A stretch of DNA of 64,000 nucleotides, from the NCBI RefSeq assembly GCF_018882335.1, contig NZ_JACVOS010000002.1:1-64000 (forward strand), written 5' to 3'. The notes beneath the pieces were generated by a model, which saw only the letters and a list, made by a program, of their open reading frames with translations, was not told the DNA's origin and made no database searches. The DNA is from Polynucleobacter sp. AM-25C3. Lineage in GTDB: Bacteria > Pseudomonadota > Gammaproteobacteria > Burkholderiales > Burkholderiaceae. Below, in pieces: positions 1 through 64,000 of this stretch. The translations under genes and the position numbers were made by a program. The first letter of the stretch is position 1; each line of letters starts with the position of its first letter.

Positions 1-56
1 TCGGCTTGTTTGAGGATGGCCATGATTTGGCTATCGGTAAAGCGGGAGGTTTTCAT
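1..56 (-). CDS. IS3-family transposase OrfA, N-terminal 18 residues only
   Basis: The minus strand begins MKTSRFTDSQIMAILKQA, the characteristic start of the small helix-turn-helix OrfA of IS3/IS407-type elements. OrfA binds the element ends and is normally fused to the DDE integrase OrfB by frameshifting. The gene runs off the left edge of the window, so its integrity and the presence of OrfB cannot be judged. An open frame that reads through this region on the plus strand from position 6 is antisense to OrfA and is not a real start. Confidence 0.75.
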   Translation of the reverse strand, partial: MKTSRFTDSQIMAILKQA

Positions 57-118
57 AGAATTTCCTTTAAATCAAACAACTTAGAAATTCTACTTTTAAC
101 TCAGGTTAAGGGGCGGGG
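1..118 (-). mobile_element. End of an IS3-family insertion sequence (truncated by window edge)
   Basis: Minus-strand reading from position 56 gives an OrfA start typical of IS3-family (IS407-like) transposases. The bases upstream of it (about 57-118, ending in a G-rich run on the plus strand) look like the element's terminal non-coding end. The exact terminal inverted repeat cannot be fixed because the other end lies outside the window; the boundary near 110-120 is an estimate. The element abuts a broken hipA-like gene. Confidence 0.7.
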
Positions 119-120
119 GT

Positions 121-407
121 ATTACCATTCTGATGAGTGGATTTTGCGGGGCGAGGCGAGGCGAGGCCCTTATCACTATCTGCTAGATAAAATTCACTAT
201 AGATACTGGCTAGCTCAGTCTCAGCAGGCAGGTCTTCGTGCTGATGTAGCACGGCAATTAATTGCCGAAGTTATTGAGATGACTGGGTTTGTCATAAATC
301 AAGTAAGGTCGAGCATTACAGGGCCATTTCCAATGGATGTAGCTGAGTCTATTTTTACGGGAATGGAGATGCAAGTTAAAAAGCTGGCAGCCCAAATTGA
401 ATCTTAA
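121..407 (+). pseudogene. 3' remnant of a HipA-like toxin kinase gene
   Basis: The last ~75 codons (residues reading YHYLLDKIHYRYW, then a helical stretch ending KKLAAQIES) resemble the C-terminal helical subdomain of HipA-type serine/threonine kinases of type II toxin-antitoxin systems. The catalytic N-terminal three quarters are missing: upstream sequence is the end of an IS3 element. Codons just after the junction are poor matches and include a GCGAG triplication (151-165), so the fragment is also degenerate there. No HipB-like antitoxin gene is visible here. Family assignment rests on memory of the C-terminal pattern and is moderately secure; non-functionality follows from truncation. Confidence 0.6.
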
Positions 408-416
408 AATTAAAAA

Positions 417-449
417 ATCCCAGCAATTTCTTGCTGGGATTTTGTCTTT
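417..449. terminator. Bidirectional intrinsic terminator
   Basis: A perfect 10-bp stem (417-426 with 431-440) closes a 4-nt loop. It is followed by a T-rich run on the plus strand and preceded by an A-rich run that serves the minus strand. It separates the hipA remnant from the convergent minus-strand gene. Confidence 0.85.
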
Positions 450-475
450 CTAGGTGCTAGAAGGGCGTTGCTAGA

Positions 476-1057
476 TTACTTCTTAGCAGCTGGCGCGCTC
501 ACTACAGCAGCAATCGCTTCTGTGTAAACCACTTTAACTTGGTCATTTACAGCAATATCTTTCATCAAGTCAGGATTCTGAACTTTGACTTTGAAGATAT
601 TTCCTTGGGGACCTTTTAAGGATACTGTATTTTTAGCAGCGTCAATAGCTTCAACGTTAGCAGTTGCAGTAATGGTGTTGGTGGTGATCATGCCTGGCTT
701 ATCGCCTTGTGGGGCAGTTGTAGTGCTTGTAGTAACTTGCTCGCTAGTTGTGCCTGGGTTTTTTACTTTAACCAATTCAATGGCTACAGCTAATTCGTAG
801 ACAACGTCAAAACGATCGCCAACTTTGATTTCAGCAAAGTTCTTCACTTCAGGGCCGGCAACGATAGTAGATTCACCATCTTTGTTTTTGAGGGTAACGG
901 TACGAGTTGCAGCATCAATCTTGATTACTTCGCCGTCATAAATGAGGGCGGCTTCTTGAGCAGCTACGCCAGCAATAGGTTCTTTTGGTTTGTTGAGCAA
1001 GAAGTAGGCACCGGCTGCAATAGCAGCAAGTAGAACAATAATTAAAAGTTTTTTCAT
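476..1057 (-). CDS. Membrane-anchored/exported protein with two repeated beta domains, unknown function
   Basis: The product is 193 residues if started at the MKKLLIIVLL methionine, which is preceded by AAGGA and gives a clean N-terminal hydrophobic segment (residues 3-20). Two similar ~60-residue units follow, separated by a Thr/Ser-rich linker. Each has the pattern 'V.IDAA..TV.LK...G' and then 'VGD/VND....VVYxxA', ending in Val/Ala-rich tails. This looks like a duplicated small beta-barrel domain in the periplasm. The N-terminal segment could be an anchor or a signal peptide. No catalytic motif is visible and no function is assigned. It stands alone, convergent with the hipA remnant and divergent from the cytochrome operon. 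Confidence 0.8.
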   Translation of the reverse strand: MKKLLIIVLLAAIAAGAYFLLNKPKEPIAGVAAQEAALIYDGEVIKIDAATRTVTLKNKDGESTIVAGPEVKNFAEIKVGDRFDVVYELAVAIELVKVKNPGTTSEQVTTSTTTAPQGDKPGMITTNTITATANVEAIDAAKNTVSLKGPQGNIFKVKVQNPDLMKDIAVNDQVKVVYTEAIAAVVSAPAAKK

Positions 1058-1241
1058 AATGGTATTAATCCTTAATAAATTAAAATGCATCACCTTAAAA
1101 CGGGCATGCGGTAATTGATAAATGCGCTTGTTTTAGCATTTATGGCGATTGTATTACTCATGCCACTAATCAGAACGAGTTTTGAAGGTGGATAAACATA
1201 ATGCCCCTTCAATACCTGACTATTCTGCTTATCTATAGGTC

Positions 1242-1256
1242 TAATATGTCATATTA
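1242..1256. promoter_or_regulatory. Perfect 15-bp palindrome upstream of the cytochrome operon
   Basis: TAATATG-T-CATATTA is a perfect inverted repeat 43 bp before the SHP-like gene. It contains a TAATAT that could act as a -10 element. Its symmetry and place between divergent genes suggest a protein-binding operator. The binding factor is unknown. Confidence 0.4.
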
Positions 1257-1298
1257 ATGGGTCATACTTAGAGAAACATATAAAAAAGAGGGTTATTT

Positions 1299-1682
1299 AT
1301 GTTTCTGAGATTGATAAGCGCATCACTTTTAATGGTGGCGACATTGTCTGCAAGTGCAGCCACGCCATCTGATTTGCTCAAGTCATATGAGGCTGCGTCT
1401 GGTAAGGCATCCCCTATTAGAGGCGAGCAGTTTTTTAATGCTAAACACGGCAAGGAGTGGAGTTGTGCCTCTTGCCATGAAAATCCCCCCAATCACGACA
1501 CTAAACATATTGTTACTGGCAAGGTGATCAAGCCTTTGGCGCCGAGCGCCAATTCTGCACGCTTTACAGATGAAGCTAAGGCAGAGAAATGGTTTAAGCG
1601 TAACTGCAATGATGTGCTTGGTAGAGAATGCACTGCTCAAGAAAAAGCAGATGTCCTCTCATGGCTAATGACTGTGAAATGA
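1299..1682 (+). CDS. SHP-like monohaem c-type cytochrome (DUF1924 family)
   Basis: The 127-residue precursor has an N-terminal signal peptide (about residues 1-21) and one haem-binding CASCH motif (residues 56-60). Downstream is a Cys-containing segment RNCNDVLGREC, as in the sphaeroides haem protein (SHP) family, whose haem is ligated by Asn and can bind O2 or NO. The protein should be periplasmic. Its stop overlaps the start of the dihaem cytochrome gene, and a b-type cytochrome follows, which is the partner arrangement known for SHP systems. The physiological role of SHP proteins remains poorly settled, so oxygen/NO handling is inferred from family knowledge only. Confidence 0.85.
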   Translation: MFLRLISASLLMVATLSASAATPSDLLKSYEAASGKASPIRGEQFFNAKHGKEWSCASCHENPPNHDTKHIVTGKVIKPLAPSANSARFTDEAKAEKWFKRNCNDVLGRECTAQEKADVLSWLMTVK

Positions 1683-2161
1683 ACCCCATGAAAATGAAAA
1701 TGAAAAAAACTATATTTATTGCAGCCACTTTAATTTTGGCAAGCTCAACTGCATATGCTGGAAAAATGGCAATGCCTTCCGATGCCCCGGCCTCCTACGA
1801 TGCCGAATGCGCAAGTTGCCATATGGCCTATCCGCCCGCACTATTGAGTGAAAAAAGTTGGCAAAACGTCATGTCTGGTCTCGCAAAGCATTTCGGAACG
1901 GATGCAAGTGTTGATCCTAAGACGCGAGCGGAGATTACCAATTGGCTGGTCAAGAATGCTACTACTCGTCAAAAATACATGGAGACTGCCCCCGAAAATC
2001 GCATTACTAAAACTTCTTGGTTTATTCGTAAGCATGATGAGGTGAGGTCGGATGTTTGGAAACGAGCGGGCATCAAGAGTCCAGCCAATTGCAGCGCCTG
2101 TCACACAGATGCAGCCAAGGGTAACTTTAGTGAGAGCAACATCAAGATCCCAGCAAAATGA
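1679..2161 (+). CDS. Dihaem cytochrome c (DHC), electron donor to SHP
   Basis: From the ATG that overlaps the previous stop (ATGA) the product is 160 residues with a lysine-rich start and signal peptide to about residue 27. Two CXXCH motifs (residues 44-48 and 138-142) bind two haems. The family is the DHC of SHP-DHC-cytochrome b operons, thought to pass electrons from the membrane cytochrome b to SHP. A second in-frame ATG three codons later (1688) is an alternative start. A longer frame from 1628 overlaps the previous gene by 55 bp and is unlikely. The 3' end overlaps the next gene by 4 bp, indicating translational coupling. Confidence 0.85.
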   Translation: MNPMKMKMKKTIFIAATLILASSTAYAGKMAMPSDAPASYDAECASCHMAYPPALLSEKSWQNVMSGLAKHFGTDASVDPKTRAEITNWLVKNATTRQKYMETAPENRITKTSWFIRKHDEVRSDVWKRAGIKSPANCSACHTDAAKGNFSESNIKIPAK

Positions 2162-2832
2162 ATACACCCATGAACGATACAGTTGGAGCTACCGGCAAAT
2201 TGAAGCAAGCAATTATGGTGTGGGATATGCCAGTGCGCGTGTTTCATTGGCTACTGGTGATTTGTTTTGCGGGGGCTTGGCTTACTTCAGAGAGTGAGCG
2301 ACTGCAGATGATTCATTATGCGTTTGGCTACACTTCCTGTCTGCTGATATTGATTCGTTTAGTGTGGGGTGTGATCGGAACACGCTATGCTCGCTTTACC
2401 CAGTTCCTCAAAGGCCCTAAAGCTGTTTTAGGTCATTTTATGGCGATGCTGCGCGGTCACCCCCATCACGATGTTGGACATAACCCAGCTGGTGGATTAG
2501 TCATGGTTGCACTCATGCTCTTGATTCTTGTGATTGGCGTCTCTGGCTATCTCTCTGTTAAGGAACTTCTAGGCGACTTTGCAGGTGAGATTCATGAATC
2601 AGTCGCTAGCTTGGCATTGGGAGTTGTCATTCTGCATATTCTTGCAGCAATAGTGATGAGCCTGATGGAAAAGCAAAATCTAGTGAAGTCCATGGTAGAT
2701 GGAAAAAAACAGGGCATGCCGGAGCAGGGTATTCGTTATCCGCAGTATCTGCTGGGCGGCCTAATATTGATTACATCACTCTATTTTTTCTACTTAGTCT
2801 TAACGGGCGCTTTACCTAGCTTGACCCAGTAA
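2158..2832 (+). CDS. Cytochrome b561-type membrane protein of the SHP/DHC operon
   Basis: The 224-residue protein has hydrophobic segments near residues 20-40, 55-75, 115-135, 150-165 and 195-215, with histidines in and near the helices (VFHW, HYAFG, HESVA, LHILAA) suited to ligate b haems. It belongs to the prokaryotic cytochrome b561 group. It would take electrons from quinol and pass them to the periplasmic dihaem cytochrome encoded just upstream, with which it overlaps by 4 bp. A start four codons later (2170) is possible. The three-gene order is the conserved SHP-DHC-cytb unit. Confidence 0.85.
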   Translation: MNTPMNDTVGATGKLKQAIMVWDMPVRVFHWLLVICFAGAWLTSESERLQMIHYAFGYTSCLLILIRLVWGVIGTRYARFTQFLKGPKAVLGHFMAMLRGHPHHDVGHNPAGGLVMVALMLLILVIGVSGYLSVKELLGDFAGEIHESVASLALGVVILHILAAIVMSLMEKQNLVKSMVDGKKQGMPEQGIRYPQYLLGGLILITSLYFFYLVLTGALPSLTQ

Positions 2833-2880
2833 GCGGGGTCAGTAGACTAGCTAGGCGATGATCGTTGTACGATAGCTCCT

Positions 2881-4320
2881 ATGAAGCTACTGATTGCCCT
2901 CTATTTTTTTATCCTGGCTACGATTCAGCTGGGTTTGCTATTGGGCATTTATCACTATCACCGCTCTCAAAGTGAGCTGAGGCCCAATCGATACTGGATG
3001 GCTTCATTGATGGTGAATGTCATCGCTTTGCTGATCTTCGGTGGTGGCATTCTGGTGATTCAAAGCTTGGAAAAGCCTGACTTTAATTTCACAATAGCGA
3101 ATTCCTTGTTTTACATCGCTGCTGTTTTTCAGTTGTTGTTTTGCAAATCTCTGATCGACCCAATTAGTAAGCGCTTGCAATATGGCTTCGCACTCTCGGC
3201 GATTGTCTTTGTGCCGGTCTTTGAATTTCTTCGTGTTTATGGAAATTATGAGATTCGCACGGCATTTATGTGTGCAATAGCCGTCATATTCTTCTCGTGG
3301 CAAATTATGATGCTAAGGCATAAAAGAAGTTCAGAGCCATCCCAGCAGTTAATGTATTTGCAGTATGCAACTGCAGCCGAACTATTCTTAGCATTAGGTC
3401 GTCTGGGGGTTTTAGCCTCAATTGGCTTCACCATTAATAAGGTGGAGCAAATTCCACGGTTGTTGATTCTGCTGACGATTGCTCAGTTGGTAATCAATAC
3501 GCTCTCTTACATTGCGCTAGGCGGCTATTGGGCAGAAAAGGTTGCCCTGGCAAACGCTAAATCGAAGAGCGAAAATATTGAAATTAAGAATCTCCTATCA
3601 GAGCGGGAGAGTTTGATAGCTGGGTTGTTAAAGGCTAATAAAACAGCTGCTACCGGAGCCTTATCTGCCTCCATTGCCCATGAACTAAACCAGCCATTGG
3701 GCGCTTCGTTTTTAAATATTCAATTTTTGCAAAAGAAGCTTGCGGAAGGAAGTCTAAGCGCTGAGCAGAACCAAGAGATCTTAGCGGCACTACTGTCTGA
3801 TAACCAAAGAGCGGCCAATATCATTCGCTCACTCAGATCTATCTTTTCAGATGGAAAGATGGGCGCAGAGCAAGTTGAAGTTGGGGTCTTAATTGAATCT
3901 GTTCTCAAAATCACTAAGCCTGAAATTCAGTCAAAAAATATCCAGGTTGTTCTCAGACTCTCATCCAGTACATTAATTGATGTTAATCGAGCAGAAATTC
4001 AGCAGGTCATCCTGAATTTAATTAACAACGCTACTCAAGCGCTGACCGATTCTCTTGCCAATCCCAAAACTTTGAAAATAGAAAGCTATGATGTCGCTGA
4101 GGGGGTTGAAATACTCGTCATCGACAATGGCCTAGGTATTCCTGCTGAGGCTCAATCTCATCTATTTGAATTACTCGCCGGCAGCAATAAAAAGTCGGGT
4201 ATGGGTTTGGGTTTATGGCTCTGTCAACACATCATCTCTCGTCATGGCGGGTATATTCGTTATGAGGATGCGAGTGGTGGCGGCGCGCAATTCGTTATCT
4301 TTTTGCCTTCAGCCCACTAA
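2881..4320 (+). CDS. Membrane sensor histidine kinase
   Basis: The 479-residue protein has about seven hydrophobic segments in residues 1-215 that form an integral-membrane sensor region, then a short coiled linker and a kinase core. The H-box is IAHELNQPLGA with the phosphoacceptor His267. The N-box is QVILNLINNATQAL (Asn383), G1 is DNGLGIP (415-421) and G2 is MGLGLWL (441-447). It lies 48 bp after the cytochrome b gene on the same strand, so it is probably co-transcribed. SHP operons in other bacteria are often next to two-component genes, which suggests redox or ligand sensing. No response regulator gene is present in the window; the partner must be elsewhere. Confidence 0.85.
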   Translation: MKLLIALYFFILATIQLGLLLGIYHYHRSQSELRPNRYWMASLMVNVIALLIFGGGILVIQSLEKPDFNFTIANSLFYIAAVFQLLFCKSLIDPISKRLQYGFALSAIVFVPVFEFLRVYGNYEIRTAFMCAIAVIFFSWQIMMLRHKRSSEPSQQLMYLQYATAAELFLALGRLGVLASIGFTINKVEQIPRLLILLTIAQLVINTLSYIALGGYWAEKVALANAKSKSENIEIKNLLSERESLIAGLLKANKTAATGALSASIAHELNQPLGASFLNIQFLQKKLAEGSLSAEQNQEILAALLSDNQRAANIIRSLRSIFSDGKMGAEQVEVGVLIESVLKITKPEIQSKNIQVVLRLSSSTLIDVNRAEIQQVILNLINNATQALTDSLANPKTLKIESYDVAEGVEILVIDNGLGIPAEAQSHLFELLAGSNKKSGMGLGLWLCQHIISRHGGYIRYEDASGGGAQFVIFLPSAH

Positions 4321-4351
4321 TCGACTATTAGCCTAAGGGCTAATTGCCCAA

Positions 4352-4387
4352 AACAAGTCATCTCTTTACATTCGTAGAGTACTTGTT
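4352..4387. repeat. Imperfect inverted repeat upstream of the alkylsulfatase gene
   Basis: AACAAGT (4352-4358) is repeated inverted as ACTTGTT (4381-4387), with a further CTCT/AGAG inner match. It lies 32 bp before the chosen start of the next gene. It could be an operator or a weak terminator of the kinase gene; no T-run follows. Confidence 0.3.
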
Positions 4388-4418
4388 GTCCTATTTATAT
4401 TCAATGCATAGGCTTTTT

Positions 4419-6521
4419 ATGAAAACCAAACTCTCGCTGATCGCTCTATCCATTACTTTGATTGCTGCTAACCCAGTTCTTGCTGCAGGCGGGGGCGGGG
4501 TAGTGGTAGATGCTGGTGCAATGCAAGGCAAGCACTTTGACCCCAAGGGCAAAGCCCCCTCTATATTTACGGTGGAACTCCAAAGCGGTTTGCGTAAAAC
4601 CTTGCCCTTTGAAGACAAGCGCGACTTTGAAGAGTCTCAAAAAGGATTTATTGCGGCGCCTGCCTATAAAACGATTATGGCTGACGCGGGTAACGTTGCT
4701 TGGGATATGGGTAGTTATGAATTTCTACTGCAAGGCAAGGACTTTGACAGCGTTCATCCCTCTTTACAGCGTCAAGCCATCTTGAATATGGGTTATGGCC
4801 TCTATGAGGTTGTTCCAGGAAAGATCTATCAAGTTCGTGGTTTTGACTTATCGAACATTAGCTTTGTTAAAACCAATACAGGATGGATTGTCTTTGACCC
4901 ATTAACTTCAAAAGAGACTGCTAGAGCAGCTTTAGAGTTGGTGAATGAGAAGTTGGGCAAGCGCCCAGTAGTCGCGGTGGTGTACTCCCATTCACATGCT
5001 GACCACTTTGGCGGTGTTCGCGGGGTAGTGGATGAGGCAGATGTGAAGAGTGGCAAGGTCAAAATTATTGCCCCAGCTGGCTTTATGGATCACGCGGTGG
5101 CAGAGAATGTATACGCCGGTAATGCCATGACACGCCGTTTGTATTTCCAGTATGGCGTTTTGTTGCCGCGTAGCCCATTTGGTCACGTTGACCAGTCGAT
5201 TGGTAAAAATACTGCAGCAGGAAACCTCGGTTTAATTGAGCCAACTATTCTGATTAATGAGCCATTTGAAAAGATGACGGTTGATGGCGTAGAGATGGAG
5301 TTCCAAAATACGCCTGGTACAGAAGCTCCAGCGGAGATGAACACTTATTTCCCGCAGATGAAAGCATTCTGGGCTGCAGAAAATATTACTGGCACCATTC
5401 ACAATATTTATACCTTACGCGGTGCATTAGTGCGTGACGCACTGGCATGGTCTAAGAATATTAACAACGCTTTGTACCGTTATGGTAATGAAGCGCAAGT
5501 GATGTTTGCTTCGCATTCTTGGCCGCGTTGGGGTAATGATCGCGTGCAAGAAGTTATGCGCACGCAGCGTGACAGTTATGCCCACTTGAATAACGAAGTT
5601 CTCCATTTGGCGAACAATGGCGTGACCATCAATGAAGTGCATAACGTCTACAAACAACCGGAGAGCTTGAAGTCCCAGTGGGCAGCGCATAGCTACCATG
5701 GCTCAGAGGAGCACAACAGTCGCGCGGTCATTAATCGTTACTTGGGTTACTGGGATGCTAATCCTGCGACCTTGATTCCTTTATCACCAAAAGATTCTGC
5801 GCCGCTGTATGTGGAGATGATGGGTGGCTCAGGAAAAATCATGGCTAAGGGTAGGCAGCTCTATAAACAGGGTAAATATCGTGAAGCAATGGAGATTGTG
5901 AATAAATTGGTTTATGCGGAGCCAAACAACACGGCAGCTAAAGATTTGCTAGCGGACATTTTTGAACAAATTGGCTATCAAAAAGAAAGCCCAAGTGTGC
6001 GCAATAGCTTCTTGGGTGCTGCATACGAGTTGCGTCACGGCATGCCTTCTGGAGCATCACCAAAGACTAACGGCCCTGACATGATTAAGGCAATGACTAC
6101 AGAGCTTTGGCTTAACGCCTTGGCTATCAGCATGGATAGTAAAAAAGCGGCTGGCATGAAGTTCAGGATTAATCTCATCACTCCGGATAATGGTGAAAAG
6201 TTTGTGGTCGAGATGAGTAACTCTGCGCTGACCAATATCAAGGGCTACCAGGATAAAAATCCAAGCCTAACGATTACCTTGAATCGCAGTGACTTAGAAA
6301 AAGTCATGGGTGGTCAAACTACCTTTGAAAAACTACAGGCCGAAGGAAAAGCCAAGTTTGAGGGTGATCGTAAAGCGTTCGAGCAGCTGCGTGGTACCTT
6401 AACGACCTTTACTCCAGACTTTGAGTTGATGCCCGGCACTAAAGCTAAAAAAGCTCCAACTTCTACACCAAACAAAGATCCGTTTGAAGCTCCCCCAATC
6501 GCCAATTCCGATGGCGCTTAA
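4419..6521 (+). CDS. Secreted alkyl/aryl sulfatase, metallo-beta-lactamase fold (SdsA1/BDS1 type)
   Basis: The start at the MKTKLSLIALS methionine gives a 700-residue precursor with a signal peptide ending near ANPVLAA. The upstream in-frame extension adds 25 residues that would spoil it. The zinc-binding motif HSHADH (His191, His193, Asp195, His196) lies in the N-terminal metallo-beta-lactamase domain. Further likely metal ligands are in the PGTEAPAEMN and SHSWPRWG segments. A helical dimerisation region and an SCP2-like lipid-binding C-terminal domain (about residues 570-690) follow. Length and domain order match class III alkylsulfatases that hydrolyse alkyl sulfate esters such as dodecyl sulfate. 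A dedicated regulator is not adjacent. Confidence 0.88.
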   Translation: MKTKLSLIALSITLIAANPVLAAGGGGVVVDAGAMQGKHFDPKGKAPSIFTVELQSGLRKTLPFEDKRDFEESQKGFIAAPAYKTIMADAGNVAWDMGSYEFLLQGKDFDSVHPSLQRQAILNMGYGLYEVVPGKIYQVRGFDLSNISFVKTNTGWIVFDPLTSKETARAALELVNEKLGKRPVVAVVYSHSHADHFGGVRGVVDEADVKSGKVKIIAPAGFMDHAVAENVYAGNAMTRRLYFQYGVLLPRSPFGHVDQSIGKNTAAGNLGLIEPTILINEPFEKMTVDGVEMEFQNTPGTEAPAEMNTYFPQMKAFWAAENITGTIHNIYTLRGALVRDALAWSKNINNALYRYGNEAQVMFASHSWPRWGNDRVQEVMRTQRDSYAHLNNEVLHLANNGVTINEVHNVYKQPESLKSQWAAHSYHGSEEHNSRAVINRYLGYWDANPATLIPLSPKDSAPLYVEMMGGSGKIMAKGRQLYKQGKYREAMEIVNKLVYAEPNNTAAKDLLADIFEQIGYQKESPSVRNSFLGAAYELRHGMPSGASPKTNGPDMIKAMTTELWLNALAISMDSKKAAGMKFRINLITPDNGEKFVVEMSNSALTNIKGYQDKNPSLTITLNRSDLEKVMGGQTTFEKLQAEGKAKFEGDRKAFEQLRGTLTTFTPDFELMPGTKAKKAPTSTPNKDPFEAPPIANSDGA

Positions 6522-6551
6522 AGAAAATTAAATAGTAAGTAGGTATTAGAA

Positions 6552-6581
6552 AAATGGGCTCCAAGGAGCCCATTTGTTTTT
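6552..6581. terminator. Bidirectional intrinsic terminator
   Basis: A 10-bp stem (6552-6561 with 6566-6575) with a 4-nt loop is followed by GTTTTT, and an A-run precedes it. It sits between two convergent genes (alkylsulfatase and CoA-transferase). Confidence 0.85.
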
Positions 6582-6600
6582 CCTGAAACAAGTCAGTAAC

Positions 6601-7818
6601 TCAGACTGCGAAAGCGCCACCATCGGTAAGAGCCTTCAAGTGATCACCAGAAATGCCTAGCTCGTTGAGTACCTCATTGGTATGCTCCCCTAGCAAAGGC
6701 GGGTGACGGGAGACCTGCTGGGGCGTGCCCATCATCTTGACGGCAAAGCCAATATTCGGAACTTTGCCTTCAATCGGGTGATCAATTTCCATGCGCATCT
6801 TCCGATGCTGTCCATGTTCACTATCAAATGCTTGGGGGTAGGTATTAATTGGTCCCGCCGGAATGCCAGCTGCCAGAAGATGATCAACCCATTCTTTGCT
6901 GGTTTTAGTGGCGAAAGTTTTTTCTAATTCAGATGCCAGAATTAATCGATTGGCTAGGCGCAATGGATTGGTCCTAAAAAGAGGGTCTTCGAATAACTCG
7001 GGGCGGCCAATTTTTTCACAGAGTAATTTCCAGAGTTTTTGATTGGTGGCACCCATCACAAAGTAGCCATCAGAGGCTTTCATGGCCTGATAGGGGGCGC
7101 TCATGTGATTAGCGGTACCCAGCTTGTAGGGTTCGACTCCAGTGCCCCAGTACTGCGCCGTATCCCAAATCGAGAATGCCAATGCGGAATCGAATAGAGA
7201 GGCGTCAATAAATTGACCTTCACCTGATTTGGTCTTACCAATGTAAGCCGACAAAATTCCATAGACAGCAAAGAGGGCGCAACCAATATCCGCTACCGGA
7301 ACACCGGCTTTGACTGGAGGACCATCTGGATAGCCTGTTACGCTCATGACGCCTGACATCGCTTGTGCCATCAAATCAAATCCAGGGCGATCTGCCCAGG
7401 GGCCCGTTTGACCAAACCCCGAGATACTGGCGTAGACCAAGCCTGGGTTGATATCTTTGAGTGATGGGTAATCAATACCCAATTTTTTCATGACGCCAGG
7501 ACGATAGTTTTCAACTAAGATATCTGCGGTTTTAACAAGCTCAAAGAAGACTTTTTTGCCAGCTGCAGTTTTGAGATTGAGGGTCACGCTACGCTTGTTG
7601 CGATTCATGTTCAGAAAGCCCATGCTATCTGAACCCTTCATCTTGAATCCCATTGCCCCACGAGTTTGATCTCCGGTGCCAGGAGGCTCGATTTTGATGA
7701 CATCAGCACCTAGGTCAGCTAAGAGCATGCAGCAGTAGGGTCCAGCCATTACTTGACTCACGTCAAGAACTCTGACGCCAGCCAGTGGTAAAGGCTTGCC
7801 GATAGGTGTTTTCATCAT
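6601..7818 (-). CDS. Class III CoA-transferase (CaiB/BaiF family)
   Basis: The product is about 405 residues from either of two adjacent ATGs (7818 or 7815); a longer frame to 7881 would enter the opposite gene's promoter region. The N-terminal GVRVLDVSQVMAGPYC and ADLGADVIKIEPPGTGD segments are hallmarks of the family. The predicted catalytic aspartate is Asp177, in PVADIG. These enzymes move CoA between carboxylic acids through a covalent anhydride on that Asp. The gene is divergent from a Bug-type solute receptor and near a crotonase, suggesting activation of an imported organic acid. The actual substrate cannot be read from the sequence. Confidence 0.85.
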   Translation of the reverse strand: MMKTPIGKPLPLAGVRVLDVSQVMAGPYCCMLLADLGADVIKIEPPGTGDQTRGAMGFKMKGSDSMGFLNMNRNKRSVTLNLKTAAGKKVFFELVKTADILVENYRPGVMKKLGIDYPSLKDINPGLVYASISGFGQTGPWADRPGFDLMAQAMSGVMSVTGYPDGPPVKAGVPVADIGCALFAVYGILSAYIGKTKSGEGQFIDASLFDSALAFSIWDTAQYWGTGVEPYKLGTANHMSAPYQAMKASDGYFVMGATNQKLWKLLCEKIGRPELFEDPLFRTNPLRLANRLILASELEKTFATKTSKEWVDHLLAAGIPAGPINTYPQAFDSEHGQHRKMRMEIDHPIEGKVPNIGFAVKMMGTPQQVSRHPPLLGEHTNEVLNELGISGDHLKALTDGGAFAV

Positions 7819-7895
7819 TGTCTCAATTGTTTTTATATGTTTAGATTGCAATGCTAATTGATAGCCATAAATATAAAACAAATAATGGAGACCGT

Positions 7896-8894
7896 ATGAT
7901 CAATCAATCCCCTAAGCGGATTTTGCGTAGATTTGCTTTTTTGGCTTTGGGTATTTGTAGTGCTCTGCCATTCGCTGCAAGTGCGCAACAAGCCTTTCCA
8001 ACTAAACCGATTCGCTTGATTGTGGGTTTTGCTCCTGGCGGTGGCACTGATATCGTTGCACGCGCAATTGCTCCAAAGATGAGTGAAATCTTGGGTCAAA
8101 GCGTCATTATTGAAAATAAGTCTGGCGCTGCAGGCACTATTGGCGCAGACCTAGTTGCCAAATCTAATCCGGACGGATGCACCTTACTCATGGGGCATTC
8201 CAACTCCAATGCGATTTCTCCATTTGTATTAAAGAACGTACCTTACAACCCAGCAACAGACTTCACCCCCATTACTTATTTGGGTTATGTGCCTAACGTG
8301 TTAGTTGTTAAATCCTCGCTTCCAGTTAACTCAGTAGCGCAATTGATTTCCTTAGCTAAGCAGAACCCGGGGCAGATGACTTATGGTTCATCTGGTATTG
8401 GCAGTACACAGCATTTAGCAGGGGCCTTGTTCTCTAAGATTGCTGGTGTAGAAATGAATCACGTTCCTTATAAGGGAAGCGGTCAGGCGATTGTGGATTT
8501 ATTGGGCGGTCAAATCACAATGAACTTTGATACCTTGCCACCAAACCTACAGCAGATTCGTCAGGGCAACCTAAAGGCTTTAGCAATCTCCACTCCGAAG
8601 CGTTTGTCACTGCTTCCTAACGTGCCTACATTCAATGAAGTGGGCATTGTTGGCTTTGATGTCACCAATTGGTATTCTGTCATGGGTCCAAAAGGCATGG
8701 ATCCTACTGTAGTCAATAGGATCGATCAAGCAGTCAAGGCAGCGACTAACGATCCAGAGATTAAGAAAACATTGGATGCTCAAGGCTTGCAGCCAGAAGG
8801 CCCAGCAACGCCAGCAGCCTTCAGTCTTTTCTTGGCAGGCGAGTTAGCAAAGTATCAACGCTTGGTAAAGAGCTTGAATATCAAGTCTGAATAA
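7896..8894 (+). CDS. Bug-family (TctC-like) periplasmic solute-binding protein
   Basis: The start at 7896 is supported by GGAG six bases upstream and gives 332 residues with a basic N-terminus and signal peptide ending near FAASAQQ. The mature part opens with [26 protein letters not shown], typical of the Bordetella uptake gene (tripartite tricarboxylate transporter receptor) family, which is greatly expanded in Burkholderiales. Members bind carboxylates and similar solutes. No TctA/TctB membrane genes are adjacent, as is usual for orphan Bug proteins. The divergent CoA-transferase suggests the ligand is an organic acid. Confidence 0.88.
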
Positions 8895-8930
8895 TTTCTA
8901 GAATCAGCTTATTCAGTTATAGTATTTAGC

Positions 8931-8966
8931 AACCCTCTCTCTTGAATGAGGGAGGGTTTTTTATTT
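8931..8966 (+). terminator. Intrinsic terminator whose 3' arm carries the next gene's Shine-Dalgarno
   Basis: An 11-bp stem (8931-8941 with 8948-8958, one G-T pair) with a 6-nt loop is followed by TTTTTT. The downstream arm contains GGAGGG, 11 bases before the ATG at 8968, so the hairpin should end transcription of the Bug gene. If read through, it would hide the crotonase ribosome site. Confidence 0.8.
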
Positions 8967-8967
8967 C

Positions 8968-9768
8968 ATGACAACAGATAATCTCAATCCAGAGCAACTT
9001 GCTGAAGTCCGCTTAGAACTTCGCAATGGCATTGCCTATATTACCTTTGACCATGTTGCCGCTCGCAATGCGATGACGGTGGGGATGTATCAAAGCCTCA
9101 AAACCATTTGTGAAGATTTGACTAGCAGTTCTGCAGCACGTGTTGCTATCTTGCGTGGCGCTGGTGGCAAGTCCTTTGTGTCGGGAAGTGACATCGCTCA
9201 GTTTGCGGGCTTTCAGAATGGCGATGATGGGATTCGTTATGAAGAGGGAATTGATCGCTATCTCGCCCCATTGGCGATGTTACCCATTCCAACCATTGCA
9301 GTGATTGATGGTATGGCCGTCGGCGGAGGCCTTGCGATTGCCAGTTGCTGCGATTTTCGAATCTCCACACCCGATGCCCGCTTTGGAGTACCCATTGCTA
9401 AAACATTAGGAAATTGTTTGTCCGCTAGTAATGTGGCTTGGCTCGTGACGCATCTAGGTGTCACTATTGTTAAGCGGATGCTGTTATTGGCCGAGCTTGT
9501 AACTGCACCTGATCTACTTAAACAAGGCTATCTCTTGGCTACTTATCCTGCGGAATCTCTTGAGAGTGAAGCAAATGGGTTGGCGGAAAGATTAATGAAG
9601 CTTGCACCTATCACACAGAAATCTACCAAACAAACCTTAGCAAGAATCATAAAAAATAACTTACCGGATTGCAATGACTTAATTCGGGAATGCTATGGCA
9701 GTAATGATTTTAAGAGTGGGGTTACTGCCTTCTTGGATGGGAAGCCACCCATTTGGACTGGAAAGTAA
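8968..9768 (+). CDS. Crotonase-superfamily protein (enoyl-CoA hydratase/isomerase-like) with replaced catalytic glutamates
   Basis: The 266-residue protein has crotonase landmarks: GKSFVSGSDIAQF (oxyanion and CoA region, residues 67-79), DGMAVGGGLAIASCCDF and ARFGVPIAKTLGNCLS. In classical enoyl-CoA hydratase the two catalytic glutamates follow GGGC and FGQP. Here the matching positions are Ala123 and Ile143, so simple hydration is unlikely. It may be an isomerase, decarboxylase or hydrolase of the superfamily. The gene follows the Bug receptor and CoA-transferase pair. Its only ribosome site lies inside the preceding terminator stem. Family certain, reaction unknown. Confidence 0.8.
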   Translation: MTTDNLNPEQLAEVRLELRNGIAYITFDHVAARNAMTVGMYQSLKTICEDLTSSSAARVAILRGAGGKSFVSGSDIAQFAGFQNGDDGIRYEEGIDRYLAPLAMLPIPTIAVIDGMAVGGGLAIASCCDFRISTPDARFGVPIAKTLGNCLSASNVAWLVTHLGVTIVKRMLLLAELVTAPDLLKQGYLLATYPAESLESEANGLAERLMKLAPITQKSTKQTLARIIKNNLPDCNDLIRECYGSNDFKSGVTAFLDGKPPIWTGK

Positions 9769-9796
9769 TCCAAGTCTCTTAGAAAATTCCTAGAGC

Positions 9797-11014
9797 TTAC
9801 AAAAACATCTCTTGTAAATTATTGAGATAGCGCAAACCCTGTTCGGTTGCTTTGAGTTTGTTGGGGTTTGGATCTAGCAAACCTTTCTTACTCGCCTCAT
9901 CCAATCCCTTTGACACGACGTTCAGTGGTAAGCCGGTGCGCTCACTAAAAGTAACGGTATCTACGCCATCAGTCAGGCGCAAGGCATTGAGCATGAATTC
10001 AAAAGGAAGATCCTTGGCGGGAATCTCTCTGGCTTCTATCAAGGCATTACCTTTGTTTTCCATTGCCTGCATATAGGTTTCTGGATGGCGCTCTCTCACT
10101 TGGCGAGTAATTTTGTCTGGAAAGGAAATCTTTCCATGAGCGCCTGCTCCAATGCCGATGTAATCACCAAAGCGCCAGTAATTGAGATTGTGTTTGCACT
10201 CTTGACCTTTCTTGGCATACGCAGAAACTTCATAGCGCCGATAACCCGCTGCCTCTAGAAGTGCTAAGTTTTGCTCAAAGATCGCATCAATTTCATCTTC
10301 GTTTGGCAGCTTGGGAGGAAAGTTGGCAAAGTAGGTGTTGGGCTCTAACGTTAAGTTATAGAAAGAGAGGTGCGGCGTCTTGAAAGAGAGGGCAGTTTCA
10401 ATATCGGCCTTTGCAGCTTCTAAAGTTTGATTTGGTAATCCGAACATTAAATCAAGATTGACAGATTTAAAGTGTTGCAGGGCAATCTCAATCGCGCGCT
10501 TTGCTTCATCACCGTTATGAATTCTCCCCAAGGCTTTGAGTTGCTCATCTTGAAAACTCTGAATACCTAAAGAGACCCGATTGATTCCTGCTTTAGCAAA
10601 GCCAGCCAATTTTTCTGTCTCGACTGAGCCAGGATTCGCCTCCATGGTGATCTCGCAATCAGGCTCTAAGTTCACGCGTGCCCGAATGGCAGAGACCAAT
10701 TCATTCATCCCATTAGCTGATAGCAAGCTAGGTGTACCACCACCAATAAAGATGCTGTGTACTTGGCGACCCCAAACGCGGGGCAATTCTGTTTCTAGAT
10801 CAGCAATGAGTGCCTTGATATAACGCGCCTCATCAAATGCTTGATTACCTTCTTTGATCTGATGCGAATTAAAGTCGCAGTAAGGACACTTCTTTTCGCA
10901 CCACGGAAAGTGGATGTACAAAGATAGTGGGGGAAGCGCGCTCAATTTTGGCGCAGTCGCCAAAATAGGATTGAGGGTATTAAGCACGGTTTTGGAGTTG
11001 TGCGATGAGTTCAC
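9797..11014 (-). CDS. hemW: HemW-type radical SAM protein (coproporphyrinogen oxidase-like haem chaperone)
   Basis: The 405-residue protein has the radical SAM cluster motif CEKKCPYCDF (Cys39, Cys43, Cys46) and a GGGTPS segment that binds SAM. The family includes oxygen-independent coproporphyrinogen III oxidase HemN, but HemW members are shorter and act in haem delivery to proteins. Gene order after rdgB matches the yggW/hemW neighbourhood of proteobacteria. The start is GTG and lies 35 bp inside the 3' end of rdgB; a slightly later start near the SLYIHFPW segment cannot be excluded. Confidence 0.88.
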   Translation of the reverse strand: MNSSHNSKTVLNTLNPILATAPKLSALPPLSLYIHFPWCEKKCPYCDFNSHQIKEGNQAFDEARYIKALIADLETELPRVWGRQVHSIFIGGGTPSLLSANGMNELVSAIRARVNLEPDCEITMEANPGSVETEKLAGFAKAGINRVSLGIQSFQDEQLKALGRIHNGDEAKRAIEIALQHFKSVNLDLMFGLPNQTLEAAKADIETALSFKTPHLSFYNLTLEPNTYFANFPPKLPNEDEIDAIFEQNLALLEAAGYRRYEVSAYAKKGQECKHNLNYWRFGDYIGIGAGAHGKISFPDKITRQVRERHPETYMQAMENKGNALIEAREIPAKDLPFEFMLNALRLTDGVDTVTFSERTGLPLNVVSKGLDEASKKGLLDPNPNKLKATEQGLRYLNNLQEMFL

Positions 11015-11570
11015 GCAAGGCTTGACCGCGATGGCTGATGAGGTTTTTCTCAGAAGGCTCTAATTCAGCGGCGGTGTTGCCTAGCTCAGGTAAAAAGAAA
11101 TGGGGGTCATAACCAAAGCCGTGAGAACCTTTAGCCTCATCCATGATCTGGCCATACCAACGGGTTTGCACAATCAGAGGTTCTGGATCATTCGCGCTAT
11201 TGACCATCACCAGTGCGCAAACATAATGCGCTCCACGATCGGTCTTACCTTGGAGTGCTGTAATCAGTTTTTGATTGTTAGCAGCACTATCTCCATCGAC
11301 ACCTGCATAACGAGCTGAGTAGACGCCTGGTGCACCACCTAATGCATGAGCACAAATTCCAGAGTCATCGGCAAGTGCGGGTAGGCCACTCACGGCGCTG
11401 GCATGACGCGCCTTGGCAAGGGCGTTCTCAACAAAAGTGTGATGCGGCTCTTCCGTGGATGGAATGCCTAATTCACCTTGAGGGATCACCTGAAAATGAA
11501 AAGGCGCCAAAAGTTCCTGAAATTCGCGAACCTTGCCCGCATTGTTGGAGGCGAGAACGAGCTTTTGCAC
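10980..11570 (-). CDS. rdgB: XTP/dITP diphosphatase (RdgB/HAM1)
   Basis: The 196-residue protein starts MQKLVLASNNAGKVREF and contains ADDSGICAHAL and GFGYDPHFFLPE, the signature segments of the HAM1/RdgB house-cleaning pyrophosphatases. These hydrolyse XTP, dITP and ITP to monophosphates and keep deaminated purines out of DNA. It is 18 bp downstream of rph and overlaps hemW, so rph-rdgB-hemW form one minus-strand operon as in many proteobacteria. Confidence 0.93.
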   Translation of the reverse strand: MQKLVLASNNAGKVREFQELLAPFHFQVIPQGELGIPSTEEPHHTFVENALAKARHASAVSGLPALADDSGICAHALGGAPGVYSARYAGVDGDSAANNQKLITALQGKTDRGAHYVCALVMVNSANDPEPLIVQTRWYGQIMDEAKGSHGFGYDPHFFLPELGNTAAELEPSEKNLISHRGQALRELIAQLQNRA

Positions 11571-11588
11571 AATCTACCTTTTATCTTT

Positions 11589-12320
11589 TTATTTAAACGC
11601 TTCTTTTTGTAATTGGGTTAAATCACGAATACCTTCTTCAGCAAGATCTATCAATGCATTTAATTCAGCGCGGGAGAAAGCGGCGCCTTCAGCGGTGCCT
11701 TGTACTTCAATCATGCCGCCTTTGCCCGTCATGACGACATTCATATCGGTATCGCAAGAAGAGTCTTCCGGGTAATCTAAGTCGAGCACTGGGACACCTT
11801 GATAGATGCCAACTGAAATAGCAGCAACGCTATCGATGATGGGGTCTGCTTTGAGTGCGCCGCTTTCAAGAAGAGTGTTAATCGCATCACGTGCTGCAAC
11901 ATAGGCGCCAGTAATGGATGCAGTTCTAGTTCCCCCATCTGCTTGCAAGACATCACAATCTAAGTGGATTGTTCTTTCGCCCAATACTTTCAGGTCAAAG
12001 ACGCTGCGCATTGCACGACCGATCAAGCGCTGAATTTCTTGTGTGCGACCGGATTGTTTGCCGCGAGCAGCTTCGCGATCACTGCGGGTATGAGTAGAGC
12101 GGGGGAGCATGCCGTATTCCGCAGTAACCCAGCCTTCCCCTGAGCCTTTTTTGTGGGGAGGCACCTTTTCCAAAACGCTGGCAGTGCAGAGCACCTTAGT
12201 ATCGCCAAAGGCAATCAGGACTGAGCCTTCTGCATGCTTGGTAAAGGCGCGGCTGATGCTAACAGGGCGTAACTGGGTTGGGGTGCGGCCACTAGGGCGG
12301 TTGCAATTAGAGCTACTCAT
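11589..12320 (-). CDS. rph: Ribonuclease PH
   Basis: Started at [12 protein letters not shown] (AGGA nine bases upstream) the product is 243 residues, the usual RNase PH length. Two upstream methionines (12344, 12365) are in frame but less likely. Diagnostic segments are [27 protein letters not shown] and [16 protein letters not shown]. The enzyme is a phosphorolytic 3'-5' exoribonuclease that trims tRNA 3' ends and structured RNA. It leads the rph-rdgB-hemW operon and is divergent from yicC, sharing a short ~65-bp control region. Confidence 0.93.
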
Positions 12321-12385
12321 CTGGTTTGATCCTGAATTGGTCATAAAGGGTTGGGTGGAATTCACAATGAATCTACAATGTCCCT

Positions 12386-13327
12386 ATGATATCGAGCATG
12401 ACTGGTTATGGCAGCGCTTCTCGCCAAGTCTCCCTGGGGGCTGGTGTAGTTGCTGATCTGCAAGTGGAATGTCGGGCTGTAAATAGCCGCTTTCTGGATT
12501 TGGGCTTTCGTCTTCCGGACGAGTGTCGCGGGGCTGAGCCTGCCTTACGAGAAATGGCTACCCAAAGCCTCTCCCGGGGCAAGGTCGAGTTTCGGGCTGC
12601 TTGGCGGGTCAATGCTGGTGCCGCTGGTGCGGCCAAGGCAAACCCCCATGCTTTAGGCGCTCTGAATAAAGATCGCTTAGATGCCTTATATACCCTGCAA
12701 GAGCATGCTCAAGTCGCGTTTCCCCATGCTGAAGCACTCTGTATTGCCGATATTTTGCGTTGGCCCGGCATTGTGTCTGAGCCCAGAGGTGAAGAAGATG
12801 GCTGGATTGCTGCTACTGTCGAAGCGGGCCGTGCGGCCTTAGCTGCCCTCATGGATAGTCGCCATGCAGAAGGTAAAGCCTTGGTCACAGTACTCACCAA
12901 TATCACTAGCAAGATGCGGGAGATTGTTAAGGTGATTGAACCCAAGGTGCCAGTCTATGTTGCTCAGTATCAAGAGAAACTCACAGAGCGTCTGGCTGAG
13001 GCATTGGCTGCTCAAGAGCAGGGCAAAGGTAACAGTGGGTCTGGCACAGAGCTGATGGAGCGCATTCGCCAAGAAGTAGTTCTCTATGCTGTTCGTATCG
13101 ACGTTGCTGAAGAGTTCGCCCGGCTCAAGACCCATCTTCAAGTAGTCGATACCGCGCTGGCAGGCAAGGGGCCGGTGGGCAAGCGTTTGGATTTCTTAAT
13201 GCAGGAACTCAATCGCGAAGCCAATACCTTGAGCTCTAAATCGGTTTCAGAAGAATGTACACAAGCAGCCTTAGAGCTCAAGCTCTTGATTGAGCAGATG
13301 CGTGAGCAAGTACAGAATTTAGAGTAA
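12386..13327 (+). CDS. yicC: YicC-family endoribonuclease
   Basis: The 313-residue protein begins MISSMTGYGSASRQ and ends with an MQELNREANTLSSKS segment, both hallmarks of the YicC family. E. coli YicC is an endoribonuclease linked to turnover of small RNA and stationary-phase fitness. Charged residues of the C-terminal segment (Glu, Arg, Glu) fit the proposed metal site. It sits 20 bp upstream of gmk and is likely co-transcribed, a common proteobacterial pairing. Confidence 0.88.
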   Translation: MISSMTGYGSASRQVSLGAGVVADLQVECRAVNSRFLDLGFRLPDECRGAEPALREMATQSLSRGKVEFRAAWRVNAGAAGAAKANPHALGALNKDRLDALYTLQEHAQVAFPHAEALCIADILRWPGIVSEPRGEEDGWIAATVEAGRAALAALMDSRHAEGKALVTVLTNITSKMREIVKVIEPKVPVYVAQYQEKLTERLAEALAAQEQGKGNSGSGTELMERIRQEVVLYAVRIDVAEEFARLKTHLQVVDTALAGKGPVGKRLDFLMQELNREANTLSSKSVSEECTQAALELKLLIEQMREQVQNLE

Positions 13328-13347
13328 TTGATATTTAGATAATCATT

Positions 13348-13998
13348 ATGGCCAGCCCTAAACTTAAACCCAATCTTTCTCCTGCCTATCAAGGTAGTAT
13401 GTTGATGATCGTTGCTCCATCGGGCGCTGGTAAATCATCCTTAGTCAATGCCTTGTTGCAAGAAGATGCAGCCCTCAAGCTTTCTCTTTCCACTACAACG
13501 CGCGCGCCAAGGCCGGGTGAAGTGGATGGCAAGGACTATCGCTTTATCAAAAGAGCGGAATTTATTGCAGAGCGTGACCAAGGTAATTTTTTAGAGCACG
13601 CTGAAGTGCATGGTAATTTTTACGGTACCTCAAAAGCCTGGATCGAAACCCAGATGAAAACTGGGCGCGATGTCATGTTGGAGATTGACTGGCAGGGCGC
13701 ACAACAGATTCGTCAAATCATTCCAGAAGTGCAGTGGATCTTTATCTTCCCGCCTTCATTTGAGGCCCTAGAGGAGCGCTTGCGCAAACGAGGGCAGGAC
13801 GATGAAGCCACCATTCAGAGAAGATTGGCAGCAGCGCATTTAGAGCTCCAACATGCCCATGAGGCAGATTTCATTGTGATCAATGATGATTTTGAGCAGG
13901 CATTGATTGATTTACGCCAGGTGGTTGCAGCTAGCCGCCTGCGCTCAGGCCCGATTATGGCTCGCAATCCTGCGCTTTTACTACGCCTTGGGGTCTAA
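13348..13998 (+). CDS. gmk: Guanylate kinase
   Basis: The 216-residue protein has the P-loop APSGAGKSS (residues 23-31) and the GMP-binding TTRAPRPGEVDGKDY segment. It phosphorylates GMP to GDP with ATP, in nucleotide metabolism and as a source of GDP/GTP for (p)ppGpp. A short variable N-terminal tail precedes the core. It lies just upstream of rpoZ and spoT, the classic gmk-rpoZ-spoT unit linking guanine nucleotides to the stringent response. Confidence 0.95.
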   Translation: MASPKLKPNLSPAYQGSMLMIVAPSGAGKSSLVNALLQEDAALKLSLSTTTRAPRPGEVDGKDYRFIKRAEFIAERDQGNFLEHAEVHGNFYGTSKAWIETQMKTGRDVMLEIDWQGAQQIRQIIPEVQWIFIFPPSFEALEERLRKRGQDDEATIQRRLAAAHLELQHAHEADFIVINDDFEQALIDLRQVVAASRLRSGPIMARNPALLLRLGV

Positions 13999-14043
13999 TC
14001 AGTTATCCTATAGGCATTGAAGCTAAATTTAAGTGAGTTCAGC

Positions 14044-14247
14044 ATGGCCCGTATTACTGTAGAAGATTGTCTAAAAACCATCCCCAATCGTTTTGAACTG
14101 GTATTGGCCGCGACTTATCGTGCACGTCAATTAGTTCAAGGTCACTCCCCACGTGTTGAGTCCAGAGATAAAGCAACTGTTGTTGCGTTGCGTGAAGTTG
14201 CTGCTGGTGTAACTGACCGTGACATGTTGACCAAAGTACCTTTGTAA
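14044..14247 (+). CDS. rpoZ: RNA polymerase omega subunit
   Basis: From the ATG of [20 protein letters not shown] the product is 67 residues, the normal omega length. The upstream in-frame ATG at 14017 adds nine atypical residues. Omega stabilises the beta' subunit and forms part of a (p)ppGpp site on the polymerase. Its position between gmk and spoT fits that role. A run of conserved residues ([16 protein letters not shown]) supports the call. Confidence 0.95.
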
Positions 14248-14262
14248 TTCAGGGGTTCCGTC

Positions 14263-16608
14263 GTGGAGCTCCCCTTAGGCGACCCCAACACTTCGACATC
14301 CAAAGGTCAGGCCTCGCCTAAAGAGGCCAGCAAAAGCAATAAATCTTCGATCATCGCCACTCTGCTGGCGCAATCTAGTCGACATTTATTTGGGCCAACA
14401 TCTGCGCCCAACCTTCCTCTAAAGCATCAAGTTGTCTCGATCGAGGGACTCATTTCTAAGCTGACGTACTTAAAGCCGGAAGAGATTGCCTTAATTAAAA
14501 AAGCATTTCAGTTCTCCGACGCATCGCACTTAGGCCAGTACCGCCATAGTGGCGAACCTTACATCACTCATCCTGTCGCGGTTGCAGAACTTTGCGCTAC
14601 CTGGCGACTGGATGCGCCATCGATCATGGCCGCCTTATTGCATGATGTGATTGAAGATACGGGTTGTACGCAAGCAGACCTAGTAGAAAAGTTTGGTAGC
14701 AAGGTGGCTGAGCTGGTGGAGGGCTTAACTAAACTCGATAAGTTAGAGTTCCAAAGTCATGCTGAGGCACAGGCCGAGAGCTTCCGCAAAATGTTTATGG
14801 CGATGGCGCGTGATGTTCGCGTCATCCTCGTCAAGCTGGCTGACCGTACGCACAATATGCGCACCTTAGATGCCGTTCCCATGGAGAAGCGTCGCAGAGT
14901 TGCCGCTGAAACGATTGAGATTTACGCCCCGATTGCGCATCGTCTTGGTTTGAACATCATCTATCGTGACTTGCAGGATTTGAGTTTCCGTTTCTCGATG
15001 CCGATGCGCTTCAGAGTGATTGAGGGTGCAGTGAAGCGGGCGCGGGGCAATCGCAAGGAGATGGTTGAGAAGATTTTGCAGAATACTCGCATGTCGTTTG
15101 CAAAAGCCAACCTCGAGGTAGATCTGCGGGGCCGTGAAAAAACCCTCTTTAGTATTTACAATAAGATGCGCAGCAAGCATTTGAGTTTTTCTCAGGTGCT
15201 CGACGTATATGCTTTTAGGGTAACCGTCCACTCTATTGATGAGTGCTATCGCGCCTTAGGCTTATTACATTCTTTGTATAAGCCGATGCCAGGTAAATTT
15301 AAGGACTACATTGCGATTCCTAAGCTCAATGGCTACCAGTCCTTGCACACCACGCTTTTAGGGCCGTCTGGTGTGCCAGTTGAGTTTCAGATTCGTACGG
15401 GTGATATGCACGCTGTAGCCGAGGCAGGTGTCGCGGCGCACTGGGCCTACAAAGATGGCTCGCCTGATATGAGCGAGGTGCAAAATCGCGCACATCAGTG
15501 GCTACAGTCTTTGATCGATATTCAAGACAGTAGTGGCGATTCACAAGAATTCTTAGAGCACGTCAAAATTGATTTATTCCCGGATGCGGTTTATGTCTTT
15601 ACGCCCAAGGGGCAGATTAGAGCTTTGCCGCGGGGCGCCACCGCCTTAGACTTTGCCTACTCCATTCATAGTGATGTAGGTAATACCTGTGTGGCGGTCA
15701 AAATTAATGGCATGCAGCTTCCCCTGCGCAGCGAACTAAAGAACGGTGACATCATCGAGGTGGTGACATCGGCTAATTCTCAACCTAACCCAGGTTGGTT
15801 GGCATTTGTGAGAACAGGTAAAGCCCGTGCCTCCATTCGTCATTCACTCAAGACGAAGCACTATGCTGAGTCTTTGCAATTGGGCGAACGTCTTTTGGCT
15901 AATGCTTTGCGTCAACAAGGGGTAGATGCTGGATTACTCTCCCCGGAGATTTGGGAAAAACTCCTGCATTGGACTGGTGATAAAACCCGTGAAGAGGGTT
16001 GCGTCAATATCGCGCTGGGGCGCCGCTCTGCTCAAGAGTTAGCCATTCGCCTAAATATTTTGATTGATGATGAAGGCGGTACAGAGCAGATGCGTTTAGG
16101 TGCAGGTGACTGGGTTTCTCCTCAGCAAGAAACTATCTCCCACCATCATCAGCGTCAGGCTATTTTGGTAGATGGTCGCGAAGGCAATTCGATTAGCTTT
16201 CAAACTTGCTGCCATCCGATTCCGGGTGACAACATCATTGGTTACCTTGGCAAGGGTGAAGGCTTGCAGGTCCACACCAATGACTGCCCAGTGGCCCTCA
16301 GAATGTTATCCAGGGACAGTGATAAGTGGGTTGAGGTCGAGTGGGGCAAAGAAGTGAATCGGGAATTTGAGGTGGATCTCGCAATTGATACGCGTCAAGG
16401 CAAAGGGGTGTTAGCAAGAGTGGCCAGCAGCGTTACTGCTGCTGACTCCAACATCATGAATGTATCCATGAATGACCGCTATAAAGAAGATTCAGTGACA
16501 ATTCGCTTTACGATTCAGGTGTCAGATCGCTTACATCTTTCCAAGGTGATGCGCAGCTTGCGCACAAATCACGATGTGATGCGTGTGACCCGAGTACGAG
16601 TCAGCTAA
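14263..16608 (+). CDS. spoT: Bifunctional (p)ppGpp synthase/hydrolase (SpoT/Rel)
   Basis: The 781-residue protein starts at GTG, 16 bp after rpoZ. An ~60-residue variable N-terminal tail precedes the HD hydrolase domain, with His103, the His-Asp pair at 127-128 and Glu-Asp at 131-132 intact. The synthetase domain has FKDYIAIPKLNGYQSLHTT and EFQIRT segments. A TGS domain (TPKGQIRALPRGATALDFAY) and a C-terminal ACT domain follow. With an intact HD site it should both make and degrade the alarmone. No second RelA is in the window. Confidence 0.93.
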   Translation: MELPLGDPNTSTSKGQASPKEASKSNKSSIIATLLAQSSRHLFGPTSAPNLPLKHQVVSIEGLISKLTYLKPEEIALIKKAFQFSDASHLGQYRHSGEPYITHPVAVAELCATWRLDAPSIMAALLHDVIEDTGCTQADLVEKFGSKVAELVEGLTKLDKLEFQSHAEAQAESFRKMFMAMARDVRVILVKLADRTHNMRTLDAVPMEKRRRVAAETIEIYAPIAHRLGLNIIYRDLQDLSFRFSMPMRFRVIEGAVKRARGNRKEMVEKILQNTRMSFAKANLEVDLRGREKTLFSIYNKMRSKHLSFSQVLDVYAFRVTVHSIDECYRALGLLHSLYKPMPGKFKDYIAIPKLNGYQSLHTTLLGPSGVPVEFQIRTGDMHAVAEAGVAAHWAYKDGSPDMSEVQNRAHQWLQSLIDIQDSSGDSQEFLEHVKIDLFPDAVYVFTPKGQIRALPRGATALDFAYSIHSDVGNTCVAVKINGMQLPLRSELKNGDIIEVVTSANSQPNPGWLAFVRTGKARASIRHSLKTKHYAESLQLGERLLANALRQQGVDAGLLSPEIWEKLLHWTGDKTREEGCVNIALGRRSAQELAIRLNILIDDEGGTEQMRLGAGDWVSPQQETISHHHQRQAILVDGREGNSISFQTCCHPIPGDNIIGYLGKGEGLQVHTNDCPVALRMLSRDSDKWVEVEWGKEVNREFEVDLAIDTRQGKGVLARVASSVTAADSNIMNVSMNDRYKEDSVTIRFTIQVSDRLHLSKVMRSLRTNHDVMRVTRVRVS

Positions 16609-16624
16609 ACAAGCGCAACCCGCG

Positions 16625-17125
16625 TTACCGATACTGCACGTCTAGAATTTCAATCTCGGTAGGGCCTGTAGGCGTCTGAATTTTGACGCAATCGCCCAGA
16701 CGGGCTTTTATCAATGCCTTGGCAATCGGTGATACCCAGCTGACATGACCGCACTCTAAATCGACTTCATCGACCCCTACGATGGTGATAGAAGTCTTTT
16801 TGCCCGAATCTGCACCCTCTAGACTTTCATAGGTCACGGTAGCACCAAAAAAGACCTGTTCAGCGTCCGCTTCACCCGGTTTTCGGGCTAGGTTATCGAC
16901 AATAACGGCAAATTCTAGGCGTTTATTGAGGAAGCGAATCCGCCGATCAATCTCTCGAAGACGCTTTTTTCCATAGATGTAATCCCCGTTTTCTGAGCGG
17001 TCGCCATTGGAGGCGGCCCAGTGAACAATCTTGACAACCTCAGGCCGATCAAGGTTCAGGAGCTGTAAAAGCTCGCTTTTGATGCGTTCATGACCTGCGG
17101 GTGTGATGTAGTTCTTCTCTTCCAT
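16625..17125 (-). CDS. greB: Transcript cleavage factor GreB
   Basis: The 166-residue product from MEEKNYITPAGHERIKSEL is of GreB length. It has an N-terminal coiled coil with the basic and acidic tip segment GDRSENGDYIYGKKRLREIDRR and a C-terminal FKBP-like globule. KKRLREIDRRIRFL is characteristic of GreB rather than GreA. Gre factors enter the secondary channel of RNA polymerase and stimulate cleavage of backtracked RNA. It is convergent with spoT and divergent from tRNA-Arg, 18 bp away. A longer frame to 17218 would cross the tRNA and is rejected. Confidence 0.93.
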   Translation of the reverse strand: MEEKNYITPAGHERIKSELLQLLNLDRPEVVKIVHWAASNGDRSENGDYIYGKKRLREIDRRIRFLNKRLEFAVIVDNLARKPGEADAEQVFFGATVTYESLEGADSGKKTSITIVGVDEVDLECGHVSWVSPIAKALIKARLGDCVKIQTPTGPTEIEILDVQYR

Positions 17126-17143
17126 GGCATAATTATGGCTGTT

Positions 17144-17220
17144 GCGGCTGTAGCTCAGTTGGATAGAGTACTTGGCTACGAACCAAGGGGTCGTGGGTTC
17201 AATTCCTGCCAGCCGCACCA
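17144..17220 (+). tRNA. tRNA-Arg (anticodon ACG)
   Basis: A 77-nt cloverleaf with encoded CCA. The acceptor arm GCGGCTG pairs with CAGCCGC. The D-arm is TAGCTCAGTTGGATAGAG, the anticodon stem CTTGG/CCAAG with loop CTACGAA gives ACG, and the T-loop is TTCAATT. ACG is normally edited to ICG and reads CGU, CGC and CGA. Its promoter must lie within or beside the 5' end of greB. Confidence 0.96.
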
Positions 17221-17229
17221 GCTTATACA

Positions 17230-17264
17230 GGGCCTAGTTAAAAAACTAGGCCCTTTTTCTTTTT
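17230..17264 (+). terminator. Intrinsic terminator of tRNA-Arg
   Basis: A 10-bp perfect stem (17230-17239 with 17244-17253), AAAA loop and TTTTTCTTTTT tail follow the tRNA by 9 bp. Confidence 0.92.
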
Positions 17265-17308
17265 GGGTGTTTCACAGTACTTTCATTCGAATCCCTTATA
17301 GTTTGCCT

Positions 17309-18481
17309 ATGAGCATTTCAGACCCCAATTTCTCGACTTTGACAGCCCCAGTAGCAGTTTGGTCCCAAAGGGATCAAACCCATGCTGAGGTCTCGCTTAG
17401 TGGCGCTGTGAATGTCTATTCATTGGCTGGGGTGTGGAGCGATATTCGTCAAAAGCAAACCGCTTGGTTGGAGCTGGGTGGTGGCAAAGGGCAGACTTTG
17501 GCATTCGATGCCTCCAAGGTTAGCTCTTTAGATGGCTCTGCATTTGCTTTCCTCATTGATGTTGAAGAGGTGCAACAAAAGGCAGGCGGGCAATTTAATA
17601 TTGAAGGCTTGGATCCTAAATACCAACCGCTCTTGCGTGAGTTTGATCCGATCTCTAATTTATTTCCAGTACCTGCTCCAAAGCAAAAGACCAATTTTGT
17701 TGTCATCACCGGGATGGCCGCACAAAATTTGTTGGATGATGCTCGTGGACTTATTACTTTTACTGGACACCTCGCCTCCGACCTCGCGTGGTCTATTCGC
17801 AATATTAGGCAGGTACGTTGGGGTGATTTTGTTAATGCTGCCGTTGAGGCAGGAATTGCTGCTTTACCAATTGTGGGTCTAGTCGCATTTTTAATTGGCG
17901 TAATTTTGTCCTTTCAGGCTGCAATTGGCATGGAGCAGTTTGGCGCCGTTTCATTTGTAGGCCCCTTGGCTGCATTAGGTATCGTGCGCGAGATGGGGCC
18001 GTTGATTACAGCCATCTTGCTTGCCGGCCGCTCCTCTGCCGCCTTTGCTGCCGAGATCGGTACCATGACTGTGAATAGCGAAGTTGATGCGCTGGTAACC
18101 GGTGGCTTGAGCCCGATTCGATTCTTGGTGGTGCCGCGAGTATTGGCAGGAATTTTGGTCGCGCCGATACTTACTTTATTTGCGGATGTCGTCAGCATCT
18201 TTTCATCTATGTTGACAATGCAAATTTATGGCATTCCCTTTATTAATTTCTACAACGGCATGCTAGCTGCTGTTGATGTTGAAGATGTTCTTTCTGGGCT
18301 TGTAAAGGCCACTTTATTTGGCGTGGTGGTATCGGCGATGGGTTGCCTGCGTGGCATGCAAACAGGAACTGGCGCAGCGGCTGTTGGCATCTCAGCTACG
18401 CGGGCAGTGGTGAGCAGCATTGTGATGATCGTGCTAGTTGACGGCATCTTCGCTTACATTTCTTACAGGACAGGTTTCTGA
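17309..18481 (+). CDS. MlaE-type lipid ABC permease with fused N-terminal STAS-like domain
   Basis: From MSISDPNFSTL the product is 390 residues. An N-terminal ~110-residue STAS-like domain (FDASKVSSLDGSAFAFLIDV) precedes the MlaE/YrbE permease core, with GLVAFLIGVILSFQAA, REMGPLITAILLAGRSSAAFAAEIGTM and several membrane helices. In E. coli, MlaB (STAS) and MlaE are separate; here they are joined. It heads a four-gene operon with ATPase, MCE protein and lipoprotein, probably moving phospholipids or other lipids between membranes. A longer frame upstream crosses the tRNA and is not used. Confidence 0.88.
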   Translation: MSISDPNFSTLTAPVAVWSQRDQTHAEVSLSGAVNVYSLAGVWSDIRQKQTAWLELGGGKGQTLAFDASKVSSLDGSAFAFLIDVEEVQQKAGGQFNIEGLDPKYQPLLREFDPISNLFPVPAPKQKTNFVVITGMAAQNLLDDARGLITFTGHLASDLAWSIRNIRQVRWGDFVNAAVEAGIAALPIVGLVAFLIGVILSFQAAIGMEQFGAVSFVGPLAALGIVREMGPLITAILLAGRSSAAFAAEIGTMTVNSEVDALVTGGLSPIRFLVVPRVLAGILVAPILTLFADVVSIFSSMLTMQIYGIPFINFYNGMLAAVDVEDVLSGLVKATLFGVVVSAMGCLRGMQTGTGAAAVGISATRAVVSSIVMIVLVDGIFAYISYRTGF

Positions 18482-19266
18482 TGGGATTGACTGCCAACAC
18501 AACTACAAACACCGCTGCAATTGATGTGCAAAACCTCAATGTGGGCTATGGCACAAATGTGCTTTTGCAAAATCTTAACTTTTCTGTAAGCAATGGCGAG
18601 ATCTTTGTCATCCTGGGCGGGTCAGGTTGTGGTAAATCGAGCCTCTTAAAGAATTTATTCGGCCTATATCAACCGCTCGCTGGAGATGTCCTGATCGAAG
18701 GTCAAAACATCACTACCGCGCAAGGTGCTGAGCGTCAAAAAATTATGACGAGCTTTGGGGTGATGTATCAGCAAGGCGCCTTATTTGGCTCCATGAATTT
18801 GCTGGATAACGTGACCCTCTTTATGGAGGAGTACACCCAGCTCACAAGGCCGCAAATGGAATTATTGGCGCGTTGCAAATTGGATTTGGTGGGATTACTT
18901 CCATATGAATCCTATATGCCTAGCGAAATCAGTGGCGGTATGCAAAAGCGAGCTGCGATTGCAAGGGCAATGGCTTTGGATCCGAAGATCTTATTTTTGG
19001 ATGAGCCTTCAGCTGGTCTCGATCCCATTACTTCGGCCGATCTTGATAGTACGATTTTGGATCTCTCGAAAAACTTAGGTTTTACTTTTGTAATTGTTTC
19101 GCATGAGTTGGCAAGTATTTATTCCATCGCCGATAAAGTCATTATGTTGGACAAGAGCGCTAAGGGCATTATTGCCGAGGGCGACCCTAAAGTGTTAAGA
19201 GACACCAGCAAAGATCCTAGAGTCCATCAATTCTTTAATCGCATTATGAGCAAGGACGCAGCATGA
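18481..19266 (+). CDS. MlaF-type ABC ATPase
   Basis: The 261-residue ATPase has Walker A GGSGCGKSS, signature SGGMQKRAAIARAMA and Walker B ILFLDEPSAGLDP, with the H-loop in VSHEL. SGGMQKR instead of SGGQ is typical of MlaF-like ATPases of MCE systems. It overlaps the permease stop by one base (TGATG) and the MCE gene by 4 bp. It powers the lipid transporter. Confidence 0.9.
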   Translation: MGLTANTTTNTAAIDVQNLNVGYGTNVLLQNLNFSVSNGEIFVILGGSGCGKSSLLKNLFGLYQPLAGDVLIEGQNITTAQGAERQKIMTSFGVMYQQGALFGSMNLLDNVTLFMEEYTQLTRPQMELLARCKLDLVGLLPYESYMPSEISGGMQKRAAIARAMALDPKILFLDEPSAGLDPITSADLDSTILDLSKNLGFTFVIVSHELASIYSIADKVIMLDKSAKGIIAEGDPKVLRDTSKDPRVHQFFNRIMSKDAA

Positions 19267-20180
19267 GTAATAACTCTAATCCCAATTATTTCCGCTTAGG
19301 CATTTTTGTCTTGGCGGCAATCGGTGCATTGCTTGCCATCATCTTAATATTTGGCTCAGGGCAGCTGTTTAAAAAATCATTTTTTATTGAAACCTATGTC
19401 AAGCAATCAGTAACTGGTTTGGATACGGGGGCGGCCGTACGATTTCGCGGGGTTAAGATCGGTCAAGTGAGTTATATCGGATTGACAGGGGATGTATATG
19501 AAAAAAAGACCCCATTGCTTAGTCGTAAGGAGTACGTCGTTGTGAGGATGAAAATTTTTGGCGAGGGTGCCGACGAGGACGAGTTGACGGGGTTGATAAA
19601 GAATGGGATGCGAGCACGGATTAGATCCATGGGCATTACCGGGGTTAATTATGTAGAGTTTGACTTTACTAGCAGCCCTGCAGCCGCGTATCCACCCTTG
19701 CCTTATACGTGGGAGTCGGATTATCCGGTTATTCCATCGCTGCCTAATCAGGCTGATGAAATTATTTCTGGAATCCAGAAGCTGATTGGAGCACTAAATG
19801 GAATGGATGTAGATGGCACTCAAAAGAAATTTGACGCTCTTTTAGGTAACCTCAATAAGTTGATGGCGGGTGATGGCAAAGATAACTCAGGTCTGATTAA
19901 CTCGGTTAAAGACCTCAATGTATTGCTGGACCGCATTGCTAAGGTAACCGATAAAGATCAGCTCAATATCTTGATGCGTGAATTAGTGGCAGCCATGGTT
20001 TCTTTACGTCAAACTGTGACTAGCGTTCAAGGTGACACCACGGCCACTCTAGAGAACCTACGTCAGGCCAGCGAGCAACTCAATGAATTTACTCGTGTGG
20101 CTAGTCAATCCCCATCTACTTTGATCTGGGGTGAACCACCTGCACGTATTACACCTCCAATGAATGGAGCTCAAAAATGA
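19263..20180 (+). CDS. MCE-domain periplasmic protein (MlaD-like)
   Basis: The 305-residue protein has a single N-terminal membrane anchor (about residues 11-32). One MCE domain follows (TYVKQSVTGLDTGAAVRFRGVKIGQV to about residue 130), then a long helical C-terminal region. That layout fits a hexameric lipid-binding MCE ring attached to the inner membrane, as for MlaD. It overlaps its neighbours by 4 bp on both sides, so stoichiometry is probably set by coupled translation. Confidence 0.88.
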   Translation: MSNNSNPNYFRLGIFVLAAIGALLAIILIFGSGQLFKKSFFIETYVKQSVTGLDTGAAVRFRGVKIGQVSYIGLTGDVYEKKTPLLSRKEYVVVRMKIFGEGADEDELTGLIKNGMRARIRSMGITGVNYVEFDFTSSPAAAYPPLPYTWESDYPVIPSLPNQADEIISGIQKLIGALNGMDVDGTQKKFDALLGNLNKLMAGDGKDNSGLINSVKDLNVLLDRIAKVTDKDQLNILMRELVAAMVSLRQTVTSVQGDTTATLENLRQASEQLNEFTRVASQSPSTLIWGEPPARITPPMNGAQK

Positions 20181-20833
20181 GAATCCAGACTATGAATAAC
20201 CCCCGTTTCACAAAGCTTGCTGCGGTTGCATTGATTGCTCTTGCATTGAGTGCCTGCTCATTGCCAAAAAGACCAGCATTAGAGACCTCTAGCTGGATGG
20301 TGGCGCCAGAGAGATCGGGAACACCTTATAAGCCGAGAACAGATCTTTGGCTCAAGATGGGCCCTGTAACTACAACCCCTCCATTTGATGGCAAGTCTTT
20401 GATCTACCGTTTAGGCGATCAACGCTATGAAAAAGATTTCTACAACGTTTACTCTGCACTACCAAATGAGATGGTCAGTAATGCCACTCGTCAGTGGATG
20501 AACAGCGCCCAAATCTTTTCAATGACAGTAGGGCAGGGGAACGGCTTCTTTCCATATTACATCTTGCAAACTTCTGTAGAGGAGTTTTATGGCGACTACC
20601 GCGTTCGTCCTGAGGCTGTGGTGTCAGTAGAGTTTTTCTTGACGGCTACCGACCCCCAAAAGCGCAATCCCGTGATTGGTAAAAACCGCTATACCAAGAG
20701 AGTCCCACTAAAGGACAATACGCCTCAAGCCTTGGCTTTGGGCCAGCAAGAGGCTTTGGCGCAAATTCTGATGGAATATGAAGTAGCGCTTTATAAATAC
20801 GCCGGTAATTTGCCGCCACCCCTAGGGCAGTAG
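20177..20833 (+). CDS. ABC-type transport auxiliary lipoprotein (PqiC-like)
   Basis: The 218-residue lipoprotein has a signal peptide with lipobox LSAC (Cys27). The mature part resembles the ABC_trans_aux family that includes PqiC. This protein type is placed at the outer membrane and accompanies MCE transporters, probably completing the lipid path. The gene overlaps the MCE gene by 4 bp. No MlaC or MlaA homologue is encoded here. Confidence 0.82.
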   Translation: MRIQTMNNPRFTKLAAVALIALALSACSLPKRPALETSSWMVAPERSGTPYKPRTDLWLKMGPVTTTPPFDGKSLIYRLGDQRYEKDFYNVYSALPNEMVSNATRQWMNSAQIFSMTVGQGNGFFPYYILQTSVEEFYGDYRVRPEAVVSVEFFLTATDPQKRNPVIGKNRYTKRVPLKDNTPQALALGQQEALAQILMEYEVALYKYAGNLPPPLGQ

Positions 20834-20883
20834 TGATTTAGGTGGCAGCAAGCAGCAATACATATAAAAAAGATGGAGAAGAC

Positions 20884-21669
20884 ATGGATTTAGGACTCAA
20901 AGGCAAAGTTGCCTTGGTGATGGCATCGAGCCGTGGTTTAGGGCAGGCAATGGCGGTTTCCTTGGCGCGTGAAGGTGTCAAAGTGGCAGTAACTGGTCGT
21001 AATGCTGAAGGTCTTAAAAAATCGGTTGAGTTGATTGAAGCTGCCGGTGGAAAAGCATTGGCTTTAAGCTGGGACTTGTCAGATAGCTCTGTAATTGATG
21101 CGTTGGTTACCAAAGTGGAGCAAGAGCTCGGTCCGATTGATATCTTGATTAACAATACGGGTGGGCCTCCACCAACGCTAGCGACGGGCCAAGACCCAGC
21201 TCTCTGGCAAAAAAGTTTTAACGATATGGTCTTATCGCTGATCAGCATTACCGATCGGGTTTTGCCGGGAATGCGTCAACGCAAGTGGGGTCGCATCATC
21301 ACGAGTACCACCTCTGGCGCTATTGCCCCTATTAAAAATCTTGCTATCTCCAATACCTTACGTGCGGCATTGCTAGCGTGGTCTAAAACTTTATCGGCGG
21401 AAGTTGCGGCTGAGGGGATTACTGTCAACGTGATCATGCCTGGACGTGTAGCAACCGACCGCTTGCGGCAGCTGGATGAGGCCCGTGCTCAACGTGAAAA
21501 TGTGAGCTATGACTCTGTGGTTAAAGCAAGTCAAAACCAGATTCCGATGGGGCGTTATGGCGACCCTCAGGAGTATGGCGATACAGCAACATTCCTAGCT
21601 AGTCAAAATGCCTCATTTATCACTGGCTCAGTGATACGCGTTGATGGTGGTCAGATACAGGCGATTTAA
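20884..21669 (+). CDS. Atypical short-chain dehydrogenase/reductase
   Basis: The start at 20884 follows GGAGAA and gives 261 residues; an upstream GTG (20842) is less likely. The nucleotide-binding motif ASSRGLGQAMA (residues 14-24), a structural NNTGGPPP (a variant of NNAG) and a C-terminal FITGSVIRVDGG are present. At the catalytic YxxxK position the sequence reads S156-N-T-L-R160, so Tyr is replaced by Ser and Lys by Arg, although the catalytic-Ser region (TSTTSG) is kept. It may be a non-classical reductase or have a non-enzymatic role. Often annotated as 3-oxoacyl-ACP reductase; that reaction is doubtful here. Confidence 0.85.
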   Translation: MDLGLKGKVALVMASSRGLGQAMAVSLAREGVKVAVTGRNAEGLKKSVELIEAAGGKALALSWDLSDSSVIDALVTKVEQELGPIDILINNTGGPPPTLATGQDPALWQKSFNDMVLSLISITDRVLPGMRQRKWGRIITSTTSGAIAPIKNLAISNTLRAALLAWSKTLSAEVAAEGITVNVIMPGRVATDRLRQLDEARAQRENVSYDSVVKASQNQIPMGRYGDPQEYGDTATFLASQNASFITGSVIRVDGGQIQAI

Positions 21670-21674
21670 TCTCA

Positions 21675-24149
21675 GTGCTAGCTAGTTTCTTTAGAGGTAT
21701 TCGCCGAGATTTTCGATCTAGTGAGTTGGTGTGGCTATTTGTTGCACTCACACTTTCAGTGGCGGCCTTATCGAGTGTTAGCTTTTTAGCCGACCGTATG
21801 CAGCGGGCATTTCAGTTTGATGCTCGGCAATTATTGGCAGCGGATTTATTGCTCGTTGCAGACCAACCCTTGCCTGAGCGCTTTATTCAAGAAGCGCAAG
21901 AGCGTCGCCTACAGGTGGCGCAGACAATCGTCTTTCCCAGTATGGCAACCGTGGGCGCTCAAAGTAAGCTGTCTTCTCTTAAGGCGGTCAGCACTGCCTA
22001 TCCTTTGCGCGGTCAACTACAAGTTTCTCCCGCATTATCTGCAACTCCTGTCACGGGATCTGTGTGGGTCGATCCTGCAATGCTAGCAAGCCTGAATGCC
22101 AAGCTGGGCGATCGGATATCTTTAGGGGATCAGCAGTTTGTTGTTTCAGGTGTGCTCGAGCGAGAACTAGATCGAGGCGCTGGATTTATGAACTTTGCAC
22201 CGCGCGTCATGATGTCCTTGGATGATTTGCCATCAACTGGGCTAATTGGGCTTGGTAGTCGAGTGACATATCGATTGCTGTTGGCTGGAGAGGATTCTGC
22301 AATCAACGCTTACGAGGCGTGGGCAAGCAATTGGATTGAGTCTGAGGGTCTACGGGGTATTCGTATTGAGACTCTAGAAAATGCCCAGCCCGTGATGCGT
22401 AAAACTCTAGAGAGGGCGGAGCGTTTCTTGTCTTTAGTCGCTTTGCTCACGGCGATGGTTGCAGCTGTTGCCATTGCCTTATCGGCACGTCGCTACGTCA
22501 TCAAGCAGGCTGATGTGTGCGCCGTCATGAAATGCTTGGGAGCCAGTCAAGCCACCATACTCAAGAGTCAATTAAAGATATTAGCCGGCCTAAGCCTGCT
22601 AGCAAGTTTGATGGGGGCGAGCGCTGGTTATCTAGTTCAAGAGCTTTTGATGCGCCTCTTAGGTAATTTAGTGATGGCAGGCCTTCCGCCGATTTCCATC
22701 TGGCCTGTGGTCTGGAGCATCCTGTTCTCCTCGATCTTGTTGATTGGCTTTGCTGGACCGCCACTATTAAGCTTGGTAACTATCTCACCAATCCGCTTGG
22801 TTCGTAAAGAGCTTGGCACAATCAGCATCAAATCAGTTTGGGTGGCTATTGCTGGTTTAGTGACATGTCTTGCTTTGATTGTTATTGCTGCGCGCGATTG
22901 GAAATTGGCTTCTTGGGTTAGCTTGAGTTTTTCTGTAGCAGTTGCTACATTTGCCACAGTCTCTTGGCTAGCGCTCCGGGCAGTAAATACTTTATTTAGC
23001 TGGTGGGGCAATCAAAACTTTGCACTCCGTTTTGCTTTGACCGCTCAATCGCGACGCGCTGGATTTGCGGTGATGCAAATTACAGCATTAGGCATCGCCT
23101 TGATGGCCTTACTCATGATTCTGTTACTACGTCAGGATCTATTGACTACCTGGCAGGGAAATATTCCAGTAGATGCGCCCAATCGCTTCATGATTAATAT
23201 TCAAGAAGATCAAAAGTCGGATATCACCAAGTCACTTGCCGAAGCAGGAGTGGCAAATCCTCATTTTAGTCCAATGGTGAGGGCTCGCCTCATTGAGGTC
23301 AACGGAAAACCCATCGGACCCAATGATTACATTGATGAGAATGCGCGCCGTTTAGTAGATCGAGAATTTAATCTCTCCTATACCGATCAATTGCCTGAGG
23401 GTAACCGCATTACTGCAGGTAAATGGATCGAAGGCAGTGCGCCACAAGTTTCATTAGAAGTAGGCATTGCGAAAACATTGAAACTCCAGCTTGGTGATCA
23501 AATGACGTTTGAGCTTGCCGGAGAAAAAGTCACTGCGCCTATTACTTCATTGCGTAAATTAGACTGGAGTTCGATGAAGGTGAACTTCTTCGTCATCATG
23601 CCACCTGCGATGTTGGCTGAGATGCCGCAATCATGGATTACTTCCTACTATCAGAGTACGGCGATTGAGGGGCTCGATTATCGGCTGGCGCAGTCTTATC
23701 CCAATCTCACTATCGTGGATGTGGCGACTTCCTTACGGCAAATACAAGATGTATTGGATCGACTGTCTTCTGTGCTGGGATTGTTATTTGCATTCACCAT
23801 CGTGGCAGCGATTCTGGTGCTCGTGGCTGCAATTGCAGCCACCCAAGATGAGCGTTTTAGAAGTGCGGCATTACTCAAGGCGGTAGGGGCCTCACGCAAT
23901 CTACTAGCTCAGATCGCCATTGCGGAGCTAGTAGTCATTGGGGTGCTTGCAGGCGCCTTGGCTGGTCTAGCAGCGGGAATAGCCGCATGGTCGCTAGGCC
24001 GCTTTGTATTGGAGATTGAGTTCCATGCGTTCACACAATCTCTGGTGATGGGTATCGTCTTTGGGGTGACTGCTTGTCTTCTTGCGGGCTATCGCTTTCA
24101 GAGAAGAATTCAAACAACTACTGCGATGGAATGCTTGCGCGAGATTTAG
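21675..24149 (+). CDS. Large FtsX-type ABC permease (YbbP-like)
   Basis: The 824-residue protein starts at GTG five bp after the SDR gene. It has an N-terminal membrane helix, a MacB-like periplasmic domain and three helices around residues 255-375. Another group of hydrophobic segments lies near residues 390-510, followed by a second periplasmic domain and three C-terminal helices. This duplicated FtsX arrangement fits the YbbP family, usually paired with ATPase YbbA. No such ATPase is adjacent. The substrate is unknown; YbbAP-type systems are thought to handle hydrophobic molecules or lipoproteins. Confidence 0.82.
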   Translation: MLASFFRGIRRDFRSSELVWLFVALTLSVAALSSVSFLADRMQRAFQFDARQLLAADLLLVADQPLPERFIQEAQERRLQVAQTIVFPSMATVGAQSKLSSLKAVSTAYPLRGQLQVSPALSATPVTGSVWVDPAMLASLNAKLGDRISLGDQQFVVSGVLERELDRGAGFMNFAPRVMMSLDDLPSTGLIGLGSRVTYRLLLAGEDSAINAYEAWASNWIESEGLRGIRIETLENAQPVMRKTLERAERFLSLVALLTAMVAAVAIALSARRYVIKQADVCAVMKCLGASQATILKSQLKILAGLSLLASLMGASAGYLVQELLMRLLGNLVMAGLPPISIWPVVWSILFSSILLIGFAGPPLLSLVTISPIRLVRKELGTISIKSVWVAIAGLVTCLALIVIAARDWKLASWVSLSFSVAVATFATVSWLALRAVNTLFSWWGNQNFALRFALTAQSRRAGFAVMQITALGIALMALLMILLLRQDLLTTWQGNIPVDAPNRFMINIQEDQKSDITKSLAEAGVANPHFSPMVRARLIEVNGKPIGPNDYIDENARRLVDREFNLSYTDQLPEGNRITAGKWIEGSAPQVSLEVGIAKTLKLQLGDQMTFELAGEKVTAPITSLRKLDWSSMKVNFFVIMPPAMLAEMPQSWITSYYQSTAIEGLDYRLAQSYPNLTIVDVATSLRQIQDVLDRLSSVLGLLFAFTIVAAILVLVAAIAATQDERFRSAALLKAVGASRNLLAQIAIAELVVIGVLAGALAGLAAGIAAWSLGRFVLEIEFHAFTQSLVMGIVFGVTACLLAGYRFQRRIQTTTAMECLREI

Positions 24150-24179
24150 AGTTTGAGTCTACGTATTCTCAAGTGAAGC

Positions 24180-24719
24180 TTACGAGAGTGTGACGAGGTT
24201 CTTTGGCAACTCTACTAAACGTGTTCCACTAAAACGATCTGGCAGGCTTTGGCGTAGCAAAGGTTTGACGCGATTCAAGTAAATCGTGATTGGCCACAGA
24301 AATAAGGCAACAGTAAACAGCATTTCAATAATTTGCCACCTCTGTAATTCAAAGAGCCATTGCAGAAGAACGCACGGCACAATCCACAGAGATCCAAAGA
24401 CATAACGCCAAATCGCTTGACGACGTGTTAAGTTGTAGCCGCCAGGCCCAATTATGCGCACACGCCATGTCTGCATTGCTAATGTTTGCCCTGACTTAGT
24501 CCAGTACCAAACAAAGTAAACGCCCAGGACCGTATAGAGATAGAGAAAGGTGAGCCAACTTGGTAGCGAGACGCCAAACAGAATGCCCAAACCTAAATTG
24601 GGAACCAGGAAGGTGAGTGCGATCACGCCTAAGAGAACTAGCTGCTCGTAGAGCGTGCAAGATACGCGCCTCCAAAATTGCGGAGCGGGTAAGGCGTTTA
24701 ATTCAGCAGGCGTAATCAC
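24180..24719 (-). CDS. RDD-family membrane protein
   Basis: The 179-residue protein matches the RDD domain: an N-terminal RRVSCTLYEQLVLLGVIAL helix (Arg and Asp positions partly changed), then GQTLAMQTWRVRII and further helices. RDD proteins are small membrane proteins of mostly unknown function, some linked to Na+/H+ exchange or accessory roles. It ends the ECF sigma operon, 13 bp after the DUF3106 gene. Start and length are normal for the family. Confidence 0.78.
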   Translation of the reverse strand: MITPAELNALPAPQFWRRVSCTLYEQLVLLGVIALTFLVPNLGLGILFGVSLPSWLTFLYLYTVLGVYFVWYWTKSGQTLAMQTWRVRIIGPGGYNLTRRQAIWRYVFGSLWIVPCVLLQWLFELQRWQIIEMLFTVALFLWPITIYLNRVKPLLRQSLPDRFSGTRLVELPKNLVTLS

Positions 24720-24732
24720 GGCTTAGGGATTC

Positions 24733-25365
24733 TTAGGGATTGCTTGTGCTGCTATCTGAGCTTGTGCTTGGTGCTGCAGCTTCTGGAGCAGGTGTGCTAC
24801 TTGCCGGAAGAGTTGGGGCCAAGTTGGATTTTTGTGTGATCGGGTGCTGCTGTAATGTGGGCGCACTGACAGCCGTCGGTTTTTTCTTATTGACCTCTGC
24901 CTGAGCTAATTTCTTCTTTTGCTCATCACTCAGTTTTTGATAGGCACTCCAGGCCTCTGCTTTTTTCTCGGCTGGAAACTTGAGGCTGCTTAAGTAGTTC
25001 TCGCGCGCTATGCGGCGGTCTTTTTGGGAGAGCTTGGACCAGCTCGTCATGCGTGACTGTAGGCGCTGCTGGTCTACTTCGCTCATCTTTGGGTAGAGAT
25101 TAGCAACTTGGATCCATTTCTTGCGGCTGTCCGGGAGCATGTAGTCCCAATCGCTTTCGAGCGGGGCCAGGATTTGCTGTTGCCCAGGCTTAAGACCTTC
25201 CCATGTACCGTCGGGTTTTTTCTCAGGAACCCCAGTGGTTTTTCCATGAGCACCTGCGGAAGTTTGGGCTAAGGCATTTGCAGAAAAACCCAGTACGCCA
25301 ACTGTCAGCGCTAGCGCTGAACTAATCGCGAGCACTGCACAAAAAGAACGTAAGTTTTTTAGCAT
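24733..25365 (-). CDS. DUF3106-family exported protein
   Basis: The 210-residue protein has an N-terminal signal peptide (about residues 1-34, ending NALAQT). A helical, charged segment carrying a WEGLKPGQQQILAPLESDWD motif follows, then a proline/serine-rich tail. It resembles DUF3106 proteins found beside ECF sigma factors in Burkholderiales. The helical part loosely recalls periplasmic Spy/CpxP-like proteins, but that is speculation. It lies between the DUF3619 gene and the RDD gene. Confidence 0.75.
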   Translation of the reverse strand: MLKNLRSFCAVLAISSALALTVGVLGFSANALAQTSAGAHGKTTGVPEKKPDGTWEGLKPGQQQILAPLESDWDYMLPDSRKKWIQVANLYPKMSEVDQQRLQSRMTSWSKLSQKDRRIARENYLSSLKFPAEKKAEAWSAYQKLSDEQKKKLAQAEVNKKKPTAVSAPTLQQHPITQKSNLAPTLPASSTPAPEAAAPSTSSDSSTSNP

Positions 25366-25390
25366 GCGCTAATGAGGCTCGGTGTTGGCT

Positions 25391-25855
25391 TTAGGAGGGT
25401 GATTTGGATGAATCCAAGCTATCTTGCTCTGAATCGGCAAGGGGGCCATTTTTTAGGAAGCCCATAAAGCCACTATCAGCGTAAGCATCTGGCGGGACAT
25501 CATCGGTCAAGAGGGCTACATCTAATTCAGCGATATCGTTGATACGGGAATCCTGTTGCCATTGGGCAATACCAATTAAGCCAAACACGAGAACCACAAG
25601 TGGGGCAAGCCAACCGACGTTGTCCCAAAATGAGCGGGATCCAGATGACCAACTTCCAGTGGTGCTCGCCAGTACATGTTGCTGAATACGGACTTTTTCT
25701 GGTTTTTTGACCGAAATTGCTTTCATGCGCGCTGCGTACAGACGATCTTTGATGCCTGCTGGCAGGGATTGGGATCCGTGGCGGAGCAGGGCGGCAGTAG
25801 CTAGACCAAATTGGTCAACTTCTGTTGGGTTTAAGAGATCTTCATTGCGGTTCAC
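25391..25855 (-). CDS. DUF3619-family membrane protein, candidate anti-sigma factor
   Basis: The 154-residue protein has an N-terminal soluble region (about 1-75), one membrane helix (VGWLAPLVVLVFGLIGIAQW, roughly 77-96) and a short acidic C-terminal part. Its start overlaps the sigma factor stop by 4 bp. A one-helix protein translationally coupled to an ECF sigma gene is the usual layout for an anti-sigma factor, so that role is inferred; a zinc-type anti-sigma motif is not visible. Confidence 0.75.
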   Translation of the reverse strand: MNRNEDLLNPTEVDQFGLATAALLRHGSQSLPAGIKDRLYAARMKAISVKKPEKVRIQQHVLASTTGSWSSGSRSFWDNVGWLAPLVVLVFGLIGIAQWQQDSRINDIAELDVALLTDDVPPDAYADSGFMGFLKNGPLADSEQDSLDSSKSPS

Positions 25856-26421
25856 AGCGTAATTCCTTTTAATTTCAATGCTTTAGCTAGAGCCTGAGTG
25901 GCTCTTGAGCAGTGGGTTTTGACACTTCCTTCGCTACAACTCATTGCAAGGGCCGTTTCAGTAATGCTCAGCTCATCCCAATAACGCATCAGGAAGGCTT
26001 CTCGTTGACGGGCGGGCAATTTTGATATTTCTGACTCTAAAGCCTGTAAAAGCTGACTTCGCTCTAGTTGATGTGCCCCATCTTGGTGAATTTCACTGTC
26101 ATCTGGGGCTGAAAGTGACTCCAGAGGGTCAAAATCATCGTTTTCATCCGATTTCTTGCCCATGTTGGAGAAGAGAGTCACCCAGGTATTGCGGACCTTT
26201 TGGCGCCTAAACCAGTCGTGAATGCGGTTTTGCAGAATTCTGGTGAAAACCAGGGGTAACTCGGCTGCAGGGCGGTCACCATATTTTTCGGTCAACTTGA
26301 TCATGGCGTCCTGAACAATATCGAGGGCAGCATCGTCATCTCGCACAGCGTAAACCGCTTGCTTGAAAGCGCGCTGCTCGACACTGCTTAGAAAATCAGA
26401 AAGTTCTTGGGGTGAAGCCAT
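25852..26421 (-). CDS. ECF-type RNA polymerase sigma factor
   Basis: The 189-residue protein has region 2 (residues about 15-80, DIVQDAMIKLTEKYGDRP) and region 4 (about 130-180, LPARQREAFLMRYWDELSI then a helix-turn-helix with SEGSVKTHCSRA), joined by an acidic linker. It belongs to the group 4/ECF family. It heads an operon with DUF3619, DUF3106 and RDD genes and is divergent from ilvB. The regulon and stimulus are unknown. Confidence 0.88.
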   Translation of the reverse strand: MASPQELSDFLSSVEQRAFKQAVYAVRDDDAALDIVQDAMIKLTEKYGDRPAAELPLVFTRILQNRIHDWFRRQKVRNTWVTLFSNMGKKSDENDDFDPLESLSAPDDSEIHQDGAHQLERSQLLQALESEISKLPARQREAFLMRYWDELSITETALAMSCSEGSVKTHCSRATQALAKALKLKGITL

Positions 26422-26450
26422 TCAGTAGATTAGACCTGAATCAGATGGAA

Positions 26451-26478
26451 TTGGTTGATTTTAGGGGATTGCTATAGA
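26451..26478 (+). promoter_or_regulatory. Probable sigma70 promoter of the ilv operon
   Basis: TTGGTT (26451-26456) and TATAGA (26473-26478) are separated by 16 bp. The implied transcription start near 26484 coincides with the first base of a structured leader. Confidence 0.5.
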
Positions 26479-26483
26479 ATATA

Positions 26484-26598
26484 GGGCTTACTACCTAGAA
26501 TCTCATTCAAGAAGTGGTTTTTTCCGGTAGCAGCGCCGTTCGAACTCAGGCCATAAGCAGGAGACAGAACAGACCAAACAATTTTTTGCCAAAAATTG
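26484..26598 (+). ncRNA. Structured leader RNA upstream of ilvB (candidate cis-regulatory element)
   Basis: Nested pairings are visible: GCTTA (26486-26490) with TAAGC (26554-26558), directly stacked on CTACC (26491-26495) with GGTAG (26526-26530), enclosing a GAAT-CTC-ATTC mini-hairpin. A separate perfect 8-bp hairpin (26579-26586 with 26591-26598) ends three bases before the AAGGA ribosome site. No Ile/Val/Leu-rich leader peptide was found, so ribosome-stalling attenuation is unlikely. A betaproteobacterial RNA motif associated with ilv genes has been reported (named ilvH); whether this is a member needs a covariance-model search. Confidence 0.45.
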
Positions 26599-26614
26599 CA
26601 AAGGACGAAAGAAA

Positions 26615-28402
26615 ATGAATACAAGCAGCGCCGAATTTTTAGCTTCTAAAGCTAATCAAGACACATCAAATCCAAATTCCGTAGAAGCTCCACCAGAAAT
26701 CATTGGTGCGGAAATGCTCGTGCGAGCTTTGCACAAAGAGGGTGTTGAATACGTTTGGGGTTACCCAGGGGGTTCTGTTCTCTTTATCTATGATGAAATT
26801 TTTAAGCAGGACAAGTTTGAACATATTCTTGTTCGCCATGAGCAAGCAGCAGTTCATGCGGCCGATGGCTATGCACGCGCAACCGGTAAGGTTGGTGTTG
26901 CGCTAGTTACTTCAGGCCCTGGTGTAACCAATGCGGTTACCGGAATTGCTACCGCCTATACCGATTCGATCCCGATGGTGATCATTAGCGGTAACGTGCC
27001 AACGTATGCGATTGGTGAAGATGCTTTCCAAGAAGCGGATACCGTTGGTATTACTCGCCCAGTGGTAAAGCACAACTTCTTAGTTAAAGACGTAAGAGAC
27101 CTTCCTTTAGTGATTAAGAAGGCTTTCCATATTGCGCAAACAGGTCGTCCAGGCCCAGTGTTGATTGATATCCCTAAGGATGTATCAGCAGCTAAGGCGC
27201 CGTTTGTATATCCAGAAACGCTAGAGATGCGTTCCTATAACCCCGTAGTGAAGGGTCATAGTGGACAAATTCGTAAAGCGGTTTCTTTATTGCAAGAAGC
27301 AGAGCGCCCATACATCTACACCGGTGGTGGTGTGATTTTGGCTGATGCCGCTCCAGAATTAAAAGAGTTTGCTGATTTATTGGGTTACCCGGTAACCAAT
27401 ACCTTAATGGGTCTTGGCGGCTTCCCTGGCACTAGCCCTCAGTTCTTGGGCATGTTAGGTATGCATGGTACATATGAAGCCAATATGGCGATGCAACACA
27501 GCGATGTGTTGATTGCCATCGGTGCGCGTTTTGATGACCGCGTGATTGGCAACACTGCACACTTTGCAAGTCACCCACGTAAGATTATTCATATTGATAT
27601 CGACCCATCCGTGATTTCTAAGCGGGTGAAGGTAGATGTTCCCATCGTTGGCAATCTCAAGGAAGTATTGCAAGAGATGACTGCACAGCTCAAAGCTGGC
27701 GGCCCACGTAAGAATGACGCTAAGTTAGCGGCATGGTGGGAGCAGATTAACGAGTGGCGTAAAAAAGATTGCTTGAAGTACGACGAGGCATCCCAAATTG
27801 TCAAACCACAGTATGTAGTTCAAAAGTTGTGGGAGCTGACTGGTGGTGATGCATTTATTACATCTGACGTTGGTCAACATCAGATGTGGGCAGCTCAGTT
27901 CTATAAGTTTGATAAACCACGTCGCTGGATTAACTCCGGCGGTCTTGGCACTATGGGCGTTGGCTTGCCATACGCCATGGGTATCAAGAAAGCTTTCCCG
28001 GACCAAGATGTATTTGCTATTACTGGCGAAGGCTCGATTCAGATGTGTATTCAGGAGCTATCCACTTGTAAGCAATACAACACGCCTGTGAAGATCGTGT
28101 CTCTGAACAACCGTTACCTTGGTATGGTTCGTCAGTGGCAAGAGCTGACTTATAACAAGCGTTATTCCAGTTCTTATATGGACTCTTTGCCGGACTTTGT
28201 GAAGTTGGCAGAGGCCTTTGGCCACGTTGGTATGCGTATTGAGAAGAAATCGGATGTTGAAGGCGCCCTCAAAGAAGCGATTCGTTTGAAAGATCGCACT
28301 GTGTTTATGGATTTCCAGACAGACCCAGAAGAAAACGTTTGGCCAATGGTTCAAGCAGGTAAGGGTATTACTGAAATGCTTTTGGGTAGCGAGGATCTCT
28401 AA
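26615..28402 (+). CDS. ilvB: Acetolactate synthase, large (catalytic) subunit
   Basis: The 595-residue ThDP enzyme has GAEMLVRALHKEGVEYVWGYPGGSVL at the N-terminus and RHEQAAVHAADGYARATG with the catalytic Glu. The C-terminal Mg-ThDP motif is GEGSIQM with LNNRYLGMVRQW. It condenses two pyruvates to acetolactate, or pyruvate with 2-oxobutyrate, the first shared step of valine, leucine and isoleucine synthesis. A ~35-residue N-terminal extension precedes the core. Its stop overlaps the ilvN start by one base (TAATG). Symbol may equally be written ilvI. Confidence 0.95.
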   Translation: MNTSSAEFLASKANQDTSNPNSVEAPPEIIGAEMLVRALHKEGVEYVWGYPGGSVLFIYDEIFKQDKFEHILVRHEQAAVHAADGYARATGKVGVALVTSGPGVTNAVTGIATAYTDSIPMVIISGNVPTYAIGEDAFQEADTVGITRPVVKHNFLVKDVRDLPLVIKKAFHIAQTGRPGPVLIDIPKDVSAAKAPFVYPETLEMRSYNPVVKGHSGQIRKAVSLLQEAERPYIYTGGGVILADAAPELKEFADLLGYPVTNTLMGLGGFPGTSPQFLGMLGMHGTYEANMAMQHSDVLIAIGARFDDRVIGNTAHFASHPRKIIHIDIDPSVISKRVKVDVPIVGNLKEVLQEMTAQLKAGGPRKNDAKLAAWWEQINEWRKKDCLKYDEASQIVKPQYVVQKLWELTGGDAFITSDVGQHQMWAAQFYKFDKPRRWINSGGLGTMGVGLPYAMGIKKAFPDQDVFAITGEGSIQMCIQELSTCKQYNTPVKIVSLNNRYLGMVRQWQELTYNKRYSSSYMDSLPDFVKLAEAFGHVGMRIEKKSDVEGALKEAIRLKDRTVFMDFQTDPEENVWPMVQAGKGITEMLLGSEDL

Positions 28403-28893
28403 TGCGACATATTATTTCTGTACTCATTGAGAACGAACCAGGTGCATTGTCCCGCGTTGTAGGTTTGTTCTCTGCACGTGGCTACAACATTGAAACCTTG
28501 AGCGTTGCGCCTACTGAGGATCCATCGCTTTCCCGTATGACGATTGTCACGATTGGCTCTGAGGATGTGATTGAACAAATTACTAAACACTTAAATCGTT
28601 TGGTTGAAGTGGTGAAAGTATTTGATCTCACTGAAGGCCCTCATATTGAGCGCGAGCTCATGATGATTAAAGTGCGCGCAGTAGGTAAAGAACGCGAAGA
28701 GCTGAAACGAACAACGGATATCTTCCGTGGTCGCATCATCGATGTGACTGATAAGAGTTACACCATTGAATTAACTGGTGATGGTGCCAAATTAGATGCC
28801 TTTATTGATTCGATTGATCGTGCATCGATTCTGGAAACTGTCCGCTCGGGTGGTTCTGGTATTGGGCGCGGCGAACGCATCCTCAAGGTTTAA
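28402..28893 (+). CDS. ilvN: Acetolactate synthase, small regulatory subunit
   Basis: The 163-residue protein begins MRHIISVLIENEPGALSRVVGLFSARG, an ACT domain that binds valine for feedback inhibition, and has a C-terminal ~80-residue domain. Length and sequence are of the IlvH type. It activates and regulates the catalytic subunit encoded immediately upstream, with which it overlaps by one base. Symbol may equally be ilvH. Confidence 0.94.
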   Translation: MRHIISVLIENEPGALSRVVGLFSARGYNIETLSVAPTEDPSLSRMTIVTIGSEDVIEQITKHLNRLVEVVKVFDLTEGPHIERELMMIKVRAVGKEREELKRTTDIFRGRIIDVTDKSYTIELTGDGAKLDAFIDSIDRASILETVRSGGSGIGRGERILKV

Positions 28894-28902
28894 TTTTTTT
28901 AA

Positions 28903-29961
<1,059 letters not shown>

Positions 29962-30015
29962 GCAAAAAAGTACATTAGAAACGAATAGTAGTAACTAAAA
30001 AGGCTCAGAACAAAG

Positions 30016-30663
30016 ATGATGTATCCACACCCCATTATTGCGAAAGAAGGCTGGCCGTATTTGGCATTAGTGGGGGCTGTAACTTTGCTAGTCCACTATC
30101 TCGGTGGCATTGTATGGTCATGGCCACTGTGGATTATCTTTATCTTTGTTTTGCAGTTTTTCCGTGATCCACAGCGTATTGCTGCGTTAGGTCGTGATCT
30201 GGTTTTATCCCCAGCTGATGGTCGTATCGTTGTGGTTGAAGTAGCGAATGACCCTTACGCAGGTCGTGAAGCTTTGAAGATTAGTGTTTTTATGAATGTA
30301 TTTAACGTTCACTCCAACCGAAGTGCGGTCAACGGTACGGTAAAAGAAATTCAGTATTTCCCTGGCAAGTTTGTAAACGCCGATTTAGATAAAGCTTCTA
30401 CTGAGAATGAGCGTAACGCCGTTGTCATAGATGCTAATGGCCAAATCGTGACCCTGGTTCAAGTGGCGGGCTTAATTGCACGTCGCATTCTTTGCTATAT
30501 CCATGTGGGTGATAGGCTTAAAGCAGGCGAGCGTTATGGCTTTATTCGCTTTGGCTCCCGTGTGGATGTATATTTGCCATTAACAGCAGAGCCTTTGGTC
30601 AGTGTTGGTGATAAAGTTTTTGCTACGAACACCGCATTAGCACGCATACCCGGCTTAGATTAA
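30016..30663 (+). CDS. psd: Phosphatidylserine decarboxylase proenzyme (short form)
   Basis: The 215-residue protein is of the short PSD class. Helices near the N-terminus anchor it to the membrane. The self-cleavage site is the Gly-Ser in [13 protein letters not shown], which yields the pyruvoyl cofactor. It makes phosphatidylethanolamine from phosphatidylserine. It starts with ATGATG; either codon may be used. It is directly upstream of pssA, the preceding enzyme of the same pathway. Confidence 0.94.
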
Positions 30664-30690
30664 TTAAGTCGCTTTAACAGGGAATATTCT

Positions 30691-31554
30691 TTGAGCACAT
30701 TTCGTCGTCGTGGCCGTATAGACCGTAGTCGCCTCGCCCCAAAACGCATTGAGCGTTCGCAGGCTGAGTGGTCCGAAGATCTTGGTGATGAAATTGATTT
30801 CGAAGTGGAAGAGCTGCATGCGGATAAGCCGCGTCAACGCAGTAAAGGTATTTACCTGCTCCCCAATGCATTTACTACAGCCGCTTTGTTCTGTGGTTTC
30901 TTTGCCATCGTCAATGCCATGAACCACCAGTTTGAGATGGCTGCTATTGCCATCTTTGCGTCCTTGGTTTTAGATGGTATGGATGGTCGCGTTGCCCGTA
31001 TGACCAATACCCAAAGCGCCTTTGGTGAGCAGTATGACTCTCTTGCGGATATGGTGTCATTTGGTGTGGCTCCAGCATTGGTTGCTTATGAGTGGGCTCT
31101 AAAAGATTTAGGTAAGTGGGGTTGGTTGGCTGCCTTTACTTATTGCGCGGGCGCTGCTTTGCGTCTAGCGCGTTTTAATGTGAACACGGGCGTTGTCGAT
31201 AAGAAGTTTTTCCAAGGCTTGCCAAGCCCAGCTGCGGGCTCTTTGATGGCGGGTTTCATTTGGCTGGCTGATGACAATAAGATCCCAGTACGTGATAGCG
31301 CGATTCCTTGGATCACTTTCTTCCTGGCTGTTTATGCTGGCTTGACCATGGTTTCGAATGCCCGTTTCTATAGTGGCAAGGCCTTAGATGTGCGCTACCG
31401 CGTCCCCTTTGGTGTAATGGTCTTAATGATTCTGACCTTTGTTTTGATCTCCTCTAACCCGCCTTTAACCCTATTCGGTCTCTTTGTGGTGTATTCCATT
31501 TCAGGTTATGTCATTTGGGCGTGGGAGCATCTCAGTGGCCGACGTTTTAGCTAA
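30691..31554 (+). CDS. pssA: CDP-diacylglycerol-serine O-phosphatidyltransferase
   Basis: The 287-residue protein starts at TTG, with AGGGA 8 bases upstream. The N-terminal ~50 residues are basic and hydrophilic. The CDP-alcohol phosphotransferase motif (DGRVAR at start, then FGEQYDSLADMVSFG) is complete with its four aspartates, and several membrane helices follow. It makes phosphatidylserine from CDP-diacylglycerol and serine. It is coupled to psd and lies between ilvC and the leuA attenuator. Confidence 0.94.
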   Translation: MSTFRRRGRIDRSRLAPKRIERSQAEWSEDLGDEIDFEVEELHADKPRQRSKGIYLLPNAFTTAALFCGFFAIVNAMNHQFEMAAIAIFASLVLDGMDGRVARMTNTQSAFGEQYDSLADMVSFGVAPALVAYEWALKDLGKWGWLAAFTYCAGAALRLARFNVNTGVVDKKFFQGLPSPAAGSLMAGFIWLADDNKIPVRDSAIPWITFFLAVYAGLTMVSNARFYSGKALDVRYRVPFGVMVLMILTFVLISSNPPLTLFGLFVVYSISGYVIWAWEHLSGRRFS

Positions 31555-31582
31555 TTTGGAATATTTAGGTTATATTTAATCC

Positions 31583-31672
31583 ATGTTGATGAATTTCTCA
31601 CCCTTATCCAGCTTGCCTAGCGGGAAACTGCTTCTAGCACTAAGCCTACAGCTTGGGGCAGGTAAGGCCTGA
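31583..31672 (+). CDS. leuL: Leucine leader peptide of the leuA attenuator
   Basis: A 29-codon open frame (ATG TTG ATG AAT ... TGA) contains nine leucines. Six of these lie in codons 16-24, using CTG, CTT, CTA, CTA, CTA, CTT; CUA is usually a rare codon. Start could also be the ATG at codon 3. It is not similar to a known protein; its role would be ribosome stalling when charged leucyl-tRNA is scarce. It lies upstream of a terminator and leuA. Confidence 0.8.
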   Translation: MLMNFSPLSSLPSGKLLLALSLQLGAGKA

Positions 31673-31742
31673 GTTAATGAGATTAAAGTAATTCATTAGC
31701 CGCCACATACCAGCCCCAGCTAATTGCTGGGGTTTTTGTTTT
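31650..31742 (+). promoter_or_regulatory. leuA transcription attenuator (antiterminator and terminator)
   Basis: Terminator: stem CCCCAGC (31714-31720) with GCTGGGG (31726-31732), loop TAATT, then TTTTTGTTTTT. Competing antiterminator: 31650-31662 pairs with 31710-31721 in 11 base pairs, with one A-A mismatch and one bulged T, consuming the terminator's 5' arm. A ribosome stalled at the first Leu codons (31628-31636) leaves 31650 onward free, so the antiterminator forms. One reaching the stop codon (31670) covers it, so the terminator forms. Both structures are read directly; the logic is inferred. Confidence 0.8.
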
Positions 31743-31780
31743 TAAGATTAAGAAATTCGATATTGAACCGGAGAGTAGTG

Positions 31781-33328
31781 ATGAGCGACAAAGTAATCAT
31801 TTTTGATACCACCTTACGTGATGGCGAACAATCGCCTGGTGCCTCAATGACTAAAGACGAAAAGGTTCGGATTGCCCGCCAATTAGAGCGCCTTAAGGTG
31901 GATGTGATCGAGGCCGGATTTGCTGCCAGCTCCGAAGGGGATTTCCAGGCAATCTCTGCTGTTGCTGCTGCCGTGAAGGATTCGATTGTTTGCTCACTTG
32001 CTCGCGCTAATGATAAAGATATTACCCGCGCTGCTGATGCTTTGAAGGCCGCCAATGCAAAACGCATTCATGCTTTCTTGGCTACTAGTCCATTGCATAT
32101 GGCAGTGAAGTTGCGCATGTCACCTGAAGAGGTATTGGAGCAAGCCAAGCGCTCCATTCGTTTTGCTAGAAACTTGGCTGAGGATGTCGAGTTCTCAGCT
32201 GAAGATGGCTATCGCTCAGAAATGGATTTCTTATGCAGAGTGGTAGAAGGCGTCATTAATGAAGGCGCCACCACTATTAATATCCCAGATACTGTAGGCT
32301 ATGCCACGCCAGAGTTGTATGGAGATTTCATTAAAACTTTGCGTACTCGTGTACCTAACTCCGATAAAGCGGTATGGTCTGTGCATTGTCACAATGACTT
32401 GGGGATGGCGGTGGCCAATTCCTTGGCAGGTGTCAAGATTGGTGGAGCGCGTCAAATCGAATGCACGATCAATGGTTTGGGTGAGCGCGCTGGGAATACT
32501 GCCTTAGAAGAAATTGTCATGGCTTTACGTACTCGCAAAGATTACTTCGATATGGTGTGTGGTATTGATGCAAGCCAAATTGTTCCAGCCTCGAAGTTGG
32601 TTTCTCAGATCACGGGTTTTGTAGTTCAACCCAATAAAGCAGTGGTTGGCGCCAATGCTTTTGCTCACACCTCAGGTATTCATCAGGATGGCATCTTGAA
32701 GAACCGTGACACCTATGAAATCATGCGTGCAGAAGATGTAGGTTGGGCGACTAACAAGATTGTCTTGGGTAAATTATCAGGACGCAATGCCTTCAAGCAA
32801 CGTTTGCAAGAGTTGGGTATTGCGATTGAAGCAGAGGCAGATTTGAATGAAGCCTTTGTGCGCTTTAAATCTTTGGCTGATCAAAAATCAGAAATCTTTG
32901 ATGAAGATATTATTGCCATCATGTCCGATTCTGCTGCGGCTGAGGCAGGCGAGTTTTATAAATTCATTTCTTTGAGTCAGCATTCTGAAACAGGTGAGCG
33001 ACCAAAATCTAAAGTCACCTTCCGAGTTGGCGATAAAGAGGCTAGCTCTGAGGCTGAAGGCAATGGCCCGGTTGACGCTAGCTTGAATGCGATTGAAGAG
33101 ATTGTGAAGAGTGGGGCAGAGCAGTTGCTCTATTCAGTAAACGCCATTACTTCTGGTACGCAGTCTCAAGGTGAGGTTACCGTGCGACTTGCTAAGGGTG
33201 GGCGCATCGTCAATGGCGTTGGAACTGATCCAGACATCATTGCTGCATCAGCGAAAGCCTACTTATCTGCACTCAATAAATTGCATGATCCTAGCCAAGC
33301 TAAGCTCAATGCGCAGATGACGCCTTAA
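31781..33328 (+). CDS. leuA: 2-Isopropylmalate synthase
   Basis: The start at [21 protein letters not shown], preceded by GGAGAG, gives 515 residues; the longer frame from 31724 would overlap the attenuator and is rejected. The HMGL-like TIM barrel shows the metal-binding [13 protein letters not shown] and NGLGERAGN motifs. The C-terminal LeuA regulatory domain binds leucine (feedback). It condenses acetyl-CoA with 2-oxoisovalerate, the first committed step to leucine. Transcription is probably controlled by the leucine attenuator upstream. Confidence 0.96.
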
Positions 33329-33361
33329 GAATTTCTCGGCGAGATCTGCATCACCATCCCT

Positions 33362-33955
33362 TTATTTATTGAGGTCTGTGTTTTTGTAGTACTTGGTGCC
33401 CTTGCCGGTGATTTCCGCGGCAAGGCCTGAGTCTGTCAGTTGATACATCAAAACGCCAGGCGCCACTAAGGTGGCGTCTTGATAGGCAGTTCCATTAGTT
33501 TCGTATTTGGCAGCAGCAGTAACTTGACCGCCAAAAGTCCAGCCAGAGTTTACAAAGTCATTCAGGGCGGATTGTGTTTGAAATACAAAAATATTTTGGA
33601 ATGATTTAATTCCAATCCCAAGTCCAGCTTGTACTTCAGCCATATTCATATAAATGGGTTTAGCCCTATCTTTTTGAATTACGACGCCACTGCCAGTGCC
33701 ACCGCCAGCAATCAAAATCTTCATGCCAAAATTACTAAAGGTTGCATAGCCAGTTGATTTTTCAATGACTTCTTTTGCTTTGGGTTGGGCTTGATAGAGC
33801 GCCTTCAGAGTGTCATCACTCTTCTTTAGAATATCTTGACGTTGCTGAACAATCGTTTTTTCAGCGCCAAATGGATTTGAAAATTGCGCGAAGCTCAAGG
33901 CAGGAGATAAGGCTAATAGACTATAGGCTAGTACGTGAATGAGTTTGGCTTGCAT
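33362..33955 (-). CDS. YSC84/SYLF-domain exported lipid-binding-type protein
   Basis: The 197-residue protein, started at ATG with AGGA nearby (a TTG one codon upstream is ignored), has a signal peptide ending near SPALSFAQ. The rest matches the SYLF/Ysc84 domain: GYATFSNFGMKILIAGGGTGSG and GLGIGIKSFQNIFVF. SYLF proteins bind phosphoinositides in eukaryotes; the bacterial role is unclear but export suggests an envelope function. It is convergent with leuA and divergent from the patatin gene. Confidence 0.8.
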   Translation of the reverse strand: MQAKLIHVLAYSLLALSPALSFAQFSNPFGAEKTIVQQRQDILKKSDDTLKALYQAQPKAKEVIEKSTGYATFSNFGMKILIAGGGTGSGVVIQKDRAKPIYMNMAEVQAGLGIGIKSFQNIFVFQTQSALNDFVNSGWTFGGQVTAAAKYETNGTAYQDATLVAPGVLMYQLTDSGLAAEITGKGTKYYKNTDLNK

Positions 33956-34040
33956 CAATTTTCCTTTGCTTTATTTCCGCAATGAATGAATTCCATCTTT
34001 ATACTCCAATCAAACTCTAATATCCCTTTGGCTAATTACC

Positions 34041-35246
34041 ATGCGCCCATTCATTCATTTGATCTTTATTTGCCTCATGCTCTCATTGGCGGGGTGCAGT
34101 AGCCTGCAACGCAAAGCAGCAGTGCCATCTCAGCAGATGGGGCAAGCCCAAATCGCTGGTTTATCAGGCGTGAGGTATATGGTTGCTAGTCAATCTAGCA
34201 TAGATCAAATGGCGGCGGATATCCAGGCTGGATTTAAGGTTAGAAGTGAAAAGACATTAAATACATCTGCAAATTACCTATCTCTATCTGGCGGTGGTGA
34301 CGATGGGGCTTATGGTGCGGGACTGCTCATTGGTTGGTCCGAGCGGGGCGATCGCCCGCAATTTAATTTGGTTACCGGTATTAGTACGGGCGCTTTGATT
34401 GCACCTTTTGCATTTATGGGGAAAGAGTACGATCCCGCTCTTCGCCACGTTTATACCCAGCTTGGCCCACAAGATATCTTTATAGAACGGGGTTTAATTT
34501 CCGGGATTCTAGGGGATGGGCTATCGGACACCACACCACTCTATCAATTGATTTCTCAATTTGTTGATGACGCTTTCTTGAAGAAGGTGGCCTATGAGTA
34601 CACCACTAAAAACCGCTGGCTGCTCATTGGCACCACCAATTTAGATGCCGGAGTTCCTGTGGTCTGGAATATGGGGAAGATTGCCAGCATTGGTACGCCT
34701 GAAGCCCTCGATCTTTTTAGAAAAATCATGCTGGCCTCTGCTTCTATTCCTGGGGCTTTTTCTCCGGTGATGTTTGATTTTGAGGTGGCTGGTCAAAGCT
34801 TCCAAGAGATGCACGTGGATGGCGGGGCGATCACCCAGGTGTTTTTATATCCCAGTGCATTGTCTCAACGTTCTCAAGACCTAAAGCTGAAGCTCCAAAA
34901 ACAGCGCAATGCCTACATTATTCGAAACGCACGCTTGGATCCAGAATGGCGTGAGACGGAGCGGGGCACGCTCAGCATTATTCAAAGAGCAATCTCTAGT
35001 TTGATTCAGACTCAGGGTGTTGGCGATCTGTACCGGATTTATCACACTACCCAGGTTGACGGCGTGAGCTTTAATCTGGCCTATATTGGATCAGACTTCA
35101 AATTCCCGCATCAAACCGAGTTTGATACGGCTTACATGCAGGCTCTTTTTGATTATGGCTATAAACAGGGTCTTAGCGGCAAAGAGTGGCAAAAGTACCC
35201 TCCGGGCTACAAACGTGGATTTGATGAGGAATTGCCTAAAAAATAG
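34041..35246 (+). CDS. Patatin-like phospholipase lipoprotein
   Basis: The 401-residue protein has a lipoprotein signal with lipobox LAGC (Cys19). The patatin domain shows the oxyanion-hole glycine segment GGGDDGAYGAG (residues 84-94), the nucleophile elbow GISTG (Ser115) and the DGG motif (Asp260), so the Ser-Asp dyad is complete. It probably hydrolyses acyl lipids in the envelope, but substrate and acting membrane leaflet are not readable. It is a single-gene unit ending in its own terminator. Confidence 0.85.
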   Translation: MRPFIHLIFICLMLSLAGCSSLQRKAAVPSQQMGQAQIAGLSGVRYMVASQSSIDQMAADIQAGFKVRSEKTLNTSANYLSLSGGGDDGAYGAGLLIGWSERGDRPQFNLVTGISTGALIAPFAFMGKEYDPALRHVYTQLGPQDIFIERGLISGILGDGLSDTTPLYQLISQFVDDAFLKKVAYEYTTKNRWLLIGTTNLDAGVPVVWNMGKIASIGTPEALDLFRKIMLASASIPGAFSPVMFDFEVAGQSFQEMHVDGGAITQVFLYPSALSQRSQDLKLKLQKQRNAYIIRNARLDPEWRETERGTLSIIQRAISSLIQTQGVGDLYRIYHTTQVDGVSFNLAYIGSDFKFPHQTEFDTAYMQALFDYGYKQGLSGKEWQKYPPGYKRGFDEELPKK

Positions 35247-35254
35247 GCATTTTT
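35233..35254 (+). terminator. Intrinsic terminator overlapping the patatin stop codon
   Basis: TGCCTA (35233-35238) pairs with TAGGCA (35244-35249) around an AAAAA loop, followed by TTTTT. The stop codon lies in the 3' arm. Confidence 0.65.
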
Positions 35255-35265
35255 ACTCACTTTCA

Positions 35266-35277
35266 TGATAATTATCA
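35266..35277. promoter_or_regulatory. Perfect 12-bp palindrome TGATAATTATCA
   Basis: It lies between the patatin terminator and rpsO. It resembles an AT-rich half-type Fur or other repressor site, but no full 19-bp Fur box is formed. Function unknown. Confidence 0.25.
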
Positions 35278-35365
35278 ATTAAATCAATAACTTATATTCA
35301 TTTTTCTGATTGAGGCCTGCTTAGGGTGCCTAGCCCTAGGGTGGGGCATTTAAGGGGGGATCTGC

Positions 35366-35371
35366 TACAAT
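35366..35371 (+). promoter_or_regulatory. Candidate -10 element of the rpsO promoter
   Basis: TACAAT lies about 100 bp upstream of rpsO after a G-rich stretch. No good -35 hexamer is at standard spacing, so this is a weak call. Confidence 0.3.
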
Positions 35372-35473
35372 TCGAGGGCTTTGATTTTTAAAGCTTTTTT
35401 GTTTTATTTGATTAATAAATGCACGACACGAATTGGGTGAAAGCTCAGGTGTTCGCAAGTAAGGAGTATGAAA

Positions 35474-35743
35474 ATGGCAGTTGCTGATATTAAAACGGCG
35501 GAAATCGTCAAAGAAAACGCGCGCAGCGCAAACGATACGGGCAGTCCTGAAGTTCAAGTTTCATTGTTAACAGCCCGCATCAATGAATTAACCCCCCATT
35601 TCAAAGCTAATGCTAAAGATCATCACAGCCGTCGTGGTTTGTTGAAGATGGTCTCACGCCGTCGCCGTCTCTTGGATTACCTCAAGGGCAAGGATTTGGG
35701 TCGCTACCGCGCATTGATCGAGAAATTAGGTCTCCGTAAGTAA
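35474..35743 (+). CDS. rpsO: 30S ribosomal protein S15
   Basis: The 89-residue product from [17 protein letters not shown] is of normal S15 length and ends in LRK. AAGGAG is seven bases before this ATG and only one before the upstream ATG (35468), deciding the start. The [17 protein letters not shown]-type region binds 16S rRNA. S15 is paired with pnp downstream, the universal rpsO-pnp arrangement, and S15 often autoregulates its own mRNA. Confidence 0.96.
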
Positions 35744-35760
35744 TTCTTATTGGTATTGCA

Positions 35761-35821
35761 ATGCCATCTATCTTAGGGTTGTTTCGTAACAGAATCAGTC
35801 TTAAGCAGATGGCATGTTTTT
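35761..35821 (+). terminator. Probable intrinsic terminator after rpsO
   Basis: ATGCCATCT (35761-35769) pairs perfectly with AGATGGCAT (35807-35815), with extra pairing inside (TCTTA with TAAG-C-AGA region), followed by GTTTTTT. The long loop suggests partial termination, so rpsO and pnp may still be co-transcribed. Confidence 0.55.
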
Positions 35822-35824
35822 TGG

Positions 35825-35966
35825 GCGCTTCAAGATTATTTGTGTAGGGGATCGTGTCATTCCAATGAGTTTCTGAGTTTGCGAACTTAGTGTCTCCCTG
35901 GAATGGCATCCCTTGTAATCTTCAAACGCTCCAGTGTTGTCGTGACACTGCTTTATCCCACGACAA
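35825..35966 (+). promoter_or_regulatory. Long structured pnp leader (RNase III-type double hairpin)
   Basis: Positions 35825-35929 form one long imperfect hairpin. The outer arms are GCG..TT.AAGATTA against TAATCTT.AA..CGC. Mid pairings are GGGAT/ATCCC and CATTCCA/TGGAATG. The tip is GAG...CTGAGTT-TGCG-AACTTAG...CTC. A second hairpin is TTGTCGTG (35937-35944) with CACGACAA (35959-35966). E. coli pnp has an RNase III-cleaved double stem-loop in its leader used for PNPase autoregulation; this is a plausible counterpart by position and shape. Confidence 0.65.
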
Positions 35967-36014
35967 GCGTGAAATCCATGTGGCTTTTACGTGAACAATT
36001 TGGAGAAGATCAGA

Positions 36015-38192
36015 ATGTCTATATTTAACAAAGCAGTAAAAACGTTTCAATGGGGCAACCATCAAGTAACGATGGAAACAGGCGAGATCGCTCGTCAAGC
36101 CGGCGGTGCCGTCATCGTGAACATCGATGACACCGTAGTGATGGGAACAGTAGTTGCTTCTAAGTCAGCTAAGCCTGGCCAGTCTTTCTTCCCGCTGACT
36201 GTTGATTACCTCGAAAAAACATACGCTGCAGGAAAAATTCCTGGTGGCTTCTTCCGTCGTGAAGGTCGTCCATCCGAAGGTGAGACATTGATCTCCCGTT
36301 TGATCGATCGTCCACTACGTCCATTATTCCCAGAAGGCTTCTTGAACGAAGTTCAGGTAGTGATTCATGTGTTGTCTATCAACCCTGATGTTCCTTCTGA
36401 TATTCCCGCATTGATCGCTGCTTCTGCAGCCTTGGCTGTTTCAGGCATTCCATTTGCTGGTCCGGTTGGCGCAGCGCGCGTTGGTTACGCTAATGGCCAA
36501 TACCTCTTGAACCCAACTCGTACAGAGCAAGCTACTAGCGAGATGGATTTAATCGTAGCTGGTACACAAGCTGCTGTATTGATGGTTGAGTCAGAAGCTA
36601 ATCAGTTGTCTGAAGAAATCATGTTGGGTGCGGTTGTGTATGGTCATGACCAAATGCAAACTGCGATCAACGCAATTAACGAATTAGTAACTGAAGCTGG
36701 TAAGCCAGAATGGGATTGGACTGCAGCTCCTAAAGATGAGCCATTCATTGCTAAAGTAACTGCATTGGCTGAAGCGCCATTGCGTGAGGCTTATCAGATT
36801 CGCCAAAAAGGTGCTCGTTCAGACAAACTTAAAGAGACTACTAAAACAGTATTAGCTAAGCTAGCTGAAGAGGGTGATGTTGATGCGGTTGCCGTTAACG
36901 ACATCTTGTTTGAAATCGAAGCGAAGATTGTTCGTAGCCAGATTTTGAATGGCGAGCCACGTATTGATGGTCGTGATACACGCACTGTTCGTCCGATTGA
37001 AATTCGTAATGGCGTATTACCACGCACACATGGTTCAGCATTGTTTACTCGTGGTGAAACACAGGCTCTCGTAGTAGCCACTCTAGGTACAGCCCGTGAT
37101 GAGCAGATCATCGACGCGCTCGAAGGCGAGTACCGTGATCGCTTTATGTTCCACTACAACATGCCTCCGTTCGCTACGGGTGAAACTGGTCGCGTAGGTA
37201 GCCCTAAGCGTCGTGAAATTGGTCACGGCCGTTTGGCAAAGCGCGCATTGATTCCAGTATTGCCAAGTGCAGAAGATTTTGCATACAGTATTCGTGTTGT
37301 TTCAGAAATCACTGAGTCCAATGGTTCTTCATCCATGGCTTCCGTTTGCGGTGGCTGTTTAGCAATGATGGACGCTGGTGTTCCAGTGAAAGCGCACGTT
37401 GCTGGTGTAGCAATGGGCTTGATTTTGGATGGCAATCGTTTTGCTGTGTTGACCGATATCTTGGGTGATGAAGATCACTTGGGCGATATGGACTTCAAAG
37501 TAGCCGGTACTGCTAATGGTATTACTGCTTTGCAAATGGACATTAAGGTTCAAGGTATTACTAAAGAAATTATGCAAGTTGCTTTAGCTCAAGCTAAAGA
37601 AGGTCGTTTGCACATTTTGAGCAAGATGCAAGAAGCGATGGGTTCAGTTCGTACTGAATTGTCTGCACATGCTCCACGTATGGTTTCTTTCAAGATTCAT
37701 CCAGACAAGATTCGTGAAGTAATTGGTAAGGGCGGCGCAACAATTCAAGCCTTGACCAAGGAAACTGGTTGCAGCATCGACATTAAAGATGATGGTACTG
37801 TAACTATTGCTTCTACTTCTGCTGAAGGCATGGCTGAAGCGAAAGCGCGTATCGAAGGCATTACTGCTGAAGCTGAAGTAGGCAAGATCTACGAAGGTCC
37901 GGTTGTGAAGTTGCTCGAGTTTGGTGCTTTGGTAAACATTCTTCCGGGTAAAGATGGTCTCTTGCATATCTCTGAAATCTCCAATGAGCGCGTAAAAGAA
38001 GTTAAAGACTATTTGGCAGAAGGCCAAGTGGTTCGCGTGAAATTGCTAGCTGCTGATGAGCGTGGTCGTTTGCGTTTATCCCTCAAGGCTGCGATGGCTG
38101 ATGAGGGTGGCACGATTGCTCCTTTGGCTGGTGCATCTGCAGTTGCTGATGCTCCTGCTGAAGCTGCTCCAGCATCTGACGAAACTGCTTAA
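36015..38192 (+). CDS. pnp: Polyribonucleotide nucleotidyltransferase (PNPase)
   Basis: The start at [14 protein letters not shown], with GGAGAA upstream, gives 725 residues; an upstream GTG is rejected. Two RNase PH-like domains, a linker helical region, a KH domain ([16 protein letters not shown]) and an S1 domain ([21 protein letters not shown]) are in the canonical order, with an Ala-rich tail. It degrades RNA phosphorolytically from the 3' end and works in the degradosome. It follows rpsO and a structured leader. Confidence 0.96.
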
Positions 38193-38217
38193 GTAAAGTC
38201 AGCGAGCAGGAGTTCAT

Positions 38218-39216
38218 ATGCGCGTAATGGAAATCAAAGAGTTTGGTGCACCAGAAATGTTGGTGCCCGCCACTCGTCCTGATCCAGTAGCTCCGGCTGC
38301 TGGTACGGGTGAGATTTTGATTAAAGTAATTGCCGCGGGCATTAATCGCCCAGATGTATTGCAACGCAAAGGCCATTACCCAGTTCCTGCGGGCGCATCT
38401 GATATTCCCGGTCTCGAAGTGGCTGGCGAGATTGTGGGTGGTGATTTAAGTCACGCTGATAATCTCTTTGGACTTAAGGTAGGCGATAAAGTTTGTGCGC
38501 TTGTGCAAGGTGGTGGTTACGCAGAGTTGTGTACCGCCCCGATTGCGCAATGCTTGCCTTACCCAACAGGTTTTACCGATCAAGAAGCGGCTGCATTGCC
38601 TGAAACTTTCTACACCGTCTGGAGCAATGTCTTCATGCGTGGCGAGTTATCTGAAGGTGAAACCTTGTTAGTGCAGGGCGGCTCTAGCGGCATTGGTGTG
38701 ACTGCGATTTTGATCGCTAAAGCTTTGGGCCATAAAGTGTTTGTTACTGCCGGTACCGATGAGAAGTGCGCTGCTTGCGTAGCTTTAGGTGCTGACTTGG
38801 CGATCAATTACAAGACGCAAGACTTTGTAGAAGAGGTCAAGAAAGCGACCGACGGTAAGGGTGTCAACGTTGTACTCGACATGGTTACTGGTGCCTACGT
38901 TCAAAAAGAAATTGATTGCTTGGCTGATGATGGTCGCATTGTGATCATTGCGATTATGGGTGGCTCTAAGGCTGAAGTAAATACGGGTCAGATTTTGCGT
39001 CGTCGTTTAACGATTACCGGATCAACCTTACGTCCACGTCCAGTGTCATTTAAAAAGCAGATCACACAACAACTACATGCACGCATCTGGCCTTTGCTAG
39101 ATGCGGGTAAGTTAAAGCCTGTGATTTACAAAACATTTACCTTAGATCAAGCGGCTGATGCCCATCGCTTGATGGAGTCTTCCGAGCACGTTGGCAAGAT
39201 TGTTTTAACTGTTTAA
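38218..39216 (+). CDS. NAD(P)H quinone oxidoreductase (zinc-free MDR family, PIG3-like)
   Basis: The 332-residue protein has GFGAPEML-like N-terminus and GINRPDVLQRKGHYPVPAGASDIPGLEVAGEI, typical of the TP53I3/PIG3 quinone reductase group, then the nucleotide-binding GGSSGIGVTAILIAKALGH motif. Catalytic zinc ligands are absent. It would reduce quinones with NADPH. It lies 25 bp after pnp with CAGGAG before the ATG, and upstream of tpiA; this order recurs in Burkholderiales. Confidence 0.88.
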   Translation: MRVMEIKEFGAPEMLVPATRPDPVAPAAGTGEILIKVIAAGINRPDVLQRKGHYPVPAGASDIPGLEVAGEIVGGDLSHADNLFGLKVGDKVCALVQGGGYAELCTAPIAQCLPYPTGFTDQEAAALPETFYTVWSNVFMRGELSEGETLLVQGGSSGIGVTAILIAKALGHKVFVTAGTDEKCAACVALGADLAINYKTQDFVEEVKKATDGKGVNVVLDMVTGAYVQKEIDCLADDGRIVIIAIMGGSKAEVNTGQILRRRLTITGSTLRPRPVSFKKQITQQLHARIWPLLDAGKLKPVIYKTFTLDQAADAHRLMESSEHVGKIVLTV

Positions 39217-39233
39217 GTATTGATCTAGATTTC

Positions 39234-39992
39234 ATGCGTCCACTCACTGTTATCGGCAATTGGAAAATGAACGGCAGTCTTGCAAGTAATGCAGACTGGG
39301 TCAAGACCGTTTGTCGGGGTATGGAGCAAGGTATGCCGGCAGGTCGCAAGTATGCAGTGTGCGTTCCAACTCCTTATTTGGCGCAGTGTGGCGAATTAAT
39401 TCATGACTGTTCCTTGGCTTTTTTAAGCCTGGGCGCTCAGGATGTCTCCGCCTTTGCTTCGGGTGCGTATACCGGTGAGGTCGCTGCTTCCATGCTCAAG
39501 GAATTGGCTTGTACTTACGTTATTGTTGGGCATTCAGAGCGTCGCCAATACCATCAGGAGGTTGATGAGCAGGTTGCCGAGAAAGCCCTTCAGGTTCTCG
39601 ATAACGGTATGATCCCCGTCATTTGTGTTGGTGAGTCTGCGGATGAGCGTAACTCTGGTCGTGAAGTAGAGGTTGTCAGAGGCCAGATTTCTAAGCAGGT
39701 GGCGATACTGCAAGATCGTCTGGCCGACTGCTTAATTGCTTACGAGCCCATTTGGGCTATTGGTACAGGCAAGGTTGCTAGCGCTCAGGTGGCTCAGGAT
39801 ATGCATCGCGCTATCCGTTTGCAGCTGGCTGAATTTGATGAAGATGTAGCTTCCCATGTGGGAATCTTGTATGGCGGCAGCGTTAAACCTGACAATGCCG
39901 TTGAACTATTTGCAATGCCAGATATTGATGGCGGATTGATTGGGGGTGCTTCATTGAGCCCACAGGATTTCTTAGTGATTTGTCAGGCCTAG
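39234..39992 (+). CDS. tpiA: Triosephosphate isomerase
   Basis: The 252-residue TIM barrel has GNWKMNG at the N-terminus (catalytic Lys), VGHSERR (electrophile His), YEPIWAIGTGKVAS (catalytic Glu and flexible loop) and YGGSVKPDNA plus GLIGGAS phosphate loops. It interconverts glyceraldehyde-3-phosphate and DHAP. It lies between the quinone reductase and secG, the standard order in the family. Confidence 0.96.
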   Translation: MRPLTVIGNWKMNGSLASNADWVKTVCRGMEQGMPAGRKYAVCVPTPYLAQCGELIHDCSLAFLSLGAQDVSAFASGAYTGEVAASMLKELACTYVIVGHSERRQYHQEVDEQVAEKALQVLDNGMIPVICVGESADERNSGREVEVVRGQISKQVAILQDRLADCLIAYEPIWAIGTGKVASAQVAQDMHRAIRLQLAEFDEDVASHVGILYGGSVKPDNAVELFAMPDIDGGLIGGASLSPQDFLVICQA

Positions 39993-40015
39993 AATTTTTT
40001 ATTGGGAGATAAGCC

Positions 40016-40363
40016 ATGGAATGGTTTAAGACTTTATTGATCGTTTTGCAGGTGATTTCAGCTTTGGCTGTGATCTTGCTCGTATTGCTTCAGCAGGGTA
40101 AGGGTGCCGATATGGGCGCTGCTTTTGGCTCTGGATCTTCTGGTAGCCTTTTTGGCGCTAGCGGCTCTGCCAACTTCCTCTCCCACACAACTGCCATCTT
40201 TGCGGCCATCTTCTTTGTTTGCACTTTGGGGATTACTTGGATCGGCAATAAAAAAGAAGTGAGCCCTGGTATTTTGTCTGGAACCGTTGCTCCTGTTGTG
40301 GCGCCTGCCGCCGCACCTATTGCTCCCGTTCAAGATCCTACTAAGCCGGCTGTTCCAAAGTAA
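40016..40363 (+). CDS. secG: Protein translocase subunit SecG
   Basis: The 115-residue protein has two membrane helices (about 4-24 and 56-76). Between them is the QQGKGADMGAAFGSGSSGSLFG loop typical of SecG, then an Ala/Pro-rich tail. It is a non-essential part of the SecYEG channel. It lies 23 bp after tpiA and upstream of tRNA-Leu. Confidence 0.94.
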   Translation: MEWFKTLLIVLQVISALAVILLVLLQQGKGADMGAAFGSGSSGSLFGASGSANFLSHTTAIFAAIFFVCTLGITWIGNKKEVSPGILSGTVAPVVAPAAAPIAPVQDPTKPAVPK

Positions 40364-40448
40364 AAAAGTAGGTTTTAAGCGCTTCCTACCCCTATTTTTG
40401 GGGTGGCAGAGTGGTGCAATGCAGTAGAATTGACAAGTTTTACAAGAT

Positions 40449-40533
40449 GCCGACGTGGTGAAATTGGTAGACACGCTATCTTGAGGGGGTAGTGGCTTAG
40501 GCTGTGCGAGTTCGAGTCTCGCCGTCGGCACCA
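40449..40533 (+). tRNA. tRNA-Leu (anticodon GAG)
   Basis: An 85-nt type II tRNA with variable arm. The acceptor GCCGACG pairs with CGTCGGC, and the anticodon stem CTATC/GGTAG holds loop TTGAGGG, giving GAG. CCA is encoded. It sits between secG and nuoA, as in many betaproteobacteria. A short CAAATT-GTAA-AATTTG hairpin follows (40532-40547). Confidence 0.95.
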
Positions 40534-40642
40534 AATTGTAAAATTTGTAGGGGTTTATGCTGTAAATCAAAGTTTTATGTATCGGAATAATTGATAATTT
40601 GTAGCTTCTTAGGACTTACCAGACGAACGACTCAGGGCCATT

Positions 40643-41002
40643 TTGAATCTCGCTAATTACTTTCCTGTTCTGCTTTTCATCCTCGTAGGTATTGGGGTTG
40701 GTTTAGTTCCCATGTTCCTCGGAAAAATCTTGGCTCCTTCGAAGCCAGACGCTGAAAAACTGTCGCCATATGAGTGCGGTTTTGAAGCTTTCGAAGATGC
40801 GCGTATGAAGTTCGACGTGCGTTACTACCTCATTGCCATCCTGTTTATCTTATTTGACTTAGAAACTGCATTCCTGTTTCCATGGGGTGTAGCTTTACGT
40901 GATATCGGCTGGTTCGGCTACGCCTCTATGGTGATTTTCCTATTGGAATTTATCGTGGGCTTCGTATATATCTGGAAAAAGGGCGCTCTCGACTGGGAGT
41001 GA
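40643..41002 (+). CDS. nuoA: NADH-quinone oxidoreductase subunit A
   Basis: The 119-residue protein starts at TTG after CAGGG and has three membrane helices. [31 protein letters not shown] contains the Cys-bearing loop conserved in NuoA/ND3. It is the first gene of an uninterrupted 14-gene complex I operon. A ~109-bp leader precedes it, with no clear consensus promoter found. Confidence 0.95.
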
Positions 41003-41007
41003 TAGAT

Positions 41008-41490
41008 ATGGCATTAGAAGGCGTTCTCAAAGAAGGATTTGTTACCACTACTGCGGATCAGTTAATTAACTGGACTCGTAATGGTTCTTTATGGCCAATG
41101 ACATTCGGTCTTGCTTGCTGCGCCGTGGAAATGATGCATGCAGGCGCATCCCGTTATGACTTGGACCGATTTGGCGTGGTTTTCCGCCCATCGCCACGTC
41201 AATCAGACCTCATGATTGTTGCCGGCACGCTTTGTAACAAGATGGCCCCGGCTCTCCGTAAGGTTTATGACCAAATGCCTGAGCCACGCTGGGTGATCTC
41301 GATGGGTTCTTGTGCCAATGGTGGTGGTTATTACCATAATTCATATTCAGTAGTTCGCGGTTGCGACCGCATTGTGCCAGTTGATATTTATGTTCCTGGC
41401 TGTCCTCCAACCGCAGAAGCGTTGATCTATGGAATTATTCAGTTGCAATCCAAGATCGCTCGTACCAGCACGATTGCGCGGAAGGCTTAA
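41008..41490 (+). CDS. nuoB: NADH-quinone oxidoreductase subunit B
   Basis: From ATG ([19 protein letters not shown]) the product is 160 residues; an upstream GTG is not needed. It has the N2 [4Fe-4S] cysteine motifs [20 protein letters not shown] and [11 protein letters not shown]. The N2 cluster is the last electron carrier before quinone. It is 5 bp after nuoA. Confidence 0.96.
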
Positions 41491-41493
41491 ACC

Positions 41494-42093
41494 ATGGCAG
41501 ATCGTTTAGTTCAACTCGCCGCCAATCTAGAAAAAGTTTTAGGTAAGCGTGCGCAATCTATTGAGATTGCCTTGGGCGAAGTCACTGTAGTGCTTAATGC
41601 AGACACTTATTTTGAATCCGCCATGCTTTTGCGTGACGAGCCTTCTTTGGCCTTCGAGCAATTGATTGATTTGTGCGGCGTCGATTATCAGGATTTCCGA
41701 GATGGTGCTTGGGCTGGCCAACGCTTTGCCGCCGTAACGCACCTCTTGTCTTTGGCGCATAACTGGCGTTTGCGTGTACGCGTTTTTGCTCCAGAAGATT
41801 CTTATCCGGTAGTGGCTTCACTCACACCAGTGTGGGCTGCGGCTAATTGGTTTGAGCGTGAAGCGTTTGACCTCTACGGCATCTTGTTTGATGGCCACGA
41901 AGACTTGCGCCGTATCTTGACTGACTACGGTTTCATCGGTCATCCATTTAGAAAAGATTTCCCAATCTCTGGCAACGTAGAAATGCGTTACGACCCAGAG
42001 TTAAAGCGTGTGGTGTATCAGCCTGTCACGATCGAAGCGCGTGAAATTACGCCACGTATCGTGCGCGAAGAGCAGTACGGAGGTCCGGTTTAA
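41494..42093 (+). CDS. nuoC: NADH-quinone oxidoreductase subunit C
   Basis: The 199-residue protein has [40 protein letters not shown], the hallmark of the 30-kDa subunit. It is separate from NuoD, unlike the fused form of E. coli. It belongs to the peripheral arm near the quinone site. Confidence 0.95.
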
Positions 42094-42096
42094 GTC

Positions 42097-43350
42097 ATGG
42101 CACAAATTAAAAACTACACCCTCAATTTTGGTCCTCAGCATCCTGCAGCACACGGCGTATTGCGTCTAGTGCTGGAGTTAGATGGAGAGGTCATCCAGCG
42201 CGCTGATCCGCACATTGGTTTATTGCATCGTGCCACTGAAAAATTGGCAGAGACACGTACTTGGATTCAGAACGTTCCGTATATGGATCGTTTGGACTAC
42301 GTGTCGATGATGTCAAACGAGCATGCTTACGTGATGGCGATTGAAAAATTGCTACAAGTAGACGTGCCTTTGCGTGCGCAATACATTCGCGTGATGTTTG
42401 ACGAATTAACTCGTTTACTCAATCACCTCTTGTGGATTGGCTGTCATGGTCTGGACGTTGGTGCCATGGCCGTGTTCTTGTATGCCTTCCGCGATCGTGA
42501 AGATATTTTTGATATGTACGAAGCGGTTTCTGGCGCTCGTATGCATGCGGCTTACTACCGTCCAGGTGGTGTCTATCGTGATCTGCCAACACAGATGGCC
42601 CAGTACTCTAAATCGAAGATTCGCAGTACTTCTGCAATCAAGCGTTTGAATGAAAACCGTAGCGGTACATTACTCGATTTTATTGATCAGTTCGCTAATG
42701 GCTTTGACGCTAACGTAGACGAGTATTGCAATCTCTTAACGGACAACCGTATTTGGAAGCAACGTTTAGTTGGAATTGGTGTTGTGACACCTGAGCGTGC
42801 TTTGCAGCTCGGCTTTACTGGTCCAATGCTGCGCGGCTCTGGTATCGAGTGGGACTTGCGTAAAAAGCAACCTTACGAAACTTACGACAAACTCGACTTT
42901 GATATTCCAGTTGGTGTGAATGGCGATTCTTATGATCGTTATTTAGTGCGCATGGAAGAGATGCGTCAATCCAATCGCATCATCAAACAGTGCGTCGCTT
43001 GGCTCAAAGCAAATGATGGCCCTGTGATGAGCGACAACCATAAAGTATCTCCACCGAAGCGTGTAGATATGAAGACCAATATGGAAGAGTTGATTCATCA
43101 CTTCAAACTCTTTACCGAAGGTATGCATGTTCCTGATGGTGAGGCTTACTCTGCTGTTGAGCATCCAAAAGGTGAGTTCGGTATTTACCTCATTTCCGAT
43201 GGCGCTAATAAGCCATATCGCATGAAGATTCGTGCACCAGGATTTGTTCATCTTTCCGCAATGGATGAGATGTCACGCGGCCACATGCTGGCTGATGCTG
43301 TAACCATTATTGGTACCCAAGATATCGTGTTCGGGGAGATTGACCGCTAA
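42097..43350 (+). CDS. nuoD: NADH-quinone oxidoreductase subunit D
   Basis: The 417-residue protein begins with [22 protein letters not shown]. It carries the quinone-pocket His (QHPAAHG) and the conserved DRLDYVSMM and [10 protein letters not shown] segments of the 49-kDa subunit. It forms the quinone site with NuoB and NuoH. Three bases separate it from nuoC. Confidence 0.96.
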
Positions 43351-43373
43351 TACAGCGCGCCAAGGATTAATTC

Positions 43374-43880
43374 ATGACAACAACCCTTCAACTATCTGAC
43401 AAAACGCTCGCAGACATTGCGCGCAATGTCGCGAAATATCCCCCAGAGCAAAAGCAGTCTGCTGTGATGGCTTCTTTGATTGCCGCCCAAACTGAAGTGG
43501 GCTGGGTTTCACCAGAGGTGATTGAAACAGTCGCGCAAATTTTAGGAATGCCAACGATTGCTGTTGATGAAGTGGCTACTTTCTACAATATGTATGACAC
43601 CAAGCCGATTGGTAAGTACAAGTTGGTAATCTGCACAAACTTGCCTTGCCAGTTAACCCATGGTGAAACTGCAGCAACGTATTTAAAAGACACATTGGGC
43701 ATTGGCTACAACGAGACAACCCCTTGCGGCACGTTTACCTTGAAAGAGGGTGAGTGCATGGGTGCGTGCGGGGACTCTCCAGTAATGCTGGTGAATAACA
43801 AGCGTATGTGCAGCTTTATGAGTAAAGAAAAGATTGATGCTCTGTTAGATGAGCTCCGTGCAGAAGGGAAAGCAGCATGA
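43374..43880 (+). CDS. nuoE: NADH-quinone oxidoreductase subunit E
   Basis: The 168-residue thioredoxin-fold protein holds the N1a [2Fe-2S] ligands in CTNLPC and CMGACG. It is part of the NADH dehydrogenase module with NuoF. The stop overlaps the nuoF start by 4 bp. Confidence 0.95.
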
Positions 43881-45175
43881 CCAGCTTGCACGATAGACAC
43901 GTTAAGCCTTTGATCCTCGCTGGATTGAATGGCGAGAACTGGCGTTTAAAAGATTACGAGAGCCGTGGCGGTTATCAACAGCTACGTCGCATCATCAACG
44001 ACAAAGTTGCACCAGATGCCATCATTGCTGAATTAAAAGCATCTTCATTACGTGGTCGCGGAGGCGCAGGCTTCCCAACGGGATTGAAGTGGAGCTTTAT
44101 GCCCCGTCAATTCCCGGGCCAAAAGTATTTGGTTTGCAATAGTGACGAAGGTGAGCCGGGTACATTTAAAGACCGCGACATCATGCGTTACAACCCGCAT
44201 TCTTTGATTGAGGGGATGATTATTGGTGCCTACACTATGGGCATCACCACGGGTTACAACTACATCCACGGCGAAATTTTTGAAGTCTATGAGCGCTTTG
44301 AAGAAGCGCTTGAAGAGGCGCGCGCTGCAGGATATCTTGGCGACAAGATCATGGGAAGCGATTTCAACTTCCAATTGCATGCTGCTCCAGGTTGGGGTGC
44401 TTACATTTGTGGTGAAGAAACAGCTCTCTTGGAGTCGCTTGAAGGCAAGAAGGGTCAGCCTCGCTTTAAGCCGCCATTTCCAGCAAGTTTTGGTTTGTAT
44501 GGCAAGCCAACTACGATTAATAACACTGAAACATTTGCTGCTGTGCCATTCATTATGGCAATCGGTGGCCCAGCGTATTTAGAATTGGGCAAGCCAAACA
44601 ACGGCGGTACGAAGATTTTCTCTATCTCTGGTGATGTGACCTATCCAGGTAACTATGAGATTCCATTGGGCACACCGTTTGCTGAGCTACTGAAGCTCGC
44701 TGGTGGCATGCGCGATGGTATTCCATTGAAAGCCGTGATTCCTGGTGGATCTTCTTCACCGGTAATTCCTGGTGCCGAGATGATGACGCTCACAATGGAT
44801 TACGACAGCATTGCCAAAGCAGGTTCCATGTTGGGATCTGGCGCAGTCATCGTCATGAATGAAACACGTTGTATGGTGCGTGCCTTAGAGCGCCTGTCTT
44901 ATTTCTATCACGAAGAGTCATGTGGTCAGTGCACCCCATGTCGTGAGGGGACTGGCTGGTTGTGGCGCATTGTTCACCGTATTGAACATGGTGAAGGGCG
45001 TCCAGAAGATTTAGATTTATTGAACGATGTAGCGGCAAATATTCAGGGTCGCACGATTTGTGCCTTGGGTGATGCGGCTGCAATGCCAGTTCGTGGCATG
45101 TTGAAGCATTACATGGACGAGTTTGCGTATCACGTTGAACATAAGCGCTGCTTAGATTCTGCGAAACCTTTATAA
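43877..45175 (+). CDS. nuoF: NADH-quinone oxidoreductase subunit F
   Basis: The 432-residue protein has the NADH/FMN-binding [13 protein letters not shown] and [12 protein letters not shown] segments and the N3 [4Fe-4S] motif [12 protein letters not shown] plus a downstream Cys in GRTICALGD. It oxidises NADH and passes electrons through FMN. Confidence 0.96.
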
Positions 45176-45206
45176 GACATTGAGCACGGGACATCTTAAA
45201 GTGAGC

Positions 45207-47522
45207 ATGGTTGAAATCGAATTAGATGGTAAGGCAGTAGAAGTTCCGCAAGGTTCGATGGTGATGCACGCCGCGAACAAGCTCGGCACTTATATTCCGC
45301 ACTTCTGCTATCACAAGAAATTATCTATCGCTGCTAACTGCCGTATGTGTTTGGTAGAAGTAGAGAAGGCGCCTAAACCATTGCCAGCTTGCGCAACTCC
45401 AGTAACGCAGGGCATGAAGGTATTTACGCATTCTGCTAGGGCGGTTGAAGCACAGCGCTCAGTGATGGAGTTCCTCCTCATCAACCATCCTTTAGATTGC
45501 CCAATTTGCGACCAAGGTGGTGAGTGCCAGTTACAAGATTTAGCGGTTGGTTACGGCAAATCGAATTCACGCTACGAAGAAGAGAAGCGTGTTGTATTTC
45601 ATAAGAATGTAGGCCCACTAATCTCCATGCAGGAGATGACTCGCTGTATTCACTGCACCCGTTGCGTTCGCTTTGGTCAAGAAGTTGCCGGCGTAATGGA
45701 ATTGGGTATGGTCAATCGCGGTGAGCATTCTGAAATCACTACATTTGCAGGCCAAACCATTGATTCAGAGCTATCTGGAAACATGATTGATTTGTGCCCA
45801 GTTGGCGCGTTGACTAGTAAGCCATTCCGCTATGCTGCGCGTACTTGGGAATTGGGTCGTAAGCGTTCAGTAAGTCCGCATGACAGTCTGGGTGCCAATA
45901 CCACCATTCAAACCAAAGCAAACAAAGTAATGCGTGTAGTCGCTTTGGAAAATGATGCAGTTAATGAGTGCTGGATTAGCGACCGTGATCGTTTTGCATA
46001 CGAAGGTTTGAATAGCGCTGATCGCATTACAACTCCAATGGTGAAGCAGGGCGGTCAGTGGCTTGAGACCGATTGGGAATCCGCAATGGATTACGTGGCT
46101 CGTTCACTCAAAACCATTTCATCTGAAAGTGGCCCAGAGGCAATTGGTGCATTAGCCCATCCAATCTCTAGCGCTGAAGAATTGCATCTACTTCAAAAAC
46201 TTGTTCGTGGCCTAGGCTCCAATCAAGTTGAAACCCGTCTGCGTCAAACTGATGTGAACGGTTCAGCCACCGCTCCATGGTTGGGTATGACACTTACTAA
46301 AGTGAGTGAGTTAGATCGGGTTCTGGTAATTGGAAGCTTCTTGCGTAAAGATCAACCACTGATCGCTGTCCGTTTGCGTGCCAGTGCTAAGCGTGGCTTA
46401 CAAGTTCTTCGCATTGATGCTGGTGGCGATGATTGGCTGATTCCGAGCGTCGGTATCGCAGCCGCTCCAAGTGCATGGATGAATGCTTTGAGTGAAGTTG
46501 CATTGGCAGTTGCTAAAGCGAAGTCTGTTTCTGCTCCTGCAGGTACATTTAATTTGCCAGTTTCTGCTACTGCTCAAAAGATTGCTGATAGCTTGTTATC
46601 TGGTTCGACAACATCATTACTACTAGGTTCGGCTGCAATTGCCCATCCTCATGCATCTGATTTGCATGTACTGGCTCAGTTCATTGCACAACAAACAGGC
46701 GCCACTTTAGGTTTCTTGCCAGTTGGCGGCAACGCGGTTGGTGCTAGCTTGGTGAATGCCAATGGTGTTGGTGTTAATTCAGTGCTTTCTGGTGATCGTC
46801 GTGCTGTGCTCTTGATGAATATCGAGCCAGATGCAGATCTACCAAATCCTATTCAGTCTCGTGCTGCATTGGCTAAGGCAAGTACAGTGATTGCACTGAG
46901 CGCCTATAAGAGCGCAGACATCTTGGAAGTAGCGGATGTCATTCTGCCGATCTCTACATTTACGGAAACAGTATCTACTTTTGTAAACGTTGAAGGCCGT
47001 GCTCAAACTATTCAGCCCGCTGTGAAGCCATTAGGTGATTCACGTCCAGCATGGAAAGTGCTGCGCGTACTTGGCGGGCTATTGAATCTAGATGGATTCT
47101 TGTTCAATATGCCTGAGGAAGTATTGGGCGAAGCACTTGGTGAAAATTACTGCACGAAGCTAAGCAATCAATCTACTGCCGCTGGATTGGCTAATGGTAA
47201 TTTGGCTCCGCTAACTGGCTTAGAGCGTTTGTCAGATGTTGGTATTTATTCTGGCGACCAAATTGTGCGTCGCTCATCAGCATTGCAGTTAACGCGCGAT
47301 GCGAAGCGTGGCAATCAAGTTGGATTGGGTCAAGCACTCTTTAATGAGCTGGGCTTGAAAGAGGGTGATGCTGTGCGAGTGACCCAAGATGGTCAGTCAG
47401 TAGATTTGCCAGCAACATTGGAAGCGAATTTGGCTAGTGGTGCCGTCAGAATTTCTGCAGGTACAGCAGCTAGTGCTCAATTGGGATCGATGTCCGGTCC
47501 TGTAACTGTTAGCAAGGCGTAA
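45207..47522 (+). CDS. nuoG: NADH-quinone oxidoreductase subunit G
   Basis: From ATG of [17 protein letters not shown] the product is 771 residues. An upstream TTG at 45180 has no ribosome site, though GTG at 45201 is possible. Ligands are in [15 protein letters not shown] (2Fe-2S N1b), [14 protein letters not shown] (N5) and [13 protein letters not shown] (N4). The C-terminal part is molybdopterin-oxidoreductase-like but probably does not bind the cofactor. Confidence 0.93.
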
Positions 47523-47530
47523 GGGACGAG

Positions 47531-48604
47531 ATGGATAATTTCTTGAACCTCATTACCACCCAAGGTGAGGCTATCTTTGGCTCACTATGGCCACTTGTTT
47601 GGGCTTTGGTGCGTATCGTGATCATCGTATTGCCCATGTTCGGCGCCGTTGCTTACATGACCCTCTGGGAGCGTAAGCTGATCGGTTGGATGCATATCCG
47701 CCTCGGACCAAACCGTGTTGGCCCTTTGGGCTTGCTGCAACCTATCGCTGATGCGTTGAAGTTATTGATGAAGGAGATCATTTCTCCGACTCAAGCTAGC
47801 AAAGTGCTTTATTTCATTGCACCAGTCATGGTGATCATGCCGGCTTTTGCCGCTTGGGCTGTGATTCCATTCCAGGCCAAAATGGTCTTGGCTGATGTCA
47901 ATGCCGGATTGCTCTACGTGATGGCAATTTCTTCTATTGGCGTTTACGGCGTGATTTTGGCGGGTTGGTCATCAAACTCCAAGTATCCATTCCTTGGCGC
48001 TATGCGTGCTTCAGCTCAAATGATTTCTTATGAGATCGCTATGGGCTTTGCATTGGTTACCGTGTTGTTGACTTCAGGCTCTTTGAACTTGAGCACGATT
48101 GTTGCTTCACAAGAGCAGGGCTACTTTGCCAGCATCGGCTTGAACTTCCTTTCTTGGAACTGGTTGCCATTGCTGCCAATGTTCGTGATTTACTTCATCT
48201 CCGGCGTTGCCGAAACTAACCGCCATCCATTTGACGTGGTTGAAGGTGAATCCGAGATTGTTGCGGGCCACATGGTTGAGTACTCCGGTATGGCGTTTGC
48301 CATGTTCTTCTTGGCTGAATACGCCAACATGATCTTGATCGCTGCTTTAGCGGCAACAATGTTCTTGGGTGGCTGGTTGCCTATCGTTGATTTGCCAATC
48401 CTCCGCGATATCCCTGGTTTCTTCTGGTTGTTTGCAAAAACCTTCTTCCTCTTGTCTTGCGTTATCTGGTTGCGTGCCACATTGCCGCGCTATCGCTATG
48501 ACCAAATCATGCGTTTGGGTTGGAAGATCTTTATTCCTATCTCTGTATTCTGGGTAGTTGTCGTTGGCGCATGGGTTGTATCCCCATTGAATATTTGGAA
48601 ATAA
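47531..48604 (+). CDS. nuoH: NADH-quinone oxidoreductase subunit H
   Basis: The 357-residue protein has about eight membrane helices with the [20 protein letters not shown] loop near the quinone entrance and the [20 protein letters not shown] loop of charged residues. It links the membrane and peripheral arms. Confidence 0.96.
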
Positions 48605-48615
48605 GTTGATCAATC

Positions 48616-49107
48616 ATGTTTAAGAAAATTTCCCAATTCCTCGATAGCTTGATGCTCAAAGATATTTTGGTCGGTATGTCGATTACCGGTCGCTATCTCT
48701 TTAAGCCAAAGATCACTATTCAGTACCCTGAAGAGAGAACCCCTCAATCTGTTCGCTTCCGCGGTTTGCATGCTTTGCGCCGCTATGAAAACGGGGAAGA
48801 GCGTTGTATTGGTTGCAAATTATGCGAGGCTGTTTGCCCAGCGTATGCAATCACCATTGAAACAGCTGAGCGCGATGATGGTACCCGTCGCACAAGCCGT
48901 TATGACATTGATTTAACGAAGTGTATTTTCTGCGGCTTCTGTGAGGAGGCTTGCCCAGTAGACGCTATTGTTGAAACCAATATTTTTGAGTATTTCGGTG
49001 ATAAGCGCGGTGATTTGTACTTCACTAAAGAAATGCTTTTGGCAGTAGGCGATAAGTATGAAAAAGATATCGCCGCTAACCGCGCAGCTGATGCGCCTTA
49101 TCGTTAA
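48616..49107 (+). CDS. nuoI: NADH-quinone oxidoreductase subunit I
   Basis: The 163-residue ferredoxin-like protein carries two [4Fe-4S] sets, [12 protein letters not shown] and [12 protein letters not shown] (clusters N6a and N6b). It hands electrons to NuoB. Confidence 0.96.
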
Positions 49108-49128
49108 TCGAATCGAGCACAACGACAT

Positions 49129-49776
49129 ATGACATTCGATACCTCTACACTCTTTGCAGCTTTCTTCTACGCCTTTGCCGGTCTATTAGTGCTTTCCGCA
49201 TTGCGCGTGATTACTGCACGCAATCCGGTTCATGCGGCATTGTTCTTGGTTCTGGCTTTCTTCTGCGCCTCTGGCTTGTGGATGCTTCTGAAGGCTGAGT
49301 TTCTAAGTCTGGCTTTGATCCTCGTTTATGTTGGCGCGGTAATGGTTCTCTTCTTATTCGTGGTGATGATGCTCGATCTAGATCTTGAGCACTTACGTCG
49401 TGATTTCAAGAAATTCCTACCCGTAGCCTTCTTGATGGGTGCGGTAATCGTATTAGAGTTGTCCATCGTATTGATTCGTAGCTTTATTGGTACTAGTGCA
49501 CCTGTGCAACCAATGCTGGAAGAGATGGCAACGAGCAATACCCAAGCCTTGGGTATGCTCATTTTCGTTGACTATGTTTATGCCTTTGAGGTTGCTGGCG
49601 TCATTCTTTTGGTGGCCATCATTGCTGCCGTTGCATTAACTCTGCGTAATCGTAAAGACTCCAAATCCCAAAATATTCATGAGCAAGTGAATGTGAATTC
49701 TGCCGATCGCATGCGCATCGTCAAGATGGGTTCTGATATGGCCGCAAAGCAAGATACACGCGGGGAGAAGAAATGA
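49129..49776 (+). CDS. nuoJ: NADH-quinone oxidoreductase subunit J
   Basis: The 215-residue protein has five membrane helices, with the [14 protein letters not shown] and [24 protein letters not shown] helices (one conserved in ND6). A hydrophilic C-terminal tail follows. It overlaps nuoK by 4 bp. Confidence 0.95.
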
Positions 49777-50081
49777 CTATTACTCTCGCTCACTACTTAG
49801 TGCTTGGCGCAATCTTGTTTGCGACCAGCGTGATTGGTATTTTCTTGAATCGCAAGAACATCATCGTGCTCTTAATGGCAATTGAACTCATGCTCCTCTC
49901 GGTGAACATGAACTTTGTAGCCTTCTCCCATTACTTGGGCGATATGGCTGGTCAAGTATTCGTATTCTTTATTTTGACTGTGGCTGCTGCTGAGGCAGCG
50001 ATCGGTCTGGCAATTTTGGTTGTGCTCTTCCGTAAGGTGGACACCATTAATGCTGAAGACCTTGACCACCTAAAAGGCTAG
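49773..50081 (+). CDS. nuoK: NADH-quinone oxidoreductase subunit K
   Basis: The 102-residue protein has three membrane helices with the conserved acidic residues in [13 protein letters not shown] and [13 protein letters not shown] that lie in the proton path (ND4L homologue). Spacing to nuoL is 2 bp. Confidence 0.96.
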
Positions 50082-50083
50082 TC

Positions 50084-52141
50084 ATGCAATTGACCTTAAC
50101 TCTTCCCGTTCTCTGCGCAATTCCGCTGGCGCCATTATTTGGCTCAGCCATTGCCGGATTCTTTGGCACTAAATTAGGCGGCAATCGCATCGGTAACGGT
50201 GCTTGCCAGTTCGTTACCATCCTGGGTGTGATGATCGCCTTCGTCTTGTCTTGCTTCGTACTCGTGCAAGTCATGGATGGCTTCTATTTCAACGGCACTG
50301 TGTATCGCTGGATGCAGTTGGGTGAACTTAATCTAGATATCGGTTTCTTAATTGACCCGCTGACAGCGACCATGATGTGTGTGGTGACCTTTGTTTCCTT
50401 GATGGTTCACATCTACACCATTGGCTATATGCAGGGTGAAGAGGGCTATAACCGCTTCTTCTCATACATCTCACTCTTTACCTTCGCTATGTTGATGTTG
50501 GTAATGAGTAATAACCTTTTGCAACTCTTCTTCGGTTGGGAAGCAGTGGGTGTGGTTTCATATCTGTTAATTGGCTTCTACTATGAGCGTCAGTCAGCGG
50601 TGTTTGCAAACATGAAGGCCTTCTTAGTTAACCGTGTTGGTGACTTTGGCTTCATTCTTGGCATCGGCTTGCTATTAGCTAGTACCGGCTCCATGAACTA
50701 CGACGTGATCTTTGCCCAAAACACTGCATTGGCTGCGCAAACCTTGCCAGGCACCAGCTGGAATTTAGTAACCGTTGCCTGTATCTGTCTCTTTATTGGC
50801 GCCATGGGTAAATCAGCCCAGTTTCCATTGCACGTTTGGTTGCCAGACTCCATGGAAGGCCCAACCCCAATTTCTGCATTGATTCACGCGGCAACGATGG
50901 TGACTGCCGGTATCTTCATGGTGTCACGTATGTCACCTCTGTTTGAATTGTCTGATGTGGCCTTGAGCTTTATCTTGGTGATTGGTTCTATTACCGCGCT
51001 CTTTATGGGTTTCTTGGGAATCGTTCAGACCGATATCAAGCGGGTAGTTGCATATTCAACACTGTCTCAGTTGGGTTATATGACGGTTGCCTTGGGGGTA
51101 TCTGCCTATCCAGTAGCCATCTTCCATCTCATGACACACGCATTCTTCAAAGCACTCTTGTTCCTTGCGGCAGGTAGTGTGATCTTGGGTATGCATCATG
51201 AGCAAGATATGCGCAAGATGGGCGGTCTCTGGAAGTACATGCCAATTACTTGCCTCATGATGTTGTTGGGCAACCTAGCACTGATCGGCACCCCGTTCTT
51301 CTCCGGCTTCTATTCAAAAGATTCCATCATTGAAGCGGTAGCGGCTAGCCATATCCCCGGTTCTGGTTTTGCTTACTTTGCTGTAATGGCCAGCGTCTTT
51401 GTAACGGCTTTGTATTCCTTCCGTCTGTACTTCTATGTATTCCACGGTAAAGCTCGCTGGGGTCATGCAGATGCCCACGCACACGATCATCATGATCATG
51501 CAGAGCAGGGCGATGATCATGCGCACCATGGTTTAGCGCCTGGTCAAAAGCCACATGAGTCACCATTTGTTGTGACCTTGCCATTGATTTTGTTGGCAAT
51601 TCCTTCGGTCATCATCGGTTACTACACAATTACCCCTTTGTTATTTGGTACGTATTTCGGCGACTCCATCTTTGTGGATATCGGCAAGCACCCGGCTATG
51701 AAGGAACTAGCTGAAGAGTTCCATGGCCCGATTGCCATGGCAATGCATTCCTTAACATCGCCGGTATTACTTTTGGTTGTGCTGGGCGTACTGACTGCTG
51801 CGATTGGTTACCTCTGGGCACCGAAGTTGCCTGGCGTAGTTGCGCAAGCATTTGCACCAATCAAGAAACTCTTGGATAACAAATATTATCTCGATGATTT
51901 GAATCAAGCGGTTTTTGCTAAAGGTTTGCTGTGGATCGGTGGTGTCTTATGGCATCGCGGCGATCAACAGGTTATTGACGGCTTTTTGGTTAACGGTAGT
52001 GCGCATGCAGTAGGGCGCTTCTCCGCAGTCATTCGCCATTTGCAATCCGGTTATCTCTATCACTATGCCTTTGCAATGATTGCGGGCTTGGCGGTATTGT
52101 TGGCTTGGGTTTTGTACGCTTACCTGCCTTTTGTTCGCTAG
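50084..52141 (+). CDS. nuoL: NADH-quinone oxidoreductase subunit L, with His-rich loop
   Basis: The 685-residue antiporter-like subunit (ND5) contains the LLQLFFGWEAVGVVSYLLIG helix with its key Glu. A second, lateral-helix C-terminal region completes it. Between helices near residues 461-482 lies a hydrophilic loop holding nine His in about 25 residues, mixed with Asp. This could bind metal or be an unstructured filler; similar loops occur in relatives from memory. It pumps protons at the arm end. Confidence 0.95.
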   Translation: MQLTLTLPVLCAIPLAPLFGSAIAGFFGTKLGGNRIGNGACQFVTILGVMIAFVLSCFVLVQVMDGFYFNGTVYRWMQLGELNLDIGFLIDPLTATMMCVVTFVSLMVHIYTIGYMQGEEGYNRFFSYISLFTFAMLMLVMSNNLLQLFFGWEAVGVVSYLLIGFYYERQSAVFANMKAFLVNRVGDFGFILGIGLLLASTGSMNYDVIFAQNTALAAQTLPGTSWNLVTVACICLFIGAMGKSAQFPLHVWLPDSMEGPTPISALIHAATMVTAGIFMVSRMSPLFELSDVALSFILVIGSITALFMGFLGIVQTDIKRVVAYSTLSQLGYMTVALGVSAYPVAIFHLMTHAFFKALLFLAAGSVILGMHHEQDMRKMGGLWKYMPITCLMMLLGNLALIGTPFFSGFYSKDSIIEAVAASHIPGSGFAYFAVMASVFVTALYSFRLYFYVFHGKARWGHADAHAHDHHDHAEQGDDHAHHGLAPGQKPHESPFVVTLPLILLAIPSVIIGYYTITPLLFGTYFGDSIFVDIGKHPAMKELAEEFHGPIAMAMHSLTSPVLLLVVLGVLTAAIGYLWAPKLPGVVAQAFAPIKKLLDNKYYLDDLNQAVFAKGLLWIGGVLWHRGDQQVIDGFLVNGSAHAVGRFSAVIRHLQSGYLYHYAFAMIAGLAVLLAWVLYAYLPFVR

Positions 52142-52165
52142 GCCTTTGTTACTTAAGTAGCCATC

Positions 52166-53632
52166 ATGATTCTTTCTTACGCCATCTGGATCCCGATTTT
52201 CTTCGGCATCATTATTCTGTTCTACGGTTCGGAGAAGCCGACTGCCGGTGTTCGCTGGTTAGCTCTCGTAGGTTCTGTGCTTGGCTTTATTGCAACTCTG
52301 CCATTGGTAATCAACTTTGATATCGCCAATCCTGGCATGCAGTTTGTAGAAAAGTTGAGCTGGATTCCACGTTACGACATTAACTACCACTTAGGAATCG
52401 ATGGTATCTCGGTTTGGTTCATCGTTCTGACTGCATTCGTCAATATTATTGTGGTGATTGCTGCATGGGAAGTGATTGATAAGAAGGTCTCGCAGTACAT
52501 GGCTTCTTTCTTAATCCTTTCTGGGTTAATGATTGGCGTATTCGCCGCGCTAGATGCTTTGTTGTTCTATGTGTTCTTCGAGGCAACCTTAATTCCGATG
52601 TACATCATCATCGGTGTGTGGGGCGGTCATAACCGCATCTATGCCGCATTCAAGTTTTTCCTGTACACCTTGCTTGGCTCATTGCTGACTTTGATTGCCA
52701 TGCTGTATTTATATAACGTAACCAATACTTTCGATATCTTGGCTTGGCATAACGCTCGTCTCGACATCGTTGAGCAAATTCTCCTGTTCTTTGCATTCTT
52801 CATGGCTTTTGCAGTGAAGGTTCCAATGTGGCCTTTGCATACATGGTTGCCAGATGTTCACGTTGAGGCGCCAACTGGCGGCTCGGTGGTGTTGGCAGCG
52901 ATCATGCTGAAGCTTGGTGCCTATGGCTTCTTGCGTTTCTCATTGCCGATCGCTCCGGATGCAAGCCAATATCTCGGTCCATTTGTGATCTTCTTATCTT
53001 TAGTTGCCGTGATCTACGTTGGCGCAGTAGCTTTAGTTCAGAAAGACATGAAGAAGCTCGTAGCTTACTCATCAGTAGCTCATATGGGTTTTGTGACCCT
53101 TGGTTTCTTCCTCTTTAGCCCATTGGGTATTGAGGGCGGCATTGTGCAGATGATTTCTCACGGTTTCGTGGCTGGCGCAATGTTCCTGTCTATTGGCGTG
53201 CTGTACGACCGCATGCATACCCGTCAAATTGCTGATTACGGTGGCGTTGTTCATCGTATGCCGGCCTTTACAGCCTTTGCGGTATTAATGGCTATGGCGA
53301 ACTGTGGTTTGCCTGCTACCTCTGGTTTCGTGGGCGAGTTCATGGTGATTTTGGCAGCCGTCGATTACGATTTTGTGATCGGTATCTTGGCATCTACCGC
53401 TTTAATCCTGGGTGCTGCTTATTCTTTGTGGATGGTCAAGCGCGTGTTTTTCGGCGCCATCACCAATCAGCATGTTGAGGAATTAAAAGATCTCAATGCG
53501 CGTGAGTATTTCATGATGGCGGTCCTGTCCATCTGCGTTATCGGCATGGGCGTATATCCAAAGCCTTTTACCGACATCATCCATCCTGCCGTGATTAATC
53601 TGTTGCAGCATGTTGCTGTCAGCAAACTCTGA
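52166..53632 (+). CDS. nuoM: NADH-quinone oxidoreductase subunit M
   Basis: The 488-residue ND4-like subunit has LDALLFYVFFEATLIPMYIIIG with the conserved Glu and VPMWPLHTWLPDVHVEAPTGGS. It has about 14 membrane helices, all in the antiporter-like fold. It forms one of the proton channels. Confidence 0.96.
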   Translation: MILSYAIWIPIFFGIIILFYGSEKPTAGVRWLALVGSVLGFIATLPLVINFDIANPGMQFVEKLSWIPRYDINYHLGIDGISVWFIVLTAFVNIIVVIAAWEVIDKKVSQYMASFLILSGLMIGVFAALDALLFYVFFEATLIPMYIIIGVWGGHNRIYAAFKFFLYTLLGSLLTLIAMLYLYNVTNTFDILAWHNARLDIVEQILLFFAFFMAFAVKVPMWPLHTWLPDVHVEAPTGGSVVLAAIMLKLGAYGFLRFSLPIAPDASQYLGPFVIFLSLVAVIYVGAVALVQKDMKKLVAYSSVAHMGFVTLGFFLFSPLGIEGGIVQMISHGFVAGAMFLSIGVLYDRMHTRQIADYGGVVHRMPAFTAFAVLMAMANCGLPATSGFVGEFMVILAAVDYDFVIGILASTALILGAAYSLWMVKRVFFGAITNQHVEELKDLNAREYFMMAVLSICVIGMGVYPKPFTDIIHPAVINLLQHVAVSKL

Positions 53633-53642
53633 GTAAAAGCTA

Positions 53643-55148
53643 ATGCAAGCATTTGACCTATACGCCGTCCTGCCGGAACTCGTTTTACTCGTAGCTACCT
53701 GCTTCTTGTTGGTGGCAAGCGTTTATGTTCCTGAGCGTCAGCCATCCACGCCTGGAGTAGAGCAGGATATTTTCCATACGCCACGTGGTGTTGGCTTTGT
53801 TTATTTCTTCTCCATCATTTTGTTAGCTTATTTGATTCTTGCATTTGTGGGCCGCATGGGGGATGTTTCTGTTGTGGCCATGAATGGCTTATTTCAGTCT
53901 GATCCAATTTCAAATCTGCTAAAGGCGTGCTCATGTGGTGCGGTGTTGGTGAGTTTGGTGTATTCAAAGCAATATCTCACTGATCGTGCTTTGTTCCGCC
54001 CAGACTTTATTGTCTTGGCTTTGCTTGCCTTGTTGGGACAGTGCGTATTGATCTCTGGTGCAAATCTTCTCACTCTCTACCTGGGTCTTGAGTTGATGGC
54101 TTTGCCTACTTATGCTTTAGTAGCGATGCGCCATAACAGCGAGAAGAGTGTTGAAGCGGGTATTAAGTACTTCATTCTTGGCGCCTTAGCGTCTGGTTTC
54201 TTGCTCTACGGCATGTCGATGTTGTATGGCGTTACTGGCTCACTTGATTTAATTGAAATCTTCAGAACAGTTGCTGACCCTCGCGTGAACCATTTAGTCA
54301 TGGCGTTTGGCTTGGTATTTATTGTTTCTGGTCTGGCATTTAAGTTGGGCGTTGTGCCGTTTCATATGTGGGTTCCAGATGTGTACCAGGGCGCACCAAC
54401 GGCTGTCACCTTAATGATTGCAGCGGCGCCGAAGTTGGCTGCCTTCGCATTGTTATTCCGTTTATTGGTGAACACCTTATTGCCTTTAATGGGTGACTGG
54501 CAGCCGATGTTGGTCTTGTTGGCAGTCTTATCTTTAGTTGTTGGTAACGTGACTGCGATTGCTCAAACCAATGTGAAGCGGATGTTGGCTTACTCAGCGA
54601 TTGCACAAATGGGCTTTGTATTGCTGGGCATGTTGTCGGTATTTGATGATCATGCCTTTAGTGCTTCGATGTTCTACGCCATCACTTATGTGTTGACTAC
54701 ATTAGGAAGCTTCGGCCTCTTGATGATGTTGTCCCGTAAAGGCCATGATTGCGAAACCATTGATGATCTCAAGGGTTTAAATAAACGCCATCCATGGTTT
54801 GCTTTTATTGGCTTAGTGATGATGTTCTCTTTGGCAGGTATTCCGCCAACAGTAGGCTTTGCGGCTAAGCTAGGGGTACTCGAAGCCTTGGTTGATGGCG
54901 AACATACATTCTTGGCTATTATTGCTGTAATTGCTTCATTAATTGGCGCGTTCTACTACCTTAGAGTCGTTAAGGTCATGTACTTTGATGAGCCTAAGGC
55001 AGAGCATGCTGTTGAGATTTCAGGATCTGGATTTGCCCGCGGTCTCTTGAGTCTGAATGCTGTTTTTGTATTGGCATTGGGAATCTTCCCTGCAGGCTTG
55101 ATGGCAGTGTGCCTTGATGCGATGCGTCGTACTTTATTGGGTTCCTAG
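53643..55148 (+). CDS. nuoN: NADH-quinone oxidoreductase subunit N
   Basis: The 501-residue ND2-like subunit has [20 protein letters not shown] with the conserved Glu and [18 protein letters not shown]. It has an N-terminal extension of one helix and loop before the core. It ends the nuo operon, which is followed by a terminator. Confidence 0.96.
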
Positions 55149-55177
55149 GGAATCAAATGATCATGGTGGTGATGAAG

Positions 55178-55199
55178 GGCTCCGAATAGGAGCCTTTTT
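55178..55199 (+). terminator. Intrinsic terminator of the nuo operon
   Basis: GGCTCC (55178-55183) pairs with GGAGCC (55189-55194) around GAATA, followed by TTTTT. It lies 30 bp after the nuoN stop. Confidence 0.85.
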
Positions 55200-55254
55200 C
55201 ATTTCTGTCATCCGAGTTTTGTAAGATGGCTATTCAATATACGAAAGAAGCGTA

Positions 55255-55857
55255 ATGACTGAAAAATCGTTTGCAGACCTACCAACTGGCGATGCCCACT
55301 TAATGGAAGAGCGCTTGTCTGGTGAAGACATCTATGGCGGCATCTTTCTGAATATGAAGCGGGATCAAGTTAGCCTGCCCGATGGCAATCAAGCAGTTCG
55401 GGAATATCTTACCCATCCAGGCGCAGTCGCTATTTTGGCTATCTTAGATGATGGCAGGGTACTCATGGAGCGCCAATATCGCTACCCAATTGCAAAGGCC
55501 TGTCTCGAGATTCCGGCGGGGAAGTTAGATCCTAAAGAGGATCACCTGGTATGCGCGCAGCGTGAGCTGGCTGAGGAGACTGGCTACTCCGCAAGTAAGT
55601 GGAGTTTCATTCGCCGTATTCATCCAGTGATCTCTTATTCGACAGAATTTATTGATATCTACTTGGCTGAGGGCTTGGTCTCCGGGAAAAGCCACTTGGA
55701 TGAGGAAGAGTTTTTGGATGTCTTTGCCGCCCCTTTAGAGCAGCTTTTGGAATGGGTAGAGCAGGGCGAGATTACCGATGTTAAGACGACGATTGCGGCC
55801 TATTGGCTGGATCGATATCGCCGTGGCTTAGTGAGTCCTGTGCCCATCACAGGCTAA
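55255..55857 (+). CDS. Nudix hydrolase (ADP-ribose pyrophosphatase type)
   Basis: The 200-residue protein has a complete Nudix box beginning GKLDPKE (G-x5-E) and ending RELAEETG (REx2EExG), so the metal site is intact. The N-terminal beta region and PAGKLD placement fit NudF-like ADP-ribose or nucleoside-diphosphate-sugar hydrolases. In Burkholderiales this gene and a DUF1178 gene commonly follow nuoN. Substrate not certain. Confidence 0.88.
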   Translation: MTEKSFADLPTGDAHLMEERLSGEDIYGGIFLNMKRDQVSLPDGNQAVREYLTHPGAVAILAILDDGRVLMERQYRYPIAKACLEIPAGKLDPKEDHLVCAQRELAEETGYSASKWSFIRRIHPVISYSTEFIDIYLAEGLVSGKSHLDEEEFLDVFAAPLEQLLEWVEQGEITDVKTTIAAYWLDRYRRGLVSPVPITG

Positions 55858-55891
55858 TTCAATAAACCTATTAAAATAGGGCTATTGAATT
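55856..55891 (+). repeat. Near-perfect 36-bp inverted repeat between Nudix and DUF1178 genes
   Basis: AATTCAATA (55856-55864) pairs with TATTGAATT (55883-55891), with inner CCTAT/ATAGG around a TAAA loop and a 2-nt internal bulge per side. It starts at the Nudix stop codon. A weak T-rich tail follows, so it could be a terminator or an operator of the DUF1178 gene. Confidence 0.6.
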
Positions 55892-55918
55892 TAGTAGTTT
55901 TGCCCCTATATAGGTCTT

Positions 55919-56446
55919 ATGAAAGTTTACAACCTCGCTTGCCCACTAGATCATCGCTTTGAAGGGTGGTTTGCCTCTGAAGAGGATTGCCTTGCTCAGC
56001 AAGACAAGGGAATGCTTGCGTGCCCCATTTGCGATAGCACTGAGATTACCCGTATGCCATCGGCTCCACATATTGCTAAATCGGGCTCCAATAAAGAGCT
56101 ATCTACATCGACAGAGCTTACCGTTACCCATACTGCAAGCACCGACAACAGTGGTGTTACTGGCTCGATCAGCGGCGATGTTGTTGCTCTGACTGGTGGT
56201 GACCATTCTCAACTGGAGGCTCAGGTGCAAGCTGCCTTTTTAAAGGGTATGCGTGAGTTAATGGGGCGATCCGAGGATGTCGGGAACTCCTTTGCTGAAG
56301 AGGCTCGCAAAATTCACTATAAAGAATCTCCTGAGCGGAGTATTCGTGGTCAAACCACTTTAGACGAAGCTGAGGCTTTGCGCGAAGAGGGAATTGAGGT
56401 CATGGCGATGCCCATGATGCCCGCCTTCAAAAACACCCTGCAGTAG
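55919..56446 (+). CDS. DUF1178-family protein with N-terminal zinc-ribbon-like Cys pairs
   Basis: The 175-residue protein starts MKVYNLACPLDHRFEGWF and has a Cys at 8 and CPIC at 35-38, patterned like a zinc ribbon seen in DUF1178. The middle is variable and Ser/Thr-rich. The C-terminal half has a conserved helical FAEEARKIHYKESPERSIRGQTTLDEAEALREEGIEV segment. Function unknown; linked to the Nudix gene by position. Confidence 0.82.
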   Translation: MKVYNLACPLDHRFEGWFASEEDCLAQQDKGMLACPICDSTEITRMPSAPHIAKSGSNKELSTSTELTVTHTASTDNSGVTGSISGDVVALTGGDHSQLEAQVQAAFLKGMRELMGRSEDVGNSFAEEARKIHYKESPERSIRGQTTLDEAEALREEGIEVMAMPMMPAFKNTLQ

Positions 56447-56461
56447 CCAGCTTTCCCCTAA

Positions 56462-57280
<819 letters not shown>

Positions 57281-57327
57281 GTTCATCAAGTTATCGCATT
57301 CGTAAACAGTAGTCGAAAGCCTGCCCT

Positions 57328-57981
57328 GTGAATTTTCTGGATATTCTTGCCCAGTTAGCTCAGGGCATTTCTTATACGGTTCTAGTAACACTGGTTTGCT
57401 CACTAACTGGCCTAGTGGTGGGCTTGTTCTTAGCAAGCCTGCGTCGCCTTGATATCCCTTGGCTTATTCCTATAATTGACTGCTACACCTATGTGTTTAG
57501 AGGGGTGCCGGTCCTTGTGTTGCTATTCATGGTGTATTTTGGTTTGCCGGGTATTGGGTTCAAGGTTCCACCCTTAATGGCAATGGCGCTTAGTTTGGGT
57601 CTGGTTGCCTCGGCTTATTTGGCGGAGGTATTTCGGGGTGCATTTAACTCAGTTGATCCAGCGGAAGTGATTGCCGCCCAAGCCATGGGCATGACTCGCG
57701 TCCAGGTACTGCGATTTATCGAGCTGCCACAAATGTTGCGGTTCTCGGTTCCCGGTATGGTCAATGAGTTCACCTCAGTACTCAAATACTCGCCATTTGC
57801 TTATACCGTGGGTATTCCAGAAATCACCAAGCAGGCCATGACGCTGACCTCAACTACCCTGCGTGGAATAGAAGTGTATTTGGCAGTTGGCATCCTTTAC
57901 TTTGTGATTTACCGGGTTTGCTTGATTGGGGTTCAATTGTTAAGTAAACGCTACCAAATTCCAGGAATGAGTCCAGCATGA
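57328..57981 (+). CDS. Amino acid ABC transporter permease (His/Glu/Gln/Arg/opine family)
   Basis: The 217-residue protein starts at GTG and has about five helices. The EAA loop has AYLAEVFRGAFNSVDPAEVIAAQAMGMTRVQVLRFIELPQM, the standard motif. It pairs with the second permease 58747-59412 as a heterodimer. Substrate specificity is not readable. Confidence 0.9.
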   Translation: MNFLDILAQLAQGISYTVLVTLVCSLTGLVVGLFLASLRRLDIPWLIPIIDCYTYVFRGVPVLVLLFMVYFGLPGIGFKVPPLMAMALSLGLVASAYLAEVFRGAFNSVDPAEVIAAQAMGMTRVQVLRFIELPQMLRFSVPGMVNEFTSVLKYSPFAYTVGIPEITKQAMTLTSTTLRGIEVYLAVGILYFVIYRVCLIGVQLLSKRYQIPGMSPA

Positions 57982-58015
57982 GTATCAATATTTCATTATC
58001 CAAAGAGGTTGGTAC

Positions 58016-58747
58016 GTGGCATTAATTCAAGTGAGAGATTTGGTTAAAGAGTTTGATGGACAGACTGTTTTGTCTAACATTAATCTTGACCTGAAGGAGG
58101 GTGATGTCCGCGTATTGATGGGCGCATCTGGCTCAGGCAAGTCCACTTTATTACGCTGCCTCAATCGCCTAGTTGAGCCCACCTCTGGATCGATTGTTTT
58201 TAGGGGTAAAGAAGTATTAGGCCCCAATGTGGATGTGAGGGAGTTGCGTAAGCAAATTGGTTTTGTGTTTCAGCAGTTTGCTTTGTATAGTCATCTCACT
58301 GTATTGGATAACGTCTCATTGGGCTTGCGCAAGCTACACAAGATGGGTAAAGCGGAGGCTAAAGAAAAAGCCTTGTTTGAGTTATCCCATTTTGAGATGA
58401 CGCCCCATCAGGATAAGTATCCCTCGCAGCTTTCTGGAGGGCAGAAGCAGCGGGTCGCTATTGCTCGTGCACTGGCCATGGATCCAGCAGTCCTAGTTCT
58501 GGATGAGCCAACCTCAGCACTTGATCCAGTCATGTCTAGGGATGTAGCGGATCTGATCAATCGCTTGCACAGTGAAGGCATTACGATGATCTGCGTCACG
58601 CATGATCTAAACTTGGCTCGTAATATTGCTGATACCGTGATGTTCTTGGACCGCGGCGTGATTCGTGCTGATGATCGCATTGATGTGCTGAGCAAGCATA
58701 CTGATCCAGAGATTAAAGCCTTCTTTGGTTCTGAGGTAAAAGCCTGA
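58016..58747 (+). CDS. Amino acid ABC transporter ATP-binding protein
   Basis: The 243-residue ATPase starts at GTG after AGAGG. Walker A is GASGSGKSTL, signature LSGGQKQRVAIARALA and Walker B VLVLDEPTSALDP, with the H-loop in CVTHDL. It is GlnQ/HisP-like. It overlaps the following permease by one base. Confidence 0.93.
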   Translation: MALIQVRDLVKEFDGQTVLSNINLDLKEGDVRVLMGASGSGKSTLLRCLNRLVEPTSGSIVFRGKEVLGPNVDVRELRKQIGFVFQQFALYSHLTVLDNVSLGLRKLHKMGKAEAKEKALFELSHFEMTPHQDKYPSQLSGGQKQRVAIARALAMDPAVLVLDEPTSALDPVMSRDVADLINRLHSEGITMICVTHDLNLARNIADTVMFLDRGVIRADDRIDVLSKHTDPEIKAFFGSEVKA

Positions 58748-59412
58748 TGGGCGGATGGCCATCCTTTATTCGGGATCTCACAGAGCAGATGCCCATGATT
58801 TTGGCAGGGCTAGTCAACACTCTGCAATTGGCTGGCTTGATTAGTGTTTCCGGGTTGCTACTAGGAATTGTGGTGTTTTATCTCACGCTTAGCAAAAATA
58901 AGTACGTTCGCAGCGGCATCAATTCTTATATTTCCTTCTTTATTGGAATGCCCTTAATTGTTTTATTGTTCTTGATGTATTACGGCTTGCCTCAGTGGGG
59001 TGTGCGACTTTCTCCATTCACGGTTGCCTTCATTGGCTTTACATTTAATGTGGCTGCGTATAACGCAGCGTATTTGAAAACCGCATTTAATGGTTTGGAT
59101 AAGAGTCAACTTGAGGCAGCTAGTGCGCAAGGGTTTAATCCTTTGCAGATTTTTCAACTCATTACCTTGCCTCAGGTGATTCGGCTTTCGATTCCAGCGC
59201 TTACCAATCAGGTTATTGCCAATCTCAAAGATAGCTCTGTTGCCTTCTTGATTCAGTACACCGAGTTCTTTGCACGCGTACAAGAGTTGGCCGCTACGAA
59301 CTTCCAGTTCTTCAAGGCTTATTTATTAGCTGCCCTGGTTTATCTGGCTTTGGTGTCAGTGATTGTGCTATTTGCCCGTGCAATCGAAAGGCGTTACGTC
59401 ATTCCTGCTTAA
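58747..59412 (+). CDS. Amino acid ABC transporter permease, second subunit
   Basis: The 221-residue protein has the same fold as the first permease, with AAYNAAYLKTAFNGLDKSQLEAASAQGFNPLQIFQLITLPQV as its EAA loop. It is co-transcribed from an ATG overlapping the ATPase stop (TGATG). The four genes make a complete importer. Confidence 0.9.
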   Translation: MGGWPSFIRDLTEQMPMILAGLVNTLQLAGLISVSGLLLGIVVFYLTLSKNKYVRSGINSYISFFIGMPLIVLLFLMYYGLPQWGVRLSPFTVAFIGFTFNVAAYNAAYLKTAFNGLDKSQLEAASAQGFNPLQIFQLITLPQVIRLSIPALTNQVIANLKDSSVAFLIQYTEFFARVQELAATNFQFFKAYLLAALVYLALVSVIVLFARAIERRYVIPA

Positions 59413-59445
59413 GAGACAACTTTCAGTTTTATTGCTTAAGAATAA

Positions 59446-59475
59446 AAAAATAGCGACCCGTAGGCCGCTATTTTT
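59446..59475. terminator. Bidirectional intrinsic terminator
   Basis: AAAAATAGCG (59446-59455) pairs with CGCTATTTTT (59466-59475) around a 10-nt loop, giving T-runs for both strands. It separates the ABC operon from the convergent mmsA gene. Confidence 0.85.
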
Positions 59476-59504
59476 ATTTGCAGATTTCTTCTGCTTACTA
59501 CTAA

Positions 59505-61025
59505 TTACTTCGAAGTCGGCATTACAAACTCTGCACCTTTAGCAATGCTTTCAGGCCAGCGCTGCATCACACTCTTTTGCTTGGTATAGAAGCGCACGCC
59601 TTCTTTGCCATAGGCATGCATATCGCCAAAGAGGGATTTCTTCCAACCGCCAAAACCATGCCAAGCCATTGGTACTGGAATAGGTACGTTAATACCGACC
59701 ATGCCAACTTGAACACGGCGCGCAAATTCACGGGCAATGTTACCGTCGCTAGTAAAGCAAGCAACGCCATTACCAAACTCACAAGCATTGACCAAATTGA
59801 GGGCGTCGGTAAAGTTTGCCACGCGTAAGCAAGACAGTACTGGGCCAAAGATTTCCTCTAGGTAGATCTTCATATCAGGGGTAACGCCGTCAAAGAGGGT
59901 GCCACCAATAAAGAAGCCATCTTCATGGCCTGCTACCTTTAAGCCGCGACCGTCTACTAATAACTTGGCACCAGAGGCTACGCCACTCTCAATATAGCCA
60001 GTAATACGCTCTAGAGCCGCTTTAGTGACAATAGGACCCATTTCAGCATCGAGTTCCATACCGTTTTTCACCTTGAGAGTCTTAGTGCGCTCAATCAGCT
60101 TTGGCATGATTTTTTCTGCAACATCACCAACCAGCACGGCAACAGAGATTGCCATGCAACGCTCACCAGCTGAGCCGTAAGCTGCGCCAATCAAAGCATC
60201 AATTGTTTTATCGATATCAGCATCAGGCATGATGACCATGTGGTTCTTAGCGCCACCTAATGCTTGGGAGCGCTTACCAAAGTGAGCACAACGCTCATAA
60301 ATGTAGTTTGCAATCGGGGTAGATCCCACAAAGCTCACAGCTTTGACATCTGGGTTCTCAATTAAGGCATCCACCGCTTCTTTATCGCCTTGAACGACGT
60401 TAAATACGCCATCAGGCAAGCCTGCTTCTTTTAAAAGCTTGGCCATAAACAGGGATGCCGATGGATCGGTTGGACTTGGCTTGAGAATGAAGGTGTTGCC
60501 GCAAGCAATAGCCATTGGGAACATCCACATTGGCACCATGACTGGGAAGTTAAATGGTGTGACGCCAGCAACAACGCCTAAAGGTTGGCGCATCACCCAG
60601 TTATCAATATCGGTAGACACTTGCTCGGTGTAGTCACCTTTGAGAAGTTCTGGAATGCCAGTAGCAAATTCAACAATATCAATACCGCGGGTGACTTCGC
60701 CCTGGGCATCGGTAAACACCTTGCCGTGCTCAGCGGTAATCATGGCGGCCAATTCATCGCGATTAGCGTTCAGGAGTTCAAGATACTTAAACATGATGCG
60801 CGCACGGCGCAGGGGAGGAGTCTGACTCCAGGACTGAAATGCAGTTTGGGCTACTGCTACCGCGTCATCAACCTCTTTGCGGCTGGCTAAGGCGACACGT
60901 CTTGCAAGCGCTCCTGTAGAGGGGTTAAACACATCGGCAAAGCGACCATCCTTAGGATTGACAACTTTACCGCCAACAAAGTGGCCAACATCTTCTTTTG
61001 ATACAAAGGCTTGTGGTGCGTTCAT
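59505..61025 (-). CDS. mmsA: Methylmalonate-semialdehyde dehydrogenase (CoA-acylating)
   Basis: The 506-residue aldehyde dehydrogenase has the MMSDH pattern: [31 protein letters not shown] and the catalytic Cys290 in GERCMAIS. The latter two segments distinguish it from general aldehyde dehydrogenases. It converts methylmalonate or malonate semialdehyde to propionyl- or acetyl-CoA, in valine and inositol/beta-alanine breakdown. No other valine-degradation genes are adjacent. Confidence 0.92.
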
Positions 61026-61177
61026 AGTATTTAGCTTAATATTTTTTTACTAGTTTTAGGTGTAATAAAAATTGTCCGGGGCATTACCCCCGCAACTTTA
61101 TGGTCTCGTTTATCCTACTCTTTCTATTTTATAGCTTTCACTACTTTTATGCTTTTTAGCACCCCAAAGGGTCTTCT

Positions 61178-62299
61178 ATGAGTCTTTTATTCTCCAGCTT
61201 CACGCTAAGCTCTCCCAAGGGCCCCTTAGCCCTCTCTAATCGCATTGTGGTGGCGCCCATGTGTCAGTACTCGGCGGTCAATGGCGAAGCCCAGGATTGG
61301 CATCTGATGCACTGGGGCAATCTTCTGAATAGCGGGGCTGGACTTTTCATTATTGAGGCTACTGGCGTAACGCCAGAAGGGCGCATTACGCCTGCCTGCC
61401 TTGGATTATGGGATGACCGCACTGAATCTGCTTTAAAGGATAAGCTCACTAGAGCACGCAAGCTGGCACCGGCTACACCGGTGTTTATTCAGCTGGCCCA
61501 TGCAGGTCGTAAAGCGTCTAGTGCGACCCCTTGGAATGGCGGTCAATTACTAGCAGCTGAGCAAGGTGGCTGGGAGATGATTGCTCCTTCAGCAATTCCG
61601 CAATTAGACGGTGAGCGATTGCCGCATGAGCTGTCTAAGGCTGAGTTAAAAGACTTAATTGCAGCATTCGTAGCCGCAGCCCAACGTGCTGATCGGATTG
61701 GTATTGATGGGGTCGAATTGCATGGCGCTCATGGATATCTATTGCATCAATTTTTATCGCCGATAGCCAATCAGCGTACTGATGAATATGGCGGCTCTTA
61801 TGAAAACCGTATTCGTTTTCCATTGGAGCTGTTTGCAGCAGTACGCGAAGCGTATCAAGGGGCATTGGGCATTCGCATTTCTGCGAGTGATTGGATTGAG
61901 GGCGGCTGGACTCCTGAAGAGACGGCGGACTTTGCATCGCGTCTGAAGCCACTCGGATGTGATTTTGTGCATATTTCGTCTGGCGGGATTTCTCCGCTGC
62001 AAAAAATTGCAATTGGGCCAAACTATCAGGTGCCATTTGCCAAGATCGTAAAAGATCGGTCTGGCATTCCGACGATGACAGTTGGTTTAATTACCGAACC
62101 CCAGCAAGCGGAAGATATTTTGCAGGCTGGTGACGCTGATTTAATTGCCTTGGCCCGTGCATTTTTATATAAGCCACGGTGGGCTTGGGAAGCGGCTGCA
62201 GCTTTAGGTGGAACCGTTCCATCCAATGAGCGCTACTGGCGCTGTTTACCACGTGAGGCCCAAACCATTTTTGGTGATGTCAAAGTAGGGCAGCGATAA
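61178..62299 (+). CDS. NADH:flavin oxidoreductase, Old Yellow Enzyme (YqjM-like)
   Basis: The 373-residue TIM-barrel flavoenzyme begins with SNRIVVAPMCQYSAVNGEAQDWH, where the Cys is a YqjM-type regulator of the flavin. HGAHGYLLHQFLSPIANQRTDEYGGS has the substrate His pair and the R/N-containing FMN site. It reduces activated C=C bonds in enones and related compounds. Physiological substrate unknown. Divergent from mmsA across a 152-bp gap that shows only a small CGGGG/CCCCG hairpin. Confidence 0.9.
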   Translation: MSLLFSSFTLSSPKGPLALSNRIVVAPMCQYSAVNGEAQDWHLMHWGNLLNSGAGLFIIEATGVTPEGRITPACLGLWDDRTESALKDKLTRARKLAPATPVFIQLAHAGRKASSATPWNGGQLLAAEQGGWEMIAPSAIPQLDGERLPHELSKAELKDLIAAFVAAAQRADRIGIDGVELHGAHGYLLHQFLSPIANQRTDEYGGSYENRIRFPLELFAAVREAYQGALGIRISASDWIEGGWTPEETADFASRLKPLGCDFVHISSGGISPLQKIAIGPNYQVPFAKIVKDRSGIPTMTVGLITEPQQAEDILQAGDADLIALARAFLYKPRWAWEAAAALGGTVPSNERYWRCLPREAQTIFGDVKVGQR

Positions 62300-62352
62300 T
62301 AGAGTCTTACCCAGTATTAAGCCTCCGAACTAAAAACATAAATGAGTAATTG

Positions 62353-63012
62353 ATGAAGCAACACTCCGTAAGAGAATCTTGGTTAGAAGACGCCGTAAGA
62401 CATTTAGAGCCCGTGTTTTCCAAAGCAGGTTATGCCATTCCACCAGTGAGAGTATCTTGTGGCTTTCCAGCCTCCAGCAGTCCCAGAACGACGCTAGGGC
62501 AATGTTGGCCACGTGAGCGCTCCGGCGGTGGTGTCAATGAGATCTTTATATCTCCCAAGTTGGATGACCCAGTTCAATTGCTAGATACCTTGGTGCATGA
62601 GCTTTGTCATGCAGTAGATGATTGCTTTAGTGGTCACGGTGAAGACTTTAAGGGGATTGCTCAGACTGTTGGTTTAGAGGGACCCGCCAGAATGGCACAT
62701 GCCACCGAAGAGTTGATGGTGCGTTTAATGATGATTAGCCAAGAGCTTGGTCCTTACCCCCATCAAGCGATTGTTTTTCCACCGCCAAGACCGAGCAATG
62801 CCAGTCGTAATAAAGCAAAGTGTGCTCAGTGTGGATATGAGGTCACATTACTGAAAAAGTGGGCTACTTACGGCGCACCCATTTGTCCCAAGGACAATAT
62901 TCGGATGCAAGAAGCGGTAATTGAAACAATTGAAAATACAACCGAGCACGATACTGAATCTGTTACAGGTTCCAAGCCTAAGGCAGATGAGATCCGCCGC
63001 GCCATTAGCTAA
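62353..63012 (+). CDS. SprT-like zinc metalloprotease-type protein
   Basis: From the ATG (TTG just before is ignored) the product is 219 residues. It has the HELCH motif (about residues 82-86) with a third ligand His in SGHGEDF, followed by a zinc-ribbon pair KCAQCGY...APICPKD near residues 155-180. The fold is that of SprT/Spartan-like domains, proteases acting on DNA-protein crosslinks in eukaryotes; the bacterial role is not established. A ~40-residue polar tail is variable. Confidence 0.8.
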   Translation: MKQHSVRESWLEDAVRHLEPVFSKAGYAIPPVRVSCGFPASSSPRTTLGQCWPRERSGGGVNEIFISPKLDDPVQLLDTLVHELCHAVDDCFSGHGEDFKGIAQTVGLEGPARMAHATEELMVRLMMISQELGPYPHQAIVFPPPRPSNASRNKAKCAQCGYEVTLLKKWATYGAPICPKDNIRMQEAVIETIENTTEHDTESVTGSKPKADEIRRAIS

Positions 63013-63025
63013 GGATTAATCCTGC

Positions 63026-63736
63026 TTAACCGGTAACACTAGAAGGACTCCATACGGGGTCCTTTTTGCTGGCCTTAGCAATCTCAGCCAAAATCTTTTC
63101 ATGTAACTGGCAGTCTTCATCGCTTGCTGTCACGAGCTTGAGATTCGTTGGCAAGGCTTTCATTTGCCCAGAAGCATCAGTGCCAACTGTGTAGTCAATC
63201 AGATCTATTGATAAGTCTTCTTGCCCGCGCGTCATAGCTACATAAACTTCAGCTAATAACTGGGCATCGAGTAAAGCGCCGTGCAAGGTACGATGCTGAT
63301 TGCTGATTGCAAATCGTTCGCAGAGTGCATCAAGAGAATTGCGCTTGCCCGGGAACATTTGACGCGCATCTAAGAGGGTGTCGGTAATTTTTGAAGCAAG
63401 ACCCCTAAAAGCGGGGCGCTTTAGTAAAGTAAACTCGTTATCCAAGAAGCCCAAGTCAAACGCTGCGTTATGAATCACCACCTCAGCACCGTCAACGAAT
63501 TCAATCAACTCTTCAACGATATTGGCAAAGACGGGTTTGTCTGACAAAAATTCACGAGAGAGGCCGTGAACTGCAAAAGCCCCCGCATCAATATCTCGCT
63601 CAGGATTAATGTAGTAATGAAAGGTGCGATCAGTGAGGCGGCGCCCCACCATTTCAACGCAACCGATTTCAATAATACGATCGCCCGTAGCAGGATTAAG
63701 ACCAGTGGTTTCGGTATCGAGAATAACTTGACGCAT
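63026..63736 (-). CDS. dnaQ: DNA polymerase III epsilon subunit (3'-5' proofreading exonuclease)
   Basis: The 236-residue protein has Exo I DTETTG (Asp7, Glu9), Exo II HNAAFDLGFLD and Exo III HRTLHGALLDAQLLAEVY, all with their acidic residues. It proofreads in the replicative polymerase core. The ATG overlaps the stop of the upstream RND gene by one base, though the two are unlikely to be functionally linked. An intrinsic terminator for the convergent SprT gene lies in its 3' end. Confidence 0.94.
   Translation of the reverse strand: MRQVILDTETTGLNPATGDRIIEIGCVEMVGRRLTDRTFHYYINPERDIDAGAFAVHGLSREFLSDKPVFANIVEELIEFVDGAEVVIHNAAFDLGFLDNEFTLLKRPAFRGLASKITDTLLDARQMFPGKRNSLDALCERFAISNQHRTLHGALLDAQLLAEVYVAMTRGQEDLSIDLIDYTVGTDASGQMKALPTNLKLVTASDEDCQLHEKILAEIAKASKKDPVWSPSSVTG
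63043..63067 (+). terminator. Intrinsic terminator of the SprT-like gene, embedded in dnaQ
   Basis: AAGGACTCC (63043-63051) pairs with GGGGTCCTT (63056-63064), with one T-G pair, around ATAC, followed by TTTTT. It lies within the convergent dnaQ C-terminal coding region. Confidence 0.65.
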
Positions 63737-64000
63737 TAGGTGCCTTCCAATACGGATGGGGGGATTTCCATGGGACCAGTACCTGCATATTTATCTAAAT
63801 ACAGGTAGATCACAGGAGTAATGATGAGGGTCACAAATTGCGAGAAGATTAAACCGCCTGCTACGCTAATGCCTAATGGTTGGCGCAGCTCAGCGCCAGC
63901 GCCCAAACCAAAGGCGATCGGTAAGGCGCCCATAAGCGCTGCGATGGTTGTCATCATGATGGGGCGGAAGCGCAAGATACAAGCCTCGCGGATAGCCTTC
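63736..64000 (-). CDS. RND efflux pump permease, C-terminal fragment (runs off window)
   Basis: The last ~87 residues, including [35 protein letters not shown] and [18 protein letters not shown], match the C-terminal helices of HAE1/MdtBC-type RND transporters. The gene continues past the right edge; the apparent Met at TTG 63975 is internal. It would export drugs, solvents or other compounds with a periplasmic adaptor and an outer-membrane factor presumably upstream. The ATG of dnaQ overlaps its TAA. Confidence 0.9.

Follow-up and report, generated by a model that had tools for sequence, protein, structure and literature searches.

A conserved leucine-rich leader before leuA in Polynucleobacter: a probable leucine-sensing transcription attenuator with an apparently leaderless mRNA

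The region between pssA and leuA of Polynucleobacter sp. AM-25C3 holds a short leucine-rich reading frame followed by an intrinsic terminator (Table 1). All coordinates refer to the window, that is, the whole 64,000-nt stretch of contig NZ_JACVOS010000002.1 that was analysed. We take the regulated gene to be leuA from the gene name given in an earlier sequence-only reading of this DNA together with a LeuA motif, and a single leuA match was found in the genome of the window. The leader frame begins 28 nt after the stop codon of pssA and translates as MLMNFSPLSSLPSGKLLLALSLQLGAGKA followed by a stop; as the sequence-only reading had stated, nine of its 29 codons specify leucine, and these start at 31586, 31604, 31613, 31628, 31631, 31634, 31640, 31646 and 31652. 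No similar leader was seen by eye before the upstream ORF at 26615.

Table 1. Features of the pssA-leuA region, in window coordinates, with the basis of each assignment.
Feature	Position	Strand	Basis and remarks
Upstream gene pssA	30691..31554	+	ORF; gene name taken from the earlier sequence note
Candidate -35, TAGCTA	31548..31553	+	Weak; 17-nt spacing; overlaps the pssA end; function a guess
-10-like hexamer TATATT	31571..31576	+	6 nt before the leader ATG; sequence, conserved in relatives
Leader peptide frame (proposed name leuL)	31583..31672	+	Sequence, comparison with relatives; no SD-like word
Control codons CTG CTT CTA GCA CTA AGC CTA CAG CTT	31628..31654	+	Frame translation, codon conservation
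Protector / pause hairpin (segments 1:2)	31637..31659	+	31637-31644 with 31652-31659; RNAalifold consensus
Antiterminator 5' arm (segment 2)	31650..31664	+	AGCTTGGGGCAGGTA; folding, complementarity
Antiterminator 3' arm (segment 3)	31708..31721	+	TACCAGCCCCAGCT; overlaps the terminator 5' arm
Intrinsic terminator (segments 3:4)	31712..31742	+	Stem 31712-31734, core 31714-31720/31726-31732, then T-rich tail
leuA, 2-isopropylmalate synthase, regulated gene	31781..33328	+	SD-like GGAG at 31770-31773

Taken by itself, the leucine density of the frame is neither unique nor exceptional within the window, the best 12-codon stretch of the leader (6 Leu) sharing third place in a ranking of 921 ATG frames 12-45 codons long. 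Terminator-like sites alone are likewise at chance level, with 2 found and 2.0 expected in a 1.4-kb stretch. Since leucine count and terminator pattern are unexceptional when considered alone, the case for a regulatory element depends on their position and on their conservation.

The hairpin that the sequence-only reading had located at 31714-31732, together with its T-run, is present as CCCCAGC-TAATT-GCTGGGG, and the terminator scan gave it a stem of nine pairs. Folded alone, 31712-31736 reached -16.6 kcal/mol compared with -6.6 for shuffles (z -4.3). Pairing between the leader and the terminator 5' arm had also been proposed, for 31650-31662 with 31710-31721; the helix is real and extends to 31650-31664 with 31708-31721, but it is interrupted, AGC(T)TGGGGC(A)GGTA facing TACC(A)GCCCCAGCT with one bulge and one mismatch. 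When 31640-31740 was folded without the upstream part, this antiterminator was in the MFE structure (-37.5, z -3.1, with 0/200 shuffles as good), whereas the fold of the complete region, 31570-31745, contains the terminator in its place (z -2.7, again 0/200). To these two structures we add a protector or pause helix, absent from the sequence-only reading, which lies within the frame and overlaps the control codons. Its two outer pairs are weak in the window (0.22-0.23 in 31583-31670), and the isolated piece 31628-31662 is predicted to fold otherwise, CUGCUUC pairing with GGGGCAG in a rival use of the same arm.

Conservation was assessed in 82 distinct sequences upstream of leuA derived from 91 loci, namely 77 from a genus search and the 14 nearest named loci, the latter assigned to Polynucleobacter by a LeuA identity of at least 81% (four of their titles carry no genus name). 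A leucine-rich frame, meaning one with 6 or more Leu among 12 codons, precedes leuA in all 82, and our own script found a terminator between frame and gene in each of them. A stricter terminator pattern left 79 distinct sequences (L012 did not match this pattern and one was a duplicate), from which 51 were chosen for alignment A1 and 35 for alignment A2. The terminator core is paired in 100% of cells in the 51 aligned sequences, five of its seven pairs never varying, and in the aligned Polynucleobacter leaders the protector helix is paired in 94.7% of cells and the antiterminator in 83.2%.

The best covariation among the helices of the element belongs to the protector, with 19 double-change cells compared with 4.7 in shuffles (a value that 0/500 reached) and no more than 8 in slid controls; the excess over the slid controls is expected in part because the structure was proposed from the same alignment. 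Among these changes are synonymous ones on both sides of the helix, for instance CTA/CTT replaced by CTG/CTC. Covariation of the antiterminator is weak: five of its pairs show double changes (2.4 in shuffles, 8/500 as high) in 8 cells (5.1 in shuffles, 42/500 as high), its covariation score was reached by 58/500 shuffles and its further pair types by 433/500, and two slid control versions exceed it in covariation score. The GGGG core of this helix is shared by three helices, and it would therefore hardly be able to vary. In an alignment-independent test with mononucleotide shuffles, no more than 10 of 200 shuffled leaders equalled the native leader in complementarity to the terminator arm; this held for 82/82 regions, with a mean z of -3.0.

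The codons of the frame point to leucine as the conserved quantity. Codon column 12 specifies leucine in 74 of 75 sequences by means of six different codons (CTA 18, CTC 17, CTT 15, CTG 14, TTG 9, TTA 1), and columns 18, 19 and 21 do so in 74, 76 and 77 of the 77 distinct leader coding sequences; this retention of leucine under codon turnover implies that leucine is what the frame must encode. For codon, Shine-Dalgarno and hexamer-position work 81 of the 82 upstreams were used; L074, in which 9 nt separate hexamer and ATG, was dropped. Of all Leu codons CTA is the least used in 44 long ORFs of the window (8.4% of 1733), but it accounts for 33% of the 707 Leu codons in the 81 leaders, which are related, so that these codons are not independent.

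A covariance model, R1, built from 35 Polynucleobacter sequences, which therefore match by construction, found the element in 99/101 genus genomes at E <= 1.5e-8 and in 100/101 at E <= 0.01, with one match in the genome of the window. The two remaining genomes do not show the leuA 5' end: G074, which is 56% complete and has no R1 match, has a leuA match that begins with residue 199 where a contig starts, and G027, whose best R1 hit has an E of 0.0019, is without a true leuA match. Seven strong matches (G033, G057, G075, G013, G015, G003 and G053) all lie, by eye, about 40-60 nt before leuA. With the frame in 82/82 upstreams and the stems recurring in relatives, the leucine attenuator with mutually exclusive hairpins put forward in the sequence-only reading gains support. 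One locus stands apart in another respect: in L077 (G188:C1:1364254-1365783) the leuA match contains eight in-frame stops and is possibly a decayed leuA, with leader frame and terminator present.

The same reading had found no clear promoter just upstream, a view that we revise, given the conserved -10-like hexamer abutting the leader; its -35 partner is poor. In our test, a hexamer TAnnnT with at least 4/6 matches to TATAAT had to lie 5-8 nt before an in-frame leader ATG, any such ATG being allowed, which helps the count. It was found in 81/82 distinct Polynucleobacter regions (at 6 nt in 70), in 46/50 regions of other Burkholderiales that reach 4 or more Leu per 12 codons and in 4/10 with 3 Leu, compared with 14%, 4% and 1% in the respective mononucleotide shuffles and with 0/82, 0/49 and 0/10 at the ATG where leuA starts. 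Hexamer position counts refer to 77 distinct upstreams, kept because the hexamer was found. None of four SD-like 4-mers precedes the leader of the window, and such words occur before 9/81 leaders compared with 75/81 leuA starts. The lack of a Shine-Dalgarno word in the window and the closeness of the hexamer to the ATG suggest that the leader mRNA is probably leaderless, with its own promoter right at the first codon, and the hexamer position makes a transcription start on the leader ATG, or no more than 1-2 nt away from it, likely. Passages on Burkholderia cenocepacia (PMC4603805) and Cupriavidus metallidurans (PMC7563307) document leaderless mRNAs in these species; 'leader peptide', 'isopropylmalate' and 'leucine' are absent from the main texts of both papers.

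The hexamer could instead be an AT-rich coincidence, with the attenuator served solely by read-through from ilv-psd-pssA and the leader translated by reinitiation after the nearby pssA stop. This would agree with the terminator scan, which found no terminator-like site between pssA and the leader (31554-31583), with a consensus promoter scan, which found no + strand site in that interval, and with the poor -35. In Polynucleobacter, 21/81 leaders have a -35 with at least 4 matches where 11.8 are expected, the recurring TAGCTA sitting inside the pssA end where it may reflect coding conservation, and among 46 named Burkholderiales regions a -35 with that many matches is no commoner than expected (4 regions, compared with 4.6). 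Against it stands the hexamer itself, held at 5-8 nt in Polynucleobacter and other Burkholderiales far above shuffles and present also in some of the regions whose leaders have no more than 3 Leu per 12 codons. Further evidence comes from a sample of the order comprising 64 of 168 matching genomes (24 outside-family loci, of 27 new, and 40 regions, mostly one per family), of which 10 were dropped when the LeuA motif was not found and 54 were usable. A leucine-rich frame with an abutting -10 occurs in 22/54 of these upstreams, and these leaders, with other peptide ends, surpass expectation in the -35, with at least 4 matches in 10/22 (2.0 expected) and TTGCnn at 17 nt in 15/22. We therefore judge exclusive supply by read-through to be unlikely. 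As no terminator-like site follows pssA, the leuA terminator may also stop read-through RNA from the upstream operon.

On this evidence we consider it highly probable, at roughly 90%, that leuA is under a ribosome-mediated transcription attenuator that senses leucine, a reading well supported by comparison. The frame, the helices and their conservation are observed in the sequences, and we infer where transcription starts, that the leader is translated, that ribosomes stall in it and that leucine sets the outcome. The switch would operate as follows. RNA polymerase would start at the dedicated promoter whose -10 box adjoins the leader, and the nascent mRNA, its 5' end on or beside the leader ATG, would be translated without a Shine-Dalgarno sequence. 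The early hairpin at 31637-31659 may pause the polymerase and let the ribosome catch up. With charged tRNA-Leu scarce, the ribosome would wait at the Leu codons 31628-31640 and cover the 5' side of the protector hairpin, so that 31650-31664 would be free to pair with 31708-31721; this antiterminator pairing would preclude the terminator and leuA would be transcribed. With leucine plentiful, the ribosome would proceed to the stop codon and cover 31650-31664, the terminator at 31712-31734 would form, and transcription would end with an RNA of about 150-160 nt.

The geometry envisaged in the sequence-only reading, in which the antiterminator arm is freed by early Leu stalls and hidden once the ribosome has arrived at the stop codon, is reproduced when the ribosome footprint is assumed to end 13 nt past the hungry A-site codon. 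In this model the arm is free when the ribosome stalls at 31640 or at an earlier Leu codon, and masked for a stall at 31646 or 31652 or for a ribosome at the stop codon. For RNA made to 31724, the computed antiterminator probability with stalls up to 31640 is 0.998-0.999. Once the complete terminator is present, 31628 is the single stall position for which the antiterminator wins at equilibrium (0.82), the other stalls giving 0.02-0.46. Since equilibrium mostly favours the terminator, the switch would need co-transcriptional kinetics, and timing is likewise decisive in classic attenuators. The ribosome-free state is ambiguous, because untranslated nascent RNA to 31724 favours the antiterminator over the protector (0.999), whereas complete RNA without a ribosome favours the terminator.

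Conservation of the peptide end in most genus loci examined would also be compatible with nascent-peptide arrest, in which the terminal LGAGKA, and not hungry Leu codons, would stall the ribosome on leucine or another ligand. This stretch is kept as nucleotides, however, and belongs to helices: its Gly codon, which falls in the antiterminator arm, reads GGG in 76/77 leaders. Related species end in LGSVHA, GAGIRVHQ or GVRENALG, and in L034:113-268 a one-base deletion, maybe an assembly error, alters the peptide end and shifts the stop downstream with the antiterminator letters kept. The constancy of GGG and the L034 case imply that the end of the frame is kept mainly as RNA, and we regard arrest by the peptide as very improbable. 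Even less credence is due to the idea that the hairpin simply ends transcription of ilv-psd-pssA in a constitutive manner, with the leucine-rich frame incidental. The hairpin does sit at the operon end, in a stretch where terminator-like sites are at chance level and in a window where short leucine-rich frames are not rare; against this, the Leu positions are conserved with synonymous turnover, a covarying helix lies inside the frame, and leader and terminator arm are complementary throughout the genus set. A ligand-binding riboswitch or T-box in place of a translated leader would fit the conserved structure but is extremely improbable, the frame being conserved as protein and Rfam, Leu_leader included, giving no match at the leader of the window at E up to 10 (20000-40000 searched) and none, at E up to 1, at the leaders in two sets of related loci (12 and 10).

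From sequence comparison, the probable leucine attenuator is conserved through Polynucleobacter and has analogues across the order, where leaders carry a different peptide and a different RNA. Among 84 distinct upstreams from outside the genus, our own rule yielded no leader for 24, and in another 10 the count was just 3 Leu per 12 codons. R1, applied to 200 genomes of the order, gave strong scores only in three Polynucleobacter genomes; eight other matching genomes (E 3e-4 to 9e-3) were treated as chance. In the complementarity test a terminator was present in 32/50 leaders outside the genus, of which 8/32 were matched by at most 10/200 shuffles (mean z -1.1), and the fold of one Comamonadaceae-type leader, cut inside the terminator, did not surpass its shuffles (z +1.1). 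Given this weak complementarity, we limit the antiterminator claim to Polynucleobacter.

In the order sample, 32/54 upstreams had no leader; the controls for the 22 that did were 1.2% in mononucleotide shuffles and 1/54 on the reverse strand, and some of the 22, for instance L212, may be due to chance. Fourteen of the 22 end in LLLRxxR, six of these in LLLRPAR, and no obvious intrinsic terminator was seen in those LLLRxxR-type leaders that were inspected by eye. Leaderless-looking leaders ending in LLLRPAR or similar lie upstream of leuA in L216, L219, L231, L238, L246, L248 and others; they mostly have TTGCnn-17-TATAtT or TATAgT before the ATG and a similar RNA around CTGCTGCTGCGCCCCGCGCGCTAA, often with a C-rich stretch after the stop. 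Burkholderia/Paraburkholderia-type leaders (L087, L089, L116, L139, L144 and L168) end in ALALARLPR or similar and have TATAGT-7-ATG, and our script found no terminator in these six.

Tentatively, and with our own estimate somewhat short of even odds, these leaders might form an order-wide betaproteobacterial class of leaderless leuA leaders, with promoter-gated sensing, a frame retained across families and an exchanged output part. If so, only transcripts of the abutting promoter would be efficiently translated and sense leucine, and ilv-psd-pssA read-through would be blind to it. The output would consist of intrinsic terminators in Polynucleobacter and Comamonadaceae-type lineages, and the LLLRPAR or ALARLPR lineages would use one without an obvious intrinsic terminator. 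Should the pattern hold, it would allow one to ask how a leaderless frame restricts sensing to one promoter and how the output of an attenuator is replaced while its sensor stays.

Leucine attenuators before leuA are textbook systems, and the enterobacterial leu leaders use the rare CUA codon, as does the leader described here. The Polynucleobacter leader resembles the enterobacterial leu attenuator in its leucine-rich leader before leuA, its alternative hairpins and its terminator, and differs in its peptide, in having a -10-like hexamer instead of a Shine-Dalgarno sequence before the start, and in lacking a match to Leu_leader (RF00512), which we take to be the attenuator of the enterobacterial leu operon (leuL-leuABCD). 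Despite this lack of a match, it should work like Leu_leader. The E. coli leu leader is given as 28 aa with 4 Leu in a passage of PMC6123439. In Campylobacter jejuni, a member of another class, a short leader with rare Leu codons likewise precedes leuA: LeuL, a 28-aa leader before leuABCD whose RNA, according to a passage of PMC3847290, ends soon after the stop.

Leaderless leaders have parallels in other attenuators. The trpL attenuator RNA of Sinorhizobium meliloti (rnTrpL / peTrpL) has its 5' end at the leader ATG in the description excerpted from PMC7298713, as we presume for the leuA leader; it differs in sensing Trp rather than Leu, in preceding trpE(G) rather than leuA, and in its reported trans functions. 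The ilvBNC attenuator of Corynebacterium glutamicum (ilvL), also a branched-chain amino acid leader, starts transcription one nucleotide from the start codon according to a passage of PMC11857589 and is without a ribosome binding site according to the title of a work cited there; a start beside the start codon would be the shared trait, and the other phylum, the other gene, the mixed Ile/Val/Leu codons and the 292-bp leader region set it apart. With the actinobacterial LEU element our leader shares a Leu-run frame before leuA, and the pseudoknot, in which a base stem pairs Leu codons with the leuA Shine-Dalgarno sequence, is a feature of the LEU element, for which its authors deemed classical attenuation unlikely (passages of PMC1262725).

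No published Burkholderiales leuA leader was found in the open-licence literature, and passages of PMC8632094, which analysed Polynucleobacter necessarius, are without 'leuA' or 'leucine'. The Polynucleobacter leader thus seems undescribed so far, though the type of switch is well known. It would add a defined leucine switch to a freshwater genus with small genomes, and probably represents a betaproteobacterial leader peptide with a leaderless mRNA, in which synonymous codon choice is apparently held by RNA pairing within a tiny frame.

Elsewhere in the window, 35399-35530 scored 24.7 bits as a ribosomal S15 leader, below the gathering threshold of 39.5, and L150 gave a similar sub-threshold match (25.4 bits); the window segment is perhaps a divergent S15 autoregulatory leader.
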